Positions 1-42,124 of a DNA stretch of 42,124 nt are shown one piece after another. The stretch spans positions 1-42,124 of the IMG/VR virus record IMGVR_UViG_3300042302_000211; one strand, 5' to 3'. Source of the stretch: a virus. Within the stretch, counting starts at the first letter, position 1, and the number at the start of each line of letters is the position of its first letter. A program made the translations under genes and the position numbers. The notes under the pieces are model-generated. The model saw nothing but the letters and a program-made list of their open reading frames with translations. It had not been told where the DNA came from and did no database searches.

Positions 1-596
1 ATCTTGTCATACACCGAAGGGTCGGAGGCTGCTAATGCGGCTTCTTGCTCCGAGTGGGGGTCATCAATGATCAAAAGATCAGCTCCTTTACCCGTTACCG
101 TACCGCCTACCCCAATCGCAAAATAGTCTCCGTTGGCATTCGTTGCCCAGCGACCTGCTGCTTTCGAGTCTGTACGCAAAGAGACATTCGGAAAGATCTT
201 GGCGTAGGTTTCTCCGTCTACTAAGTTCCTGACCTTACGTCCAAAGCCCACAGCTAATTCTGCGGTATTTGAGCACTGAATCACTTTCTTATGCGGGTAC
301 TTGCCTAAAAACCATGCAGGGAGAAGGTATGACGCAAACTCAGATTTAGTATGACGAGGAGGCATATTAATAATAAGACGTCTAACTTTACCATCGGCAA
401 TCTCCTCAAATTTTTTAGCCATCAAAGCATGGTGTCTACCCAAGATAAACCCAGGCCACATCTGTTTTACAAACGACATAAACGACTTCTGTGCTGCCTT
501 ACGGACAACCGAGTTCTTGTAGTCCTCTGCCATGGTAAAGAGATTTTCTCGATCCCCTTCTGGCAGACCTTCTAAGAACTTTTCTAAATTACTCAA
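1..596 (-). CDS. terL: Terminase large subunit, N-terminal part (truncated by window edge)
   Basis: This is the packaging motor ATPase that drives DNA into the prohead together with the small terminase. The reading frame stays open for 198 codons to the left edge, so only the N-terminal ATPase half is present. A Walker A-like segment MPPRHTKSEF lies at residues 78-87, in the RHTKS form usual for phage TerL. The Walker B strand and catalytic acid are LLIIDDPHSE at residues 174-183. I chose TTG at 596-594 as start: it overlaps the stop of the upstream gene by eight bases and has AAGG nine bases upstream. The first in-frame ATG (residue 22) would start within a conserved-looking helix. The nuclease domain lies outside the window. 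Identification is firm; the exact start is less certain. Confidence 0.93.
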   Translation of the reverse strand, partial: MSNLEKFLEGLPEGDRENLFTMAEDYKNSVVRKAAQKSFMSFVKQMWPGFILGRHHALMAKKFEEIADGKVRRLIINMPPRHTKSEFASYLLPAWFLGKYPHKKVIQCSNTAELAVGFGRKVRNLVDGETYAKIFPNVSLRTDSKAAGRWATNANGDYFAIGVGGTVTGKGADLLIIDDPHSEQEAALAASDPSVYDK

Positions 597-837
597 TGTA
601 CCGAACCTTTATATAGGAGGGGCGAATACTTCTCATTTTTCCCTTAATTCCTTTACAGATCCCAAGGTCTACTAAACGCCACATCTTACGACTGACATTA
701 CCCCGACCTTTTTCCCCTGTGATGTACATGACATCATCGATACTCGGAGCGAATCCGAACTTCTTCCAAAATTCATCAATGACCAAGAAGATCTCTTTTT
801 GTGCTGGCGTCAAGGTTTTCTCCTTTCTTCTACCCAT
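589..837 (-). CDS. LexA-type winged-helix DNA-binding protein
   Basis: An 82-residue protein that resembles the N-terminal DNA-binding domain of LexA: LTPAQKEIFLVIDEF, then a GFAPSIDDV turn, then a recognition-helix-like GNVSRKMWRLVDLG. There is no serine-protease/dimerisation half, so it would be a stand-alone winged helix. It sits directly upstream of terL and overlaps it by eight bases, which suggests a role in packaging (a second DNA-recognition subunit) or in regulating this operon. Two starts are possible: ATG at 837, overlapping the previous stop in ATGGGTAG, or ATG at 858, which adds seven residues. Neither has a well-spaced ribosome binding site. The fold is a confident inference from pattern; the function is not known. 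Confidence 0.72.
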   Translation of the reverse strand: MGRRKEKTLTPAQKEIFLVIDEFWKKFGFAPSIDDVMYITGEKGRGNVSRKMWRLVDLGICKGIKGKMRSIRPSYIKVRYIE

Positions 838-1012
838 GTTTAATACGTTCAATGACATCCTTCGTTCGTGCCATTGCTTCCTCTTCTAATATCCTAGTCT
901 TTAAATAACTCATCATCCTTAAGAGCCGACCTTTATCCTTATGTAGTAACTCCTCTAAATAATCTAAGACGAGCTGCTCTTTCTCTATTGCTGTAATCTG
1001 CCGTGCGTTCAT
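830..1012 (-). CDS. Small hypothetical protein in the packaging operon
   Basis: A 60-residue, highly charged protein that looks all-helical (EKEQLVLDYLEELLHKDKGR, then LEEEAMARTKDVIERI). I do not recognise the family. Its ATG overlaps the stop of the upstream gene as ATGA, and its own stop overlaps the LexA-like gene, so it is translationally coupled within the terS-terL operon. That position and size would suit a packaging accessory protein, but nothing in the sequence shows this. Confidence 0.6.
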   Translation of the reverse strand: MNARQITAIEKEQLVLDYLEELLHKDKGRLLRMMSYLKTRILEEEAMARTKDVIERIKHG

Positions 1013-1203
1013 GTGTGTGAGCCCTTACTCTTAATCAATACCGCATGCTGTTTTAATAAATACTCTAGATACTTCTTATCTTTGGTACTCATTCTTGCTA
1101 ACCGATCTGCCAATACATCCATATCTACCTCGACCATGGGACCCAAATTATGAAGGGGGGGTGTTTCACGTGGAACTATTTTCTGATTGTCTGCTATTTT
1201 CAT
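1009..1203 (-). CDS. Small hypothetical protein, first gene after the terS palindrome
   Basis: A 64-residue protein with a basic, Lys-rich C-terminal half (STKDKKYLEYLLKQHAVLIKS) and a central acidic/hydrophobic segment VEVDMDVLADRLARM. The family is not recognised. It is the first gene downstream of the 1246-1267 palindrome, separated from it by an A/T-rich stretch and an unusual C-rich leader (C7-A-C5 on the coding strand) directly before the start. It is followed by three overlapping genes ending in terL, so its leader may control terL expression. There is no purine-rich ribosome binding site immediately upstream, so the start is uncertain. Confidence 0.55.
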   Translation of the reverse strand: MKIADNQKIVPRETPPLHNLGPMVEVDMDVLADRLARMSTKDKKYLEYLLKQHAVLIKSKGSHT

Positions 1204-1205
1204 AA

Positions 1206-1218
1206 GGGGGTGGGGGGG
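1206..1218. other. G/C homopolymer-rich leader tract
   Basis: The plus strand reads GGGGGTGGGGGGG directly upstream of the gene that starts at 1203. On the transcribed minus strand this is a C-rich leader where a Shine-Dalgarno would be expected. Such a tract can slip during replication or hinder initiation. No function is established. Confidence 0.5.
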
Positions 1219-1245
1219 TTATATATATTAGGGTTTACCCTGTCT

Positions 1246-1267
1246 CACTATAACAGCTGTTATGGTG
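1246..1267. promoter_or_regulatory. Palindromic operator-like site, copy 1
   Basis: CACTATAACA-GC-TGTTATGGTG is an inverted repeat with ten-base arms and one mismatch. It covers the last codons and stop of terS and lies upstream of the gene at 1009-1203. The same arms occur at 14731-14751 before rusA, and similarity continues on one side (GTGAC, then AGGG, then CCTAG). It is flanked by smaller inverted repeats GGGTTTACCC (1230-1239) and AGGGTTTTCCCT. The repetition at two gene boundaries suggests a binding site for one regulator, or a transcript hairpin. Which protein binds is unknown. Confidence 0.6.
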
Positions 1268-2057
1268 ACGCAGGGTTTTCCCTAGGTATGGAATCTGGAG
1301 GGGATTGAGTGAGTGGAATACTATGCAAGTTGACTTTGGTCGGCAATGCCAAAATTTGGGGGTCGTGGGGTGGTGGGCTCTCGATTTCTGCCGTTTGCGA
1401 CTGGTCTGCCCCCTCTTTTAAGGATGTCTCTACATCAACATCATCTAGTTCTGCATCATCTCCCGCCACATCATCATCCATCTTGTCATTCCCTATGAGT
1501 TCTGCCAGTAGATCGTCTGCGGATCGTGCCTCGACATCAATCGCCTGACTGTTCTCAATTGCCAGTCGGATACTGGCCATGAGTTTCTCCCGCATCTCGC
1601 TGGGATCGCTGACCTTGATAACTTCCCGCCTCTCGGTAAAGAGAGCCACTTCGGTAATCTTGCCTAATAACTCCAGTGCCTTGAGTTGCTGAGCAGGTGG
1701 ACACTCAGGATCGAGAGCCTTTTCTGTGATCTTATGGATTGCCAACGCCCTTAAGTGTGCGGGCGTTTGGTATTTCTGTGCCTCTAAAGCCACCTTAAAC
1801 GCCTCTACTTGCATGGCGATAGTTGGGTTCTTTGCCAGTTTCTGCCCCTCATTGCTCTGTGTCTTGGGTTTGCCCTTGCTTTTATGCGACTTCCTATACG
1901 CACTTGCCTTGCTCTCTCCCAGTGCCATTTGCTTGGCAAACTCTACTTGTTTGTGGGTTAGCCTCTTTTCTTTCGAGTTGCTGACTCCCAGTAATAGGGT
2001 CTCCAGTGGCATAGCCTGTAAGCCTTGCTCTATCTCTTTCCTAGTCAAGCGTTTCAT
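1260..2057 (-). CDS. terS: Terminase small subunit-like protein
   Basis: A 265-residue protein. Residues 33-58 (LTHKQVEFAKQMALGESKAS, then a Tyr-Arg-Lys-Ser stretch) match the N-terminal helix-turn-helix of phage small terminases, in which LTxKQxxFxxxYL is followed by an ATQAAxRAGY-like recognition helix. The following SNEGQKLAKNPTIAMQV corresponds to the usual GxRLLKNPxVxxRI segment. A central helical region (about 90-180) would form the oligomerisation core, and the C-terminus is acidic (DDDVAGDDAELDDVDVE) and Pro-rich. It would recognise the packaging site and load TerL, which lies four genes downstream on the same strand. Family assignment comes from pattern only; confidence is good because of the terL linkage. 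Confidence 0.8.
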   Translation of the reverse strand: MKRLTRKEIEQGLQAMPLETLLLGVSNSKEKRLTHKQVEFAKQMALGESKASAYRKSHKSKGKPKTQSNEGQKLAKNPTIAMQVEAFKVALEAQKYQTPAHLRALAIHKITEKALDPECPPAQQLKALELLGKITEVALFTERREVIKVSDPSEMREKLMASIRLAIENSQAIDVEARSADDLLAELIGNDKMDDDVAGDDAELDDVDVETSLKEGADQSQTAEIESPPPHDPQILALPTKVNLHSIPLTQSPPDSIPRENPASP

Positions 2058-2324
2058 AGGTATCTCGTAAGAATTTCCATAGTCCTGATTCTAGGGCATT
2101 CAGGATGATTCTGCTACTGGTATCTCTTATCTCCTTATATGTCTCTCCTCTACTGGAGTTGTCCTTGGACTGTTGTGCTTCGCACCTTTGCCCGCTTTTA
2201 GGTCTCTACAAGCCCTTGCTTTATGTTTTTACGCACCTTGCACCACAAGTAAACCTTTCTACACCGCCTAAACTGACCGCAAACCCTTATCCAGTAAGCC
2301 CCTAAATTTATTTTCAAAAAGGTA

Positions 2325-2353
2325 TTGCAAAGGTGTTTATTTTCCCTCAGAAT
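2325..2353 (+). promoter_or_regulatory. Candidate promoter for the plus-strand small-gene block
   Basis: TTGCAA (2325-2330) and CAGAAT (2348-2353) are separated by 17 bases and each match four of six sigma-70 consensus positions. It lies just upstream of the first module and gene of the block. This is a prediction from hexamer and spacing only. Confidence 0.4.
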
Positions 2354-2355
2354 TG

Positions 2356-2397
2356 TCGGTAGGTGATCAAACACCGATTCGACTAACTGCTAGGAGA
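2356..2397 (+). promoter_or_regulatory. Hairpin + TAACTGCTAGGAGA module, copy A
   Basis: A short inverted repeat (TCGGT/ACCGA at 2356-2377, with GGTG/CACC inside as an alternative) is followed by TAACTGCTAGGAGA at 2384-2397. The AGGAG is the ribosome binding site for the ATG at 2405. The eight bases before the AGGAG are not needed for ribosome binding, yet recur in the other copies. Confidence 0.65.
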
Positions 2398-2404
2398 TAT
2401 ACAA

Positions 2405-2632
2405 ATGGAAAGAATTGAAACAATGGCTGACACCATAGCCTTATGGAATGAGCAAATGAGAATAGATGCGATACGCAGATACTCGATACAACAAGGATGG
2501 TCTGTTATTGATTTGTTCAATGATGGCGATCTGTTGGAGTTGCTTTCAGAATTTAAGATGGATTATGTAAAGGTTCTCAAACGCATACAAGGCATGCAAG
2601 TTGTTGAGGATACTATCCAGTCGGACTGCTGA
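2405..2632 (+). CDS. Small hypothetical protein, first gene of the plus-strand block
   Basis: A 75-residue acidic, probably helical protein (WNEQMRIDAIRRYSIQQGWS, then VIDLFNDGDLLELLSEF). No known motif is visible and I do not recognise a family. It has a strong ribosome binding site, AGGAGATATACAA before ATG, within the first copy of the repeated module, and is the promoter-proximal gene of the block. A second ATG at residue 7 is possible but lacks its own ribosome binding site. Confidence 0.7.
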   Translation: MERIETMADTIALWNEQMRIDAIRRYSIQQGWSVIDLFNDGDLLELLSEFKMDYVKVLKRIQGMQVVEDTIQSDC

Positions 2633-2641
2633 GTGATACCT

Positions 2642-2704
2642 ACAAGCCCATGCACTGCGTGGGTTTGTGGATTATCAATTTCGATAGTCATAACTGCTAG
2701 GAGA
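2642..2704 (+). promoter_or_regulatory. Hairpin + TAACTGCTAGGAGA module, copy B
   Basis: After the stop of the previous gene, TGAGTGATAC leads into a nine-base-pair stem (ACAAGCCCA 2642-2650 with TGGGTTTGT 2660-2668, one G-U). A weaker second hairpin follows (TATC/GATA), then TAACTGCTAGGAGA at 2691-2704 and the ATG at 2710. There is no U-tract after the stem, so it is not a typical terminator. Flanks and arrangement match copy D closely. Confidence 0.7.
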
Positions 2705-2709
2705 ATTAA

Positions 2710-3066
2710 ATGGAATCGACTGCCACTTTAGACTTATCCCAGTTCACTGGGACTGAGAATTACTATCGCACTAATCACCTTTTTGCTAAGGACATGGTTC
2801 ACACTGATGGCGTTCAATACTTCGCTGACACTGCTGGTTGCTACTGGTTCTTGGACATTATCGCTACTGAAGTATTCCCACTGCTCAAGAAAGAGCCATT
2901 CATGGCAATCAATCTGCTTGTAGAGGATGGCAAAGCCAAGATCGCAGTTGAGGATGGTGATCTCAAAACACTGCTTGCAAAGCAGATTGACTACACTAAC
3001 TGCCCTGATGGTCTGTATGAGTTTTTCCTGACCAACAATGTGCTGATGCTGACTTCGGAGTATTGA
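2710..3066 (+). CDS. DUF6876-family protein
   Basis: A 118-residue protein. It opens with LSQFTGTENYYRT, continues with VHTDGVQYFADTAGCYWFLD and ends in FFLTNNVLMLTSEY. This matches the pattern I know for DUF6876, a small family of phages, plasmids and integrative elements (FTGSExxYRH, TxGVQxLAExxxAYWLxD, final LPSEY). Function is unknown; the family often lies in clusters of small accessory genes, as here. Translation is set by module copy B. The next gene starts two bases after the stop, so the two are likely coupled. Family confidence is good, function open. Confidence 0.8.
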   Translation: MESTATLDLSQFTGTENYYRTNHLFAKDMVHTDGVQYFADTAGCYWFLDIIATEVFPLLKKEPFMAINLLVEDGKAKIAVEDGDLKTLLAKQIDYTNCPDGLYEFFLTNNVLMLTSEY

Positions 3067-3068
3067 TT

Positions 3069-3371
3069 ATGACTCACTACTTTATCGGCAAAGAAACCTT
3101 TAACTGCCCTTTGATTATGGAAGGCAGTTGGGGCGAAAAGGATATCGGGACTCACGAATCCACCATGGAGTTGTATTTCAGAGATGATGCCACTGGGTTC
3201 ATTGAGTGGGATATCGAGGATGTGGGTTTTGAATACATTGGTCTGTGGTTCACCATTGACCAGTTTGGTATCCGCACCTTGGATGAATATGACGGAGTGA
3301 TGTGCCTGTCTGACAAGGCAATAGCCCTGTTGCGTAAGTTTGATGTCATTGTTCCCAAGGAGTTTGAATAA
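3069..3371 (+). CDS. Small acidic hypothetical protein
   Basis: A 100-residue protein that looks like a compact beta-rich fold: many aromatic and acidic residues (MELYFRDDATGFIEWDIEDV, then YIGLWFTIDQFGIRTLDEYD). The family is not recognised. I chose ATG at 3069 because GGAG lies eight bases upstream; an in-frame TTG at 3063 would add two residues. Its stop overlaps the next start as TAATG, so it sits in a coupled run. Strong acidity fits DNA-mimic or anti-host proteins, but that is speculation. Confidence 0.7.
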   Translation: MTHYFIGKETFNCPLIMEGSWGEKDIGTHESTMELYFRDDATGFIEWDIEDVGFEYIGLWFTIDQFGIRTLDEYDGVMCLSDKAIALLRKFDVIVPKEFE

Positions 3372-3556
3372 TGAGAATCGTTGAATGCCAAGATACTGGT
3401 CGGATTCTGTGGCGGGAATGGAAGTGCCAGTGCAGTAGAAAGGTCTGCTCGGATGGTTCAGGCGAGGATGTTGCTTGTGATTGTGGGCAGTTGTTCAATG
3501 CTTTTGGGCAAAGGTTAGTTGATCCTTGCCTGTGGGAAGAAAACGAGGATTATTAA
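3371..3556 (+). CDS. Small four-cysteine zinc-ribbon-like protein
   Basis: A 61-residue protein with two cysteine pairs, CQC (residues 19-21) and CDC (residues 36-38), plus extra cysteines. The pairs are followed by GQLFNAFGQRL, a tail I associate with small conserved phage and plasmid proteins of unknown function. The cysteine spacing suggests a small zinc-stabilised domain. The start overlaps the previous stop (TAATG), and the next gene begins directly after its stop. A nucleic-acid or protein-binding role is plausible but not shown. Confidence 0.7.
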   Translation: MRIVECQDTGRILWREWKCQCSRKVCSDGSGEDVACDCGQLFNAFGQRLVDPCLWEENEDY

Positions 3557-3757
3557 ATGATCTATTTTGCTCTTAACAATGATGGACTTTTGTATGACCT
3601 AGGGGATCATGGGGATTGGGAGTGTGCTGAAGATACTGCCAACAACATGAAATTAGATCCTCTTTGGGTATTTGATGAAACAGTTGCTAAATCATGGGTT
3701 GAATTTATCAATGATCGCATTAGCGAAAATCAAGACAAACTGACGAGACTTGAATAG
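3557..3757 (+). CDS. Small acidic hypothetical protein
   Basis: A 66-residue acidic protein with a distinctive centre, DLGDHGDWECAEDTANNMKL, then WVFDETVAKSWVEFINDRI. I have an impression of a conserved small phage/plasmid family with the DLGDHGD...AEDTA signature, but no function is known. The start codon abuts the previous stop, with GAGG upstream. It is the last gene before module copy C. Confidence 0.7.
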   Translation: MIYFALNNDGLLYDLGDHGDWECAEDTANNMKLDPLWVFDETVAKSWVEFINDRISENQDKLTRLE

Positions 3758-3762
3758 TCGAA

Positions 3763-3809
3763 ACCGAATCGCCTGTATGGGGTTCGGTCTTTGTCAAACT
3801 GCTAGGAGA
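3763..3809 (+). promoter_or_regulatory. Hairpin + TAACTGCTAGGAGA module, copy C
   Basis: A stem ACCGAA (3763-3768) / TTCGGT (3783-3788) is followed by AAACTGCTAGGAGA at 3796-3809 and the ATG of a 25-codon gene at 3817. The stem sequence differs from copies B and D, while the element next to the start codon is conserved. This suggests that the structure, not its sequence, matters upstream. Confidence 0.65.
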
Positions 3810-3816
3810 TAGAGTA

Positions 3817-3894
3817 ATGTGGGACTGGATACTGATTGTTTGCTTGATGTATGTGGCTTATGTGGTTGCCAGTGCAGTTGTTATCTTTAACTAA
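3817..3894 (+). CDS. 25-residue single-span membrane peptide
   Basis: MWDWILIVCLMYVAYVVASA, then VVIFN: almost the whole peptide is one hydrophobic helix, with an N-terminal Trp-Asp-Trp anchor. It has the module-type ribosome binding site (AGGAG then seven bases to ATG), which is the best argument that so short a frame is translated. The next gene's ribosome binding site (TAAGGAGAG) overlaps its stop. It could be a small inner-membrane peptide acting on a host membrane protein or on membrane potential; function unknown. Confidence 0.65.
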   Translation: MWDWILIVCLMYVAYVVASAVVIFN

Positions 3895-3904
3895 GGAGAG
3901 TGTG

Positions 3905-4162
3905 ATGCGAGTAAAAAATGATCCAACGGATTACGCAAAAGTGTGGGGCGAAAAAGCAAAAGCATTACTACTGCACAAAAGAATTGTCAATGTGCGTTAT
4001 TTAACTCAGGAAGAAGCAGATGACATGGGTTGGGATGAAAGGACTGTTGCATTTCAAACCCATGATGGTCTGTGGTTTTTCCCCAGTCGGGATGATGAGG
4101 GGAATGGGGGCGGTGCATTGTTTACCAGTGATGAAAAGCAATCCTGTTTGCCTGTTATCTGA
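3905..4162 (+). CDS. Small hypothetical protein
   Basis: An 85-residue protein. The open frame extends upstream to an ATG at 3851, but that part overlaps the membrane-peptide gene and lacks a ribosome binding site. ATG at 3905, with AAGGAG about six bases upstream, is the clear start. The N-terminal half is helical (NDPTDYAKVWGEKAKALLLH), followed by a beta-rich part (RTVAFQTHDGLWFFPSRDDE) and a Gly-rich turn. The pattern suggests a small alpha-beta protein; family not recognised. Confidence 0.7.
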   Translation: MRVKNDPTDYAKVWGEKAKALLLHKRIVNVRYLTQEEADDMGWDERTVAFQTHDGLWFFPSRDDEGNGGGALFTSDEKQSCLPVI

Positions 4163-4171
4163 GTGATACTT

Positions 4172-4230
4172 CTATGCCCTTGTGTGAGGGTATAGGGATT
4201 GTCATTTGGCAATCATTAACTGCTAGGAGA
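4172..4230 (+). promoter_or_regulatory. Hairpin + TAACTGCTAGGAGA module, copy D
   Basis: TGAGTGATAC, then a nine-base-pair stem CTATGCCCT (4172-4180) / AGGGTATAG (4187-4195, one G-U), then a second small hairpin GATTG/CAATC, then TAACTGCTAGGAGA at 4217-4230 and the ATG at 4236. Order, spacing and flanking bases parallel copy B, while the stem bases have changed in compensating pairs. Confidence 0.7.
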
Positions 4231-4235
4231 ATGTT

Positions 4236-4706
4236 ATGGGATTAGATATGTATTTAAGTGCTAAGAGATATCTTTGGTCTGACAAGGATAAGGAAGTGGC
4301 AAAGGATATCAATGATGCAGTGGGGGTGGAGTGTGATCCTGAGAAACGCTTTGCGGGATCGAGTCTGATGGTCAAAGAAGTATCCATTGATGCAATGTAT
4401 TGGAGAAAAGCAAACGCTATCCATGGATGGTTCGTGGAAAACTGTCAGGGTGGTGTGGATGAGTGTCAGCAATCCTATGTGCCAAGGGAAAAACTGGTGG
4501 AGTTGCGGGATTTGTGCAAGGATATTCTTGAGAACCCTGATGCCGAAAGGGATGAGGACTTAGAGCCTACAAAAGGATTCTTCTTTGGTTCATACGAAAA
4601 GGATGAATGGTATTACCAAGACCTGAAGAATACAGTCGAGGGCATAACCAGTGCGTTATCACTGCCCGAAGATCAGTATGAGTTTTACTATCAAGCCAGT
4701 TGGTAA
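4236..4706 (+). CDS. Conserved phage protein of the 'MGLDMY' type, function unknown
   Basis: A 156-residue acidic protein starting MGLDMYLSAKRYLW, with a central YWRKANAIHGWFVENCQGG and a C-terminal GFFFGSYEKDEWYYQDLKNT, ending in FYYQASW. I recognise this set of motifs as a widespread phage/prophage hypothetical family; I know of no demonstrated function. The conserved W-R-K-x-N-x-I-H-x-W core and aromatic C-terminus suggest a compact enzyme-like or ligand-binding fold, but no catalytic residues can be assigned. Translation is governed by module copy D. It is the largest product of the block. Confidence 0.75.
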   Translation: MGLDMYLSAKRYLWSDKDKEVAKDINDAVGVECDPEKRFAGSSLMVKEVSIDAMYWRKANAIHGWFVENCQGGVDECQQSYVPREKLVELRDLCKDILENPDAERDEDLEPTKGFFFGSYEKDEWYYQDLKNTVEGITSALSLPEDQYEFYYQASW

Positions 4707-4715
4707 GGGGGTTAT

Positions 4716-5036
4716 ATGGACTTTGAAGAATGGTATGAAAAATACAAACCCATTAAGAATCACCTTGCAAGGGGTGAGGATCGGGATTACTTTGAGACCT
4801 ATGACCTTGAACTGGGTTATGTCTTAGGTATCGCAGATACTCATCCCAAAAAGGTATGGACTTATGTTGATGGTGATGGTGGGACTTATGTGGTGGATGG
4901 TTATCACCTAGTCAATCGTATCTATTACTTCATTACTGAAGTGCCTTATGAGGGTGATGGGTTAGAGGTTCAGGTTGATGAATATGGTGGGTGTGCAATT
5001 TGTGGAGAGGAAGGAGAGTGCGAACATGAGTTATGA
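4716..5036 (+). CDS. Acidic hypothetical protein with C-terminal Cys cluster
   Basis: A 106-residue, strongly acidic and Tyr-rich protein (RGEDRDYFETYDLELGYVLG; then VWTYVDGDGGTYVVDGYHLV). The C-terminus carries CAICGEEGECEHEL, a possible four-ligand metal site (Cys, Cys, Cys, His). The N-terminal part resembles a small beta-sheet domain. No family recognised. It begins nine bases after the previous stop, with AAGGGGG upstream, and overlaps the next gene by eleven bases. Acidity and small size would suit a DNA-mimic or inhibitor role; unproven. Confidence 0.7.
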   Translation: MDFEEWYEKYKPIKNHLARGEDRDYFETYDLELGYVLGIADTHPKKVWTYVDGDGGTYVVDGYHLVNRIYYFITEVPYEGDGLEVQVDEYGGCAICGEEGECEHEL

Positions 5037-5211
5037 CTCAGATTACGAAAGTGTTTACATGGTTGAGTTTGAATCAGGCAGAACAATCCATGTTCAATTC
5101 TTTGATGCAGAAGAAGTAAAAGATTACTGTTCTCAACATCACCCTGACATGGTTATTAAATCAATCTACCGAGAGGTTTACTGTAATTTTGAGGAGTGTG
5201 AAGATGCGTAG
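5026..5211 (+). CDS. Small acidic hypothetical protein
   Basis: A 61-residue protein from ATG at 5026, which has AAGGAGAG at a good distance. An upstream in-frame ATG at 4975 lies inside the previous gene and is less likely. The sequence is acidic and beta-rich (VYMVEFESGRTIHVQFFDAE, then EVKDYCSQHHPDMVIKSIYR), with three cysteines. No family recognised. It overlaps both neighbours, so it is translationally coupled. Confidence 0.65.
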   Translation: MSYDSDYESVYMVEFESGRTIHVQFFDAEEVKDYCSQHHPDMVIKSIYREVYCNFEECEDA

Positions 5212-5377
5212 ATATGGAATGAGTGTCAAATTTGAGGGAACGACCTATGTTGAGGTGGATGTGCCAAATGGGGAAGATCCTGAAGAATATGGGATGGATA
5301 TTGCTAATCCCAAGGATGTGGATAACTGGGAGATTATTGAGGTTTACGGATTAGATGAGGTTGATCCGAATGACTAA
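5204..5377 (+). CDS. Very acidic small hypothetical protein
   Basis: A 57-residue protein starting at ATG 5204 (GAGGAG about nine bases upstream; it overlaps the previous stop by eight bases). An earlier in-frame ATG at 5189 lacks a better site. Acidic residues greatly outnumber the few Lys/Arg (VDVPNGEDPEEYGMDIANPK; then EIIEVYGLDEVDPND). Charge and size resemble phage anti-host or DNA-mimic proteins, but this is only a resemblance in composition. Confidence 0.65.
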   Translation: MRRYGMSVKFEGTTYVEVDVPNGEDPEEYGMDIANPKDVDNWEIIEVYGLDEVDPND

Positions 5378-5516
5378 AAGTATCTTAGAACTTATAAAAG
5401 AACACTTGATTACATGGCCTCAGTCGGTTGATTCTCAGTTATGGAATGACCGAGTTGATACCTTAATTAAGCGGGTTGAGGAGTTAGAGGAGAAGAAAGA
5501 CCAAAAGCCCGAATAG
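5370..5516 (+). CDS. 48-residue helical protein, last gene of the plus block
   Basis: MTKSILELIKEHLITWPQ, followed by a probable amphipathic coiled coil (VDTLIKRVEELEEKKDQKPE). The ATG overlaps the end of the previous gene by eight bases. It is too short for an ordinary ORF cut-off but continues the tight gene packing up to the terminator. The N-terminal segment with a Trp-Pro turn followed by a helix suggests a small oligomerising protein. Function unknown. Confidence 0.6.
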   Translation: MTKSILELIKEHLITWPQSVDSQLWNDRVDTLIKRVEELEEKKDQKPE

Positions 5517-5539
5517 ATTTACCTAGCAGTAAAAGGAAG

Positions 5540-5568
5540 CCCCCAGTGCCGTAAGACTGGGGGTTTTT
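5540..5568 (+). terminator. Rho-independent terminator of the plus-strand block
   Basis: Perfect eight-base stem CCCCCAGT (5540-5547) / ACTGGGGG (5556-5563), loop of eight, followed by TTTTT. It separates the plus block from the convergent minus-strand operon ending at 5574. On the minus strand the sequence after the stem is CTTCCTTTT, a weaker U-tract, so termination is mainly for the plus strand. Confidence 0.85.
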
Positions 5569-5573
5569 CTATA

Positions 5574-6395
5574 TTATCTGCCTATCAACACCTTTTTGAG
5601 GGATTGAGACATTTTAAAAGCACCATGAGCAATATAGTCATCATTGAAATCATGCCCGACTGTCGTAGAGATCCAATAAGGTTTGCCTGTCTCTTTGGCG
5701 ACTCGTTCTCCGACACCACTGGGGTCATTGTCAGCCACGACTATCCCATTGGGGATAAGCCTTGCTACTTCCTTGAGGTTGCCTGCACTAAAGCAAACAT
5801 GGATTGTGTATCGCATTTTATTGGCTCTCATTACCGCCTGAATCGAGAGACCCGTAGCGAGACCCTCGCAGAAGATGGGGACACCTTTTGCGTCAAAGGT
5901 GAAAGTTGCCCCCTTCGTCTGTTGACCATAGAGAAACTTCTTCTTCCCCTCGTCATTGATGAGTTGGCATCCTACTATTCTTCCTTCTCTTCGCATGGCA
6001 ATAACTAACTTACCTTCGCCCTCTGGCGTGTTCCAAACTGGCATCATTTCGTCTGGAAATCCTTTTTTAATCAGATAGGGATGGTGCATAAGTTGGGTCT
6101 GATGCATAATCCAGCCCGCTTTTGCACTTGCCCGTTCTGCCAGTGCCTTTCGTTTTTGATCTTCTTGATTGCGTAATTTTTCGAAATGTGGGGTTGGTGC
6201 ATATTTCTCGTTGCTTCGCCACATACTGGGTTTATCCATGGTTGCCCAATTCTGCACCCACGCTACATCACCCATGTATTTATAACGCCCATTACGCTTA
6301 TGGGGGTGGTCGTCCGTTGGGGTAGATATCCACTTAAATGGAACAACACTGTTAATAATGAGCCCATGGGATCGGGCAAAGTCCTCAAATCTCAT
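5574..6395 (-). CDS. Toprim-domain protein, primase-like
   Basis: A 273-residue protein from ATG at 6395, overlapping the helicase stop as ATGA, with GGGAAG upstream. The C-terminal half is a Toprim fold: catalytic Glu in FCEGLATGLS (E177) and the Asp pair in VVADNDPSG (D222, D224), with the usual GxG-rich strand between. This arrangement is typical of Toprim_3-type proteins of phages and plasmids related to DNA primases. The N-terminal 80 residues contain Trp/aromatic motifs but no zinc finger. It would act in replication initiation or priming with the adjacent helicase. It is the last gene of this operon. Primase activity is an inference from the family; the Toprim assignment is solid. Confidence 0.82.
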   Translation of the reverse strand: MRFEDFARSHGLIINSVVPFKWISTPTDDHPHKRNGRYKYMGDVAWVQNWATMDKPSMWRSNEKYAPTPHFEKLRNQEDQKRKALAERASAKAGWIMHQTQLMHHPYLIKKGFPDEMMPVWNTPEGEGKLVIAMRREGRIVGCQLINDEGKKKFLYGQQTKGATFTFDAKGVPIFCEGLATGLSIQAVMRANKMRYTIHVCFSAGNLKEVARLIPNGIVVADNDPSGVGERVAKETGKPYWISTTVGHDFNDDYIAHGAFKMSQSLKKVLIGR

Positions 6396-7870
6396 GCACT
6401 TCCCTTTCCTTTTGACCAAGCAATCATTCTATTTTTTACCCATTTTTGGGTCGTAATCGAGGGGGGTATGGTGGTATCTAACAGACCTTTAGGCCATACG
6501 CCAAATCTTTCTCGATATTTATGGTTAGCCCAATAGGGGTTGTAGTTGTAAGTCTTGGCTATGTATAAAAGTTCGGAGTAAAAGATTTGCTTATCATCTT
6601 TTCTTGCCTTATTGCCCGCTACCAATTCAACTAACTCACCCGCCACATGATCGACCATGCTCTTGCGTTTACGCACATGACCACAAGCGGGGCAAGTATC
6701 ACTGTTCTTAGGCCATAAATAACCGCAGGATGGGCATTTGGCTTCTGCTTTTTTCTTTTCAGTTAGTTCTCGCTTGGCTCTCTCTACTTTACCCTCAAGG
6801 GACTTAACACCTTCGGAGTAAATCTCATCCCAATCATCCCGAAAGCGTAAATAGTTACCTGAATGGTCTAGCCATAGGGCAAACTCTTTGCCTTCGTAAG
6901 GACGCATAACCCGCCCCATTTGTTGGACATGACTGGAAAGGGATTTGGAAAAAGGTCGAGCAGAAACTCCAATCATCACATCCGATACATCAAAGCCTCT
7001 AGTAAGAATGTCAGTCGCAATCAGACCATTGATCTCGGTATCGGGTTTGGCAAAGTCTTCGATGGCTGCCCGCTTGAATTCGTCATTATCTTTATAGGAA
7101 ATCGAGACAAAGTTATAGCCTTTTTGGGCAAACTTATCGACCAAATGTGCGCCATGGGCTACGCCTGAGCAGAAAACAATAGTTTTAACGGGCTTTCCAA
7201 AAACTTCGTGGGTCTTTTTAATCCATTCATCCACAATATCGCCCGTAATTCTCATGCCTCTCTCGGTGGTTTGGTCGGCAGACCACTCTCCAGCGACCTT
7301 TTTAACGCCCGTCATATCGATTTCTTTAGCAATATAGACCTTGAGTGGGGCAAGCCACTTAGAATTCACCAAATCCTCTGTGGTAGCCCCGCAGACCACA
7401 TTGGAATACAGATCCCCCAATCCTTTGGTAAATGGCGTGGCGGTCAATCCAATGACTTTGACCTGGGGATTGTTTTGGATAAAGTCAGAAGTCTGCTTTC
7501 TAGCGATATGGCATTCATCGACTATAAGAAGATCAATCTCTGGAAAGTCTTGTCTGCGTTCTAGGGTTTGGGCAGAACACACCTGAAGTCGGTTGGTGCG
7601 GTCAAATTTCCAATGATCGGCTTGAAATACCCCATGATTGATGCCGTACTTAGTGAGGCGGTTACTGGTTTGATCGACCAAGACAATGCGGTCAAGCACC
7701 ATCGATGCCTTCTTGTAATTGTCTTTGGTGGCTTTCATTAGGTAGATGGCTACCTCGGTCTTACCAAACCCTGTTGGGGCATACAACAGTTGAGATCGGT
7801 GTCCTTGCTTAAACCCGTCTCTTAGAACACTAACCACATGGGTTTGGTGTTCTCTTAACTCTAAATCCAT
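6392..7870 (-). CDS. Superfamily 2 DNA helicase with zinc ribbon
   Basis: A 492-residue DEAD/DEAH-type helicase. Seen directly: LREHQ at the N-terminus (Q-motif-like), Walker A APTGFGKTE (K37), DExH box VDECH (118-121), TATP (143-146) and motif VI QQMGRVMRP (Q316 onward). After the helicase core is a zinc ribbon with Cys379, Cys382, Cys393 and Cys396, and a basic C-terminal extension of about 90 residues ending in a Trp-rich domain. This layout matches the phage/RecG-UvsW-like SF2 helicases (SSL2/COG1061 type) used in replication or branch migration. It precedes the Toprim gene, with which it overlaps, suggesting a helicase-primase pair. Confidence in class is high, in exact role moderate. 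Confidence 0.9.
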   Translation of the reverse strand: MDLELREHQTHVVSVLRDGFKQGHRSQLLYAPTGFGKTEVAIYLMKATKDNYKKASMVLDRIVLVDQTSNRLTKYGINHGVFQADHWKFDRTNRLQVCSAQTLERRQDFPEIDLLIVDECHIARKQTSDFIQNNPQVKVIGLTATPFTKGLGDLYSNVVCGATTEDLVNSKWLAPLKVYIAKEIDMTGVKKVAGEWSADQTTERGMRITGDIVDEWIKKTHEVFGKPVKTIVFCSGVAHGAHLVDKFAQKGYNFVSISYKDNDEFKRAAIEDFAKPDTEINGLIATDILTRGFDVSDVMIGVSARPFSKSLSSHVQQMGRVMRPYEGKEFALWLDHSGNYLRFRDDWDEIYSEGVKSLEGKVERAKRELTEKKKAEAKCPSCGYLWPKNSDTCPACGHVRKRKSMVDHVAGELVELVAGNKARKDDKQIFYSELLYIAKTYNYNPYWANHKYRERFGVWPKGLLDTTIPPSITTQKWVKNRMIAWSKGKGSA

Positions 7871-7923
7871 AAATACTCCTAACTACCAAATTCCCTTTGG
7901 CTTGGGCTGGGGCATACGCCCCC

Positions 7924-8787
7924 TTAAACTGTTTCGTATTTCTTTAGTTTTGCTTTTAATGATTTAATGGTTCGCATCATTTCAGCGTTCTCGTTTTGAT
8001 AAATGTCTCGGCTTTCACGCATAGACTTGTTATCAATCTCTAAAACCCTGATCTGTTCCCGTAGGTTCTTGATGGTCTCTTCGACATCGATCTTCTCAAT
8101 CTCAGAGGCATCCCACTGTCCTACGGCTATCTTGTCCCGCATGACTGTGTTTTCTTCTGCCAAAGTATTGACTGTGGTGGCTAACTCTTTGACCTTTTGC
8201 TCCAGTTCTTTGACCTCTGGGTTGGCGGTTGTTACATCAGGCTTCGTGGTTGGGGTGGTCGCCTTTTTCTTCTTATCGGTCTTCATGGTGGTTGTATTGC
8301 CATGCCTATCGACATAGGTAACAGTGGTTTGGGCTGGGGTTTTCGCTTCTTCTTGCATCGCTACACGCACACGCCCAACAGTCATGCTAGAGATATCAAG
8401 TTCCTTGGCAATATGGTTGTTTGACCACTTGCTGTATTCCTCATCGGTAAGCATGATGCGAAGAATGGCACGGATGTCTTCGGCTTTAAGGCGGTTGCCA
8501 TGTTTGTTGTTGGCTTTCCATGCGTAGAACTGGGCTTCACGCAGTGTGCCAGTATGGATAATTGCTTCGATACTGGTTAGCCCATTAGTTTTATAACCAA
8601 AGTAGCGATGGAATCCATCGACTAACCAGTATACCGAGCCATCATGGAATACTTCAACGGGCGGGAAAACAACTCCCTCACGCATCACCTCGGCATATTC
8701 TTTGACGAGGTTTTGATCTAGTTCGAGACGGGGCTGAGTTCCCCCATCAGTACGGATATTCAGTAGATTCAGTTTCTTCACATTCAC
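7924..8787 (-). CDS. ParB/Srx-fold nuclease-like DNA-binding protein with coiled coil
   Basis: A 287-residue protein. The N-terminal domain shows the ParB/sulfiredoxin pattern: a variable PPVEVFHDGS strand followed by WLVDGFHRYFG (DGFHR at 57-61). A helix-turn-helix follows at about 121-140 (SNNHIAKELDISSMTVGRVR). Residues 155-190 are Thr/Lys-rich linker and about 190-285 form a long coiled coil. Phage proteins of this type serve in regulation, partition-like DNA binding or nicking. It is the first gene of the 8787-5574 operon and is preceded by a structured leader with direct repeats, which might be its own binding sites (inference). Confidence 0.82.
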   Translation of the reverse strand: MNVKKLNLLNIRTDGGTQPRLELDQNLVKEYAEVMREGVVFPPVEVFHDGSVYWLVDGFHRYFGYKTNGLTSIEAIIHTGTLREAQFYAWKANNKHGNRLKAEDIRAILRIMLTDEEYSKWSNNHIAKELDISSMTVGRVRVAMQEEAKTPAQTTVTYVDRHGNTTTMKTDKKKKATTPTTKPDVTTANPEVKELEQKVKELATTVNTLAEENTVMRDKIAVGQWDASEIEKIDVEETIKNLREQIRVLEIDNKSMRESRDIYQNENAEMMRTIKSLKAKLKKYETV

Positions 8788-8819
8788 TCCTCTTGTAGTT
8801 AAGTAAGTAATACAGTCAG

Positions 8820-8878
8820 GTTGCTTTTTGGTGAACGCACCTAGCCTCTCCTAGATGCCTTCAACTGTTGCTTTTTGG
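8820..8878. repeat. Pair of 12-base direct repeats upstream of the ParB-like gene
   Basis: GTTGCTTTTTGG occurs at 8820-8831 and again at 8867-8878, spaced 47 bases start to start, each followed by a C/A/G-rich segment containing CACC or CACCC. The first copy is 33 bases upstream of the ParB-like start. They are candidates for operator or partition-like sites of that protein; this is inference from position. Confidence 0.45.
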
Positions 8879-8983
8879 AGCCACAGCACCCGCCAGACGT
8901 TCGATCTAGGACTCTGGCTTCGCCATCCTTTCCCCTGTTTCAGATCTAATCCCACAGTAGGGGTTCTTCCCATATAGCTGCTG

Positions 8984-9061
8984 TTATGTCCGACCTATAT
9001 GGTGTAGCTGTGGAGACTTACGAAGAGTGAAGAGGCAGTTATGCCTTTCACACGTTCTCGT
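8984..9061 (-). CDS. Putative 25-codon ORF behind a module-type ribosome binding site, no ATG
   Basis: GTGCTAGGAGAATTACG on the minus strand nearly matches the module element of copy B, but where ATG would be expected the frame starts with ACG. Read from that codon, 25 residues follow (TRTCERHNCLFTLRKSPQ, then LHHIGRT) to a TAA, with a CxxHxC cluster. It may be a gene with a very weak start, a decayed gene whose ATG became ACG, or a leader element that is not translated. I list it because the upstream element is otherwise unexplained. Confidence 0.25.
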   Translation of the reverse strand, partial: TRTCERHNCLFTLRKSPQLHHIGRT

Positions 9062-9122
9062 AATTCTCCTAGCACGACTAGATTAAACCAATCGAAATAA
9101 ATTTGCAACAATTTTTTTTCAC

Positions 9123-9156
9123 AAAAGAAAAACCCCCAGGAGTGTGAGCCTGGGGG
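9123..9156 (-). terminator. Rho-independent terminator of the leftward recombination operon
   Basis: On the minus strand an eight-base stem CCCCCAGG / CCTGGGGG (9156-9149 with 9140-9133) is followed by TTTTTCTTTT. It lies downstream of the last gene of the 14635-9314 operon. The stem resembles that of the plus-strand terminator at 5540-5563 (shared CCCCCAG/CTGGGGG core). On the plus strand the hairpin is followed by TTTTAGGG, weaker. Confidence 0.85.
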
Positions 9157-9162
9157 TTTTAG

Positions 9163-9214
9163 GGTGAGTGTGTTCACCGAGGGCTTGCTTTGCACAAAAC
9201 CAATCTGCTAGGAG
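9163..9214 (+). promoter_or_regulatory. Hairpin + CTGCTAGGAG module, degenerate copy E
   Basis: A five-base stem GGTGA (9163-9167) / TCACC (9174-9178) is followed 26 bases later by CTGCTAGGAG at 9205-9214, then a GTG codon at 9223. The order matches copies A-D, but the TAA before CTGCT is replaced by AAT. It stands apart from the plus block, between the leftward operon's terminator and convergent HNH gene. Confidence 0.45.
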
Positions 9215-9222
9215 TGGAGAAC

Positions 9223-9252
9223 GTGCGATACCAGTGTTGGCTGGTGCACTAA
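9223..9252 (+). CDS. Putative nine-residue leader peptide (GTG start)
   Basis: GTG at 9223 follows the module-type AGGAG at a spacing of eight bases and encodes MRYQCWLVH before TAA. The next frame's ATG directly follows this stop. So short a peptide can be supported only by the ribosome binding site; it may be a leader peptide or the remnant of a longer gene. Confidence 0.25.
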   Translation: MRYQCWLVH

Positions 9253-9330
9253 ATGTACCACATAACAGGAATAAACGTCAACATGTTGTGTTATCAAGGA
9301 ACATCAAAGGCTATCAACGGATATCAATAA
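9253..9330 (+). CDS. Putative 25-residue ORF coupled to the leader peptide
   Basis: ATG immediately follows the TAA of the nine-codon frame (TAAATG), giving MYHITGINVNMLCYQGTSKA plus five residues. It ends inside the 3' end of the convergent HNH gene. No ribosome binding site of its own; it would depend on re-initiation. Weak evidence. Confidence 0.2.
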   Translation: MYHITGINVNMLCYQGTSKAINGYQ

Positions 9331-9607
9331 GTCCGTTTTCAAAGAGCCAGCCTATAGTCTTGCGGTGGGCTTCTTCCCACATTTCAACCCGTTCTGCTTT
9401 ACTTAGGCTCAAACCCTGATCCAGATTGGAATGACACTGAAAACAGAGAGCCGCCACCCTAAAATCGTGCGCCTTCAAGGATCTCCCTTTTCCGTCACGG
9501 AGCTGGTTTGAGTGCGCAGCGCAGACTGTGCCGTCCTGTTTGCCACAGTTATGGCATGGGCTAGTTCTAACCAGCTCTAGGAGCTTCTTATTGCGATAAA
9601 TAGTCAC
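9314..9607 (-). CDS. HNH-type nuclease-like protein (DUF1364-like)
   Basis: A 97-residue protein with zinc-binding pairs Cys18/Cys21 and Cys55/Cys58 and a histidine-containing AAHSNQLRDGKG between them (H32), followed by HSNLDQG. This CxxC...AH...CxxC layout is that of the DUF1364/Ref-like HNH-related phage proteins, which lie in recombination or Nin-type regions; P1 Ref is a RecA-dependent nuclease of similar design. Here it is the last gene of the recombination operon, four bases overlapping the sigma-4-like gene, and just before the operon's terminator. Nuclease activity is inferred. Confidence 0.75.
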   Translation of the reverse strand: MTIYRNKKLLELVRTSPCHNCGKQDGTVCAAHSNQLRDGKGRSLKAHDFRVAALCFQCHSNLDQGLSLSKAERVEMWEEAHRKTIGWLFENGLIDIR

Positions 9608-9789
9608 AGAAGATCATCTGGGGAATAGACATCATAGCGAGTTCTTAGAACTCGTCTGATCTTATCCAAGGCAGATTTCTCCAAAATAGATACATATGCA
9701 CGGGATATGCCCATCTCCTTGGCTATCTCTTCATGGGTTAATTCTGCTTCAAACCCCGTTGTTTTATTAACATCTACCATCATCTTCAT
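9604..9789 (-). CDS. Sigma-70 region 4-like helix-turn-helix protein
   Basis: A 61-residue protein containing LTHEEIAKEMGISRAYVSIL, then EKSALDKIRRVL, closely following the sigma-70 region 4.2 pattern (LTxEEIGxxLGVSRERVRQIExxALxKLR), including the -35-recognising helix. There is no region 2, so it is not a complete sigma factor. It may bind -35-like DNA or the RNA polymerase beta flap to redirect transcription, or be a simple HTH regulator. ATG at 9789 is preceded by GAGGA six bases upstream. It overlaps both neighbours. The fold is well supported; the role is open. Confidence 0.75.
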   Translation of the reverse strand: MKMMVDVNKTTGFEAELTHEEIAKEMGISRAYVSILEKSALDKIRRVLRTRYDVYSPDDLL

Positions 9790-9982
9790 CGCTGATCCTC
9801 ACACTGGAAGATACATTGTATGCCCGATTCCATGCTGCTTGCCAGACAATCCAGTAGTTCTGAAGGATCTTTTGGGGGTGGGGCCATGGCTCTATGGTAT
9901 CCATAGCCCACTGATTAAATTCTTCTTCCATTCGATTTATATTTAGGGAATTTTCACGATCTTCGGTAGTCCAAGTAGTCAT
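9767..9982 (-). CDS. Small hypothetical protein
   Basis: A 71-residue, Trp-rich acidic protein (MEEEFNQWAMDTIEPWPHPQ, then NYWIVWQAAWNRAYNV). No known domain is recognised; the tryptophan-rich helical centre suggests protein-protein contact. It overlaps the conserved hypothetical gene upstream by four bases and the sigma-4-like gene downstream by 23, so it is a coupled member of the operon. Confidence 0.6.
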   Translation of the reverse strand: MTTWTTEDRENSLNINRMEEEFNQWAMDTIEPWPHPQKILQNYWIVWQAAWNRAYNVSSSVRISDEDDGRC

Positions 9983-10611
9983 GTTATCTCCTCAAAGTTA
10001 TAAAACCATTCGTCCTTAGCACTCCACTTAGCATGGTTCTCAACGCTATATACCTCGGTGGGTATCTTAAAGTCGGGTGTCTTTAGAACTGCGGGTACTA
10101 GCGATACATCGTACCAAAGGCACCGATTATTAGGTTGGCAAGCAAACTGCCCGTTATCTAAACGGATAAAGTTATAAGACTTATGCTCCTCAACACCCTC
10201 TGAAAAGCTAGTATCTAGTCTGTTAGATTCGGGCGAGGCAAAGTCAATGGTGAACAGGTAATTACCAAAGTGAAACTGCTTGTCCTTGCCAAAGAACTTG
10301 ACCTTGAGTCCTCTTAAATTAGACTTCTCAATCACCGCCATGTCGTAGGATAGGCAGTCCCATATCTGTAGGTGGTCTAACGGCAACGGCTCGGCTACTT
10401 CTTTCCACACATAAGCATGGATTGGTAGCTTGTCGTACAAAGCACCGTAGTTAGTTAGCATCGACTCGATACGGAAGGCTTGCCCTTTGATCGCCTTGGC
10501 AGTCATCCACACACAAGGCTCTAGTTCTCCATGCCCTTTCTCGTGGTTGTAGAGAAACTCCTTACGCACAAAGCACTTGACGGGGGGTATATTGGCTACA
10601 AGGAATGTCAT
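9979..10611 (-). CDS. Conserved phage protein, function unknown
   Basis: A 210-residue protein starting MTFLVANIPPVKCFVRKEFL; start at 10611 overlaps the upstream small membrane protein's stop as ATGA (an ATG at 10629 would add six residues). Motifs such as EPCVWMTAKAIKGQAFRIES and YDKLPIHAYVWKE are, in my memory, typical of a conserved hypothetical family in environmental phages. The composition is that of a soluble alpha/beta protein with a conserved Cys/Lys-rich N-terminus. No catalytic motif can be named. Confidence 0.7.
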   Translation of the reverse strand: MTFLVANIPPVKCFVRKEFLYNHEKGHGELEPCVWMTAKAIKGQAFRIESMLTNYGALYDKLPIHAYVWKEVAEPLPLDHLQIWDCLSYDMAVIEKSNLRGLKVKFFGKDKQFHFGNYLFTIDFASPESNRLDTSFSEGVEEHKSYNFIRLDNGQFACQPNNRCLWYDVSLVPAVLKTPDFKIPTEVYSVENHAKWSAKDEWFYNFEEIT

Positions 10612-10781
10612 TTTTGAATCCTTTCCCACAACTCAGACATTGGCATCCCCCTAATTTCTCTCCAACCAATGTGTATACAGGCGTACATAATGAACAGGAA
10701 GAACGCAAAGACTACGGCAAATATTAGCACCGCACAGGTAGCTACGAACAAAGCAAACATATTAAGTATGGTGACAATCAT
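10608..10781 (-). CDS. 57-residue membrane protein
   Basis: ATG at 10781, one base after the lipoprotein gene's stop, opens a 57-codon frame. Residues 3-36 form one long or two short hydrophobic helices (NMFALFVATCAVLIFAVVFA, then FFLFIMYACIHIGW), followed by a positively charged tail. The stop overlaps the next gene's ATG (ATGA), which supports real translation. It follows a lipoprotein and a secreted protein, so three envelope proteins are encoded in a row. Superinfection exclusion is one possible role; unproven. Confidence 0.65.
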   Translation of the reverse strand: MIVTILNMFALFVATCAVLIFAVVFAFFLFIMYACIHIGWREIRGMPMSELWERIQK

Positions 10782-10782
10782 T

Positions 10783-11043
10783 TTATTTAATATATTTTGG
10801 CATACAGGTTACGTCAACTGGGGCCTCAGATAAGAACCCATTAACTTTTCTTCTAGTAGTTATTACAACAGGTCTTGTGCCTGCCGCTTCGCACTCCATA
10901 ATGGCATTAATCATTTCATTTCGAGACATTACATACGTGCTTTTATCTACAAGAACTTCCGTATTCGGAAGATTAGCAATTGGGTCTCTGCTGGCACAAG
11001 CACCAAGTACTGCACACACCGCAACAATGTATAGCTTCTTCAT
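10783..11043 (-). CDS. Small lipoprotein
   Basis: An 86-residue protein with a short positively charged N-terminus, hydrophobic core and lipobox VLGAC (Cys16), so it should be lipidated and anchored in the envelope of a Gram-negative host. The mature part is about 70 residues with two cysteines (ECEAAGTRPVV and VDVTCMPKY), which may form a disulfide. It overlaps the upstream secreted-protein gene by four bases. Phage lipoproteins near early genes often block receptors or DNA entry of rivals (Cor- or Llp-type); this is an analogy, not a match. Confidence 0.72.
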   Translation of the reverse strand: MKKLYIVAVCAVLGACASRDPIANLPNTEVLVDKSTYVMSRNEMINAIMECEAAGTRPVVITTRRKVNGFLSEAPVDVTCMPKYIK

Positions 11044-11321
11044 TTTTTGTTTCCTTTTTCAAAAAAATTTAGGGAGTAAGAATGCAACATGCCTGTATCC
11101 CAAATAATGAGCACTCTTGACTCATCTGCTGCCCAACAGCCAAAGTTAGCACTCCCATCTCTGTAGGTTAAGTAGGCTATCTTTGTATTCTTAATATCTT
11201 TACACTTTGCATCTGTTAAAGAAATGGTCATATCGTCCTGATTTATACCTTGAGCTATAACGCCACGTGCTAAAACTTGGGCAGATAAAATTAGGCTTAA
11301 CAAAACAACTACAACTTTCAT
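11040..11321 (-). CDS. Small secreted/periplasmic protein
   Basis: A 93-residue protein with a signal peptide (MKVVVVLLSLILSAQVLARG, cleavage likely after ALA or a nearby small residue). The mature domain has two cysteines (DAKCKD and FGCWAAD) and a beta-rich pattern ending in WDTGMLHSYSLNFFEKG. No family recognised. It overlaps both neighbours by four bases. Together with the lipoprotein and membrane protein downstream it forms an envelope-directed trio within an otherwise recombination-centred operon. Confidence 0.7.
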   Translation of the reverse strand: MKVVVVLLSLILSAQVLARGVIAQGINQDDMTISLTDAKCKDIKNTKIAYLTYRDGSANFGCWAADESRVLIIWDTGMLHSYSLNFFEKGNKK

Positions 11322-11512
11322 TTTCTAACTCTTTTTTTAATTGCTGGTAAACCAATGGTTTCTTGTGGTTTCCGAGCCTCAATCATGTGGTCAGCTAACG
11401 CATACGCACCCTCTGCTACTTCTTCTAACTTATTGTTTCCACGCATCAACAACCCCGCTAAAGCAAAACCCGCAAGTAAATCACGCAGATACTCTTTTTC
11501 TTCATCGTTCAT
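11318..11512 (-). CDS. Small conserved phage protein, possible DUF-type
   Basis: A 64-residue protein with a conserved-looking LRDLLAGFALAGLLMR and AEGAYALADHMIEARK. This LRDxxAxxALxGLL...AYxxADxMLxxR pattern occurs in many small phage proteins near recombination genes. The LAGFALAGLL stretch is amphipathic rather than clearly membrane-spanning. Function is unknown. Four-base overlaps join it to the RHH gene upstream and the secreted-protein gene downstream. Confidence 0.65.
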   Translation of the reverse strand: MNDEEKEYLRDLLAGFALAGLLMRGNNKLEEVAEGAYALADHMIEARKPQETIGLPAIKKRVRK

Positions 11513-11793
11513 TTTTTAATCTCCAGTGATTCAATTTGATCCGTTAGGATTGAGCCAAGATCTTTTCCCTTGATAGCTATCATTTGAGCTTCTTCACAAT
11601 CGTAGACTAACTGCGATGCATCCTTAAGGGCTTTGTTATACCCACTGGTGTACGCATCATTTCCCTCGATAATCATGCAAATAGCATCCCGTATTAACTT
11701 AGATGCTGTTCGGTTCTTGGCTTCTTTCTTAAGCCGAGCATGCATATCGGCAGGCAGATACACCGAATAAGGAACTAATTTTTTTTGCGCCAT
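11509..11793 (-). CDS. Ribbon-helix-helix-type DNA-binding protein
   Basis: A 94-residue protein. The N-terminal 45 residues (KLVPYSVYLPADMHARLKKE, then AKNRTASKLIRDAICMII) fit the ribbon-helix-helix fold: a beta-strand of alternating hydrophobics, then two helices with a short turn. The C-terminal half is helical and acidic. Such proteins act as dimeric repressors of their own or nearby operons. It is a candidate for binding the palindromes at 1246 and 14731, but no data link them. Confidence 0.7.
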   Translation of the reverse strand: MAQKKLVPYSVYLPADMHARLKKEAKNRTASKLIRDAICMIIEGNDAYTSGYNKALKDASQLVYDCEEAQMIAIKGKDLGSILTDQIESLEIKK

Positions 11794-12194
11794 TCGTTAA
11801 ATTCCTTTAATATTCTGGTAAATGAGATTCTTGCCATTTCATTGGTCTTTAGTTCAGAACGAGATTGAATATTCAGGCAATGGCGTAACCATTCTGTTGC
11901 CATCGCCTCTTCTTCCTCAAAGATTTGCCCGTCATCACACAGATACTTCCAAAATTTAGGATCACGGCATAGCAAACCAGCAATGCGAACATACTTATCA
12001 CCAATAAACTCTTCTCTGTTTAGTGGGGATTCATCTGCTCCAATCCTGACCATAACCACCTGATACCTAGCACCGACAAAATCCCGAAGAAGCTCTTCTG
12101 GGATATCGTCTGGGTGCATAGATAAGGTCAAGACATAGCCAGTCTTATCCTGTTTGAGAGCAACCTTGACCCCTTCAAATTGCATTGTCTTCAT
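11775..12194 (-). CDS. Conserved phage protein of the recombination operon
   Basis: A 139-residue protein. It contains KVALKQDKTGYVLTLSMHPD, then DIPEELLRDFVGARYQVVMVRI, a beta-strand/helix pattern I associate with a conserved hypothetical family of environmental phages. The remainder is helical (EEEEAMATEWLRHCLNIQSR). Start ATG overlaps the upstream stop (ATGA); an internal ATG at residue 4 is also possible. It lies between DNA-metabolism genes and a repressor-like RHH gene. No function can be assigned. Confidence 0.65.
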   Translation of the reverse strand: MKTMQFEGVKVALKQDKTGYVLTLSMHPDDIPEELLRDFVGARYQVVMVRIGADESPLNREEFIGDKYVRIAGLLCRDPKFWKYLCDDGQIFEEEEAMATEWLRHCLNIQSRSELKTNEMARISFTRILKEFNEWRKKN

Positions 12195-12424
12195 TGGCTT
12201 TTTTCAAGTCCTAATTGATGTTCAAGGTAAGAGATCACCGCTTTGTAACCGACAATTTGGTGATTTAGCTCTGCAATTTGAATGTCTTTGAGGTCAATCG
12301 TTTCGTGTAAAGAGTCAAGCTGAGACTCTTTGTATAAGCTAATTTTTTGTTTAGCAGAGTTTTCAAACCGTTCAGCTTGCGCATTGATATCGTCAAAGGT
12401 ATATATCTTTTTAGTTCTTCCCAT
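12191..12424 (-). CDS. Small coiled-coil protein
   Basis: A 77-residue protein, helical for most of its length, with heptad-like leucines and isoleucines (LDSLHETIDLKDIQIAELNH, then QIVGYKAVISYLEHQLG). The start is preceded by ACTAGGAGACGTC, which partly matches the module element (CTAGGAGA) used elsewhere in the phage. The N-terminus is basic (MGRTKKIYTF). It could be a small oligomeric adaptor of the recombination proteins upstream; function unknown. Confidence 0.6.
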   Translation of the reverse strand: MGRTKKIYTFDDINAQAERFENSAKQKISLYKESQLDSLHETIDLKDIQIAELNHQIVGYKAVISYLEHQLGLEKSQ

Positions 12425-12432
12425 GACGTCTC

Positions 12433-12687
12433 CTAGTAAGGTAAGTCGTTATCAACAGGCTTCTCATAGGGTTCTGAGGCAGAGATTGACAATGTCTTCT
12501 TGCCGTTGATCTCTTTCTTCCACCCCGCCACGGATATTTTGATAAGCCCTTCGGGATTCTTCATCATCATTGCTTTGATAAAGTCACGATCAAGATGCAG
12601 ATCACCCCTAACATCAGGGTGAGTCTCTGTTTTCTTCTTATCGTTAGGCCACAGTGTGCCTGTGTTTGCTTTTGGTATGAACGCCAT
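12433..12687 (-). CDS. Small protein with SSB-like acidic tail, next to ERF
   Basis: An 84-residue protein beginning MAFIPKANTGTLWPNDKKKT and followed by THPDVRGDL; similar openings (AFxxKxNTGxLFxNDKKxxxxHPD) recur in a phage family of unknown function. The C-terminus is KPVDNDLPY, reminiscent of the DDDIPF tail by which single-strand binding proteins recruit partners. Its ATG overlaps the ERF stop (TAATG) behind a strong AAGGAGG. Being coupled to an ssDNA-annealing protein, it may be an ssDNA-binding or accessory protein. Inference from context and tail only. Confidence 0.65.
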   Translation of the reverse strand: MAFIPKANTGTLWPNDKKKTETHPDVRGDLHLDRDFIKAMMMKNPEGLIKISVAGWKKEINGKKTLSISASEPYEKPVDNDLPY

Positions 12688-13388
12688 TATGCTTCCTCCT
12701 TGTTAAATTCATTCTTTTTCTCTGTAAACTTGCCCATCATTTCCTTGAAGAATGTGGCATCGGTAGCTTTGACAGTGTCAAACAACACCTTGTTCTTCTT
12801 AAAAATCAACATGACATCTTCCTCGTTCTCGGTCAGATCAAGCAACTGATGCGAGGTAATCTTGATTAACTCAAGCCAATCACCAACTTCTCCTGCGGGC
12901 TTTCCTGGTGCCACAATCTGCCACTCACCTTTCTCGCCAGCAATTTTCTTGGGTTCAGGCTTATTGGGTTCAGGCGTAACAGGTGTTACGCTTGGTTTCT
13001 TGGCTACCTCTACCGCACCAGTAGTCGCATCCAAGGAGTCATGCTCCACGATCTCAAAAGCATTTGTCCACAGATATCTACGCAGATAGGTTTGCACCGC
13101 ACCTAGGTTCTGTACATCATGGCAACCTTTGAGGGCAGCAGAAGACATTGGCGAAGTAAACATAATGGATGTGCCATCCTCTACATCGTTAATCTGTAGG
13201 AACGCCATCTCATGGTTAAATGACACTACACCGCAAAGTCCTATGTCATTGCAGATCTTCTGAATCGCTGGAAGAAAATCGCCTAACTCAAAGTACTCGT
13301 AGCCAGCAAACTTATTCTTGCCTGACTTTGATAACTTTGTGCCTTGTAGCAACATCCTAGCTTGTTGCAGTTTTTTATACACACTCAT
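12687..13388 (-). CDS. erf: ERF-family single-strand annealing protein
   Basis: A 233-residue protein from ATG at 13388 (AAGGAG five bases upstream, ATGA overlap with the nuclease stop). The first 125 residues follow the ERF pattern: VYKKLQQARMLLQG, NKFAGYEYFELGDFLPAIQK, a hydrophobic strand pair, and LGAVQTYLRRYLWTNAFEIV, which corresponds to the conserved GSAxTYARRYALxxALGI-type segment of Erf. The Pro/Glu-rich linker (about 130-160) leads to a helical C-terminus. ERF proteins pair complementary strands in phage recombination and genome circularisation. A Cas4-like nuclease lies upstream, a classic exonuclease-annealase pair. High confidence. Confidence 0.9.
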   Translation of the reverse strand: MSVYKKLQQARMLLQGTKLSKSGKNKFAGYEYFELGDFLPAIQKICNDIGLCGVVSFNHEMAFLQINDVEDGTSIMFTSPMSSAALKGCHDVQNLGAVQTYLRRYLWTNAFEIVEHDSLDATTGAVEVAKKPSVTPVTPEPNKPEPKKIAGEKGEWQIVAPGKPAGEVGDWLELIKITSHQLLDLTENEEDVMLIFKKNKVLFDTVKATDATFFKEMMGKFTEKKNEFNKEEA

Positions 13389-14263
13389 ACACACTCCTTA
13401 GTTGATAAATAATCCCGATACTGTTGGCAGTATTGAGACACTGGGCAAAAGTTTGCACACCGAGTACGCTCGCCCTGACGCACTTCGATCTCATAGTCCT
13501 TGCCTAGTTGCTCTAAGGCTTCTGTGGCAAAAACTTCTGATTCATATAAGGACTTGGCTCTAACATTCCCTTTCTTCTTAATAGCCCATACAGTGGGTTT
13601 CTCCCACATCTCTTCGGGGGTGCAGTCGGGTAGACCGCCATCCGTCTCGATAGCAAACTCACAGGCACTGTGTAGGGAGATACGCTTGGCAATATAAGCC
13701 TCACGTTCCTGCATCGTCCACAGCTTCATGGGGATTTCTAGGATAGGGGCTTTAGGGTAGCCCTCTTTCTCCCGATCCCGTCTGCTCCAATCACGCAACA
13801 TAGCTACGATGGTGACTGACTTAACAGGCACTTTCTTAACCTTCTCAACAAGCCATGCGTAGATGTTTAATTGGTTCTCCCACTCAGGCTTCTCGTTCAT
13901 AGCTGCCCAAACCGAGGTGAACTTGTAGTCCTTAACATGGATGCCATCGGCTTCAACTTCCTGTAAATCAACCGCCCCAGTGATGTGCCAACCATCATGC
14001 TCGATGTGAATGCGTTGCTCGACTATATGGTTCTCATCCTTGCCTTGTTCCAAGAAGTTATGGATAGCTGAGCCGACTATTGACCATACCATCTCAGAGG
14101 CGTCTTGCTCGATCTCATCCTCAAACTTGCGGGTCAAGGCTACGATCTTGGGGCTATTGAGTAACTGGGTAGCAGACAGGTGAGCCTTACCTTTGTTATA
14201 GGTAGGGCGTTCTAAGACATTGATAAAGGTCTGTGGGATGCCGTATTCGTTAGTTAATTTCAT
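13385..14263 (-). CDS. PD-(D/E)XK exonuclease, Cas4/RecB-like
   Basis: A 292-residue nuclease. The active-site pattern is seen as AVDLQE (D99) and KDYKFTS (D112, K114), the D-x(n)-D/E-x-K of this superfamily, with an upstream helix containing H68-type residues (GSAIHNFLE). The C-terminus has closely spaced cysteines, RCANFCPVSQYC (269, 273, 279), as in Cas4- and AddB-type nucleases that hold an Fe-S cluster; the fourth ligand is not obvious. It would resect DNA ends to supply ssDNA for the adjacent ERF. Start ATG at 14263 has AAGGAGC upstream. High confidence in the fold, moderate in the Fe-S cluster. Confidence 0.85.
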   Translation of the reverse strand: MKLTNEYGIPQTFINVLERPTYNKGKAHLSATQLLNSPKIVALTRKFEDEIEQDASEMVWSIVGSAIHNFLEQGKDENHIVEQRIHIEHDGWHITGAVDLQEVEADGIHVKDYKFTSVWAAMNEKPEWENQLNIYAWLVEKVKKVPVKSVTIVAMLRDWSRRDREKEGYPKAPILEIPMKLWTMQEREAYIAKRISLHSACEFAIETDGGLPDCTPEEMWEKPTVWAIKKKGNVRAKSLYESEVFATEALEQLGKDYEIEVRQGERTRCANFCPVSQYCQQYRDYLSTKECV

Positions 14264-14411
14264 GCTTGCTCCTTGTAGCTAGTTCCATCTGCATTTGCTC
14301 ATACATATGTTGACGCATCATGCGAAAGAACTGGATTTTTTGGTCACGTTCATCTTTTTTATTTTCAAAGTATCTACGCTCGTCTATGCGAGTCTTCCAA
14401 CCTTTTCTCAT
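14250..14411 (-). CDS. Small basic helical protein
   Basis: A 53-residue protein, MRKGWKTRIDERRYFENKKD, then ERDQKIQFFRMMRQHMYEQM and a short tail. It is very basic and helical and may bind nucleic acid. I start it at ATG 14411, which overlaps the upstream stop as ATGA; a longer frame from 14462 would run back into the membrane-protein gene in another frame. It overlaps the nuclease start by 14 bases. Function unknown. Confidence 0.6.
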   Translation of the reverse strand: MRKGWKTRIDERRYFENKKDERDQKIQFFRMMRQHMYEQMQMELATRSKHEIN

Positions 14412-14635
14412 TTCTTTGCCATTAAAAAAACAACGCAAACAAACATAAGAAACCCAGTACATCCGATTAACACCAAGCGCTCTAAGTTACGCTGGCGGTG
14501 CCACTTTGGTGGAAATATAAACAGCGTTTGGATATAGATCATGTCCTCATCGTCAATGGGCATGGGCTTAGGACATTCGTTATAGCGACAGCCAATCTGA
14601 ACGCCCTTGGAAGTGGTATACGGAATTGTTTTGAT
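14408..14635 (-). CDS. Small C-terminal-anchored membrane protein, apparent ATC start
   Basis: A 75-codon frame whose first codon, ATC at 14635-14633, sits five bases after a perfect TAACTGCTAGGAGA element. The product reads IKTIPYTTSKGVQIGCRYNE, then a cysteine-rich region, and ends in a hydrophobic helix (RLVLIGCTGFLMFVCVVFLM) with Ala-Lys-Lys. I have an impression of phage proteins beginning MKTIPYT(T/S), which would place the start exactly at the ATC. The first ATG in frame is residue 29, without a ribosome binding site. It is the promoter-proximal gene of the early operon, and its stop overlaps the next start. ATC may be a true weak start or a mutated ATG. Confidence 0.6.
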   Translation of the reverse strand: MKTIPYTTSKGVQIGCRYNECPKPMPIDDEDMIYIQTLFIFPPKWHRQRNLERLVLIGCTGFLMFVCVVFLMAKK

Positions 14636-14640
14636 TTAGT

Positions 14641-14654
14641 TCTCCTAGCAGTTA
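14641..14654 (-). promoter_or_regulatory. TAACTGCTAGGAGA element, copy F
   Basis: A perfect 14-base match to the element of copies B and D, on the other strand, in front of the ATC-starting gene. No strong hairpin lies between the promoter and this copy; the leader is short. Confidence 0.65.
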
Positions 14655-14665
14655 AACTAGACTTG

Positions 14666-14694
14666 ATTGTGAACCATAGTTTATAGCATGTCAA
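14666..14694 (-). promoter_or_regulatory. Promoter of the leftward early operon
   Basis: Consensus -35 TTGACA (14694-14689), a 17-base spacer and -10 CACAAT (14671-14666, four of six matches) point leftwards. Transcription would start about 25 bases before the ATC-starting gene. This is the best sigma-70 promoter I see in the window. Confidence 0.7.
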
Positions 14695-14730
14695 TAGGTT
14701 ATACTCACATTAATTCATCTATTATATTCT

Positions 14731-14751
14731 CACTATAACAATGTTATAGTG
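14731..14751. promoter_or_regulatory. Palindromic operator-like site, copy 2
   Basis: CACTATAACA-A-TGTTATAGTG is a perfect 10+1+10 inverted repeat in the rusA leader. It shares its arms with the site at 1246-1267, and the following bases (GTGAC, AGGG, CCTAG) also match. A -10-like TATATT (14723-14728) lies just before it, so a bound protein would block rusA transcription. It is about 40 bases upstream of the leftward promoter's -35 and could influence that too. Confidence 0.65.
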
Positions 14752-14770
14752 ACTAAGGGAAAACACCTAG

Positions 14771-15106
14771 ATGCAAATAGAATTGCCATACCCGCCAAAA
14801 GAACTATCACCGAATGCCACGTTGCACTGGGCTAAGAAGGCAAAGTTTAAGAAGTCATACAGACATACCTGTTGGGCCTTAACGCTGGCTCAGAAGCTCG
14901 TAGCGCCTCCTGAAGGCAGGATTGATATTCATATAACCTTTTACCCACCAGACAGACGGCACAGGGATGCGGATAATATGGTGGCCTCTATAAAAGCTGG
15001 CTTAGACGGGGTAGCTGACGCCCTCAAGGTAAACGATAAACGCTTTCTGCCTACCTTTAAATTTAGCGAAGAGCCGCTTGGAAAGATTGTTATCGAGATA
15101 AAATGA
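14771..15106 (+). CDS. rusA: RusA-family Holliday junction resolvase
   Basis: A 111-residue protein with the RusA signature: IELPYPPKELSPNATLHW at the N-terminus and YPPDRRHRDADNMVASIKAG in the middle, including the metal-binding aspartates D66 and D68 and the conserved Asn69 and Lys75. GLDGVADALKVNDKR follows. RusA cuts four-way junctions as a dimer and resolves recombination or replication intermediates before packaging. Unusually it is alone on the plus strand, between two minus-strand blocks, with its own palindromic leader and terminator. The ATG directly follows CCTAG; no strong ribosome binding site is seen (AAGGGAAAACACCTAG is the best). High confidence in family. Confidence 0.93.
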   Translation: MQIELPYPPKELSPNATLHWAKKAKFKKSYRHTCWALTLAQKLVAPPEGRIDIHITFYPPDRRHRDADNMVASIKAGLDGVADALKVNDKRFLPTFKFSEEPLGKIVIEIK

Positions 15107-15132
15107 AGATGCCGCAGCAATGTGGCTTCTTC
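15105..15132 (-). terminator. Stem-loop at the rusA stop, possible leftward terminator
   Basis: GAAGATGCCGCA and TGTGGCTTCTTC pair over 12 positions with one mismatch and one G-U, closing a GCAA tetraloop. On the minus strand it is followed by ATTTTAT, so it may end transcription of the very long giant-protein operon; on the plus strand it may stabilise the rusA transcript. Confidence 0.5.
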
Positions 15133-15139
15133 ACGTTTT

Positions 15140-15167
15140 GGGGGGCTTAGAACACCCCCCTTTTTTT
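15140..15167 (+). terminator. Rho-independent terminator of rusA
   Basis: GGGGGG (15140-15145) and CCCCCC (15155-15160) form a stem with a nine-base loop, followed by seven T residues. It lies between the rusA stop and the convergent end of the giant-protein gene; the T-run overlaps that gene's stop region. Confidence 0.85.
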
Positions 15168-18100
15168 ACAGTTTAGATTCCAAACGCATCTCAATAATGC
15201 CATCTAATATTTCTTGTTTGGTTCGCTGTAAATCAATGATCTCTTGTCTGCGTTGCTCTGGTGTTGCAGTCTTGTCCTTAACTTCGCCAGCCATACGAAT
15301 CTGGAGGTTGATGTCCCGTAGGGCTACTTCCATACTGGTTACATAATCACGAGCAGAAATTAAATCCTCATTCTTGTCAAAGTATTTATCAGCCTCGTCT
15401 GCCTTATCACGCTCTAATAGTTTCATGTAAGTCTCGTACTTGTTATCTACCCTTTTCTTAAAGTCGTAGAACAAATCTTCGTTACCACGGGCTACATCAG
15501 GGGCAACAAACGATCCGTACAGTGGGTTCTGTCTAGTTGTGGAGCTAGGGCGGTCTTCTCCAAACATATTAGATAGCCATTGAACGGCAGAGCCAGTCGT
15601 ACCAAATAAACCACGGACTAGATGATCTGCCTCGATTGGGTTAAGAACACGCTTACCTTCGGTAAATGGAATGCTAGTTACGGCGCTGAAAATCTTTCCA
15701 AGCTGCGAAGTCGCTGCGGTGTATTGCTCGACAGCGTCTAAGTCTTCCATACCTCTAGGCGTTACTGTGCTACCTGTAAAGAAGTTACGATTTAAAGTAA
15801 TTTCTGCAAAAGGTTTAACGCCTGTTGAGATTAGGTTTGGACCAAGCAAAGAGTCAAATGCAGCCTCACGAAGGGCGGTGCGTAGGCGTGTACCATCTAT
15901 TTCATTACTTGTCCCCTGTGTGGTTACATAATTATAAGTTAGCTCAGGGATAGCCTTAAACATGAAGCTGGCAGAGGTATGCATTGGGAGAAGGATGTTG
16001 TTATCCAAGCCAGTCCAGTTCTTCGATAGGAAGATATTGCGAACTTTGGTTTGGTCATCGAGCTTCTGGTATTCGTCGTCATCTCCAACAGCCATGCTGT
16101 AAAGCATTACATAGAAGCCAAAGGTAGCCCCAGTCTTAGCCAACTGTGCCAAGGCAGCGCCACGGGCTTTGCCAGTTAAGCGTTTGCCGACCAAGGACAT
16201 TGCCAAGATATCAATCTGCTGGGCATATGCGTTCATAAAAGATACAGTCTTTGTCAAGAACTGGGCGTGTCTAGCACTACCACGCTTAAGGAAGTCGATC
16301 ACATTGTTGGCTTGAAGCAGAGCCAGCATCTCATCACCAGTCTGTCTTAGGGTGTTGTTGTATACCGACACACGCTGTCCGTAGTCTGAGGCATCGCCTA
16401 CACGATCTAGCAGACCCATCAAGGCATCAAACTTGTTCTTTTCCATTAAGCCAATCTGCTGTTTGTACTCAATCTCTGGGGTACGGGTATATGACTGATA
16501 GCCCCCAATACCATAGGACTTGAGCATATCGACCACAGGATCATCGGATTGCAAGGCTTTAATGAAACCACGGAATGTGCCAGCCCAGACTCTGGTTGGA
16601 TCTTTTAAGCCAGTGACTAAGGCTGCGGTAGGCGCATCCATGAACAACTGACGGATCTGGAACTGAGGCCAGAGGGTAACACCTCTGCGTAAGCCGTTAG
16701 CTAAAGCTCCAAGCATATCCATCGCTGGCATGCTGATATTTTCCATGCCTAGGACAGACTCAGCGATCAACGGATCTTTGATCTCGATGATGATTCTGCG
16801 ACCATTAACAAGGATATTGGTGCGGACTGCGCCCTCTGGGGTACGACCCTCCTCTGGGAATACAGCAATCTGACCCTTCTTATTACGGGTAGCGTACTGC
16901 TGTGCCACACGATTGGCAGCGTAGTTACGCATCGAATTACGGGTAATCATGGCTACGTTGTGGAGCATGTTATCCACAATGTCATCAATATCCTTAACTA
17001 CTACAGTATCCTCAAAGCGCTTTTCCTTGCCGACATTGGTTAGACGCTTCACGCCACCCATTTGTGAGGCTTGGTGCAAGTCTTCCATATCGTCTTGGAT
17101 ACGATACCAGGGTACATAGTCCTTAATTCCTTTTAGTTGCTTAGCCCGCTTCTCGCTAATGATCTTGCCAAATAACATCATGTCGATCATGTTGTCATTT
17201 ACCTTAGTCCAGTTATCGAGCATGGTGCGTAATTCTGGATGTTGTTTCTCTTGGTCGCCATAGAACTTGATCTGCTCTTCGTCAAAGCGGACTTTTTTCT
17301 TGGCAATATTAATCATCCGCAAGCCTTTCTCAGCCTGAAGAATCTCATCTAACAGCAAAGCCTGACGAGCAACCGAGGTTTTTGGATCACGCATCTCAGC
17401 GTTTAGATCGTTTAATTCTTTTTCACGAGCCTTGAACTCATCCATGATGCTCTTGGATCGCTTGGCTTCGAAGAAGGTATTGACCCTATCGGTAGCCCTT
17501 TGCAAGCCTTCACGCTCGATCAAATCATGCTTAGCCAGCAATACGTTAGCCATAGAGAATGGTCGTCTAATTGCTTGGAACATCTGGGTCTTAGCGTTAA
17601 ATGCCAGCGCACCACGGATGATGACCTCAGAGGCAATATGACCAGCATGCAAGGCGTTAGTAACGGCAATCGAGGCAACGGCTCGCATCTCGCCATCACG
17701 CAACATACCTTCTAAACCTCTGGCTTTTTGGAGAGCCAGATCAGCCATCTCTAGACCAGCGCCATACCAAATGTTCTTATTGCGAACATACGTTATGGCA
17801 CGAACTAATTTACCACCCATAGCCTGAGAAGCTAGTAAAGGAGCATCTTTAGCATCCTTATAGACCTGTCTTGCACCCCTAAAGCCACCGAGCAACAAGT
17901 CCTTAACGCCACGGCTAGGCTTGACTGGGGTATGGTTTAGGCCATCCGCTTGAAACTTCTTATCAAAATCATCCACGTTGTTAAGGAACTTTAGGGCGTC
18001 TGCATTATCGGTCACATACTCGACTAGCATTTGATTTGTGATGCGCTGCTGGTTGCCAGACATAATGCGGGCAAACTCACGATGGATTGCTCGTTTATTG

Positions 18101-21100
18101 TCAAAGCCTAGGACATCTTTAATAGTTTCCAACAGACGCTGCATAGCCTTCTTAAATCGCTGCCAGCCACCGCCTAGCTGTGCCTTGAGTAATGGCTCAG
18201 CATTGACCGCCCAGTACTCTGACGGGTTGATGAACTGATATAGCTTATAGTCTGGAAGGGCGTCTGTTGCTTTTCTATAAGTAGCTTCTGTTGGATTCTG
18301 GAGATAATCAAACACTGCCTCAAAGTAATCCTGTGATACTTGATCTGTATTGTCTTCAATTGCTTTTTGTAAAGCATCAGCCCATGCGTTTACCACCGCA
18401 GTCTGTGCCTCTGGAGTCATCATCTGTTCCATGGAGTGGGCAATCTCATGGCGCATGGTCTTGTCTTTTGGTAAAGGACCAAAAAGATCAAAACTCTTAT
18501 AGATTGTCACAAGACGTTTTACAGGCTCAAAATTACCAGATACGCCAGCCACTTTAGGTTGTTGAATTGATAATGACAGCCCATCTAAAACTGCGGGGTA
18601 TCGTGTAGCAAGGGCATCAACAACCTTGTATGTATCGTTATCTATGTTATCAGCTGCCAACTCAGCAGCAGCTTTAGCCCTAAACCACTCTGCTGTCTTG
18701 CGAGGAGGTTTGGTTTTGGCTATCTTTTTGTTTATTTCTTTTTTTGCTTGATCAAGGAATGTAAGTTCACGCTGGATATTGATGCCTATGTTGCCTTTAA
18801 TAATCTGGCGTTTGATAACAGATATACCACGGCTTAGCTCAGCGCTGCGCTTAATCTGTTCAGCACGTACTTCATCTCTACGAGTATCAATTTGTTTAGG
18901 GGTAATGCCAGTAATATCCTCTAGTGTTGTTTTGGGAGCAAACATCTTACGGGCTTGTTCTTGATAAGTAACTGCCTTAAAGAACTGCTCTTTTTCTTTC
19001 ATCAGATAGTCAATGGCTTGTGCAAACTCAGCTGGATCACGGGTGTAATTCAGCATGGATGAGCCACGCTTATAGAAGTCTCTACGACCTAGGATGTCGG
19101 TTAAGTTCTTGTCTAGGAAGTATTCACCACCAGAACGCTTGTTGGATGGCAAATCAAACATATAGGTATCGCCACGCTTGGTAATCCGTATGACATTGTC
19201 ATCACTGGAAATCGTGCCACCTAACTCATCAAGGAACCGCATCATATCCTGTGGAGTTTTTAGACGGACATCTGCTGATTTCTTCTCACGCTCAAAGTCA
19301 AACTGGCGGGACATTAGGATGCCCTGACCTGTAGTGCCATCGTTCTTGGTATAGGTGAGGATCTGACCAGGATATTGAGCAAAACCAGCCAAAATATTGC
19401 CAGTAATCATCCAGCGCTTCTCACGCCTGACGCTTGCACCTTTGTCAAATATATCAATAATTGGAACATACTCACCCTGCTGAGTCTCTGGGTTGAGATA
19501 GTTCACCACATCTTCTTTTTCCAATGTGTAGTTTGTGCCAATCTGCGAGAAATTAAGTGTTAAGCTCTTAGAGTCACCGTTAGCCACTGCCAAAATCATC
19601 TTCCAATCAGATCCCGATGCTGGATTAACAGTGCGCTTGACGTTCTTAATGTCGGTAATCATGCCGTAAACATAAACGCCATTTTTATCTTTAATGGTGA
19701 CAGGATCGCCAATCTGAATGTTCTGCAACACAGAACGTATTTGACCAGCCATCAGTCGCTGTCGACCTTGTTGTTCGTCTATCTTAATTGGGTCAGTCTC
19801 TTTTTCCTTGAGATCTGCCATCTTCTCATTAAAGTATTTGTTTTCACGCTCATCAAATTCGCTAATAAATTCCTTAGCAATTTGTTGTTTGGTCTTACCT
19901 CCAAGGTTTTCGTTAACCATTTCCTTGATTTCTTGGCTGCTGTATGGCTTAACAGTGCGCTTAACATCTACACGCTCCATAAAAGCTGGAGTAGAGAACA
20001 CAGAATCCTCGCCCTTATCCTCAGTGAGAGCCTCGACAGACAGGGTTTCAGCATCTAAGTCAAAAGCCTTAGCTTCTAACCTGTTAGTTCCCATACTGTT
20101 CTCACGCTCTAACAGCTCGTTATAGCGATCAATCAGGTCGGCATAGACCTCTTCTTGTTGGGCTAATGGAAGGATAGGAATATAGCCAGTGAACCTACGG
20201 ATATCTGCTTCTAGGGCTTCGTTGGTATCCTCGGCAATTGCCAACATCTTATCGCCACCTAATGCGTTATGGATCTCTGGGTTATCCCGTAGATACTCTT
20301 GGGCTACTTGACCCCCATAGTCATTCATAAAGTCAACTACGCCTTCAGCTGTCACCGCAGACTTACGGGATGCTGTGGTGTTGGCGTTGAGCGATGCCAT
20401 CTTCTTAAGCAATACCGCAGCTGGTCTCATTTCAGCTGGAATGTCAGCCATCATCTGAGAGTAGGCTGGAACTACAACTTGACCAGTTCTATTAACACGA
20501 CCTAGTGTTTGCACATGCACGTCAATGTTCTTTTCAGCTTGAACAATAATCATGTGGCGCTTGCTTTGATCTTTAAACTTGTTTGAGGCATGCAAGGACA
20601 AACCAGTAGAGCCAGCTTGGTTGAGGATGATAACATCGGTATCACCGCCATTAAAGCCACGCACCGCATTAACACGCTGACGGATATTGGCTGAACGGGT
20701 AGTTAGGATAGGCTCGCCAGTCGTGTAGTTTAGGGTAACTGTGCGCCCCGTAATCTCATCGGTCTTATACCCAGCCTTACGCAACTCACTGTGCATGTAG
20801 TCAATAGGCGATATAGGGGCAGAGCCAAATCCAGAGTTTTCAATCTGCTGGCGAATCTGGTTATAACGTGCCATCAAAGTAGGGCCAAGCTCATCTGGTG
20901 TTAGTTTGCGCTGTGTTTTTTTTCCATCAGGCGTTTTGATCGTAATCATCAACTGCTTGTCTAAGTAGCGGATATACAGATCAGCAAAGGACAGGTCTAA
21001 TCGCTCACCAACATTAATGTTCATGTCTTCTGCATAGCTCTGCAAAAAAGATCCCATGGTGTTGGATACTGTCATTACCACCTTCTCGCCAGCTTTGAGG

Positions 21101-24100
21101 CGATCAATAGCGTGACGAACTGAGTCTTTTGCCTTCAACGACAAGAGCATCTGGTCAATCAGGTTGTGCATGACCGAGCCAAAGTTAGCGCCTTGGACTG
21201 TGGTTTTCTCTCCGCCCACCTCAGTAACCATCTTGGCTTCTTTATCAAGCGTCTTCTGCATTTGCTTTAAAGCAACATCTTTGCTACGGGAGAACGCAAG
21301 AATATCTCTCATGGCTGTTGCCATGTTCTCAGCAGTTTCTTTCTCTACCTTGGTGTCTATAGTGTTGTACGCAATCCCAGCAAAAGTTCTTTCTCTGCGG
21401 ATATATTGACCATCTTTGGTCAACATGGTTGCCACAATCTGTTGCATCGGTACACCACCACGCTTAATGGCTTCTGCCAGATCAGATGGTTTATCTACCG
21501 CCAACATCATATTGGTGCTGGAATACAAGTCCATCACATCTGGGCGCTTGGCGTAGGTAGCCGAGGAAAAGAATGTACCGAAGGCGTTATTAACTAAGTT
21601 ACGGACAAATGCTGAACGACCAGTGCTAAGGCTCTCACCCTTCTTAGCAGCTTCTCTTTGTTCTTTGGATCTAGCCTGTGTCTCACCAGCACCGCCAGCA
21701 TTGTGAGACTCATCAAAAATCATGTAATTGCCTGCTCCAAAGGTCTTGATGAACTTTTGACGTTCTGTATCTTTGCCCTTAACAGTTTGGAGCTGGCTAT
21801 AAGTGGTAAAAATTACCTTGTAATCGCCAATGCTTTCCTTGTTGCGTAGCTCTTCCATCATGCCATCAAGAGCTTTACCAGACTTGGGAGCTTTTAATGT
21901 AAGGTTAATCTCTTCAACTTGATCGCCTTTTTTGCGGAGCAATTGGTATGGGATTGATTCACCACCATTGGTAATAAATATCTTTGGCTTGGCTGTGTCA
22001 AGCGCAAGCTCTCTGGTCATGCCAATATCGTCTAGATCTCGGATCATGTCGGAATAAAGATTTGGCTTCTCGGTAACGAAGATTGGAATCTTGCCAGAAC
22101 GAATAGCAAACTTAATCATAGCAGCTACAACACGACCTTTACCTATGCCTGTCTGATCGCCAATGATGAAGCCCTTACCAGCCTCAGCGTTACGGATGGC
22201 TAAGGCTAGGGCATCAATCTGCTCTGCGGAAAAGTCCTCACGCAAGGTCTCTAAATCCATGCCTATACTGTCTGATACATATTCATCCAGACTGCCCATC
22301 TCATTCTCGACCTTCTGGAGTGACTGCTCAATCGAGTCACGCATCGCCCTTGGCACTAAAGTACCAACGGATGTAGCCTGAGAGTGAGGTTCATAAGTGA
22401 CTTGTCCTGCTGTTTCTACTTCTTCTCCTCTGCGCTCTACGAGGCCAGACTTGACTCGCTCACCTGAGACAATGCTAGGTCCACCCACTGTGCTAGGTTT
22501 ACGTTCTTCAGTGACTCTTCTGCCAGCGGGTTGCTCTCCTTCACCTCTTGGAATGGGTTTTCCTTCATCTCTGCCACGTTCAGATACGTCAACAGGTTTA
22601 GGTTGTTCTGCACGAGGTTCTGCCCTAGCTCCACTGGGTTCTCCACTAGGGGTAGGTCTAGCAGCCGACACGCCTGTAGGCTCGCCTCTTTCGGGTCTGG
22701 CTCGTTCTGTGCCAGCTGGCTCACTCGGTCTGACAGTGCCTCGACCCACTGTTTGTGGTTCACCTTCCCTAACGGCAGCTTCACCGAGGTCAGCTCTGGC
22801 GGGGCGCTCAGCCCCTCTGGATACCATGCGACTAGCTTCATCTAGCTTCTCCTTTAATTGCTCATACGAGCTATAAACTTTTGGCACATTAGCAGTTGGT
22901 AGATCAATTGATTCACCACCTTTGCCGTTAATTACAATAACGTCTACAGGGTACGCAGCGCCCTGTTTCTTGTACAAGTCACCCGATACAGTGAAATGGT
23001 CTACTACGTTGTATTTTTGATAGAGGTTGTAATAGAAGTTCCGTTTAGATGGAGAACGATAGCCTTCTCGTCTACCATCTTCTGTTTTACCCATCACACC
23101 ACCAACAATCAAGACGGCACGACCATCGTTTTTCATGTTGTTTAAGGCTTTGAACGCAATAGCGTGGTCTATCTCGTTGCTCTTAAAGCCGTCTACGTCA
23201 TAGGAAATAGTCTTGCCTTCTCTGTTCTTGACTACGCCAAACGGAGGGTTAGCGATGACAGCATCAAACTCCCTAGATATATTGAGCTCTACAGCGTTCT
23301 CATTATTGATAGTTGCCCCATCCATGACCCGTTCTAACATCTCATAGCGAGTGCCATTAAGTTCATTGGCGATGACATTCTTAGGACTGGCATCAATCAA
23401 GAGCATGCCGTTTCCAGCTGTAGGCTCAAATACAGTACTGTTCTTATTGATTCCTGCTAACTGACTGGCTACATAAGCTAGAGGTGCTGGGGTAGAGTAG
23501 GCTTGTTCTGAGATGCTGGTAGAAGTGCGCACCGACAGATTAGGCTGGCGGTTATATAGATCTACTAGGTTATCGTATACATTGTCACCTTTAGCAATCT
23601 TGCGAGATGCCAAGACTACACCGACTTCAATGGCTTCATCTGCTTCTTTTGCTTGTGCAGTGCCAGCTTCGATCTTCTGACCTGTAATGTTACTAATAAA
23701 CTTACGGGCATCGAGGATGTCTTTAAATCCGTTGCCATCCAAGAAGTGCTTAGATATATCCTCGGCAATCTTAAACTTGCCACTAGGATCCATAAGATCA
23801 ACAACACCTTCGGTGGTGTCAGGCAACTCAGCCTTTTGCACTTTATCGTAGGTATCCATGTCATCAACCATTGACTTGGCAGAGGGGTCATCACGGACAG
23901 CGTTGTACCACTGTTTGAGGTATGGCTTAACCTTATCGCCCAGATCAGCAATCATTGCCTTAGCGTAGGCTGAGAATGTACGAGCACCCTTCTCAATATG
24001 ATAGCCAGACAGGGTAATACCATCAATTAGGAACTCAGGATCTATGCCTGAGTTCAACTGATTTAGCTTGGAGCGTAAGCGGTTACGGGCTTTGGTTGCT

Positions 24101-26472
24101 GCATCCTCAGTAAAGATCTTATTGGGCGTGACCTGAATAGCTGGTGCTTCTTCTTTCTTGGGAAGCTCAACTACTGTTTTTGGTTTTTCTTTAGGGGCAG
24201 AAGAAAGATAATTAACTATTTCTTGATAGCTAGATCCACTGCTTAATCCAGCTTCTTGTGCTCCTTTACCAAGATAAAAAGATTTGCGTCTACCACTTTT
24301 TATCTTAATTAATCCCATCTCTTCCATTTTTTTCAATTCTGGAAGAGCCTCGTCTACCATTTCTACATCTTTACCAGCAATCCCAAGCGCCTTATAAACA
24401 AAACGTGGCTCCATGTCAGCGGCATATTTAGCCTTAGCGTCTTCATATCCTTTTTGACGCTTAAGCATTGCTTCTGGCTCTTCAGGGAAAGCAGTCGTGC
24501 CAGCCTCAGCAGCAGCCCTCTGCTCGGCTTGGCGTTGGCGGTTAATTTCAGCCTGTGTTGGTGCTGGCGCTTCTGCTGGAACCTCGGCAGGAGCAACTTC
24601 TTCAGCTGGAGGAACAGTAACCTCTGGCTCAGTTACTACTTCTTCGGCAACTGGGGCTACGAGTGGCATGCCAAGAGTTTCTTTAACTGTATTTAAAGTT
24701 TCTTGTGGCGTTGCACCAATTTCTAAATTTAGTTCTTTAGCAAGTGGGTTTACATTTCTTGCTGTAACTTTTGCTGGATCTTTCTCAAGCTCCTCAACAG
24801 TAATCCTCATTCGGTAGGCTTGCTCTGATTTGAGGTCAATTGGCTGTGCTGCTGGTGGCGTAATGGGAGCTTGTGGAGCTTGAATTAGCTGGGCAATCTC
24901 TTGCTGAATTATGTTCTGGCGCTCATTAAATATCTGTAACTCTTCTTCGGTCAAATTAGGATCGAGCTTGCGTTGCTCAATCATCTGGAACTGACCTTCT
25001 AGGTTTTGAACTTGCCCAGCGACTTCTGGTGGCAAGCCAGCGGTCTGCAACAGCATTGGTGTAGGCGTAGGCGCTACCCGTGGTGCTGGCGCTATAGCCT
25101 CTACTTCGGCTTCCTCAATAGTCGCAGATGGAGCAGGTGTAATGGCAGGGGTTACAGCTGGTGCAGCAGCTGGTGCAGCTGGAGGTACGGCTGGAGGAAC
25201 GACTGGAGGAACGCCTTCACCGAGATCCAAGCGCATCTGAGCATCAATATCAGCCTGAGTAGGCGCTTTGGCTGCCTTCTCTGCTTCCTCTTTAGTCTTG
25301 GCTACTGCGCCACGATAAGCACCTGGACCAGCGCCACCCATAGCACCCAATACAAAGTTAGCAAAGGATTCTTCGCCAATCTCTTTGATGACTGCTTTGT
25401 TAATACCTAAGTCTTTAGCGATGCCTTCTAGGAACTCTTGTGTGCCTTCTTCCGCTGCGCCAGCTGTAGTGCCGAGTGCGATACGTCCAAGGCGGTTCTT
25501 GACTGGACCAGTCATTAGCTTGTCAAACTGACCTGTAATTAATTTACCTGTGATAACGCTACCAAATGCCGATACAGAGCCTTGAAGTTGGGCTGCATAC
25601 TCTGCTGCTTTATCGGTAACTACCTTACGGGCTTCTGCTGGATTTATCCCATCCTCAACCATCTTCTTAAAGTATGGGCTAGACTGCATCAGCTGCTCAT
25701 CGCTGAGCTTGCCTACATACTCGGTAGCGTCTTTAACTGCCTCACCAGCACCCATACCAAAGCCGACTGTTCCAACAGCTTTACTGCTTCCTTTAGTTAC
25801 GACTGCGGTTGTAATGATTGGGACTAAAGATCCTAAGACCTGAGATCCTTGCAGGGCATAACCCATGAAGGATGGGTTTTTACCAAAAGATAAGTTCTCA
25901 ACGCTTTGATTCTGGATAGACTCTAGAAGATTACCTTCTACCTGAGAGTCAGCAATAGCCTGTTTGCCTGCCGCTGATACACTTTCACGCAGTCTTCCAG
26001 ATACTCGCTCTCCCGCATCTGCCAACTGGGATAAGCCAGGAATCCGTGGTAATCCAGAGATAGCACGATCTACAGCAATCTGATCTTGAGTTTGGCGCTC
26101 TTGTTGCTGTTCAAAGGACTCACCAGTAGCCTTCTTAATAAATGCCTTAGCGGTATTGGTAAGTAGCTGGGCTGGACCCTTCTTGACTAACTCTTCGGCA
26201 AAAGTGAGTGGCCCTACTTTAGATACAGGAGTAATCCCTTGTTGTTCAACAACTTGGCGAGGGATGTTACGGACTGAAGATTCTATGCCAAGCGGGATTG
26301 CTGCGGTAGGACCAACAGCCCCAGACGCAAACATTTTGGCTGGATCTAATAACTGGCTTGGTTCTTCTTCTTGCGGTGTTAAGTACTTAGCAAAAGGATT
26401 TTCAAGAGGCGTTTCAGCTGATTGTTCAACGTATTTTGCAAACGGGTTGACGTTCTCAGGCTTAGTAGCCAT
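15166..26472 (-). CDS. Giant polyvalent protein: N6-adenine methylase, Strawberry-notch helicase, metallopeptidase, LPD38-like
   Basis: One uninterrupted 3,768-codon frame, 27% of the window. The N-terminus repeats NPFAKY at about 9 and 26. Gly-rich helical segments (about 200-400) and a Pro/Ala-rich linker follow. The methylase domain (about 990-1160) has motif I EPTAGNGML (from 1016) and motif IV NPPF (1075-1078). After a Glu/Arg/Pro-rich linker, a Strawberry-notch-type helicase has Walker A GDQTGIGKGR (from 1438), DESH (1587-1590) and QTLGRVNRTGQ (from 1988). A zincin motif HEIAH is at 2675-2679. About 3260-3560 (RRGVTLWPQFQIRQL onward) matches my memory of LPD38. This is the polyvalent-protein architecture of phages and conjugative elements, thought to enter the host with the DNA and counter its defences. 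Domain calls for methylase, helicase and zincin are firm; LPD38 is moderate. Confidence 0.9.
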   Translation of the reverse strand: MATKPENVNPFAKYVEQSAETPLENPFAKYLTPQEEEPSQLLDPAKMFASGAVGPTAAIPLGIESSVRNIPRQVVEQQGITPVSKVGPLTFAEELVKKGPAQLLTNTAKAFIKKATGESFEQQQERQTQDQIAVDRAISGLPRIPGLSQLADAGERVSGRLRESVSAAGKQAIADSQVEGNLLESIQNQSVENLSFGKNPSFMGYALQGSQVLGSLVPIITTAVVTKGSSKAVGTVGFGMGAGEAVKDATEYVGKLSDEQLMQSSPYFKKMVEDGINPAEARKVVTDKAAEYAAQLQGSVSAFGSVITGKLITGQFDKLMTGPVKNRLGRIALGTTAGAAEEGTQEFLEGIAKDLGINKAVIKEIGEESFANFVLGAMGGAGPGAYRGAVAKTKEEAEKAAKAPTQADIDAQMRLDLGEGVPPVVPPAVPPAAPAAAPAVTPAITPAPSATIEEAEVEAIAPAPRVAPTPTPMLLQTAGLPPEVAGQVQNLEGQFQMIEQRKLDPNLTEEELQIFNERQNIIQQEIAQLIQAPQAPITPPAAQPIDLKSEQAYRMRITVEELEKDPAKVTARNVNPLAKELNLEIGATPQETLNTVKETLGMPLVAPVAEEVVTEPEVTVPPAEEVAPAEVPAEAPAPTQAEINRQRQAEQRAAAEAGTTAFPEEPEAMLKRQKGYEDAKAKYAADMEPRFVYKALGIAGKDVEMVDEALPELKKMEEMGLIKIKSGRRKSFYLGKGAQEAGLSSGSSYQEIVNYLSSAPKEKPKTVVELPKKEEAPAIQVTPNKIFTEDAATKARNRLRSKLNQLNSGIDPEFLIDGITLSGYHIEKGARTFSAYAKAMIADLGDKVKPYLKQWYNAVRDDPSAKSMVDDMDTYDKVQKAELPDTTEGVVDLMDPSGKFKIAEDISKHFLDGNGFKDILDARKFISNITGQKIEAGTAQAKEADEAIEVGVVLASRKIAKGDNVYDNLVDLYNRQPNLSVRTSTSISEQAYSTPAPLAYVASQLAGINKNSTVFEPTAGNGMLLIDASPKNVIANELNGTRYEMLERVMDGATINNENAVELNISREFDAVIANPPFGVVKNREGKTISYDVDGFKSNEIDHAIAFKALNNMKNDGRAVLIVGGVMGKTEDGRREGYRSPSKRNFYYNLYQKYNVVDHFTVSGDLYKKQGAAYPVDVIVINGKGGESIDLPTANVPKVYSSYEQLKEKLDEASRMVSRGAERPARADLGEAAVREGEPQTVGRGTVRPSEPAGTERARPERGEPTGVSAARPTPSGEPSGARAEPRAEQPKPVDVSERGRDEGKPIPRGEGEQPAGRRVTEERKPSTVGGPSIVSGERVKSGLVERRGEEVETAGQVTYEPHSQATSVGTLVPRAMRDSIEQSLQKVENEMGSLDEYVSDSIGMDLETLREDFSAEQIDALALAIRNAEAGKGFIIGDQTGIGKGRVVAAMIKFAIRSGKIPIFVTEKPNLYSDMIRDLDDIGMTRELALDTAKPKIFITNGGESIPYQLLRKKGDQVEEINLTLKAPKSGKALDGMMEELRNKESIGDYKVIFTTYSQLQTVKGKDTERQKFIKTFGAGNYMIFDESHNAGGAGETQARSKEQREAAKKGESLSTGRSAFVRNLVNNAFGTFFSSATYAKRPDVMDLYSSTNMMLAVDKPSDLAEAIKRGGVPMQQIVATMLTKDGQYIRRERTFAGIAYNTIDTKVEKETAENMATAMRDILAFSRSKDVALKQMQKTLDKEAKMVTEVGGEKTTVQGANFGSVMHNLIDQMLLSLKAKDSVRHAIDRLKAGEKVVMTVSNTMGSFLQSYAEDMNINVGERLDLSFADLYIRYLDKQLMITIKTPDGKKTQRKLTPDELGPTLMARYNQIRQQIENSGFGSAPISPIDYMHSELRKAGYKTDEITGRTVTLNYTTGEPILTTRSANIRQRVNAVRGFNGGDTDVIILNQAGSTGLSLHASNKFKDQSKRHMIIVQAEKNIDVHVQTLGRVNRTGQVVVPAYSQMMADIPAEMRPAAVLLKKMASLNANTTASRKSAVTAEGVVDFMNDYGGQVAQEYLRDNPEIHNALGGDKMLAIAEDTNEALEADIRRFTGYIPILPLAQQEEVYADLIDRYNELLERENSMGTNRLEAKAFDLDAETLSVEALTEDKGEDSVFSTPAFMERVDVKRTVKPYSSQEIKEMVNENLGGKTKQQIAKEFISEFDERENKYFNEKMADLKEKETDPIKIDEQQGRQRLMAGQIRSVLQNIQIGDPVTIKDKNGVYVYGMITDIKNVKRTVNPASGSDWKMILAVANGDSKSLTLNFSQIGTNYTLEKEDVVNYLNPETQQGEYVPIIDIFDKGASVRREKRWMITGNILAGFAQYPGQILTYTKNDGTTGQGILMSRQFDFEREKKSADVRLKTPQDMMRFLDELGGTISSDDNVIRITKRGDTYMFDLPSNKRSGGEYFLDKNLTDILGRRDFYKRGSSMLNYTRDPAEFAQAIDYLMKEKEQFFKAVTYQEQARKMFAPKTTLEDITGITPKQIDTRRDEVRAEQIKRSAELSRGISVIKRQIIKGNIGINIQRELTFLDQAKKEINKKIAKTKPPRKTAEWFRAKAAAELAADNIDNDTYKVVDALATRYPAVLDGLSLSIQQPKVAGVSGNFEPVKRLVTIYKSFDLFGPLPKDKTMRHEIAHSMEQMMTPEAQTAVVNAWADALQKAIEDNTDQVSQDYFEAVFDYLQNPTEATYRKATDALPDYKLYQFINPSEYWAVNAEPLLKAQLGGGWQRFKKAMQRLLETIKDVLGFDNKRAIHREFARIMSGNQQRITNQMLVEYVTDNADALKFLNNVDDFDKKFQADGLNHTPVKPSRGVKDLLLGGFRGARQVYKDAKDAPLLASQAMGGKLVRAITYVRNKNIWYGAGLEMADLALQKARGLEGMLRDGEMRAVASIAVTNALHAGHIASEVIIRGALAFNAKTQMFQAIRRPFSMANVLLAKHDLIEREGLQRATDRVNTFFEAKRSKSIMDEFKAREKELNDLNAEMRDPKTSVARQALLLDEILQAEKGLRMINIAKKKVRFDEEQIKFYGDQEKQHPELRTMLDNWTKVNDNMIDMMLFGKIISEKRAKQLKGIKDYVPWYRIQDDMEDLHQASQMGGVKRLTNVGKEKRFEDTVVVKDIDDIVDNMLHNVAMITRNSMRNYAANRVAQQYATRNKKGQIAVFPEEGRTPEGAVRTNILVNGRRIIIEIKDPLIAESVLGMENISMPAMDMLGALANGLRRGVTLWPQFQIRQLFMDAPTAALVTGLKDPTRVWAGTFRGFIKALQSDDPVVDMLKSYGIGGYQSYTRTPEIEYKQQIGLMEKNKFDALMGLLDRVGDASDYGQRVSVYNNTLRQTGDEMLALLQANNVIDFLKRGSARHAQFLTKTVSFMNAYAQQIDILAMSLVGKRLTGKARGAALAQLAKTGATFGFYVMLYSMAVGDDDEYQKLDDQTKVRNIFLSKNWTGLDNNILLPMHTSASFMFKAIPELTYNYVTTQGTSNEIDGTRLRTALREAAFDSLLGPNLISTGVKPFAEITLNRNFFTGSTVTPRGMEDLDAVEQYTAATSQLGKIFSAVTSIPFTEGKRVLNPIEADHLVRGLFGTTGSAVQWLSNMFGEDRPSSTTRQNPLYGSFVAPDVARGNEDLFYDFKKRVDNKYETYMKLLERDKADEADKYFDKNEDLISARDYVTSMEVALRDINLQIRMAGEVKDKTATPEQRRQEIIDLQRTKQEILDGIIEMRLESKL

Positions 26473-26487
26473 GGTTTAATCCTCGAA

Positions 26488-28689
26488 TTATTTGCCTAGC
26501 GCTCTTTGCGCTGCACCAACCCCAAATATAGCATCAAATTGCTTCCTTGTTTCAGGTGTATCCATATTTTTTAACTGTTGAATAGCTGCTTTTGGTGGGG
26601 CACTTGTGGGACTAGCTGGTGCTTTGCCAGGTGCTGGAGGAGTACCAGAATCTTGTTGATTTGGTATGTTGATCGTTTTAAGTTTAAGAAGATCACGCAA
26701 ATCAGGAGATAAATTTTCAAGAGCTATCTTTTGAGCATCAATTTCTATTTGATCAGGATTGCCCTTATATTTTTTATGCAAAGCTGTTCCAACTTTACTT
26801 GCTCCAGCCGTTATTTGTGCTCTAGCATTTCCTAATAAAGTGTTATATGTAGTTTGTGCTCTAGAAAGATCAAGTGCAGCTCTGTTTGTTGCGGTAGCTC
26901 CAGCCGTAGCTTTAGCTTGTTCAAGGGCTGCTTCTTTACCGTACAGTTGACCAAGTGCCGTTTGCTGCGCTCCAAGTAACCCAGTCTCACGGGCAAATTT
27001 AGACTTTTCTCTTTCAACACCTTGCTGTAATAGGATTTTTCCTAAGTCTTTTTCTTCTAATTTACTTCTAGCATAAGATTTAAATCCTTCTTCACCACCT
27101 GCTCCAAAATTACTTAATGGGTCTTGTGATGTACCTTGCATGGTTCTTAAGCCAGCCGCTGTTAAAGCGGCATAAGGAGCCATTCTTTTACTTTCTGCTA
27201 TCTGCGCACGGATTTGCTCATCTTGTGCCCGTGATTCTTTGAATGGATCTTCCGTCTTTAAGCGCTTCATTGCCTCAAGCACTTCTCTTTCTAGTTGATC
27301 ACGATAAGACTGCCGAGACTGAGATGCACTTTTAATGGCATCAACCCCACTAGGATTGCCACCCTCTCTAAATGCCACGATACCGCCACCTGCCATATTT
27401 TCTGGAACCATCTCACCTGTACTAATACTGGCAATACCAGAACGTAGAGCGGGAGCCATGATTTGATCCGACTCAGGATTCATTGCCATACGGCTTCGCA
27501 ACATAAGTTCTCTTCTAATCATATCTACTTCAAGTTCATCTAAATTAGGATTGCTAATTAATTTTTCTAATTGTTCCGTTGGCATTGTTTTAATATCGCC
27601 ACCACTCCTGTATGCTAGACCGCCTTGTGCCATCTTAACGGGACCACCTTTAGCTCCTTTAAATCCACCTGACATACCATAGATACCAAGAGCTGAAAGA
27701 CCTAGACCGCCAAGCTGAGATGCTGCACTTGGAGGGGCTTGATATGTTGCCCGATTAGTAGCTTCCATAGGCAAACCACGCAACATATTAGACATAACTC
27801 CAAGCTGCATAAGCGGATATTGTTGCTGTGTACCGTAGTCTTGGATAGCTTGATTAATCTTCTGTTGCTCAAGAGCTTGTTGCTGACCACCCATTGCTGC
27901 CATCTGGTTTTGACGAGCTATATCAGCGCCTTGCTGAGTAGCCCCTAATTGACCTAACTGAGCACCAGCACCCATTGCCTGTCCGTACCCTTGCATACCT
28001 AAATTAGCACCAAACTGTTGCGTCTGCATTGCTCTGTCGTAAGCAGATTGCGCCCCTTGCGTTTGAATATTGGATAGATTAGATAATAAATTGCGCTCAC
28101 GCTCAGTATTAGCAAGAAGATTTCTAGCGCCGCCATATGTACCTGTACGAGCAGCGCCTAAGTTTTGAGCTTGTTTTGCCATCTCTGCTTCACGAACCGC
28201 TGCTGCTTTAGCAACATCAGTTACGTTTTGCATATAGGGAGACATATAAGACTGCGTTGTATTTGATGCATCAAACATGGGGTTTCTATTTGCATCAAAC
28301 ATCGGATTGCCAGCAGCATCTACTCTTTGTCTATTTGTTACGTTTTGACCAAACTGTCCAGCAGCGCCTAAAGACCGAATACCACCTGCGCCTGTTAGCC
28401 CGCTACCTAAAGCAAACTGTCCTGGTTGCTGCATTGCTCCAGCTTCAAACTGAGCTTGCCGTTGTAAAGGAGAGAACCCAGCAGAGTAGTCGTTGACATT
28501 GGTGCTATAGGGTTGATATGGTCTAAACCCAGTAATATCATAACCACCCTCTGGAGTCTTGTTCCCAGTAAATAACTGCTGCTGGGTAGCCTCGAACATG
28601 TTCGTTACATACGGCTTCGCATACTCAGGAATATTTGAAGTTACCGTAGTATTCTGGCTTGGACCTGGACTACCGCCGCCTTTACCCAT
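26488..28689 (-). CDS. Large Gln/Ala/Gly-rich virion or internal protein
   Basis: A 733-residue protein with a disordered Gly/Pro/Ser N-terminus, Asn/Gln/Tyr-rich segments (about 50-130) and a Gln/Ala-rich helical stretch (about 160-300) without enzymatic motifs. Two Gly motifs, GGPVKMAQGGLAYRSGG near 347 and ENMAGGGIVAFREGG near 427, resemble those in the 842-residue protein at 29109. The C-terminus is helical and ends in a Pro-rich linker and FGVGAAQRALGK. Such proteins are common among internal/ejection or tail-associated proteins of podovirus-like phages. It lies directly upstream of the giant protein, with 15 bases between. Role inferred from composition and neighbours; not tested. Confidence 0.7.
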   Translation of the reverse strand: MGKGGGSPGPSQNTTVTSNIPEYAKPYVTNMFEATQQQLFTGNKTPEGGYDITGFRPYQPYSTNVNDYSAGFSPLQRQAQFEAGAMQQPGQFALGSGLTGAGGIRSLGAAGQFGQNVTNRQRVDAAGNPMFDANRNPMFDASNTTQSYMSPYMQNVTDVAKAAAVREAEMAKQAQNLGAARTGTYGGARNLLANTERERNLLSNLSNIQTQGAQSAYDRAMQTQQFGANLGMQGYGQAMGAGAQLGQLGATQQGADIARQNQMAAMGGQQQALEQQKINQAIQDYGTQQQYPLMQLGVMSNMLRGLPMEATNRATYQAPPSAASQLGGLGLSALGIYGMSGGFKGAKGGPVKMAQGGLAYRSGGDIKTMPTEQLEKLISNPNLDELEVDMIRRELMLRSRMAMNPESDQIMAPALRSGIASISTGEMVPENMAGGGIVAFREGGNPSGVDAIKSASQSRQSYRDQLEREVLEAMKRLKTEDPFKESRAQDEQIRAQIAESKRMAPYAALTAAGLRTMQGTSQDPLSNFGAGGEEGFKSYARSKLEEKDLGKILLQQGVEREKSKFARETGLLGAQQTALGQLYGKEAALEQAKATAGATATNRAALDLSRAQTTYNTLLGNARAQITAGASKVGTALHKKYKGNPDQIEIDAQKIALENLSPDLRDLLKLKTINIPNQQDSGTPPAPGKAPASPTSAPPKAAIQQLKNMDTPETRKQFDAIFGVGAAQRALGK

Positions 28690-28698
28690 ATCTGCTCC

Positions 28699-29112
28699 TT
28701 ATACTGGCAACTCGAAAGTTACCCAATGTTGTTTATACCCATCATTAATAAATATTTTAGCCCAGCCAGCTCTGGCTGTAGCTTCAATTCCATCACACCC
28801 CATGTCTTTTGCATATCTTTGCAACAAACTTAACATCTGGTCTTTCCATTCTTTTAAATCACGCCCGCCACAAAACGCCATACATAGCAGTTTACGTTTT
28901 GGGTAAATAACCATGTTTGTTACTACCGCACCTTTTATGCCTGTTTCGTCAAAAGCAACCCATAATTGGTAATCGTGTTCTACTACTGAGTCATAAATAT
29001 CGTCGCTTGTATATCTATCATGAGTATACTTTGCCGCTTTTTCCATAAAAGGTTTTATTTGTTCCCAGCACGTATCAATAAACTGCTTTGGAACTAAAGA
29101 AACCTCAATCAT
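28699..29112 (-). CDS. GNAT-like acetyltransferase-fold protein
   Basis: A 137-residue protein with the GNAT layout: N-terminal helices (DTCWEQIKPFMEKAAKYTHD), a beta-sheet (YQLWVAFDETGIKGAVVTNM), a central helix (LKEWKDQMLSLLQRYAKDMG) and a C-terminal ARAGWAKIFINDGYKQHWVT, where a GW-x-x-x-x-x-x-G-Y/F motif is usual for phage GNAT-like proteins. The acetyl-CoA loop (Q/RxxGxG/A) is not clear, so catalysis is doubtful. It overlaps the 842-residue gene by four bases. In virion gene clusters such small GNAT-fold proteins occur often; their role there is unknown. Confidence 0.65.
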   Translation of the reverse strand: MIEVSLVPKQFIDTCWEQIKPFMEKAAKYTHDRYTSDDIYDSVVEHDYQLWVAFDETGIKGAVVTNMVIYPKRKLLCMAFCGGRDLKEWKDQMLSLLQRYAKDMGCDGIEATARAGWAKIFINDGYKQHWVTFELPV

Positions 29113-31637
29113 GCAGCCAATAGCCCTTTTCTAGGTTTAATTTTAGCCCGTTTTTTACGATCTATAGCCATTAATCCCCCTGCTCTATTACCAGTAGGAG
29201 CCGCATCAGCTGCAACAACAGGTGCTGGCGCTGAAGCAGAAGCAGGTCTTGCCGCATCAGAAATTGGAGTACCTAAAACTAAATTATTTACAGGTGGTGG
29301 TCTGTATGTATATGGATTTGTTACAGCAGTAGCTGGATTAACAAAATTAGCTGGCGGTGGTCCATATTGATCCATCATTTGACCGTACAAGAACTCCAAG
29401 CCAGCATTGGAATAAGGATCACGCACCGAATCTGGCAAATTGGTAGTGCGCCGACCTAAAGTTGGATATGTGGGTTGATAAGGTCCTGCACGGTTTAAAG
29501 TGTTTAGTAAGCTAGCTTGTTTCTGTGCTAAGTTTTCTGGTGTCACCACATTTGGTGTGCGGTCACGAGTATCAACACCTTGGTAGTTAGCATAATTAAA
29601 TGGCACAGTTAAGCCAGCAGCTCTATATGCGTCGCTTAACACTTGGTTGCTTTGGTAGTATCCAGGATCTTGCCTTGACAATACCCCTTGGCGCCCCGCT
29701 GCTTCTGCTTCTGCTCTAGCTATATTTGCATCTTCGCCAATTTGCTGACCATAAAGGTTATCAACAATTACCCGTGCTTGTGGTGTTGCAAGTATTGCTC
29801 TTGTTTCAGCTGCGGTTTTATTAACGCCGTTTACTGGCGCTAAACTGCTTTTTATGTTGTTGTACGCTGCATCGCTCAACGTTCCATTATCACGAGCAGT
29901 CTTAATAGCTGCCTCTATATGAGGCTCATTTATTATATCTACGCCTGGATTTGCTGTGTAAACGCCATCTATAAACTTACTTACAACGGCTTGACGAGTT
30001 GCTGGAGTTGTAAATTGAACTCTTCTGCCGTCTATCATTGACACGTTTTCTGCATCATCTGCTACGTCATAAATACTTTTATCCGAGTAATAACCAGCAA
30101 AAGGATCTGATTCTAATGCGGCAAGATCCAAGTTTTCAAACTTTTTGCCAATCGGAATATTTTGTTCTGTTCGTTCTTTTGCAGCAGCTTGGGTAATACG
30201 ATCTGCAAGTTGGCTTGCCGTAAGTCCTTCTTTTTGTGCTACAGAGAACCAATATTGCTGACCTGCTGGCTCTGGGTTTCTGCCCAACACTTGTCTGTAT
30301 ACAGAGGCAATGCCTTGTCTATCTAAATTTTGACCCTCTACCGCTTGAGCAATACCTTTAGAAACATCAGCTACAGATTGTCCGCCTGCTATAGCATTAC
30401 CGTAAAAATCTCTAGCTGTCTGTTCAGCTTCACGACCAAATTGTTGTTGGAAAATTTGATTAACTTGATTACCTCTAGCTTCTGGAGACGCTGCCATACT
30501 TGCACGAATTTGCTCGATTGGTGTGCCAGTAGCTAACAGATTTGAATAATACGCTAAACCAGCTGCATCTGGTTTACGACCTAAAACAGAATCGTACAAA
30601 GCAGCAACTTCACCACCATCAGCATATCCAACCATCCCACCACTAGCGTATCCAGCTATACCGCCAGATGCTTTTTTTACAGGTAAATACTTTTCAGCAT
30701 TAACTTCTGGGGCTTGTTTCTTTTTACCAGTGCGGGCTTGGCGTATCTTGTCCATCATGCTGTATAAGCGTTTTGCACCAGCATCGGTAGAGCCGTTGCC
30801 TAAATGCGACACCACATCAGCTGGAACTACAAACTCCCCATCAGCAAGGCGGGCGGGTTGTTTCCCACCGATAACGCCAGGAATAGAATCAGACATACCA
30901 TCACCAGGACCTTTAAGCATTCTGCCGCCATCTGAGTACCCTCCTAAACTAGCAATGCCTCCACCAGCCATGTCCATGCCAGCTTCATCATCGTATGAAT
31001 TCATTACACCGCCTGCTGCTGCGTAACTTGGGCGATAGTATGGATTGGGTCTTGGAGCCTCGTACGCTTTATAGTTAGGGCTTAATCTATAGCCTTTTAA
31101 ACGTTTATCGTATTCATCTTCTTGATAACCACCACCAGCGGATGAACGGTTTTGACTTCCTAATAACGACAAAGCTGTTGTTCCAGCAAGACCATAACCA
31201 AGTTTTTGTGCACCAGTTAATCCAGTAGCGGTGCTTGTGACTGGAGGTGTAAAGGTCATGCTTGATGGTAATACGGTATTTGCTGCTAATCCTGTATTTG
31301 CTGCTGGAACCATACCAGCAACGGGTGATGCTTCAGCAAGAGCCAAGGCTTCTAAATTTAATGCTGCTGCTGGAGCTGCCGTTGCTGCTGCCCCCGCTGG
31401 AGCTAATGGAGCTAATGGAGCTACTGCGGTTGCTGGAGCTGCTGGTAAAATAGCAGCACCAGTGCCACCAATAAGACCGCCAGTAAGCATACTGTTTAAA
31501 ATATCGCCTTTACCAGTTACGGCACTGTATAAACCACCTACACCAGCGCCAATTAAAGCTCCACCACCAATAGTGGCTGCTAAACCAGTTAGTCCTACGG
31601 TTCCACCGACTGTAGCTGCTATCGTGACGAATGCCAT
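29109..31637 (-). CDS. Virion-type protein with glycine-zipper N-terminus and DUF4214 repeats
   Basis: An 842-residue protein. Residues 1-75 are Gly/Ala-rich and hydrophobic (TVGGTVGLTGLAATIGGGAL; GAGVGGLYSA), as in membrane-penetrating or ejection proteins. An Ala/Pro linker follows. Around 240-300 is GPGDGMSDSIPGVIGG, then DGEFVVPADVVSHLGNGSTD, a cassette I recall from many phage virion proteins. Three DUF4214-like repeats follow at about 343-485: LYDSVLGRKPDAAGLAYY, IFQQQFGREAEQTARDFY and VYRQVLGRNPEPAGQQYW. DUF4214 is usual in surface/allergen-like bacterial proteins. The C-terminus is basic (MAIDRKKRAKIKPRKG). Likely an internal/ejection or tail-tip protein; exact place unknown. Confidence 0.7.
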   Translation of the reverse strand: MAFVTIAATVGGTVGLTGLAATIGGGALIGAGVGGLYSAVTGKGDILNSMLTGGLIGGTGAAILPAAPATAVAPLAPLAPAGAAATAAPAAALNLEALALAEASPVAGMVPAANTGLAANTVLPSSMTFTPPVTSTATGLTGAQKLGYGLAGTTALSLLGSQNRSSAGGGYQEDEYDKRLKGYRLSPNYKAYEAPRPNPYYRPSYAAAGGVMNSYDDEAGMDMAGGGIASLGGYSDGGRMLKGPGDGMSDSIPGVIGGKQPARLADGEFVVPADVVSHLGNGSTDAGAKRLYSMMDKIRQARTGKKKQAPEVNAEKYLPVKKASGGIAGYASGGMVGYADGGEVAALYDSVLGRKPDAAGLAYYSNLLATGTPIEQIRASMAASPEARGNQVNQIFQQQFGREAEQTARDFYGNAIAGGQSVADVSKGIAQAVEGQNLDRQGIASVYRQVLGRNPEPAGQQYWFSVAQKEGLTASQLADRITQAAAKERTEQNIPIGKKFENLDLAALESDPFAGYYSDKSIYDVADDAENVSMIDGRRVQFTTPATRQAVVSKFIDGVYTANPGVDIINEPHIEAAIKTARDNGTLSDAAYNNIKSSLAPVNGVNKTAAETRAILATPQARVIVDNLYGQQIGEDANIARAEAEAAGRQGVLSRQDPGYYQSNQVLSDAYRAAGLTVPFNYANYQGVDTRDRTPNVVTPENLAQKQASLLNTLNRAGPYQPTYPTLGRRTTNLPDSVRDPYSNAGLEFLYGQMMDQYGPPPANFVNPATAVTNPYTYRPPPVNNLVLGTPISDAARPASASAPAPVVAADAAPTGNRAGGLMAIDRKKRAKIKPRKGLLAA

Positions 31638-31638
31638 A

Positions 31639-32058
31639 TTAGTTCCCTTCCAGCAAGAAGTCTTTTGAGTTGTCTACGCACATATTTTCTAGTTTTTCTA
31701 TGTCGGTCTCTGGTGTTGAGTAAATGTTTTGAAATACAACTGTTTCAATAATATAAGCAATTTTACGCCCAGGCTTAGCCATAAAGGTTGTTGGTGCAAC
31801 TAATTCTTTCTTATTACCCTGCTCGTCCATGACGATCATACGTCCTGAAACCATATTACAAAGATGCTCCATGCGGTGATGTTTGCCAATAATCAAAGCA
31901 CCTGTTGGCATAGTTACTTCTTTAATGTAGAGGTTAGGTCCAAAGTGATGTTTTTCTTCGCATTTAATCTGTGGCTGCGCTTTGGCTGTCTGATATAAAT
32001 TACCGATCTTCGCCTCTAAAAGAGATGCGGTTCTAGGCTTTATTGCAACAACGCTCAT
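31639..32058 (-). CDS. Cupin-fold phage protein
   Basis: A 139-residue protein with a cupin-like core: KEVTMPTGALIIGKHHRMEH (His60, His61, Glu64, His65), then LCNMVSGRMIVMDEQGNKKE and a FMAKPGRKIAYIIETVVFQN strand pair. This is the double-stranded beta-helix pattern with a potential metal site. Small cupin proteins of this type occur in virion gene clusters of environmental phages, with unknown role. It overlaps the upstream gene by four bases. Confidence 0.7.
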   Translation of the reverse strand: MSVVAIKPRTASLLEAKIGNLYQTAKAQPQIKCEEKHHFGPNLYIKEVTMPTGALIIGKHHRMEHLCNMVSGRMIVMDEQGNKKELVAPTTFMAKPGRKIAYIIETVVFQNIYSTPETDIEKLENMCVDNSKDFLLEGN

Positions 32059-32579
32059 ATCTGTGCCTTGAACTTGTACTTTGGGTTATCTGACTTTTCA
32101 ATGCGAGCGCCTAGTTTTTGAAAAACTTCCACCGTAATTGGGGCTGGAATTGTGTCATAAACCGTATTAATGCCTTTATTTTTTAAATACTTATAGAAGT
32201 AGCGCATGTCATTTGCTAGATCTCTCATTGTTCCAACGGTAAAAAAATGAATTTGAGCTGTGCTTTTGCCAAGGTCTTTCATACCCATTACCGAACTTTC
32301 AAATGGAATAAGTTGTAATCCATTAGCAATCTCTTTTTTAACCCCAGCTAACGATTGTTCTACTGGTAAACCTTTATTTTTAAAGTAATTAGCAATTACT
32401 TTCATTATTTGAATTTGTTCAATTTTACTATTTGCATCTGCTAGGCCACCTTTTGCCATGGCTTGCGCAGCTGGCGCTTCCGCAAATGACATTGGGACTC
32501 CCTGTGGGGCATCCATAGGCTTAGCAAGGCTTTGTGCCTGATATGTGGATGTATCTATTAGACTGTCAAAAAAACCCAT
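32055..32579 (-). CDS. Virion-cluster protein, GNAT-like C-terminus
   Basis: A 174-residue protein. The N-terminal 50 residues are disordered and carry AMAKGGLADANSKI, a Gly motif similar to those of the two large proteins nearby. The rest (VANYFKNKGLPVEQSL-type helices, IHFFTVGTMRDLANDMRYFY, then a final GARIEKSDNPKYKF) resembles a GNAT-like fold of a kind seen in phage structural clusters. No catalytic residues assigned. Function unknown. Confidence 0.6.
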   Translation of the reverse strand: MGFFDSLIDTSTYQAQSLAKPMDAPQGVPMSFAEAPAAQAMAKGGLADANSKIEQIQIMKVIANYFKNKGLPVEQSLAGVKKEIANGLQLIPFESSVMGMKDLGKSTAQIHFFTVGTMRDLANDMRYFYKYLKNKGINTVYDTIPAPITVEVFQKLGARIEKSDNPKYKFKAQI

Positions 32580-32589
32580 AGAACCCTCA

Positions 32590-32889
32590 TTATAAAATTG
32601 TCACCGTTACCGTTCCTACACTAGCTGTGGCTGATACTCCAAATACATAAGAAATATTGGGTACAACAATCTTTAAGTCCTCGCCAATTTGAAATACAGT
32701 TCCGTCTGGCAAATTGTACCCTGATGTTGGTAGATTTAATAGCCGTAAGCCGTCTAGTTGTAGGGCAGCATTGGAGTCGCTTTGAGAAAAATAGAGCCTT
32801 AATGCACCAATCAACTGCGCCATATGCTGTTGATCGTATTCTGTTGGGGCCAGAGGTAAAGCTGGTGCCCGAAACCGTTGCATTCCCAT
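32590..32889 (-). CDS. Small virion-cluster protein
   Basis: A 99-residue protein with N-terminal [20 protein letters not shown] and a C-terminal beta-rich part (YNLPDGTVFQIGEDLKIVVP, then FGVSATASVGTVTVTIL) typical of small capsid- or tail-decorating folds. The alternative frame 32621-32914 on the same strand has an erratic composition and is rejected. It lies within a tight virion cluster, ending two bases from the start of the next downstream gene and abutting the 681-residue gene upstream. Function unknown. Confidence 0.6.
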   Translation of the reverse strand: MGMQRFRAPALPLAPTEYDQQHMAQLIGALRLYFSQSDSNAALQLDGLRLLNLPTSGYNLPDGTVFQIGEDLKIVVPNISYVFGVSATASVGTVTVTIL

Positions 32890-34934
32890 TATCTACGTCC
32901 ATCAGGTCTGCCATCTAAACGAGGACTACCTAGTTGCCACTGCACGTCTAAAGCCGTAGATTCAATCTGAAGAGCCATCTGTCTAGCCCTAGCCCGCATA
33001 AAGATCTGTTCGGTATATATGTCTACGGAAGTCTCAATAACTTGTTGGGAGTCTATGTTGGAATATGCACTTCCAGGGAAGTTTCGTGGTTTTATGTACA
33101 TTGTGACCGCAGGTAAAGCGGCAGTTGACCCTGCAAAGTTCATGTCAGGGATAATCCGCTTGGTCAAAATAAACTGATCCCCGTCTACAAGATCTGCGTC
33201 TGAAGACGCTATATAGGAGGTCATCGGTAGAATATTGTCGTTTAAACCTTGCTCGTGGTTATATATAACGCTGTCAGCAGTCATGCTAGTCTGTACTACA
33301 AGCTGGGAGATATTGAGGGTATAAGTACCTGTTCCGCCTGTACCAGTGCCTAGTGCCGTTATTACGGTACCCGTAGCCACGCCTGTACCTTCAATGACGC
33401 TGCCAACTTGCAAGATACCCGCAGAAAGAGCTGATACCGTTAGAGTCGTGCCAGAGACAGACCCTGTAAAGTAAGTGGCTGTAAGGGCTTGAGGGTATTC
33501 TCTAAGTGATGAATCTGACCACGCTGTGCGGTCAATCGTGCCGTAGTACCAGATCTTTTCTAGGTGGTTATATATGACATAAGCATTATTGACGTTGCTA
33601 TTTGCCGTTGGGTAGAACCACCAGACTTCGTTCCAACCCTCATTAGTTCCAGAAATAATCTGATCGGCTTGATTGTAGTTTAGGTTCTGAAAGACGTGAT
33701 TTCTGATTGAACAAGGCAGAGTTTCTACCCGACCGCCATAGGCATAGAACTTATCATGCCCAAACCAGTACGCCGTATTGTTAACCGTAACGACCGCACG
33801 GGGGCTAAGAATTGATATGTTGTCCGCAAGTTCTTGGAGTCCAAATACATCCGTTGTTCCTAAAAACTGCAGCGAATTGAGCGTACCTTCAGTAAATACA
33901 AGGATCTCTTGGCGAGTTGCTATGGCGCAAACAATAGCCGAACCACGGGAAACACGCAAGAAACCAGCTGAATTGGTAACTAAAGGAGTCCAAACATTAG
34001 GCTGGTCTTGGGTAGCAAAACGGATTAATAAAGGGTCTGCCGTTCCTCCGCCAAAAGGGGTACAGCCAAACGCTATCAAATGTTTATCGTTCTGAGAGAC
34101 TAAAACCTGCATTGCCTTGTCTGGCACGTCAGCTGGAGCTACACCTTCTATAGTTGTAGCAGAAAGAAGAGTAGCACTATTAGCAACACCGCCTGAGTAT
34201 TTCCAATAATAAATAGCTCCATTACGGATATTAGCTACAAGATCATCATCAAAGTTCTGTAAGAACCAGTCTTGCTGAGCAGCAAACACGGGAGCGGCTG
34301 CGCCTAATCCCCAACCAACAGTACCCCATGTTCCTGCACCCCACCCGTAACCCGCAACGGCAATATCGTTTCCTACGTTAATTTGAAACTTGGCTGTAAT
34401 TCCTGTTCCCCCGCCAGCGCCAGAGGATGAGGCTGCTGTAGCAACCGTAATAGTAAAAGAATTAGCGTCTATATAAGTAATAATAAATTCAGTATTAAGG
34501 TTTGGTGCGGTAATACCGTTAAATGCTGTTGCGCCAGAAAAGATTACATAATCTCCATCTGCACCGCCGTGTGCGTTGATTGTTACGGTTACGGTTTTAG
34601 ACCCATTTACGGTAGTAAAGCAGTTGTTGGTTGCAGAAGAAACAAAAGTAGCCCGTATCGGCGTGATGTCGTACAGGGTCTGTCCAGCCTCAATATATAG
34701 TTTCTTAGACGTTCCAAGAGCTAGGTAGTTATCCGAAGCCGTGGTTATCCAATTAAACATCTGGCGACAAACGCCTACAACCGTAAACAGACCATAACGC
34801 AGCCAGCCGCCCATTTTTTGTGGATAGCCAGAACGAAACCGTACCTTGTCGCACTCAAACCAACCACCCTCAGAGCTATAGTTAGTTTGATCTCTATTAA
34901 GTCCAGGTCTAAACTGAAGTTTTTGCAGTGGCAT
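32889..34934 (-). CDS. Large virion structural protein (podovirus stabilisation/tail type)
   Basis: A 681-residue protein starting [20 protein letters not shown], then [20 protein letters not shown], an opening I associate with podovirus-like tail or packaged-DNA stabilisation proteins in environmental phages. The body is beta-rich with many Gly/Thr repeats ([20 protein letters not shown]-like) and aromatic strands, suggesting a propeller or tail-tube-associated protein. Overlaps the small downstream gene by one base. The P22 gp10-like role is a guess from the family; the structural class is more certain. Confidence 0.65.
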
Positions 34935-34936
34935 TT

Positions 34937-35524
34937 TTAAACCTCAAACCTATTAAGTTTTGATCTGTTTTGCACCATTGGTATTACTTGTAGATTATAT
35001 GGAGTATGTAACCCTGATATGGTTTTACCCTGCAACGGTAATACATGATCTACTTCCCAAGGAAATCCAAGCAACTTAGTACGCAAAACTGCTAATTCAT
35101 AAGCTTCTTCCATCATCCAATAATCTACGTCAGTAAGCCATGCTGGTGTGCGTTGTAATTTAGCAGCCTGTCGTTTGCGGGTTTTTGCATTGACTTTGTG
35201 TTTGTTTATTTTGATATATTCTTTAAAATAGTTTGGGTTATCAATACGATATTTTTCTCGGTAAGCAATTTGCTGTTCATTATTTTTAATGTGCCATTCT
35301 TTCATGTATTCTTTTCTTTGAACGACTGTTTGCGCACGGTATTCTTTTTTGTAAACTAATTCCCTTTGCTTAAATTCTGGATCGCTTCTATTTTTCTTTT
35401 TGCGTGCTATGTTGTCAATTTTGTGGCAAACAATACAAAACGAGTTATATCCATCTTTTGTACGTGTATTAACGTAAAAATCAGAATAGACTTTAGTCGT
35501 TTTACATTTGACGCACAGTTTCAT
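34937..35524 (-). CDS. HNH homing endonuclease, free-standing
   Basis: A 195-residue, Lys/Arg-rich protein with an N-terminal treble-clef-like zinc finger (Cys4/Cys7 with Cys30/Cys33) and a basic helical linker (about 40-130). A C-terminal HNH core follows: [13 protein letters not shown] (D159, H160) and PYNLQVIP (N177). This is the layout of mobile HNH endonucleases that lie between phage genes. It separates the 681-residue virion gene from the lysis genes without disrupting either frame, three bases from one and 11 from the other. Lower G+C than its neighbours supports insertion. Target unknown. Confidence 0.85.
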
Positions 35525-35535
35525 ACGGGTTTACC

Positions 35536-36012
35536 CTAAGATAAAAATAATGCTCGTTCATCGTTTCTGCGAGTAACTAAGCCTTTCAGTACTTTACCCC
35601 CAGCGAGCGTATATTTCAAGAACTCTTCTGCCGCTTCTTCCATCTCGCCCCGAAGAACCTTTTGACGGAGGGTTGAGCGCTGTAATGCTCCCAGACCAAT
35701 ATTGAAGCTAAAAGATACAAGAGCATCGAACTGACCTTGAGTGAGCTTAACGGGACAGTAGCGTTCAACACCTCGCTCAAAGCGATTAAGATCGTCTCTA
35801 AGAATTCCATCTACTTCCTCCATTGAAAAGGTACGGTCATCTTTATATTCCAGTGGGTAGGCGTCTCGCTCATCTATTTTTAAAGCACCTTGCCGTGGGT
35901 AAAGTACATGCCCGACACCAATCGTCCACAATTTTGCGGGACAGCGATATGGACGCTGTCTATAACCCTCATGGTGTTTTACCATTTTGATAGCTTTATC
36001 ACTTATTTTCAT
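35536..36012 (-). CDS. GH24-type endolysin (lysozyme)
   Basis: A 158-residue muramidase of the T4/P22/lambda-R21 class. Seen: VKHHEGYRQRPYRCPAKLWT with catalytic Glu15 and Thr30, then GVGH, and a C-terminal helical lobe (ALVSFSFNIGLGALQRSTLR, then LKGLVTRRNDERALFL). The position usually Asp in the Glu-Asp-Thr triad is Cys24 here (YRCP); other phage lysozymes with this YRCP motif exist to my knowledge, so activity is not excluded. No signal peptide or SAR segment, so it depends on the holin. It cleaves peptidoglycan at the end of infection. Overlaps the holin gene by four bases. Confidence 0.9.
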   Translation of the reverse strand: MKISDKAIKMVKHHEGYRQRPYRCPAKLWTIGVGHVLYPRQGALKIDERDAYPLEYKDDRTFSMEEVDGILRDDLNRFERGVERYCPVKLTQGQFDALVSFSFNIGLGALQRSTLRQKVLRGEMEEAAEEFLKYTLAGGKVLKGLVTRRNDERALFLS

Positions 36013-36494
36013 CGTTTAGAAAATGCCTGAGTCCCGAACCAAAAAGCAATAATAGAGGCTAATATCTGCATCTCGTCTGCATCAAATACCATTGGGATAG
36101 CCTCGGCAAACGCTACACCGCTAGACCATGCCCACCAGATAGAGGCTACGTCTACAATGATTAGTAGGAAAACAAACAGGTAGGTTACGACTGGGCGTAC
36201 AGAGGCTCGTAGGTTAATAATCCACTGAGAAGCACCCTTACCAATCTCAATATCGTGGTTGTACATAGCGGTGCGTTCTTGGGCTTGAGTCTCCATCTGG
36301 ACTTGTTCTGTCCTGATCTCTTCGATACGGGCTTGGGCTATATAACCCGCTTCCATCATCTTTAGTTCACGCTCCATCTGCATAGCGGCAAGCTCTATTT
36401 CGTGCTTTTTATCAGCCTTGTCTTGAAAGAAGTCCAGTAGTTTAGGCAGTCCCCCCATGAGGAAGGATAGCGCTGTGGATATTAAGGTAAACAT
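36009..36494 (-). CDS. Holin, 3TM/GTA-type
   Basis: A 161-residue protein: N-terminal hydrophobic helix (LISTALSFLMGGLPKLLDFF), a long charged coiled coil (about 25-90: DKKHEIELAAMQMERELKMM; then RTEQVQMETQAQERTAMYN), then ASVRPVVTYLFVFLLIIVDV and a third hydrophobic helix at the C-terminus (MQILASIIAFWFGTQAFSKR). This is the layout of the 3TM/GTA holin family. It would release the endolysin encoded four bases downstream. It abuts the upstream membrane protein. Good confidence in family. Confidence 0.85.
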   Translation of the reverse strand: MFTLISTALSFLMGGLPKLLDFFQDKADKKHEIELAAMQMERELKMMEAGYIAQARIEEIRTEQVQMETQAQERTAMYNHDIEIGKGASQWIINLRASVRPVVTYLFVFLLIIVDVASIWWAWSSGVAFAEAIPMVFDADEMQILASIIAFWFGTQAFSKR

Positions 36495-37102
36495 TATTTC
36501 TTACTCCTTGATAACATGGTTGCGCCAACATAAAGCATTGATTTAACTTTTTCTAAATCGGCTGGGGGTTTATTCCAACCAACGGTAATTTGACCTACAA
36601 ACCTACTGGGTTCTGGCGGTACACTAATTCTACAACCAAACGTCATGCCTTCTTCAATGTACCAAAGCCCAATTTCTGACTGTGCCGCCTTATAGTCACC
36701 GCAAGGTATATTGCCCGCCATTAAAGCAACTACATCTTGGTTATTTGCTTGATTAGAAGTAAACAACCCAACATCCAGCCCATCATTTGTTTTATCCCGA
36801 CCATTCTTTGTATAAGCTCGATACTGTACTCTAGTGCCAAACAACGGGTTTACTTTAAATATTGTTACGATGGTTGCATCAGTCGTTTTAAACAAATGGG
36901 TTGCTACATCATCTACTCTATCTTCGGCAATACTAGGTAACTTTTGACTCTCTTTATAAGTGCCAACAATTAGTTCCTGATTGTCATAAATAATGTAACC
37001 ACCAAACGCCAACACCGCCATCAAAATAACTGCAAACAGCTTAAATGGGGAGTCTACATACGCCAGTACTTTAGATAGGGCATCGTCTGGTTTTTTAATC
37101 AT
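36494..37102 (-). CDS. Membrane-anchored protein next to the holin
   Basis: A 202-residue protein with one N-terminal membrane helix (FKLFAVILMAVLAFGGYIIY) and a soluble C-terminal domain (about 60-200) with Cys134- and Cys156-type residues (GNIPCGDYKAAQ; EEGMTFGCRIS), ending in SMLYVGATMLSRSKK. The domain pattern (strand, helix, strand, GLWYIEEGM) recalls GAF/PAS-like sensor folds. Position beside the holin suggests a lysis accessory or regulator of lysis timing; no spanin lipobox is seen. Function uncertain. Confidence 0.6.
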   Translation of the reverse strand: MIKKPDDALSKVLAYVDSPFKLFAVILMAVLAFGGYIIYDNQELIVGTYKESQKLPSIAEDRVDDVATHLFKTTDATIVTIFKVNPLFGTRVQYRAYTKNGRDKTNDGLDVGLFTSNQANNQDVVALMAGNIPCGDYKAAQSEIGLWYIEEGMTFGCRISVPPEPSRFVGQITVGWNKPPADLEKVKSMLYVGATMLSRSKK

Positions 37103-37268
37103 TCTTTACTTTGTTTAGTCTGTAAATTATATTTTTAGCCTTTAAAGATGCATCTTCATAATCAATTGCATATATAGTCTCAAACGTTTCTTGCCCATGC
37201 TCATCAATCATATCTATTTGCCAAAATTTACCTAACTTAAATGGTTTTATAGATTTAATTTCAATCAT
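37095..37268 (-). CDS. Small hypothetical protein in the lysis region
   Basis: A 57-residue protein from ATG at 37268, which overlaps the upstream stop as ATGA; the frame continues to 37322, but that part duplicates the upstream gene's end. Sequence MIEIKSIKPFKLGKFWQIDM, then IDEHGQETFETIYAIDYEDA and a helix. The pattern suggests a small beta-beta-alpha protein. It overlaps the next gene by eight bases. Function unknown. Confidence 0.6.
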   Translation of the reverse strand: MIEIKSIKPFKLGKFWQIDMIDEHGQETFETIYAIDYEDASLKAKNIIYRLNKVKND

Positions 37269-37711
37269 CGCCAACGACCCCATGTACATTCGTACGCTAT
37301 CCAAGTTGCAAATATGTAACATAGTGCCATCACGCTTTTCATCACCCGCCTGTCGTATTGCTCTAAATATTTATCTTGGCGTTCTTCCCATTGCTTTCTA
37401 GCCTTAATGCCCTGTATTTCTTCCCAAGCCTTACTGCCGTATTTCTTAGTAATTTCTTCTTTAATATTTTCTTCAGACTGCTTGGCTAACATCAGCCTTT
37501 GAAACTCATCTACCGCCTCAATAATTGTCGTGGTATCAGGACTTACTTCTCTTGAATTCTTTCTTAATGCCGCCCTTTCTTTTGCCGCCTTATCCGCTAC
37601 TGCCAGTACACCATCAATTGCTTTACTAAGTTCTTCAGATGCCTTTACCGACTCATTAAGAGTCTTTGTGACCTGTTTCGTGCCATCTATAATTCCAAAA
37701 GGATCGGGCAT
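37265..37711 (-). CDS. Coiled-coil protein with C-terminal membrane helix
   Basis: A 148-residue protein with an N-terminal DPFGIIDGTKQVTKTLNESV, a long helical/coiled region (about 20-110) and a hydrophobic helix near the C-terminus (VMKSVMALCYIFATWIAYEC). The arrangement resembles tail-anchored spanin-like or holin-accessory proteins in the same gene position in other phages, but no lipobox partner is present. It overlaps the small downstream gene by four bases. Role inferred from topology and neighbours only. Confidence 0.55.
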   Translation of the reverse strand: MPDPFGIIDGTKQVTKTLNESVKASEELSKAIDGVLAVADKAAKERAALRKNSREVSPDTTTIIEAVDEFQRLMLAKQSEENIKEEITKKYGSKAWEEIQGIKARKQWEERQDKYLEQYDRRVMKSVMALCYIFATWIAYECTWGRWR

Positions 37712-37719
37712 GATTCAAT

Positions 37720-37932
37720 TTAAAATACCTCTCCGCCAGCGGCAGGAACAGATGTAGCATGAATTGATATATGCTGTCTAAGGTTTAAAGGCGCTCCACA
37801 GTCTGAGCAGACATCAGCTTGCAGTTCGGACTCATCTAGGTCGTAGCCACAAGCCGAACACACCACTTCTATTTCGTGGTGCGGCTCAATCAGTCCGCTT
37901 TCTAGGGTTCTAGCTTCTATAGTCTGTTTCAT
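37720..37932 (-). CDS. Small zinc-ribbon protein
   Basis: A 70-residue protein with two CxxC pairs, CSACG and CSDCG, 15-20 residues apart, the pattern of a zinc ribbon. The N-terminus is acidic (ESGLIEPHHEIEVV) and the C-terminus is Ala/Gly-rich (SVPAAGGEVF). It overlaps the APS-kinase-like gene upstream by four bases. It may bind nucleic acid or act as a small adaptor; unknown. Confidence 0.65.
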   Translation of the reverse strand: MKQTIEARTLESGLIEPHHEIEVVCSACGYDLDESELQADVCSDCGAPLNLRQHISIHATSVPAAGGEVF

Positions 37933-38756
37933 GTTAGACCCATCTCTTTGCGTATTTTGGTAGCAGAAATGTTGTGCGTTGCATCATCAAACGTCTCTTG
38001 CTCAATCTTGTAGCCAACATCACGCCCGTAGGTAATATTGACCACGTTAGGGACAACTTGTATCTCGTACTGACCTTGATAAAGAGGGTCTAAGTCACGC
38101 TTGATATACGACTTAACCTGCTCAATAGCAAACGGGTTGCTGCCTTGCCATCCTTGGCAATCACGGATCTGGATAACGACTTGACCTGTCTTTGCAATAG
38201 CACGTTCAAACAAAGCTCTATGACCTTCGTGCCACGGTTGCCAGCGACCCAGCATCTGAACCGTTTCTGTCTGCCAGTTAAAGACTGGACGGCGGCGATT
38301 TTCAATAATGTGGTTGCCGATAAACTCAGCCCACTTCTCGCAGTTCTGCTCCGTAACACGGAAGTCATAGACCTCTGGCGGTACAAACGCTTTGTTTGTA
38401 TCTTCAAACCGCCCAGCATCAATGGTATCCATCCAGATTGTCCAGTCCGCCTTAAAGTTATTACGCATCTCGACCAAAGGAGCAACAAAGTCACAGATCA
38501 CATAATCACCGCCAGCAGACAGGGCAAACTCAGCCATGCGTAAAGATTGACGAATACGTCCCTCTTTTGAAAAGTCCCAATCATTGTATTTCTTACGCAC
38601 TTCATCGGCATTGAACCAATTGACTTGAGCGTTAAATCCTGTAAATGCCTCGCCGTAGTCAACTCTAGTAGCGTTTTGCTCTAAGTAGGCTTTTAATGCT
38701 TGTGCTAAGTAAGTCTTACCAGATCCTGGCAGACCCATGATTAGTATCTTTTTCAA
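37929..38756 (-). CDS. APS kinase-like/nucleotidyltransferase fusion
   Basis: A 275-residue protein of two domains. Residues 1-155: P-loop GLPGSGKT (8-15), NADEVRKKYNDWDFSKEGR and GGDYVICDFVAPL, matching adenylylsulfate (APS) kinase with its DxVR and FxxP segments. Residues 165-275: GRWQPWHEGHRALFERA (H176, H179), then a final NISATKIRKEMG, the HxGH and ISxTxxR motifs of the nicotinamide/phosphopantetheine-type nucleotidyltransferases. The fusion could activate a small molecule (sulfate, NMN or a sugar-like group) during infection. Neighbouring glycosyltransferase and fibre-like genes suggest surface chemistry, but the substrate is unknown. Domain calls are strong, the pathway open. Confidence 0.85.
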   Translation of the reverse strand: MKKILIMGLPGSGKTYLAQALKAYLEQNATRVDYGEAFTGFNAQVNWFNADEVRKKYNDWDFSKEGRIRQSLRMAEFALSAGGDYVICDFVAPLVEMRNNFKADWTIWMDTIDAGRFEDTNKAFVPPEVYDFRVTEQNCEKWAEFIGNHIIENRRRPVFNWQTETVQMLGRWQPWHEGHRALFERAIAKTGQVVIQIRDCQGWQGSNPFAIEQVKSYIKRDLDPLYQGQYEIQVVPNVVNITYGRDVGYKIEQETFDDATHNISATKIRKEMGLT

Positions 38757-38765
38757 TTAAGCTCC

Positions 38766-39191
38766 TTAGCTGTTTAGTTCTGCTTGGGTTACATCTAACT
38801 CTTCTTGCGTTGTTGCCGCATTGATCTGTGCACGTAAGTCTTCATAGCGAGCCTGAGCTGCTGCTACGATGGCTGGATCGTAATGATCGTCTGGATTGCT
38901 ATTGGTTTCCAAGGCAACTTGACCAGCAACAACTTGATTGTACTGGCTGGTATTTTGACCAAGCTGGCTGCTCTTGCGGGTTGGGATGTCGTAATCAAAG
39001 ATAGTCCATACGATCTCGACAGGATCTTTAGAGCAGTCATAGACTGGTCCGTTTAAACCTTGACGATAAGGTACTGGAGTTGGTTTGATCTCAACTGCGT
39101 TCTTCCAGCCGTCTTGACCGACTGGTACGGGTGGCGTAGTGTCAATGCACTGTGCCATAGCGTTGTTTACTACCTGAACGTATAATGCCAT
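38766..39191 (-). CDS. Tail-fibre-region protein, possible fibre assembly type
   Basis: A 141-residue protein. N-terminal beta-rich part (MALYVQVVNNAMAQCIDTTP), a middle CSKDPVEIVWTIFDYDIPTR recalling the DPVEITW-type linker of phage fibre-assembly proteins (DUF4376-like), and a helical C-terminus (PAIVAAAQARYEDLRAQINA). Next to two RCC1-repeat genes, it may help fold or attach them. That is inference from position and a loose motif. Function unknown. Confidence 0.5.
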   Translation of the reverse strand: MALYVQVVNNAMAQCIDTTPPVPVGQDGWKNAVEIKPTPVPYRQGLNGPVYDCSKDPVEIVWTIFDYDIPTRKSSQLGQNTSQYNQVVAGQVALETNSNPDDHYDPAIVAAAQARYEDLRAQINAATTQEELDVTQAELNS

Positions 39192-39209
39192 TTTAATGCT
39201 CCTTTGTTG

Positions 39210-40373
39210 TTAATTTACTGCAATTGCTAATACTGAATTAGAACCACTCATAGAACGACAAAGAGTTGTCCAGCTTGTTAAAGCGCCCACTTGTTTTGGT
39301 GACGAGTAGTTTGTAACGTTTCCAAGACCCAATGCGCCATAAGTAGCACCTTGACCCCAAGACCACAGAGTACCATCTGTTTTAATAGCTACACAAAATG
39401 CAACACCATTTTTTACTTGAGACCAATTTGTAAGCGCACCAATTTGCACTGGAGACACTCTATACGTAGTATCTCCTAAGCCCAATTGCCCAAAATTGTT
39501 ATAACCCCATGCCCAGAGTGTGCCATCAGTTTTAACCGCAACAGAAAAAAGCGAACTAGCAGAAACACTGCTCCAATTAGTCAATGCTCCAACTTGTTTT
39601 GGGGAATTATAATTTGATGTATTGCCAAGTCCTAGTTGCCCTTGGTTGTTCTGACCCCATGACCATAGAGTTCCATTTGTTTTAATAGCAAGAGAATAGT
39701 AATTTCCTCCTGAAACTTTTAACCACCCAGTTAATGCTCCAACTTGTTTTGGTGAGGAATAGTACGTTGCGTTTCCAAGTCCAAGTTGACCTGCGTTATT
39801 AAAACCCCACGACCAAAGAGTGCCGTCTGTTTTAACAGCAAGAGAATGATAAAACCCACCAGCAATATTTAACCAATTAGTTAAAGCGCCTACCTGCGTT
39901 GGAGATGATCTATCTGCTGTGTCTCCCAACCCAAGTTGTCCAAAAGTACCCCTCCCCCATGCCCATAGTGTTCCATCGGTTTTGGTTGATAATACAAAAC
40001 CAGTACCAGTAGAAATTTCATACCATGCTGTTAGCGCACCGATTTGTACTGGTGAAGAATAGTTTGTGTTATTTCCGACGCCCAGTTGTCCTCGACTATT
40101 GCTTCCCCAAGACCACAGGGTACCGTCTGTTTTAATTGCAATACCAAAACCACCGCCAGCAGATAGCTTTGACCAATTAGTTAACGCACCAAGTTGTTTA
40201 GGTGAGGAATATCGTGTAGTGTTTCCAAGTCCCAGCGCACCAGATCCACCATCACCCCACACATACAACTTTGGAGCAGGCGGTACGGGCCAGGTTCCAG
40301 CCCCCTTAGCCTTACTAGCTGCGCTTAGGTTCCAGATGCCTGTGTATTGGGTGTATGGGTATGATATTGGCAT
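39210..40373 (-). CDS. RCC1-repeat protein 1 (seven-repeat propeller)
   Basis: A 387-residue protein, almost wholly made of seven repeats of about 50 residues. Each starts near W-x-WG and contains G-QLGLG-T, SSP-Q-GALT-W and a KTDGTL end, as in RCC1/alpha-tubulin-suppressor repeats, which form a seven-bladed beta-propeller. The short N-terminus (ISYPYTQYTGIWNLSAASKA) could attach it to the virion. It is two bases from a second such gene on the same strand. Likely a surface-exposed or fibre-like protein that binds host or environmental targets; role not shown. Repeats are near-identical at core positions and variable in loops. Confidence 0.85.
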   Translation of the reverse strand: MPISYPYTQYTGIWNLSAASKAKGAGTWPVPPAPKLYVWGDGGSGALGLGNTTRYSSPKQLGALTNWSKLSAGGGFGIAIKTDGTLWSWGSNSRGQLGVGNNTNYSSPVQIGALTAWYEISTGTGFVLSTKTDGTLWAWGRGTFGQLGLGDTADRSSPTQVGALTNWLNIAGGFYHSLAVKTDGTLWSWGFNNAGQLGLGNATYYSSPKQVGALTGWLKVSGGNYYSLAIKTNGTLWSWGQNNQGQLGLGNTSNYNSPKQVGALTNWSSVSASSLFSVAVKTDGTLWAWGYNNFGQLGLGDTTYRVSPVQIGALTNWSQVKNGVAFCVAIKTDGTLWSWGQGATYGALGLGNVTNYSSPKQVGALTSWTTLCRSMSGSNSVLAIAVN

Positions 40374-40374
40374 A

Positions 40375-41544
40375 TTAGTAAGCTAACGCAAAAGCAGAGT
40401 TAAAGGCGGCGGATGGATCATACCAATTAGTATTTCCACCAATTTGTTTAGGTGATGAGTATTGTGTTGTATTGGCAAGACCTAATTGCCCAACGTTATT
40501 AGCGCCCCACGACCACAAAGTGCCGTCTGTTTTTGATGCCATTGCAAATTCGTTTCCACAAGACACATTTGACCAGTTTGTAAGAGAACCAACCTGATTA
40601 GGACTAGATAGAGTTGCATAGTAGGTTGAAGTTCCCAATCCTAATTGACCATTCCTATTAAAGCCCCATGACCACAGAGTTCCATCGGTTCTAACAGCTT
40701 GACAAAATGCACCGTCAGATCTAAATCCACAAGAAATTTTTGACCACGCTGTTAAGGCGCCAACTTGAATTGGTGAAGAGCGCATTGTTGTATTACCAAC
40801 ACCTTGTTGACCTTGAGAATTACCACCCCACGCCCATAATGTGCCATCGGTTTTGATAGCCATTGCAAAATTAAACCCTATGGATACATTTGCCCAGCTA
40901 GTTAGTGCACCAATTTGTTGCGGGGAGCTTGTGTTGTAAGCCGTTGAAAGACCTATACCTAATTGACCAGCATTATTACTTCCCCATGACCACATTGTGC
41001 CGTCAGTTTTAATTGCCACTGCAAAATTAGAATAAGCCCCGCTGGTAATTTTTAACCAATTAGTTAACGCTCCTAGTTGAACTGGAGAAGACCTGCTTGA
41101 TGTATCATCAAGACCTAATCTTCCGTTTGCTCCGCTACCCCAGACCCACATAGTGCCATCGGTTTTGATAGCGTAACCAGCCATGTTAGTGCCGTTTGAA
41201 GCAACTCCAACATAAGCCCAAGTCGTTAAAGCTCCGATTTGTTTTGGCGAAGAATAGTCGGTTGTATTACCAAGACCTAACTGACCAGTGTTATTTCTGC
41301 CCCATGACCACAGTGTTCCATTTGTTTTAACAGCAAGTGCAAAACTATAACCACCAGCAATTTCTAACCAATCGGTTAATGCGCCAACTTGCACTGGGGA
41401 CGATCTATTTGTTGTGTTCCCAAGAGCAAGCTGTCCTTCCGTATTTCTTCCCCAGCTATTTAAATAATAGGTATAGCTAGGCGTACCTTGTACTAGGGTG
41501 TTTAACCCTGGATCTATAAAAGCGGCATCGTAACGGTAGCTCAA
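40375..41544 (-). CDS. RCC1-repeat protein 2 (seven-repeat propeller)
   Basis: A 389-residue paralogue of the downstream RCC1 gene: again seven repeats with the W-x-WG start and the GQLGLGNTT, SSPKQIGALT and KTDGTLWSWG core. Three repeats have insertions of two to five residues, so loops differ from the first copy. The N-terminus (MSYRYDAAFIDPGLNTLVQG) is unlike that of copy 1 and more similar to fibre N-termini. It overlaps the glycosyltransferase gene by four bases. It arose by tandem duplication or was acquired separately; function unknown, but adhesion or host range is the natural guess. Confidence 0.85.
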   Translation of the reverse strand: MSYRYDAAFIDPGLNTLVQGTPSYTYYLNSWGRNTEGQLALGNTTNRSSPVQVGALTDWLEIAGGYSFALAVKTNGTLWSWGRNNTGQLGLGNTTDYSSPKQIGALTTWAYVGVASNGTNMAGYAIKTDGTMWVWGSGANGRLGLDDTSSRSSPVQLGALTNWLKITSGAYSNFAVAIKTDGTMWSWGSNNAGQLGIGLSTAYNTSSPQQIGALTSWANVSIGFNFAMAIKTDGTLWAWGGNSQGQQGVGNTTMRSSPIQVGALTAWSKISCGFRSDGAFCQAVRTDGTLWSWGFNRNGQLGLGTSTYYATLSSPNQVGSLTNWSNVSCGNEFAMASKTDGTLWSWGANNVGQLGLANTTQYSSPKQIGGNTNWYDPSAAFNSAFALAY

Positions 41545-42124
41545 CTGACCATCCTTATGGGTTGCTTGGTTGTGTTTAGTTTTGCTTTAATGCGGTCAAA
41601 CGGTGCTGTCCAATCACCAAAAACTTCTTGGCGGATCAGCGTCATACTATTGTAGTACGGGGTCTTGTCGCCGTCTAGCGCATACAAGAAGTACGGCATA
41701 ACAGGTGTTACCACCCATGTTTCAACGCCCATAGCAGCGGATAGGTGGGATACCGATGTGCAAGCCGAGATAACTAAGTCGCACGATGCAACCGCATTTC
41801 TAGTATCTTCCCAGCTATTTAGCGGAACCTGACGTACCCAAGGAGGGCAAGCATCTGCACCTTCGTCACGCTGCAAGGATATAAACTCGCACTCGTCAGA
41901 CTTAACCGCATCAAACATCATCTCGTATGGGAACTTCTTATGATGCTCATGCTCAAATGTTGGGTTGCCCTGCCAGCGCAGTCCGATACGCTTCTTACGT
42001 CCTTTGATGGCAATTGGCTTGTCAATGTACGGAGTGCCTTTTAAGTCCTTAAGCTCGTAACCTAAAGGGACAACAGCGCTCATGCCAGCTACCCAGTAAT
42101 CATGGTAAACACCATACTCAGCGC
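41541..42124 (-). CDS. GT9-like glycosyltransferase, 5'-truncated by window edge
   Basis: The frame is open to the right edge; codons before the apparent ATG at 42083 read AEYGVYHDYWVAG, which fits a longer protein rather than a start. The visible 194 residues contain KRIGLRWQGNPTFEHEHHKK, ISLQRDEGAD and a SCDLVISACTSVSHLSAAMG segment, then VETWVVTPVMPYFLY. This is the C-terminal half of a heptosyltransferase/GT9-type fold (nucleotide-sugar-binding side), as in lipopolysaccharide or TPR-linked glycosyltransferases. Encoded just before two RCC1-type proteins, it may modify phage or host surface glycans. Class confidence fair, substrate unknown. Confidence 0.75.
   Translation of the reverse strand, partial: AEYGVYHDYWVAGMSAVVPLGYELKDLKGTPYIDKPIAIKGRKKRIGLRWQGNPTFEHEHHKKFPYEMMFDAVKSDECEFISLQRDEGADACPPWVRQVPLNSWEDTRNAVASCDLVISACTSVSHLSAAMGVETWVVTPVMPYFLYALDGDKTPYYNSMTLIRQEVFGDWTAPFDRIKAKLNTTKQPIRMVS

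Follow-up and report, generated by a model that had tools for sequence, protein, structure and literature searches.

Small genes in the window, by which we mean the whole 42,124-nt stretch of viral DNA analyzed here, are preceded by a repeated ribosome-binding sequence, and the leader immediately upstream of that sequence is one of three kinds: a promoter with a hairpin (copy A), an RNA pseudoknot (copies B and D), or a type I hammerhead ribozyme (copy C). These leaders are exchangeable, and we consider it probable that each places the fixed ribosome-binding sequence at, or close to, a newly made mRNA 5′ end supplied by a promoter or a ribozyme. The combination of a start-associated sequence with a hammerhead, the swapping of modules, and the pseudoknot are new here. 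The initial annotation of the window had reported a repeated sequence in the same arrangement before four plus-strand genes; the sequence is indeed present before all four, but the single arrangement gives way to the three kinds of leader.

The 14-mer TAACTGCTAGGAGA occurs exactly at positions 2384 to 2397 (copy A), 2691 to 2704 (copy B), and 4217 to 4230 (copy D) of the plus strand, and copy C is a one-mismatch form, AAACTGCTAGGAGA, at 3796 to 3809 of the same strand. These copies precede, respectively, the genes at 2405 to 2632 and 2710 to 3066, the phrog_7971-like gene at 4236 to 4706, and, for copy C, a 25-codon open reading frame at 3817 to 3894. A fifth copy (E), absent from the first list, lies on the minus strand behind a promoter (TAACTGCTAGGAGA at 14641 to 14654, of which 14641 to 14653 are the 13-mer AACTGCTAGGAGA). 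In total, the 13-mer was found five times in the window, compared with a mean of 0.00 in shuffled sequences. Four of the five copies are located 6 to 8 nt upstream of starts in the rightward operon of small genes; counted from AGGAG, the distances are 8, 6, 8, and 6 nt for the starts at 2405, 2710, 3817, and 4236, so that the spacing first given as 6 to 7 bases is 6 to 8. Eight nucleotides of the repeated sequence are conserved outside AGGAG. We know of no extended pairing of TAACTGCT with 16S rRNA, as judged from 16S 3′ ends in general rather than from the host’s own; the presence in the window of a betaproteobacterial RNA family is no more than a hint at the host. A partial copy, AATCTGCTAGGAGT, is present at 9202 to 9215 (plus strand), where a hairpin adjoins it and no clear gene follows.

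The association with gene starts extends to relatives. Among 70 viral loci gathered via the helicase gene, the 14-mer lies 5′ of a start codon in 25/26 unique copies and the 12-mer AACTGCTAGGAG in 75/78, although the relatedness of the phages means that many of these copies are not independent observations. By comparison, a start follows any AGGAG in 823/1573 cases (52%) and the reverse-complemented 10-mer in 25/117, so the condition under which the initial annotation would have been refuted, a frequency before genes no higher than that of an AGGAG control, did not hold. A megablast search of window positions 1 to 20000 against cultured phages yielded no near relative, no relatives of gene 4236 were found in the cultured phages of the collection, and the 27 kb read of MW202426, the closest cultured helicase relative (56% identity), contained no such element. 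A scan of genome contigs for AACTGCTAGGAGN6ATG returned matches spread across unrelated taxa, which are probably mostly due to chance and were set aside. A short asymmetric repeat with one orientation relative to genes could also be a binding site in DNA rather than a signal in RNA, like the stoperators of cluster A phages (mentioned in PMC3203893). An operator or stoperator of this kind would be expected to occur in numbers as inverted or gene-free copies, few of which were found, and it is highly improbable given the close spacing to start codons, the internal AGGAG, the RNA covariation described below, and the stems of copies B and D, which differ within one genome while their pairing is kept.

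Copy C carries a type I hammerhead ribozyme at positions 3734 to 3795 of the plus strand, recognized by its complete core, by covariation, and by a model match. The order of its parts is that of type I: stem I (3734-3739/3790-3795), core CTGACGA (3740-3746), stem II, GAAA, stem III, GUC, and stem I again, which in sequence reads GACAAA CTGACGA GACTTGAATAGTC GAAA CCGAATCGCCTGTATGGGGTTCGG TC / TTTGTC. The ACCGAA/TTCGGT stem named in the initial annotation is stem III of this ribozyme. The conserved nucleotides of hammerheads (CUGANGA, GAAA, and UH at the cleavage site) are all present in copy C and, except for N7, invariant in the aligned copies; three helices backed by covariation surround the core, and the ends of the molecule lie in stem I. 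The cut is predicted to fall after GUC, between C3789 and U3790, 9 nt 5′ of CTGCTAGGAG. The 6-bp stem I has no obvious internal loop for a tertiary contact, so cleavage could be slow.

A hammerhead descriptor gave 59 unique matches in ∼2 Mb of loci, compared with 1, 1, and 5 in Markov shuffles, and nearly all the matches are located immediately 5′ of CTGCTAGGAG. Covariation was measured in 69 unique copies chosen by the core and the ribosome-binding sequence only. For each of stems I, II, and III, the pairing of strands with their own partners was reached by 0/2000 shuffles, and the few variant or mis-parsed rows among the 69 lower this pairing score rather than raise it. Many pair types occur at each stem position, with compensatory change in all three stems; RNAalifold kept 15 pairs, 12 of which have changed on both sides. 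The predicted cut is 9 nt before CTGCTAGGAG and 10 nt before TGCTAGGAG in 43/69 copies, the latter distance ranging from 8 to 13. That ordinary strong ribosome-binding sites happen to stand next to chance hairpins therefore has next to no probability: AGGAG is a normal Shine-Dalgarno sequence, but the eight conserved nucleotides outside it, the hammerhead cores, and covariation beyond that of shuffles speak against this explanation, which the stem pairing of the 69 copies already refutes for copy C.

Copy C scored below the Rfam gathering values (27.7 bits versus 56.3 for RF03152 and 16.2 bits versus 34 for RF00163), as did the copy in the relative L104 (30.8 bits versus 34 for RF00163); gathering values are model thresholds and do not define the hammerhead structurally. 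An Rfam search of the whole window missed copy C, and the hammerhead was revealed when a short stretch was searched. A model match to copy C had an E value of 9e-17, which is partly circular because the model includes an identical sequence. A blastn match in an Erwinia phage was rejected, as it lacked a full hammerhead on inspection.

The leaders of copies B and D are of another kind. On the plus strand, copy B (2632 to 2689) comprises the 5′ strand of helix P1 (2632-2638), P2 (2642-2650/2660-2668), P3 (2670-2676/2683-2689), and the 3′ strand of P1 (2673-2679), and copy D (4162 to 4214) comprises the corresponding 4162-4168, 4172-4180/4187-4195, 4197-4203/4208-4214, and 4200-4206. The stems first noted in the two copies exist as the P2 helices, and TGAGTGATAC and a second hairpin are common to both, as had been described. 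Covariation supports both assignments, along with model matches (E values of 6e-18 for B and 6e-21 for D, partly circular because the model includes sequences identical to those of the window) and fold z scores of −4.9 and −2.6, respectively.

About 50 unique relatives of this element were collected with a descriptor that replaced a first, loose one, which was too noisy (2330 matches); the pairing of P2 was used in collecting them, and that of P1 and P3 was not. The relatives share an upstream strand, AGTGATA; the long hairpin P2 (e.g., CTATGCCCT/AGGGTATAG), a stem of 10 to 12 bp with conserved imperfections; and the hairpin P3, GATTGTC/GGCAATC, in which the 5′ arm and the loop form a further pairing, P1, with the upstream strand. 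Among 26 distinct sequences, 99.8% of cells are paired for P2 plus P3 and 97.7% for P1 plus P2, and the covariation score is greater than those of all 500 shuffles and far greater than those of slid controls. When strands were shuffled for the two helices on whose pairing there had been no selection, the observed pairing was reached in 0/2000 cases for P1 and 1/2000 for P3. The stems thus covary in the hammerhead and pseudoknot classes alike, an outcome on which the initial annotation had staked its RNA interpretation. P1 and P3 have four nucleotides in common, which fits an H-type pseudoknot containing part of each helix and two alternating folds equally; the GC-rich relatives L041 and L069, which have AAGCC upstream and GGCTT entirely inside the P3 loop, favor the pseudoknot. 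A search of the window region and the other loci bearing copies with the 4227 models of Rfam 15 left the pseudoknot without a match, even at E values as high as 10.

Leaders of different kinds are exchanged in front of the same gene. For the orthologues of gene 4236, 13 loci carry a pseudoknot leader and 9 carry a hammerhead, and CTGCTAGGAG follows either one unchanged; these counts come from one-by-one reading, the automatic “PK” and “other” classes being loose. The leaders of the gene 2710 family include pseudoknots, hammerheads, and one promoter (L025). This exchange at orthologous genes is the strongest argument that promoter, hammerhead, and pseudoknot do an equivalent job. Strong matches to the two models cluster within genomes, with 0 to 3 pseudoknots and from zero to a handful of hammerheads in each of 20 phage records. 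The swapping of modules that differ in type and sequence before one gene is also compatible with a recombination joint for the shuffling of small genes, as had been suggested at first, and ATTCGACTAACTGC is common to some promoter and pseudoknot copies. Homology, however, predicts neither stems that vary but stay paired nor an invariant hammerhead core, so the conserved catalytic cores would be left unexplained; shuffling may be a consequence, and it is improbable that the repeated sequence serves mainly as such a joint.

Promoters occupy the position of the structured leaders at copies A and E. Copy A follows a promoter-like TTGCAA-N17-CAGAAT (2325 to 2353, plus strand), a putative assignment read from the sequence and below the cut-off of the prediction tool, and a small leader hairpin (2355 to 2383, plus strand; minimum free energy of −11.1 kcal/mol, z score of −1.2) that is weak when taken alone. 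Copy E has no stem upstream and begins 11 nt past the −10-like hexamer of TTGACA-N17-CACAAT (14666 to 14694, minus strand), a sequence match to a promoter of the leftward operon. Two classes account for most of the promoters in relatives, one with a −10 box 10 to 15 nt and the other with a −10 box 32 to 40 nt 5′ of the element. Operon-leading copies in relatives have TTGACA promoters of the 32- to 40-nt class, several of which contain a small hairpin between the −10 box and the element. With a transcription start ∼7 nt past the −10 box, the 10- to 15-nt class would set the element within a few nucleotides of the transcript’s 5′ end, an outcome also expected of hammerhead cleavage. Some start-associated sequences have neither a promoter nor a structure upstream (e.g., those that overlap coding sequence in L017, L019, and L025); the putative 5′-end rule is therefore not universal.

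The structured leaders are located at the end of the preceding gene. In 53/60 pseudoknots, the upstream gene’s stop codon is found between −6 and +3 relative to the first P1 base; in 56/76 hammerheads, it is found between −6 and +7 relative to stem I, and in 21 of these hammerheads the UGA contained in the CUGA core serves as that stop. In the window, P1 is directly adjoined by a TGA at both B and D, and the gene that ends at 3757 has its TAG inside stem II of copy C. A terminating ribosome would cover the first helices, so folding may be timed by translation. As originally stated, these structures are not terminators: there is no proper T-run at B, C, or D, and only D appeared in the terminator predictions, with a tail, ATTGTCATTT, that belongs to P3. 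A terminator-like hairpin with a T-run at 5535 to 5568 (plus strand), a match to the consensus only, may end the operon.

The placement of the stop at P1 also accords with a pseudoknot that does not cut but folds once the ribosome clears the upstream stop and thereby couples translation or acts as an insulator, blocking read-through and keeping the ribosome-binding site free of upstream structure. P1 and P3 compete for one strand, as in a switch, and the P1-plus-P2 fold in the window is very stable. Occlusion of the ribosome-binding site by P1 is not supported as the mechanism, since the predicted accessibility of AGGAG hardly changes (0.53 with P1 available, 0.56 with P1 hidden, and 0.59 with the upstream RNA removed), and insulation or coupling does not explain the replacement by hammerheads and promoters at the same genes. 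We regard this account of B and D as a serious possibility that falls somewhat short of probable.

RNase III cuts between the early genes of T7, where intercistronic RNA structures lead to single-gene mRNAs. The pseudoknot could similarly be processed by a ribonuclease of the host or the phage, in which case these phages would rely on ribozymes or on nuclease sites to obtain gene-sized messages. Both the swapping with self-cleaving ribozymes seen before orthologous genes and the conserved imperfections of the 10- to 12-bp P2 would suit such a site, but P2 is short for RNase III and the conservation of P1 and P3 would not be needed, which leaves this reading rather doubtful. The T7 sites are cut by a host protein and have no ribozyme core, unlike the hammerhead. 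We think it unlikely that the pseudoknot represents a previously undescribed type of self-cleaving ribozyme (or RNA-processing signal), swapped freely with hammerheads so that every gene obtains an mRNA 5′ end of its own; it shows no visible catalytic core.

In the exchangeable-leader model that we prefer, every cassette would end in one fixed ribosome-binding sequence, (T)AACTGCTAGGAGA. At copies A and E, a promoter would start the RNA just upstream of it. At copy C, the hammerhead would cut a polycistronic RNA at the predicted site, leaving a downstream message with a short 5′-OH leader, TTTGTCAAACTGCTAGGAGA, and an upstream message with a structured 3′ end. At copies B and D, the pseudoknot would take the hammerhead’s place and may do an equivalent job, either processing the message or insulating or protecting it. 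Folding of these elements could be delayed by a ribosome finishing the preceding gene, whose stop abuts or overlaps the first helix. The RNA processing proposed in the initial annotation, by which one transcript is split into separate cistrons, is thus supported for copy C alone, by a hammerhead with a predicted cut, whereas B and D place a structured RNA in the same slot.

Although the arrangement was at first thought to resemble no named element, it has two close precedents. Perreault et al. (2011) described clustered hammerheads that flank single phage or prophage genes or short blocks of genes, showed that tandem hammerheads are active, and proposed that long phage RNAs are cut into gene-sized mRNAs; a halovirus hammerhead lies 13 nt before a start codon, with a mapped 5′ end ≤3 nt from the cut, and the purpose of phage hammerheads was left unclear by that survey (PMC3088659). 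The hammerheads of the type found in the window differ in that a conserved ribosome-binding sequence follows the predicted cut at a nearly constant distance, a pseudoknot or promoter may fill the same slot, and the copies score below the Rfam gathering values. The second precedent is the start-associated sequence (SAS) of cluster K mycobacteriophages, a repeated 13-bp sequence with AGGAG just 5′ of many starts; about half of the copies have inverted repeats upstream (ESAS), whose arms are conserved 17-bp repeats, and its authors saw little support for an mRNA hairpin (PMC3203893). The likeness is that ∼13 nt are conserved at the ribosome-binding site of many genes, and AGGAG is the only part of the consensus confirmed in common. 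Unlike the ESAS repeats, which are conserved in sequence, the stems here differ from copy to copy and covary, and a ribozyme makes up one of the classes. A hammerhead with 81% identity and full type I anatomy is also present between small genes of the Flavobacterium elemo phages (MT497017 and relatives), where it lacks AACTGCTAGGAGA and is annotated as a reverse-strand hypothetical open reading frame; the elemo isolates differ in stem II by a paired change from GACT/AGTC to GGTT/AACC.

These results define a slot, just past the previous stop codon, in which a ribozyme cut is predicted ∼9 nt before a standard ribosome-binding site. The same slot can be filled by a promoter or a pseudoknot at the same gene, which makes the idea of gene-sized mRNAs directly testable, and the hammerhead of cultured Flavobacterium phages offers a possible laboratory system. 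The pseudoknots are a small set of candidates among which a new class of self-cleaving RNA could be sought. In this phage, a long mRNA may be divided by cutting into separate, gene-sized messages.

Among the viral loci compared with the window, stem III of the hammerhead leader, a predicted type I ribozyme, contains an inserted stem in L015 (15745, minus strand), L050 (17604, minus), L080 (2446, plus), L102 (7113, plus), and L177 (3579, plus). This inserted stem contains two GAGTCCGCAAA-like copies, which make up a symmetric internal motif. The hammerheads of L018 (7309, minus), L016 (10329, minus), and L029 (17545, minus) possess additional nucleotides (CTGATGATGGG...) 3′ of the CTGATGA core, reminiscent of known hammerhead insertions after A9. 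In Flavobacterium phage elemoA (MT497017), a hammerhead lies under a reverse-strand hypothetical protein annotation (5967-6074), and the same call covers the hammerhead in 3/4 further elemo isolates examined.

Besides the promoter, hammerhead, and pseudoknot leaders, a possible fourth leader type is suggested by GC-rich relatives, where pseudoknots lacking helix P2 (AACCG, loop CGGTT) or terminator-like hairpins precede CCGCTAGGAG (L041, 7154 and 6906, both minus; L045, 15454, minus).

At 14627-14654 (minus strand), behind the fifth copy of the AGGAG-containing start-associated sequence, ATC occupies the expected place of the start codon in both the window and L006, instead of ATG. At this position L010 and L011 have ATG, which opens a 75-aa protein (MKTIPYTT...). 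At 9126-9215 (plus strand), a partial copy, AATCTGCTAGGAGT, is located directly 3′ of a terminator-like hairpin; its position is kept across many relatives, mostly without a clear gene downstream.

A single open frame of 3,768 codons (15166-26472, minus strand) occupies over a quarter of the window. Betaproteobacteria-1 RNA (RF02932) matches strongly (100 bits) at 8888-9004 on the minus strand, was found in 9/9 related loci scanned, and represents a predicted small RNA carried by the phage. Its presence hints that the host group may be betaproteobacterial.
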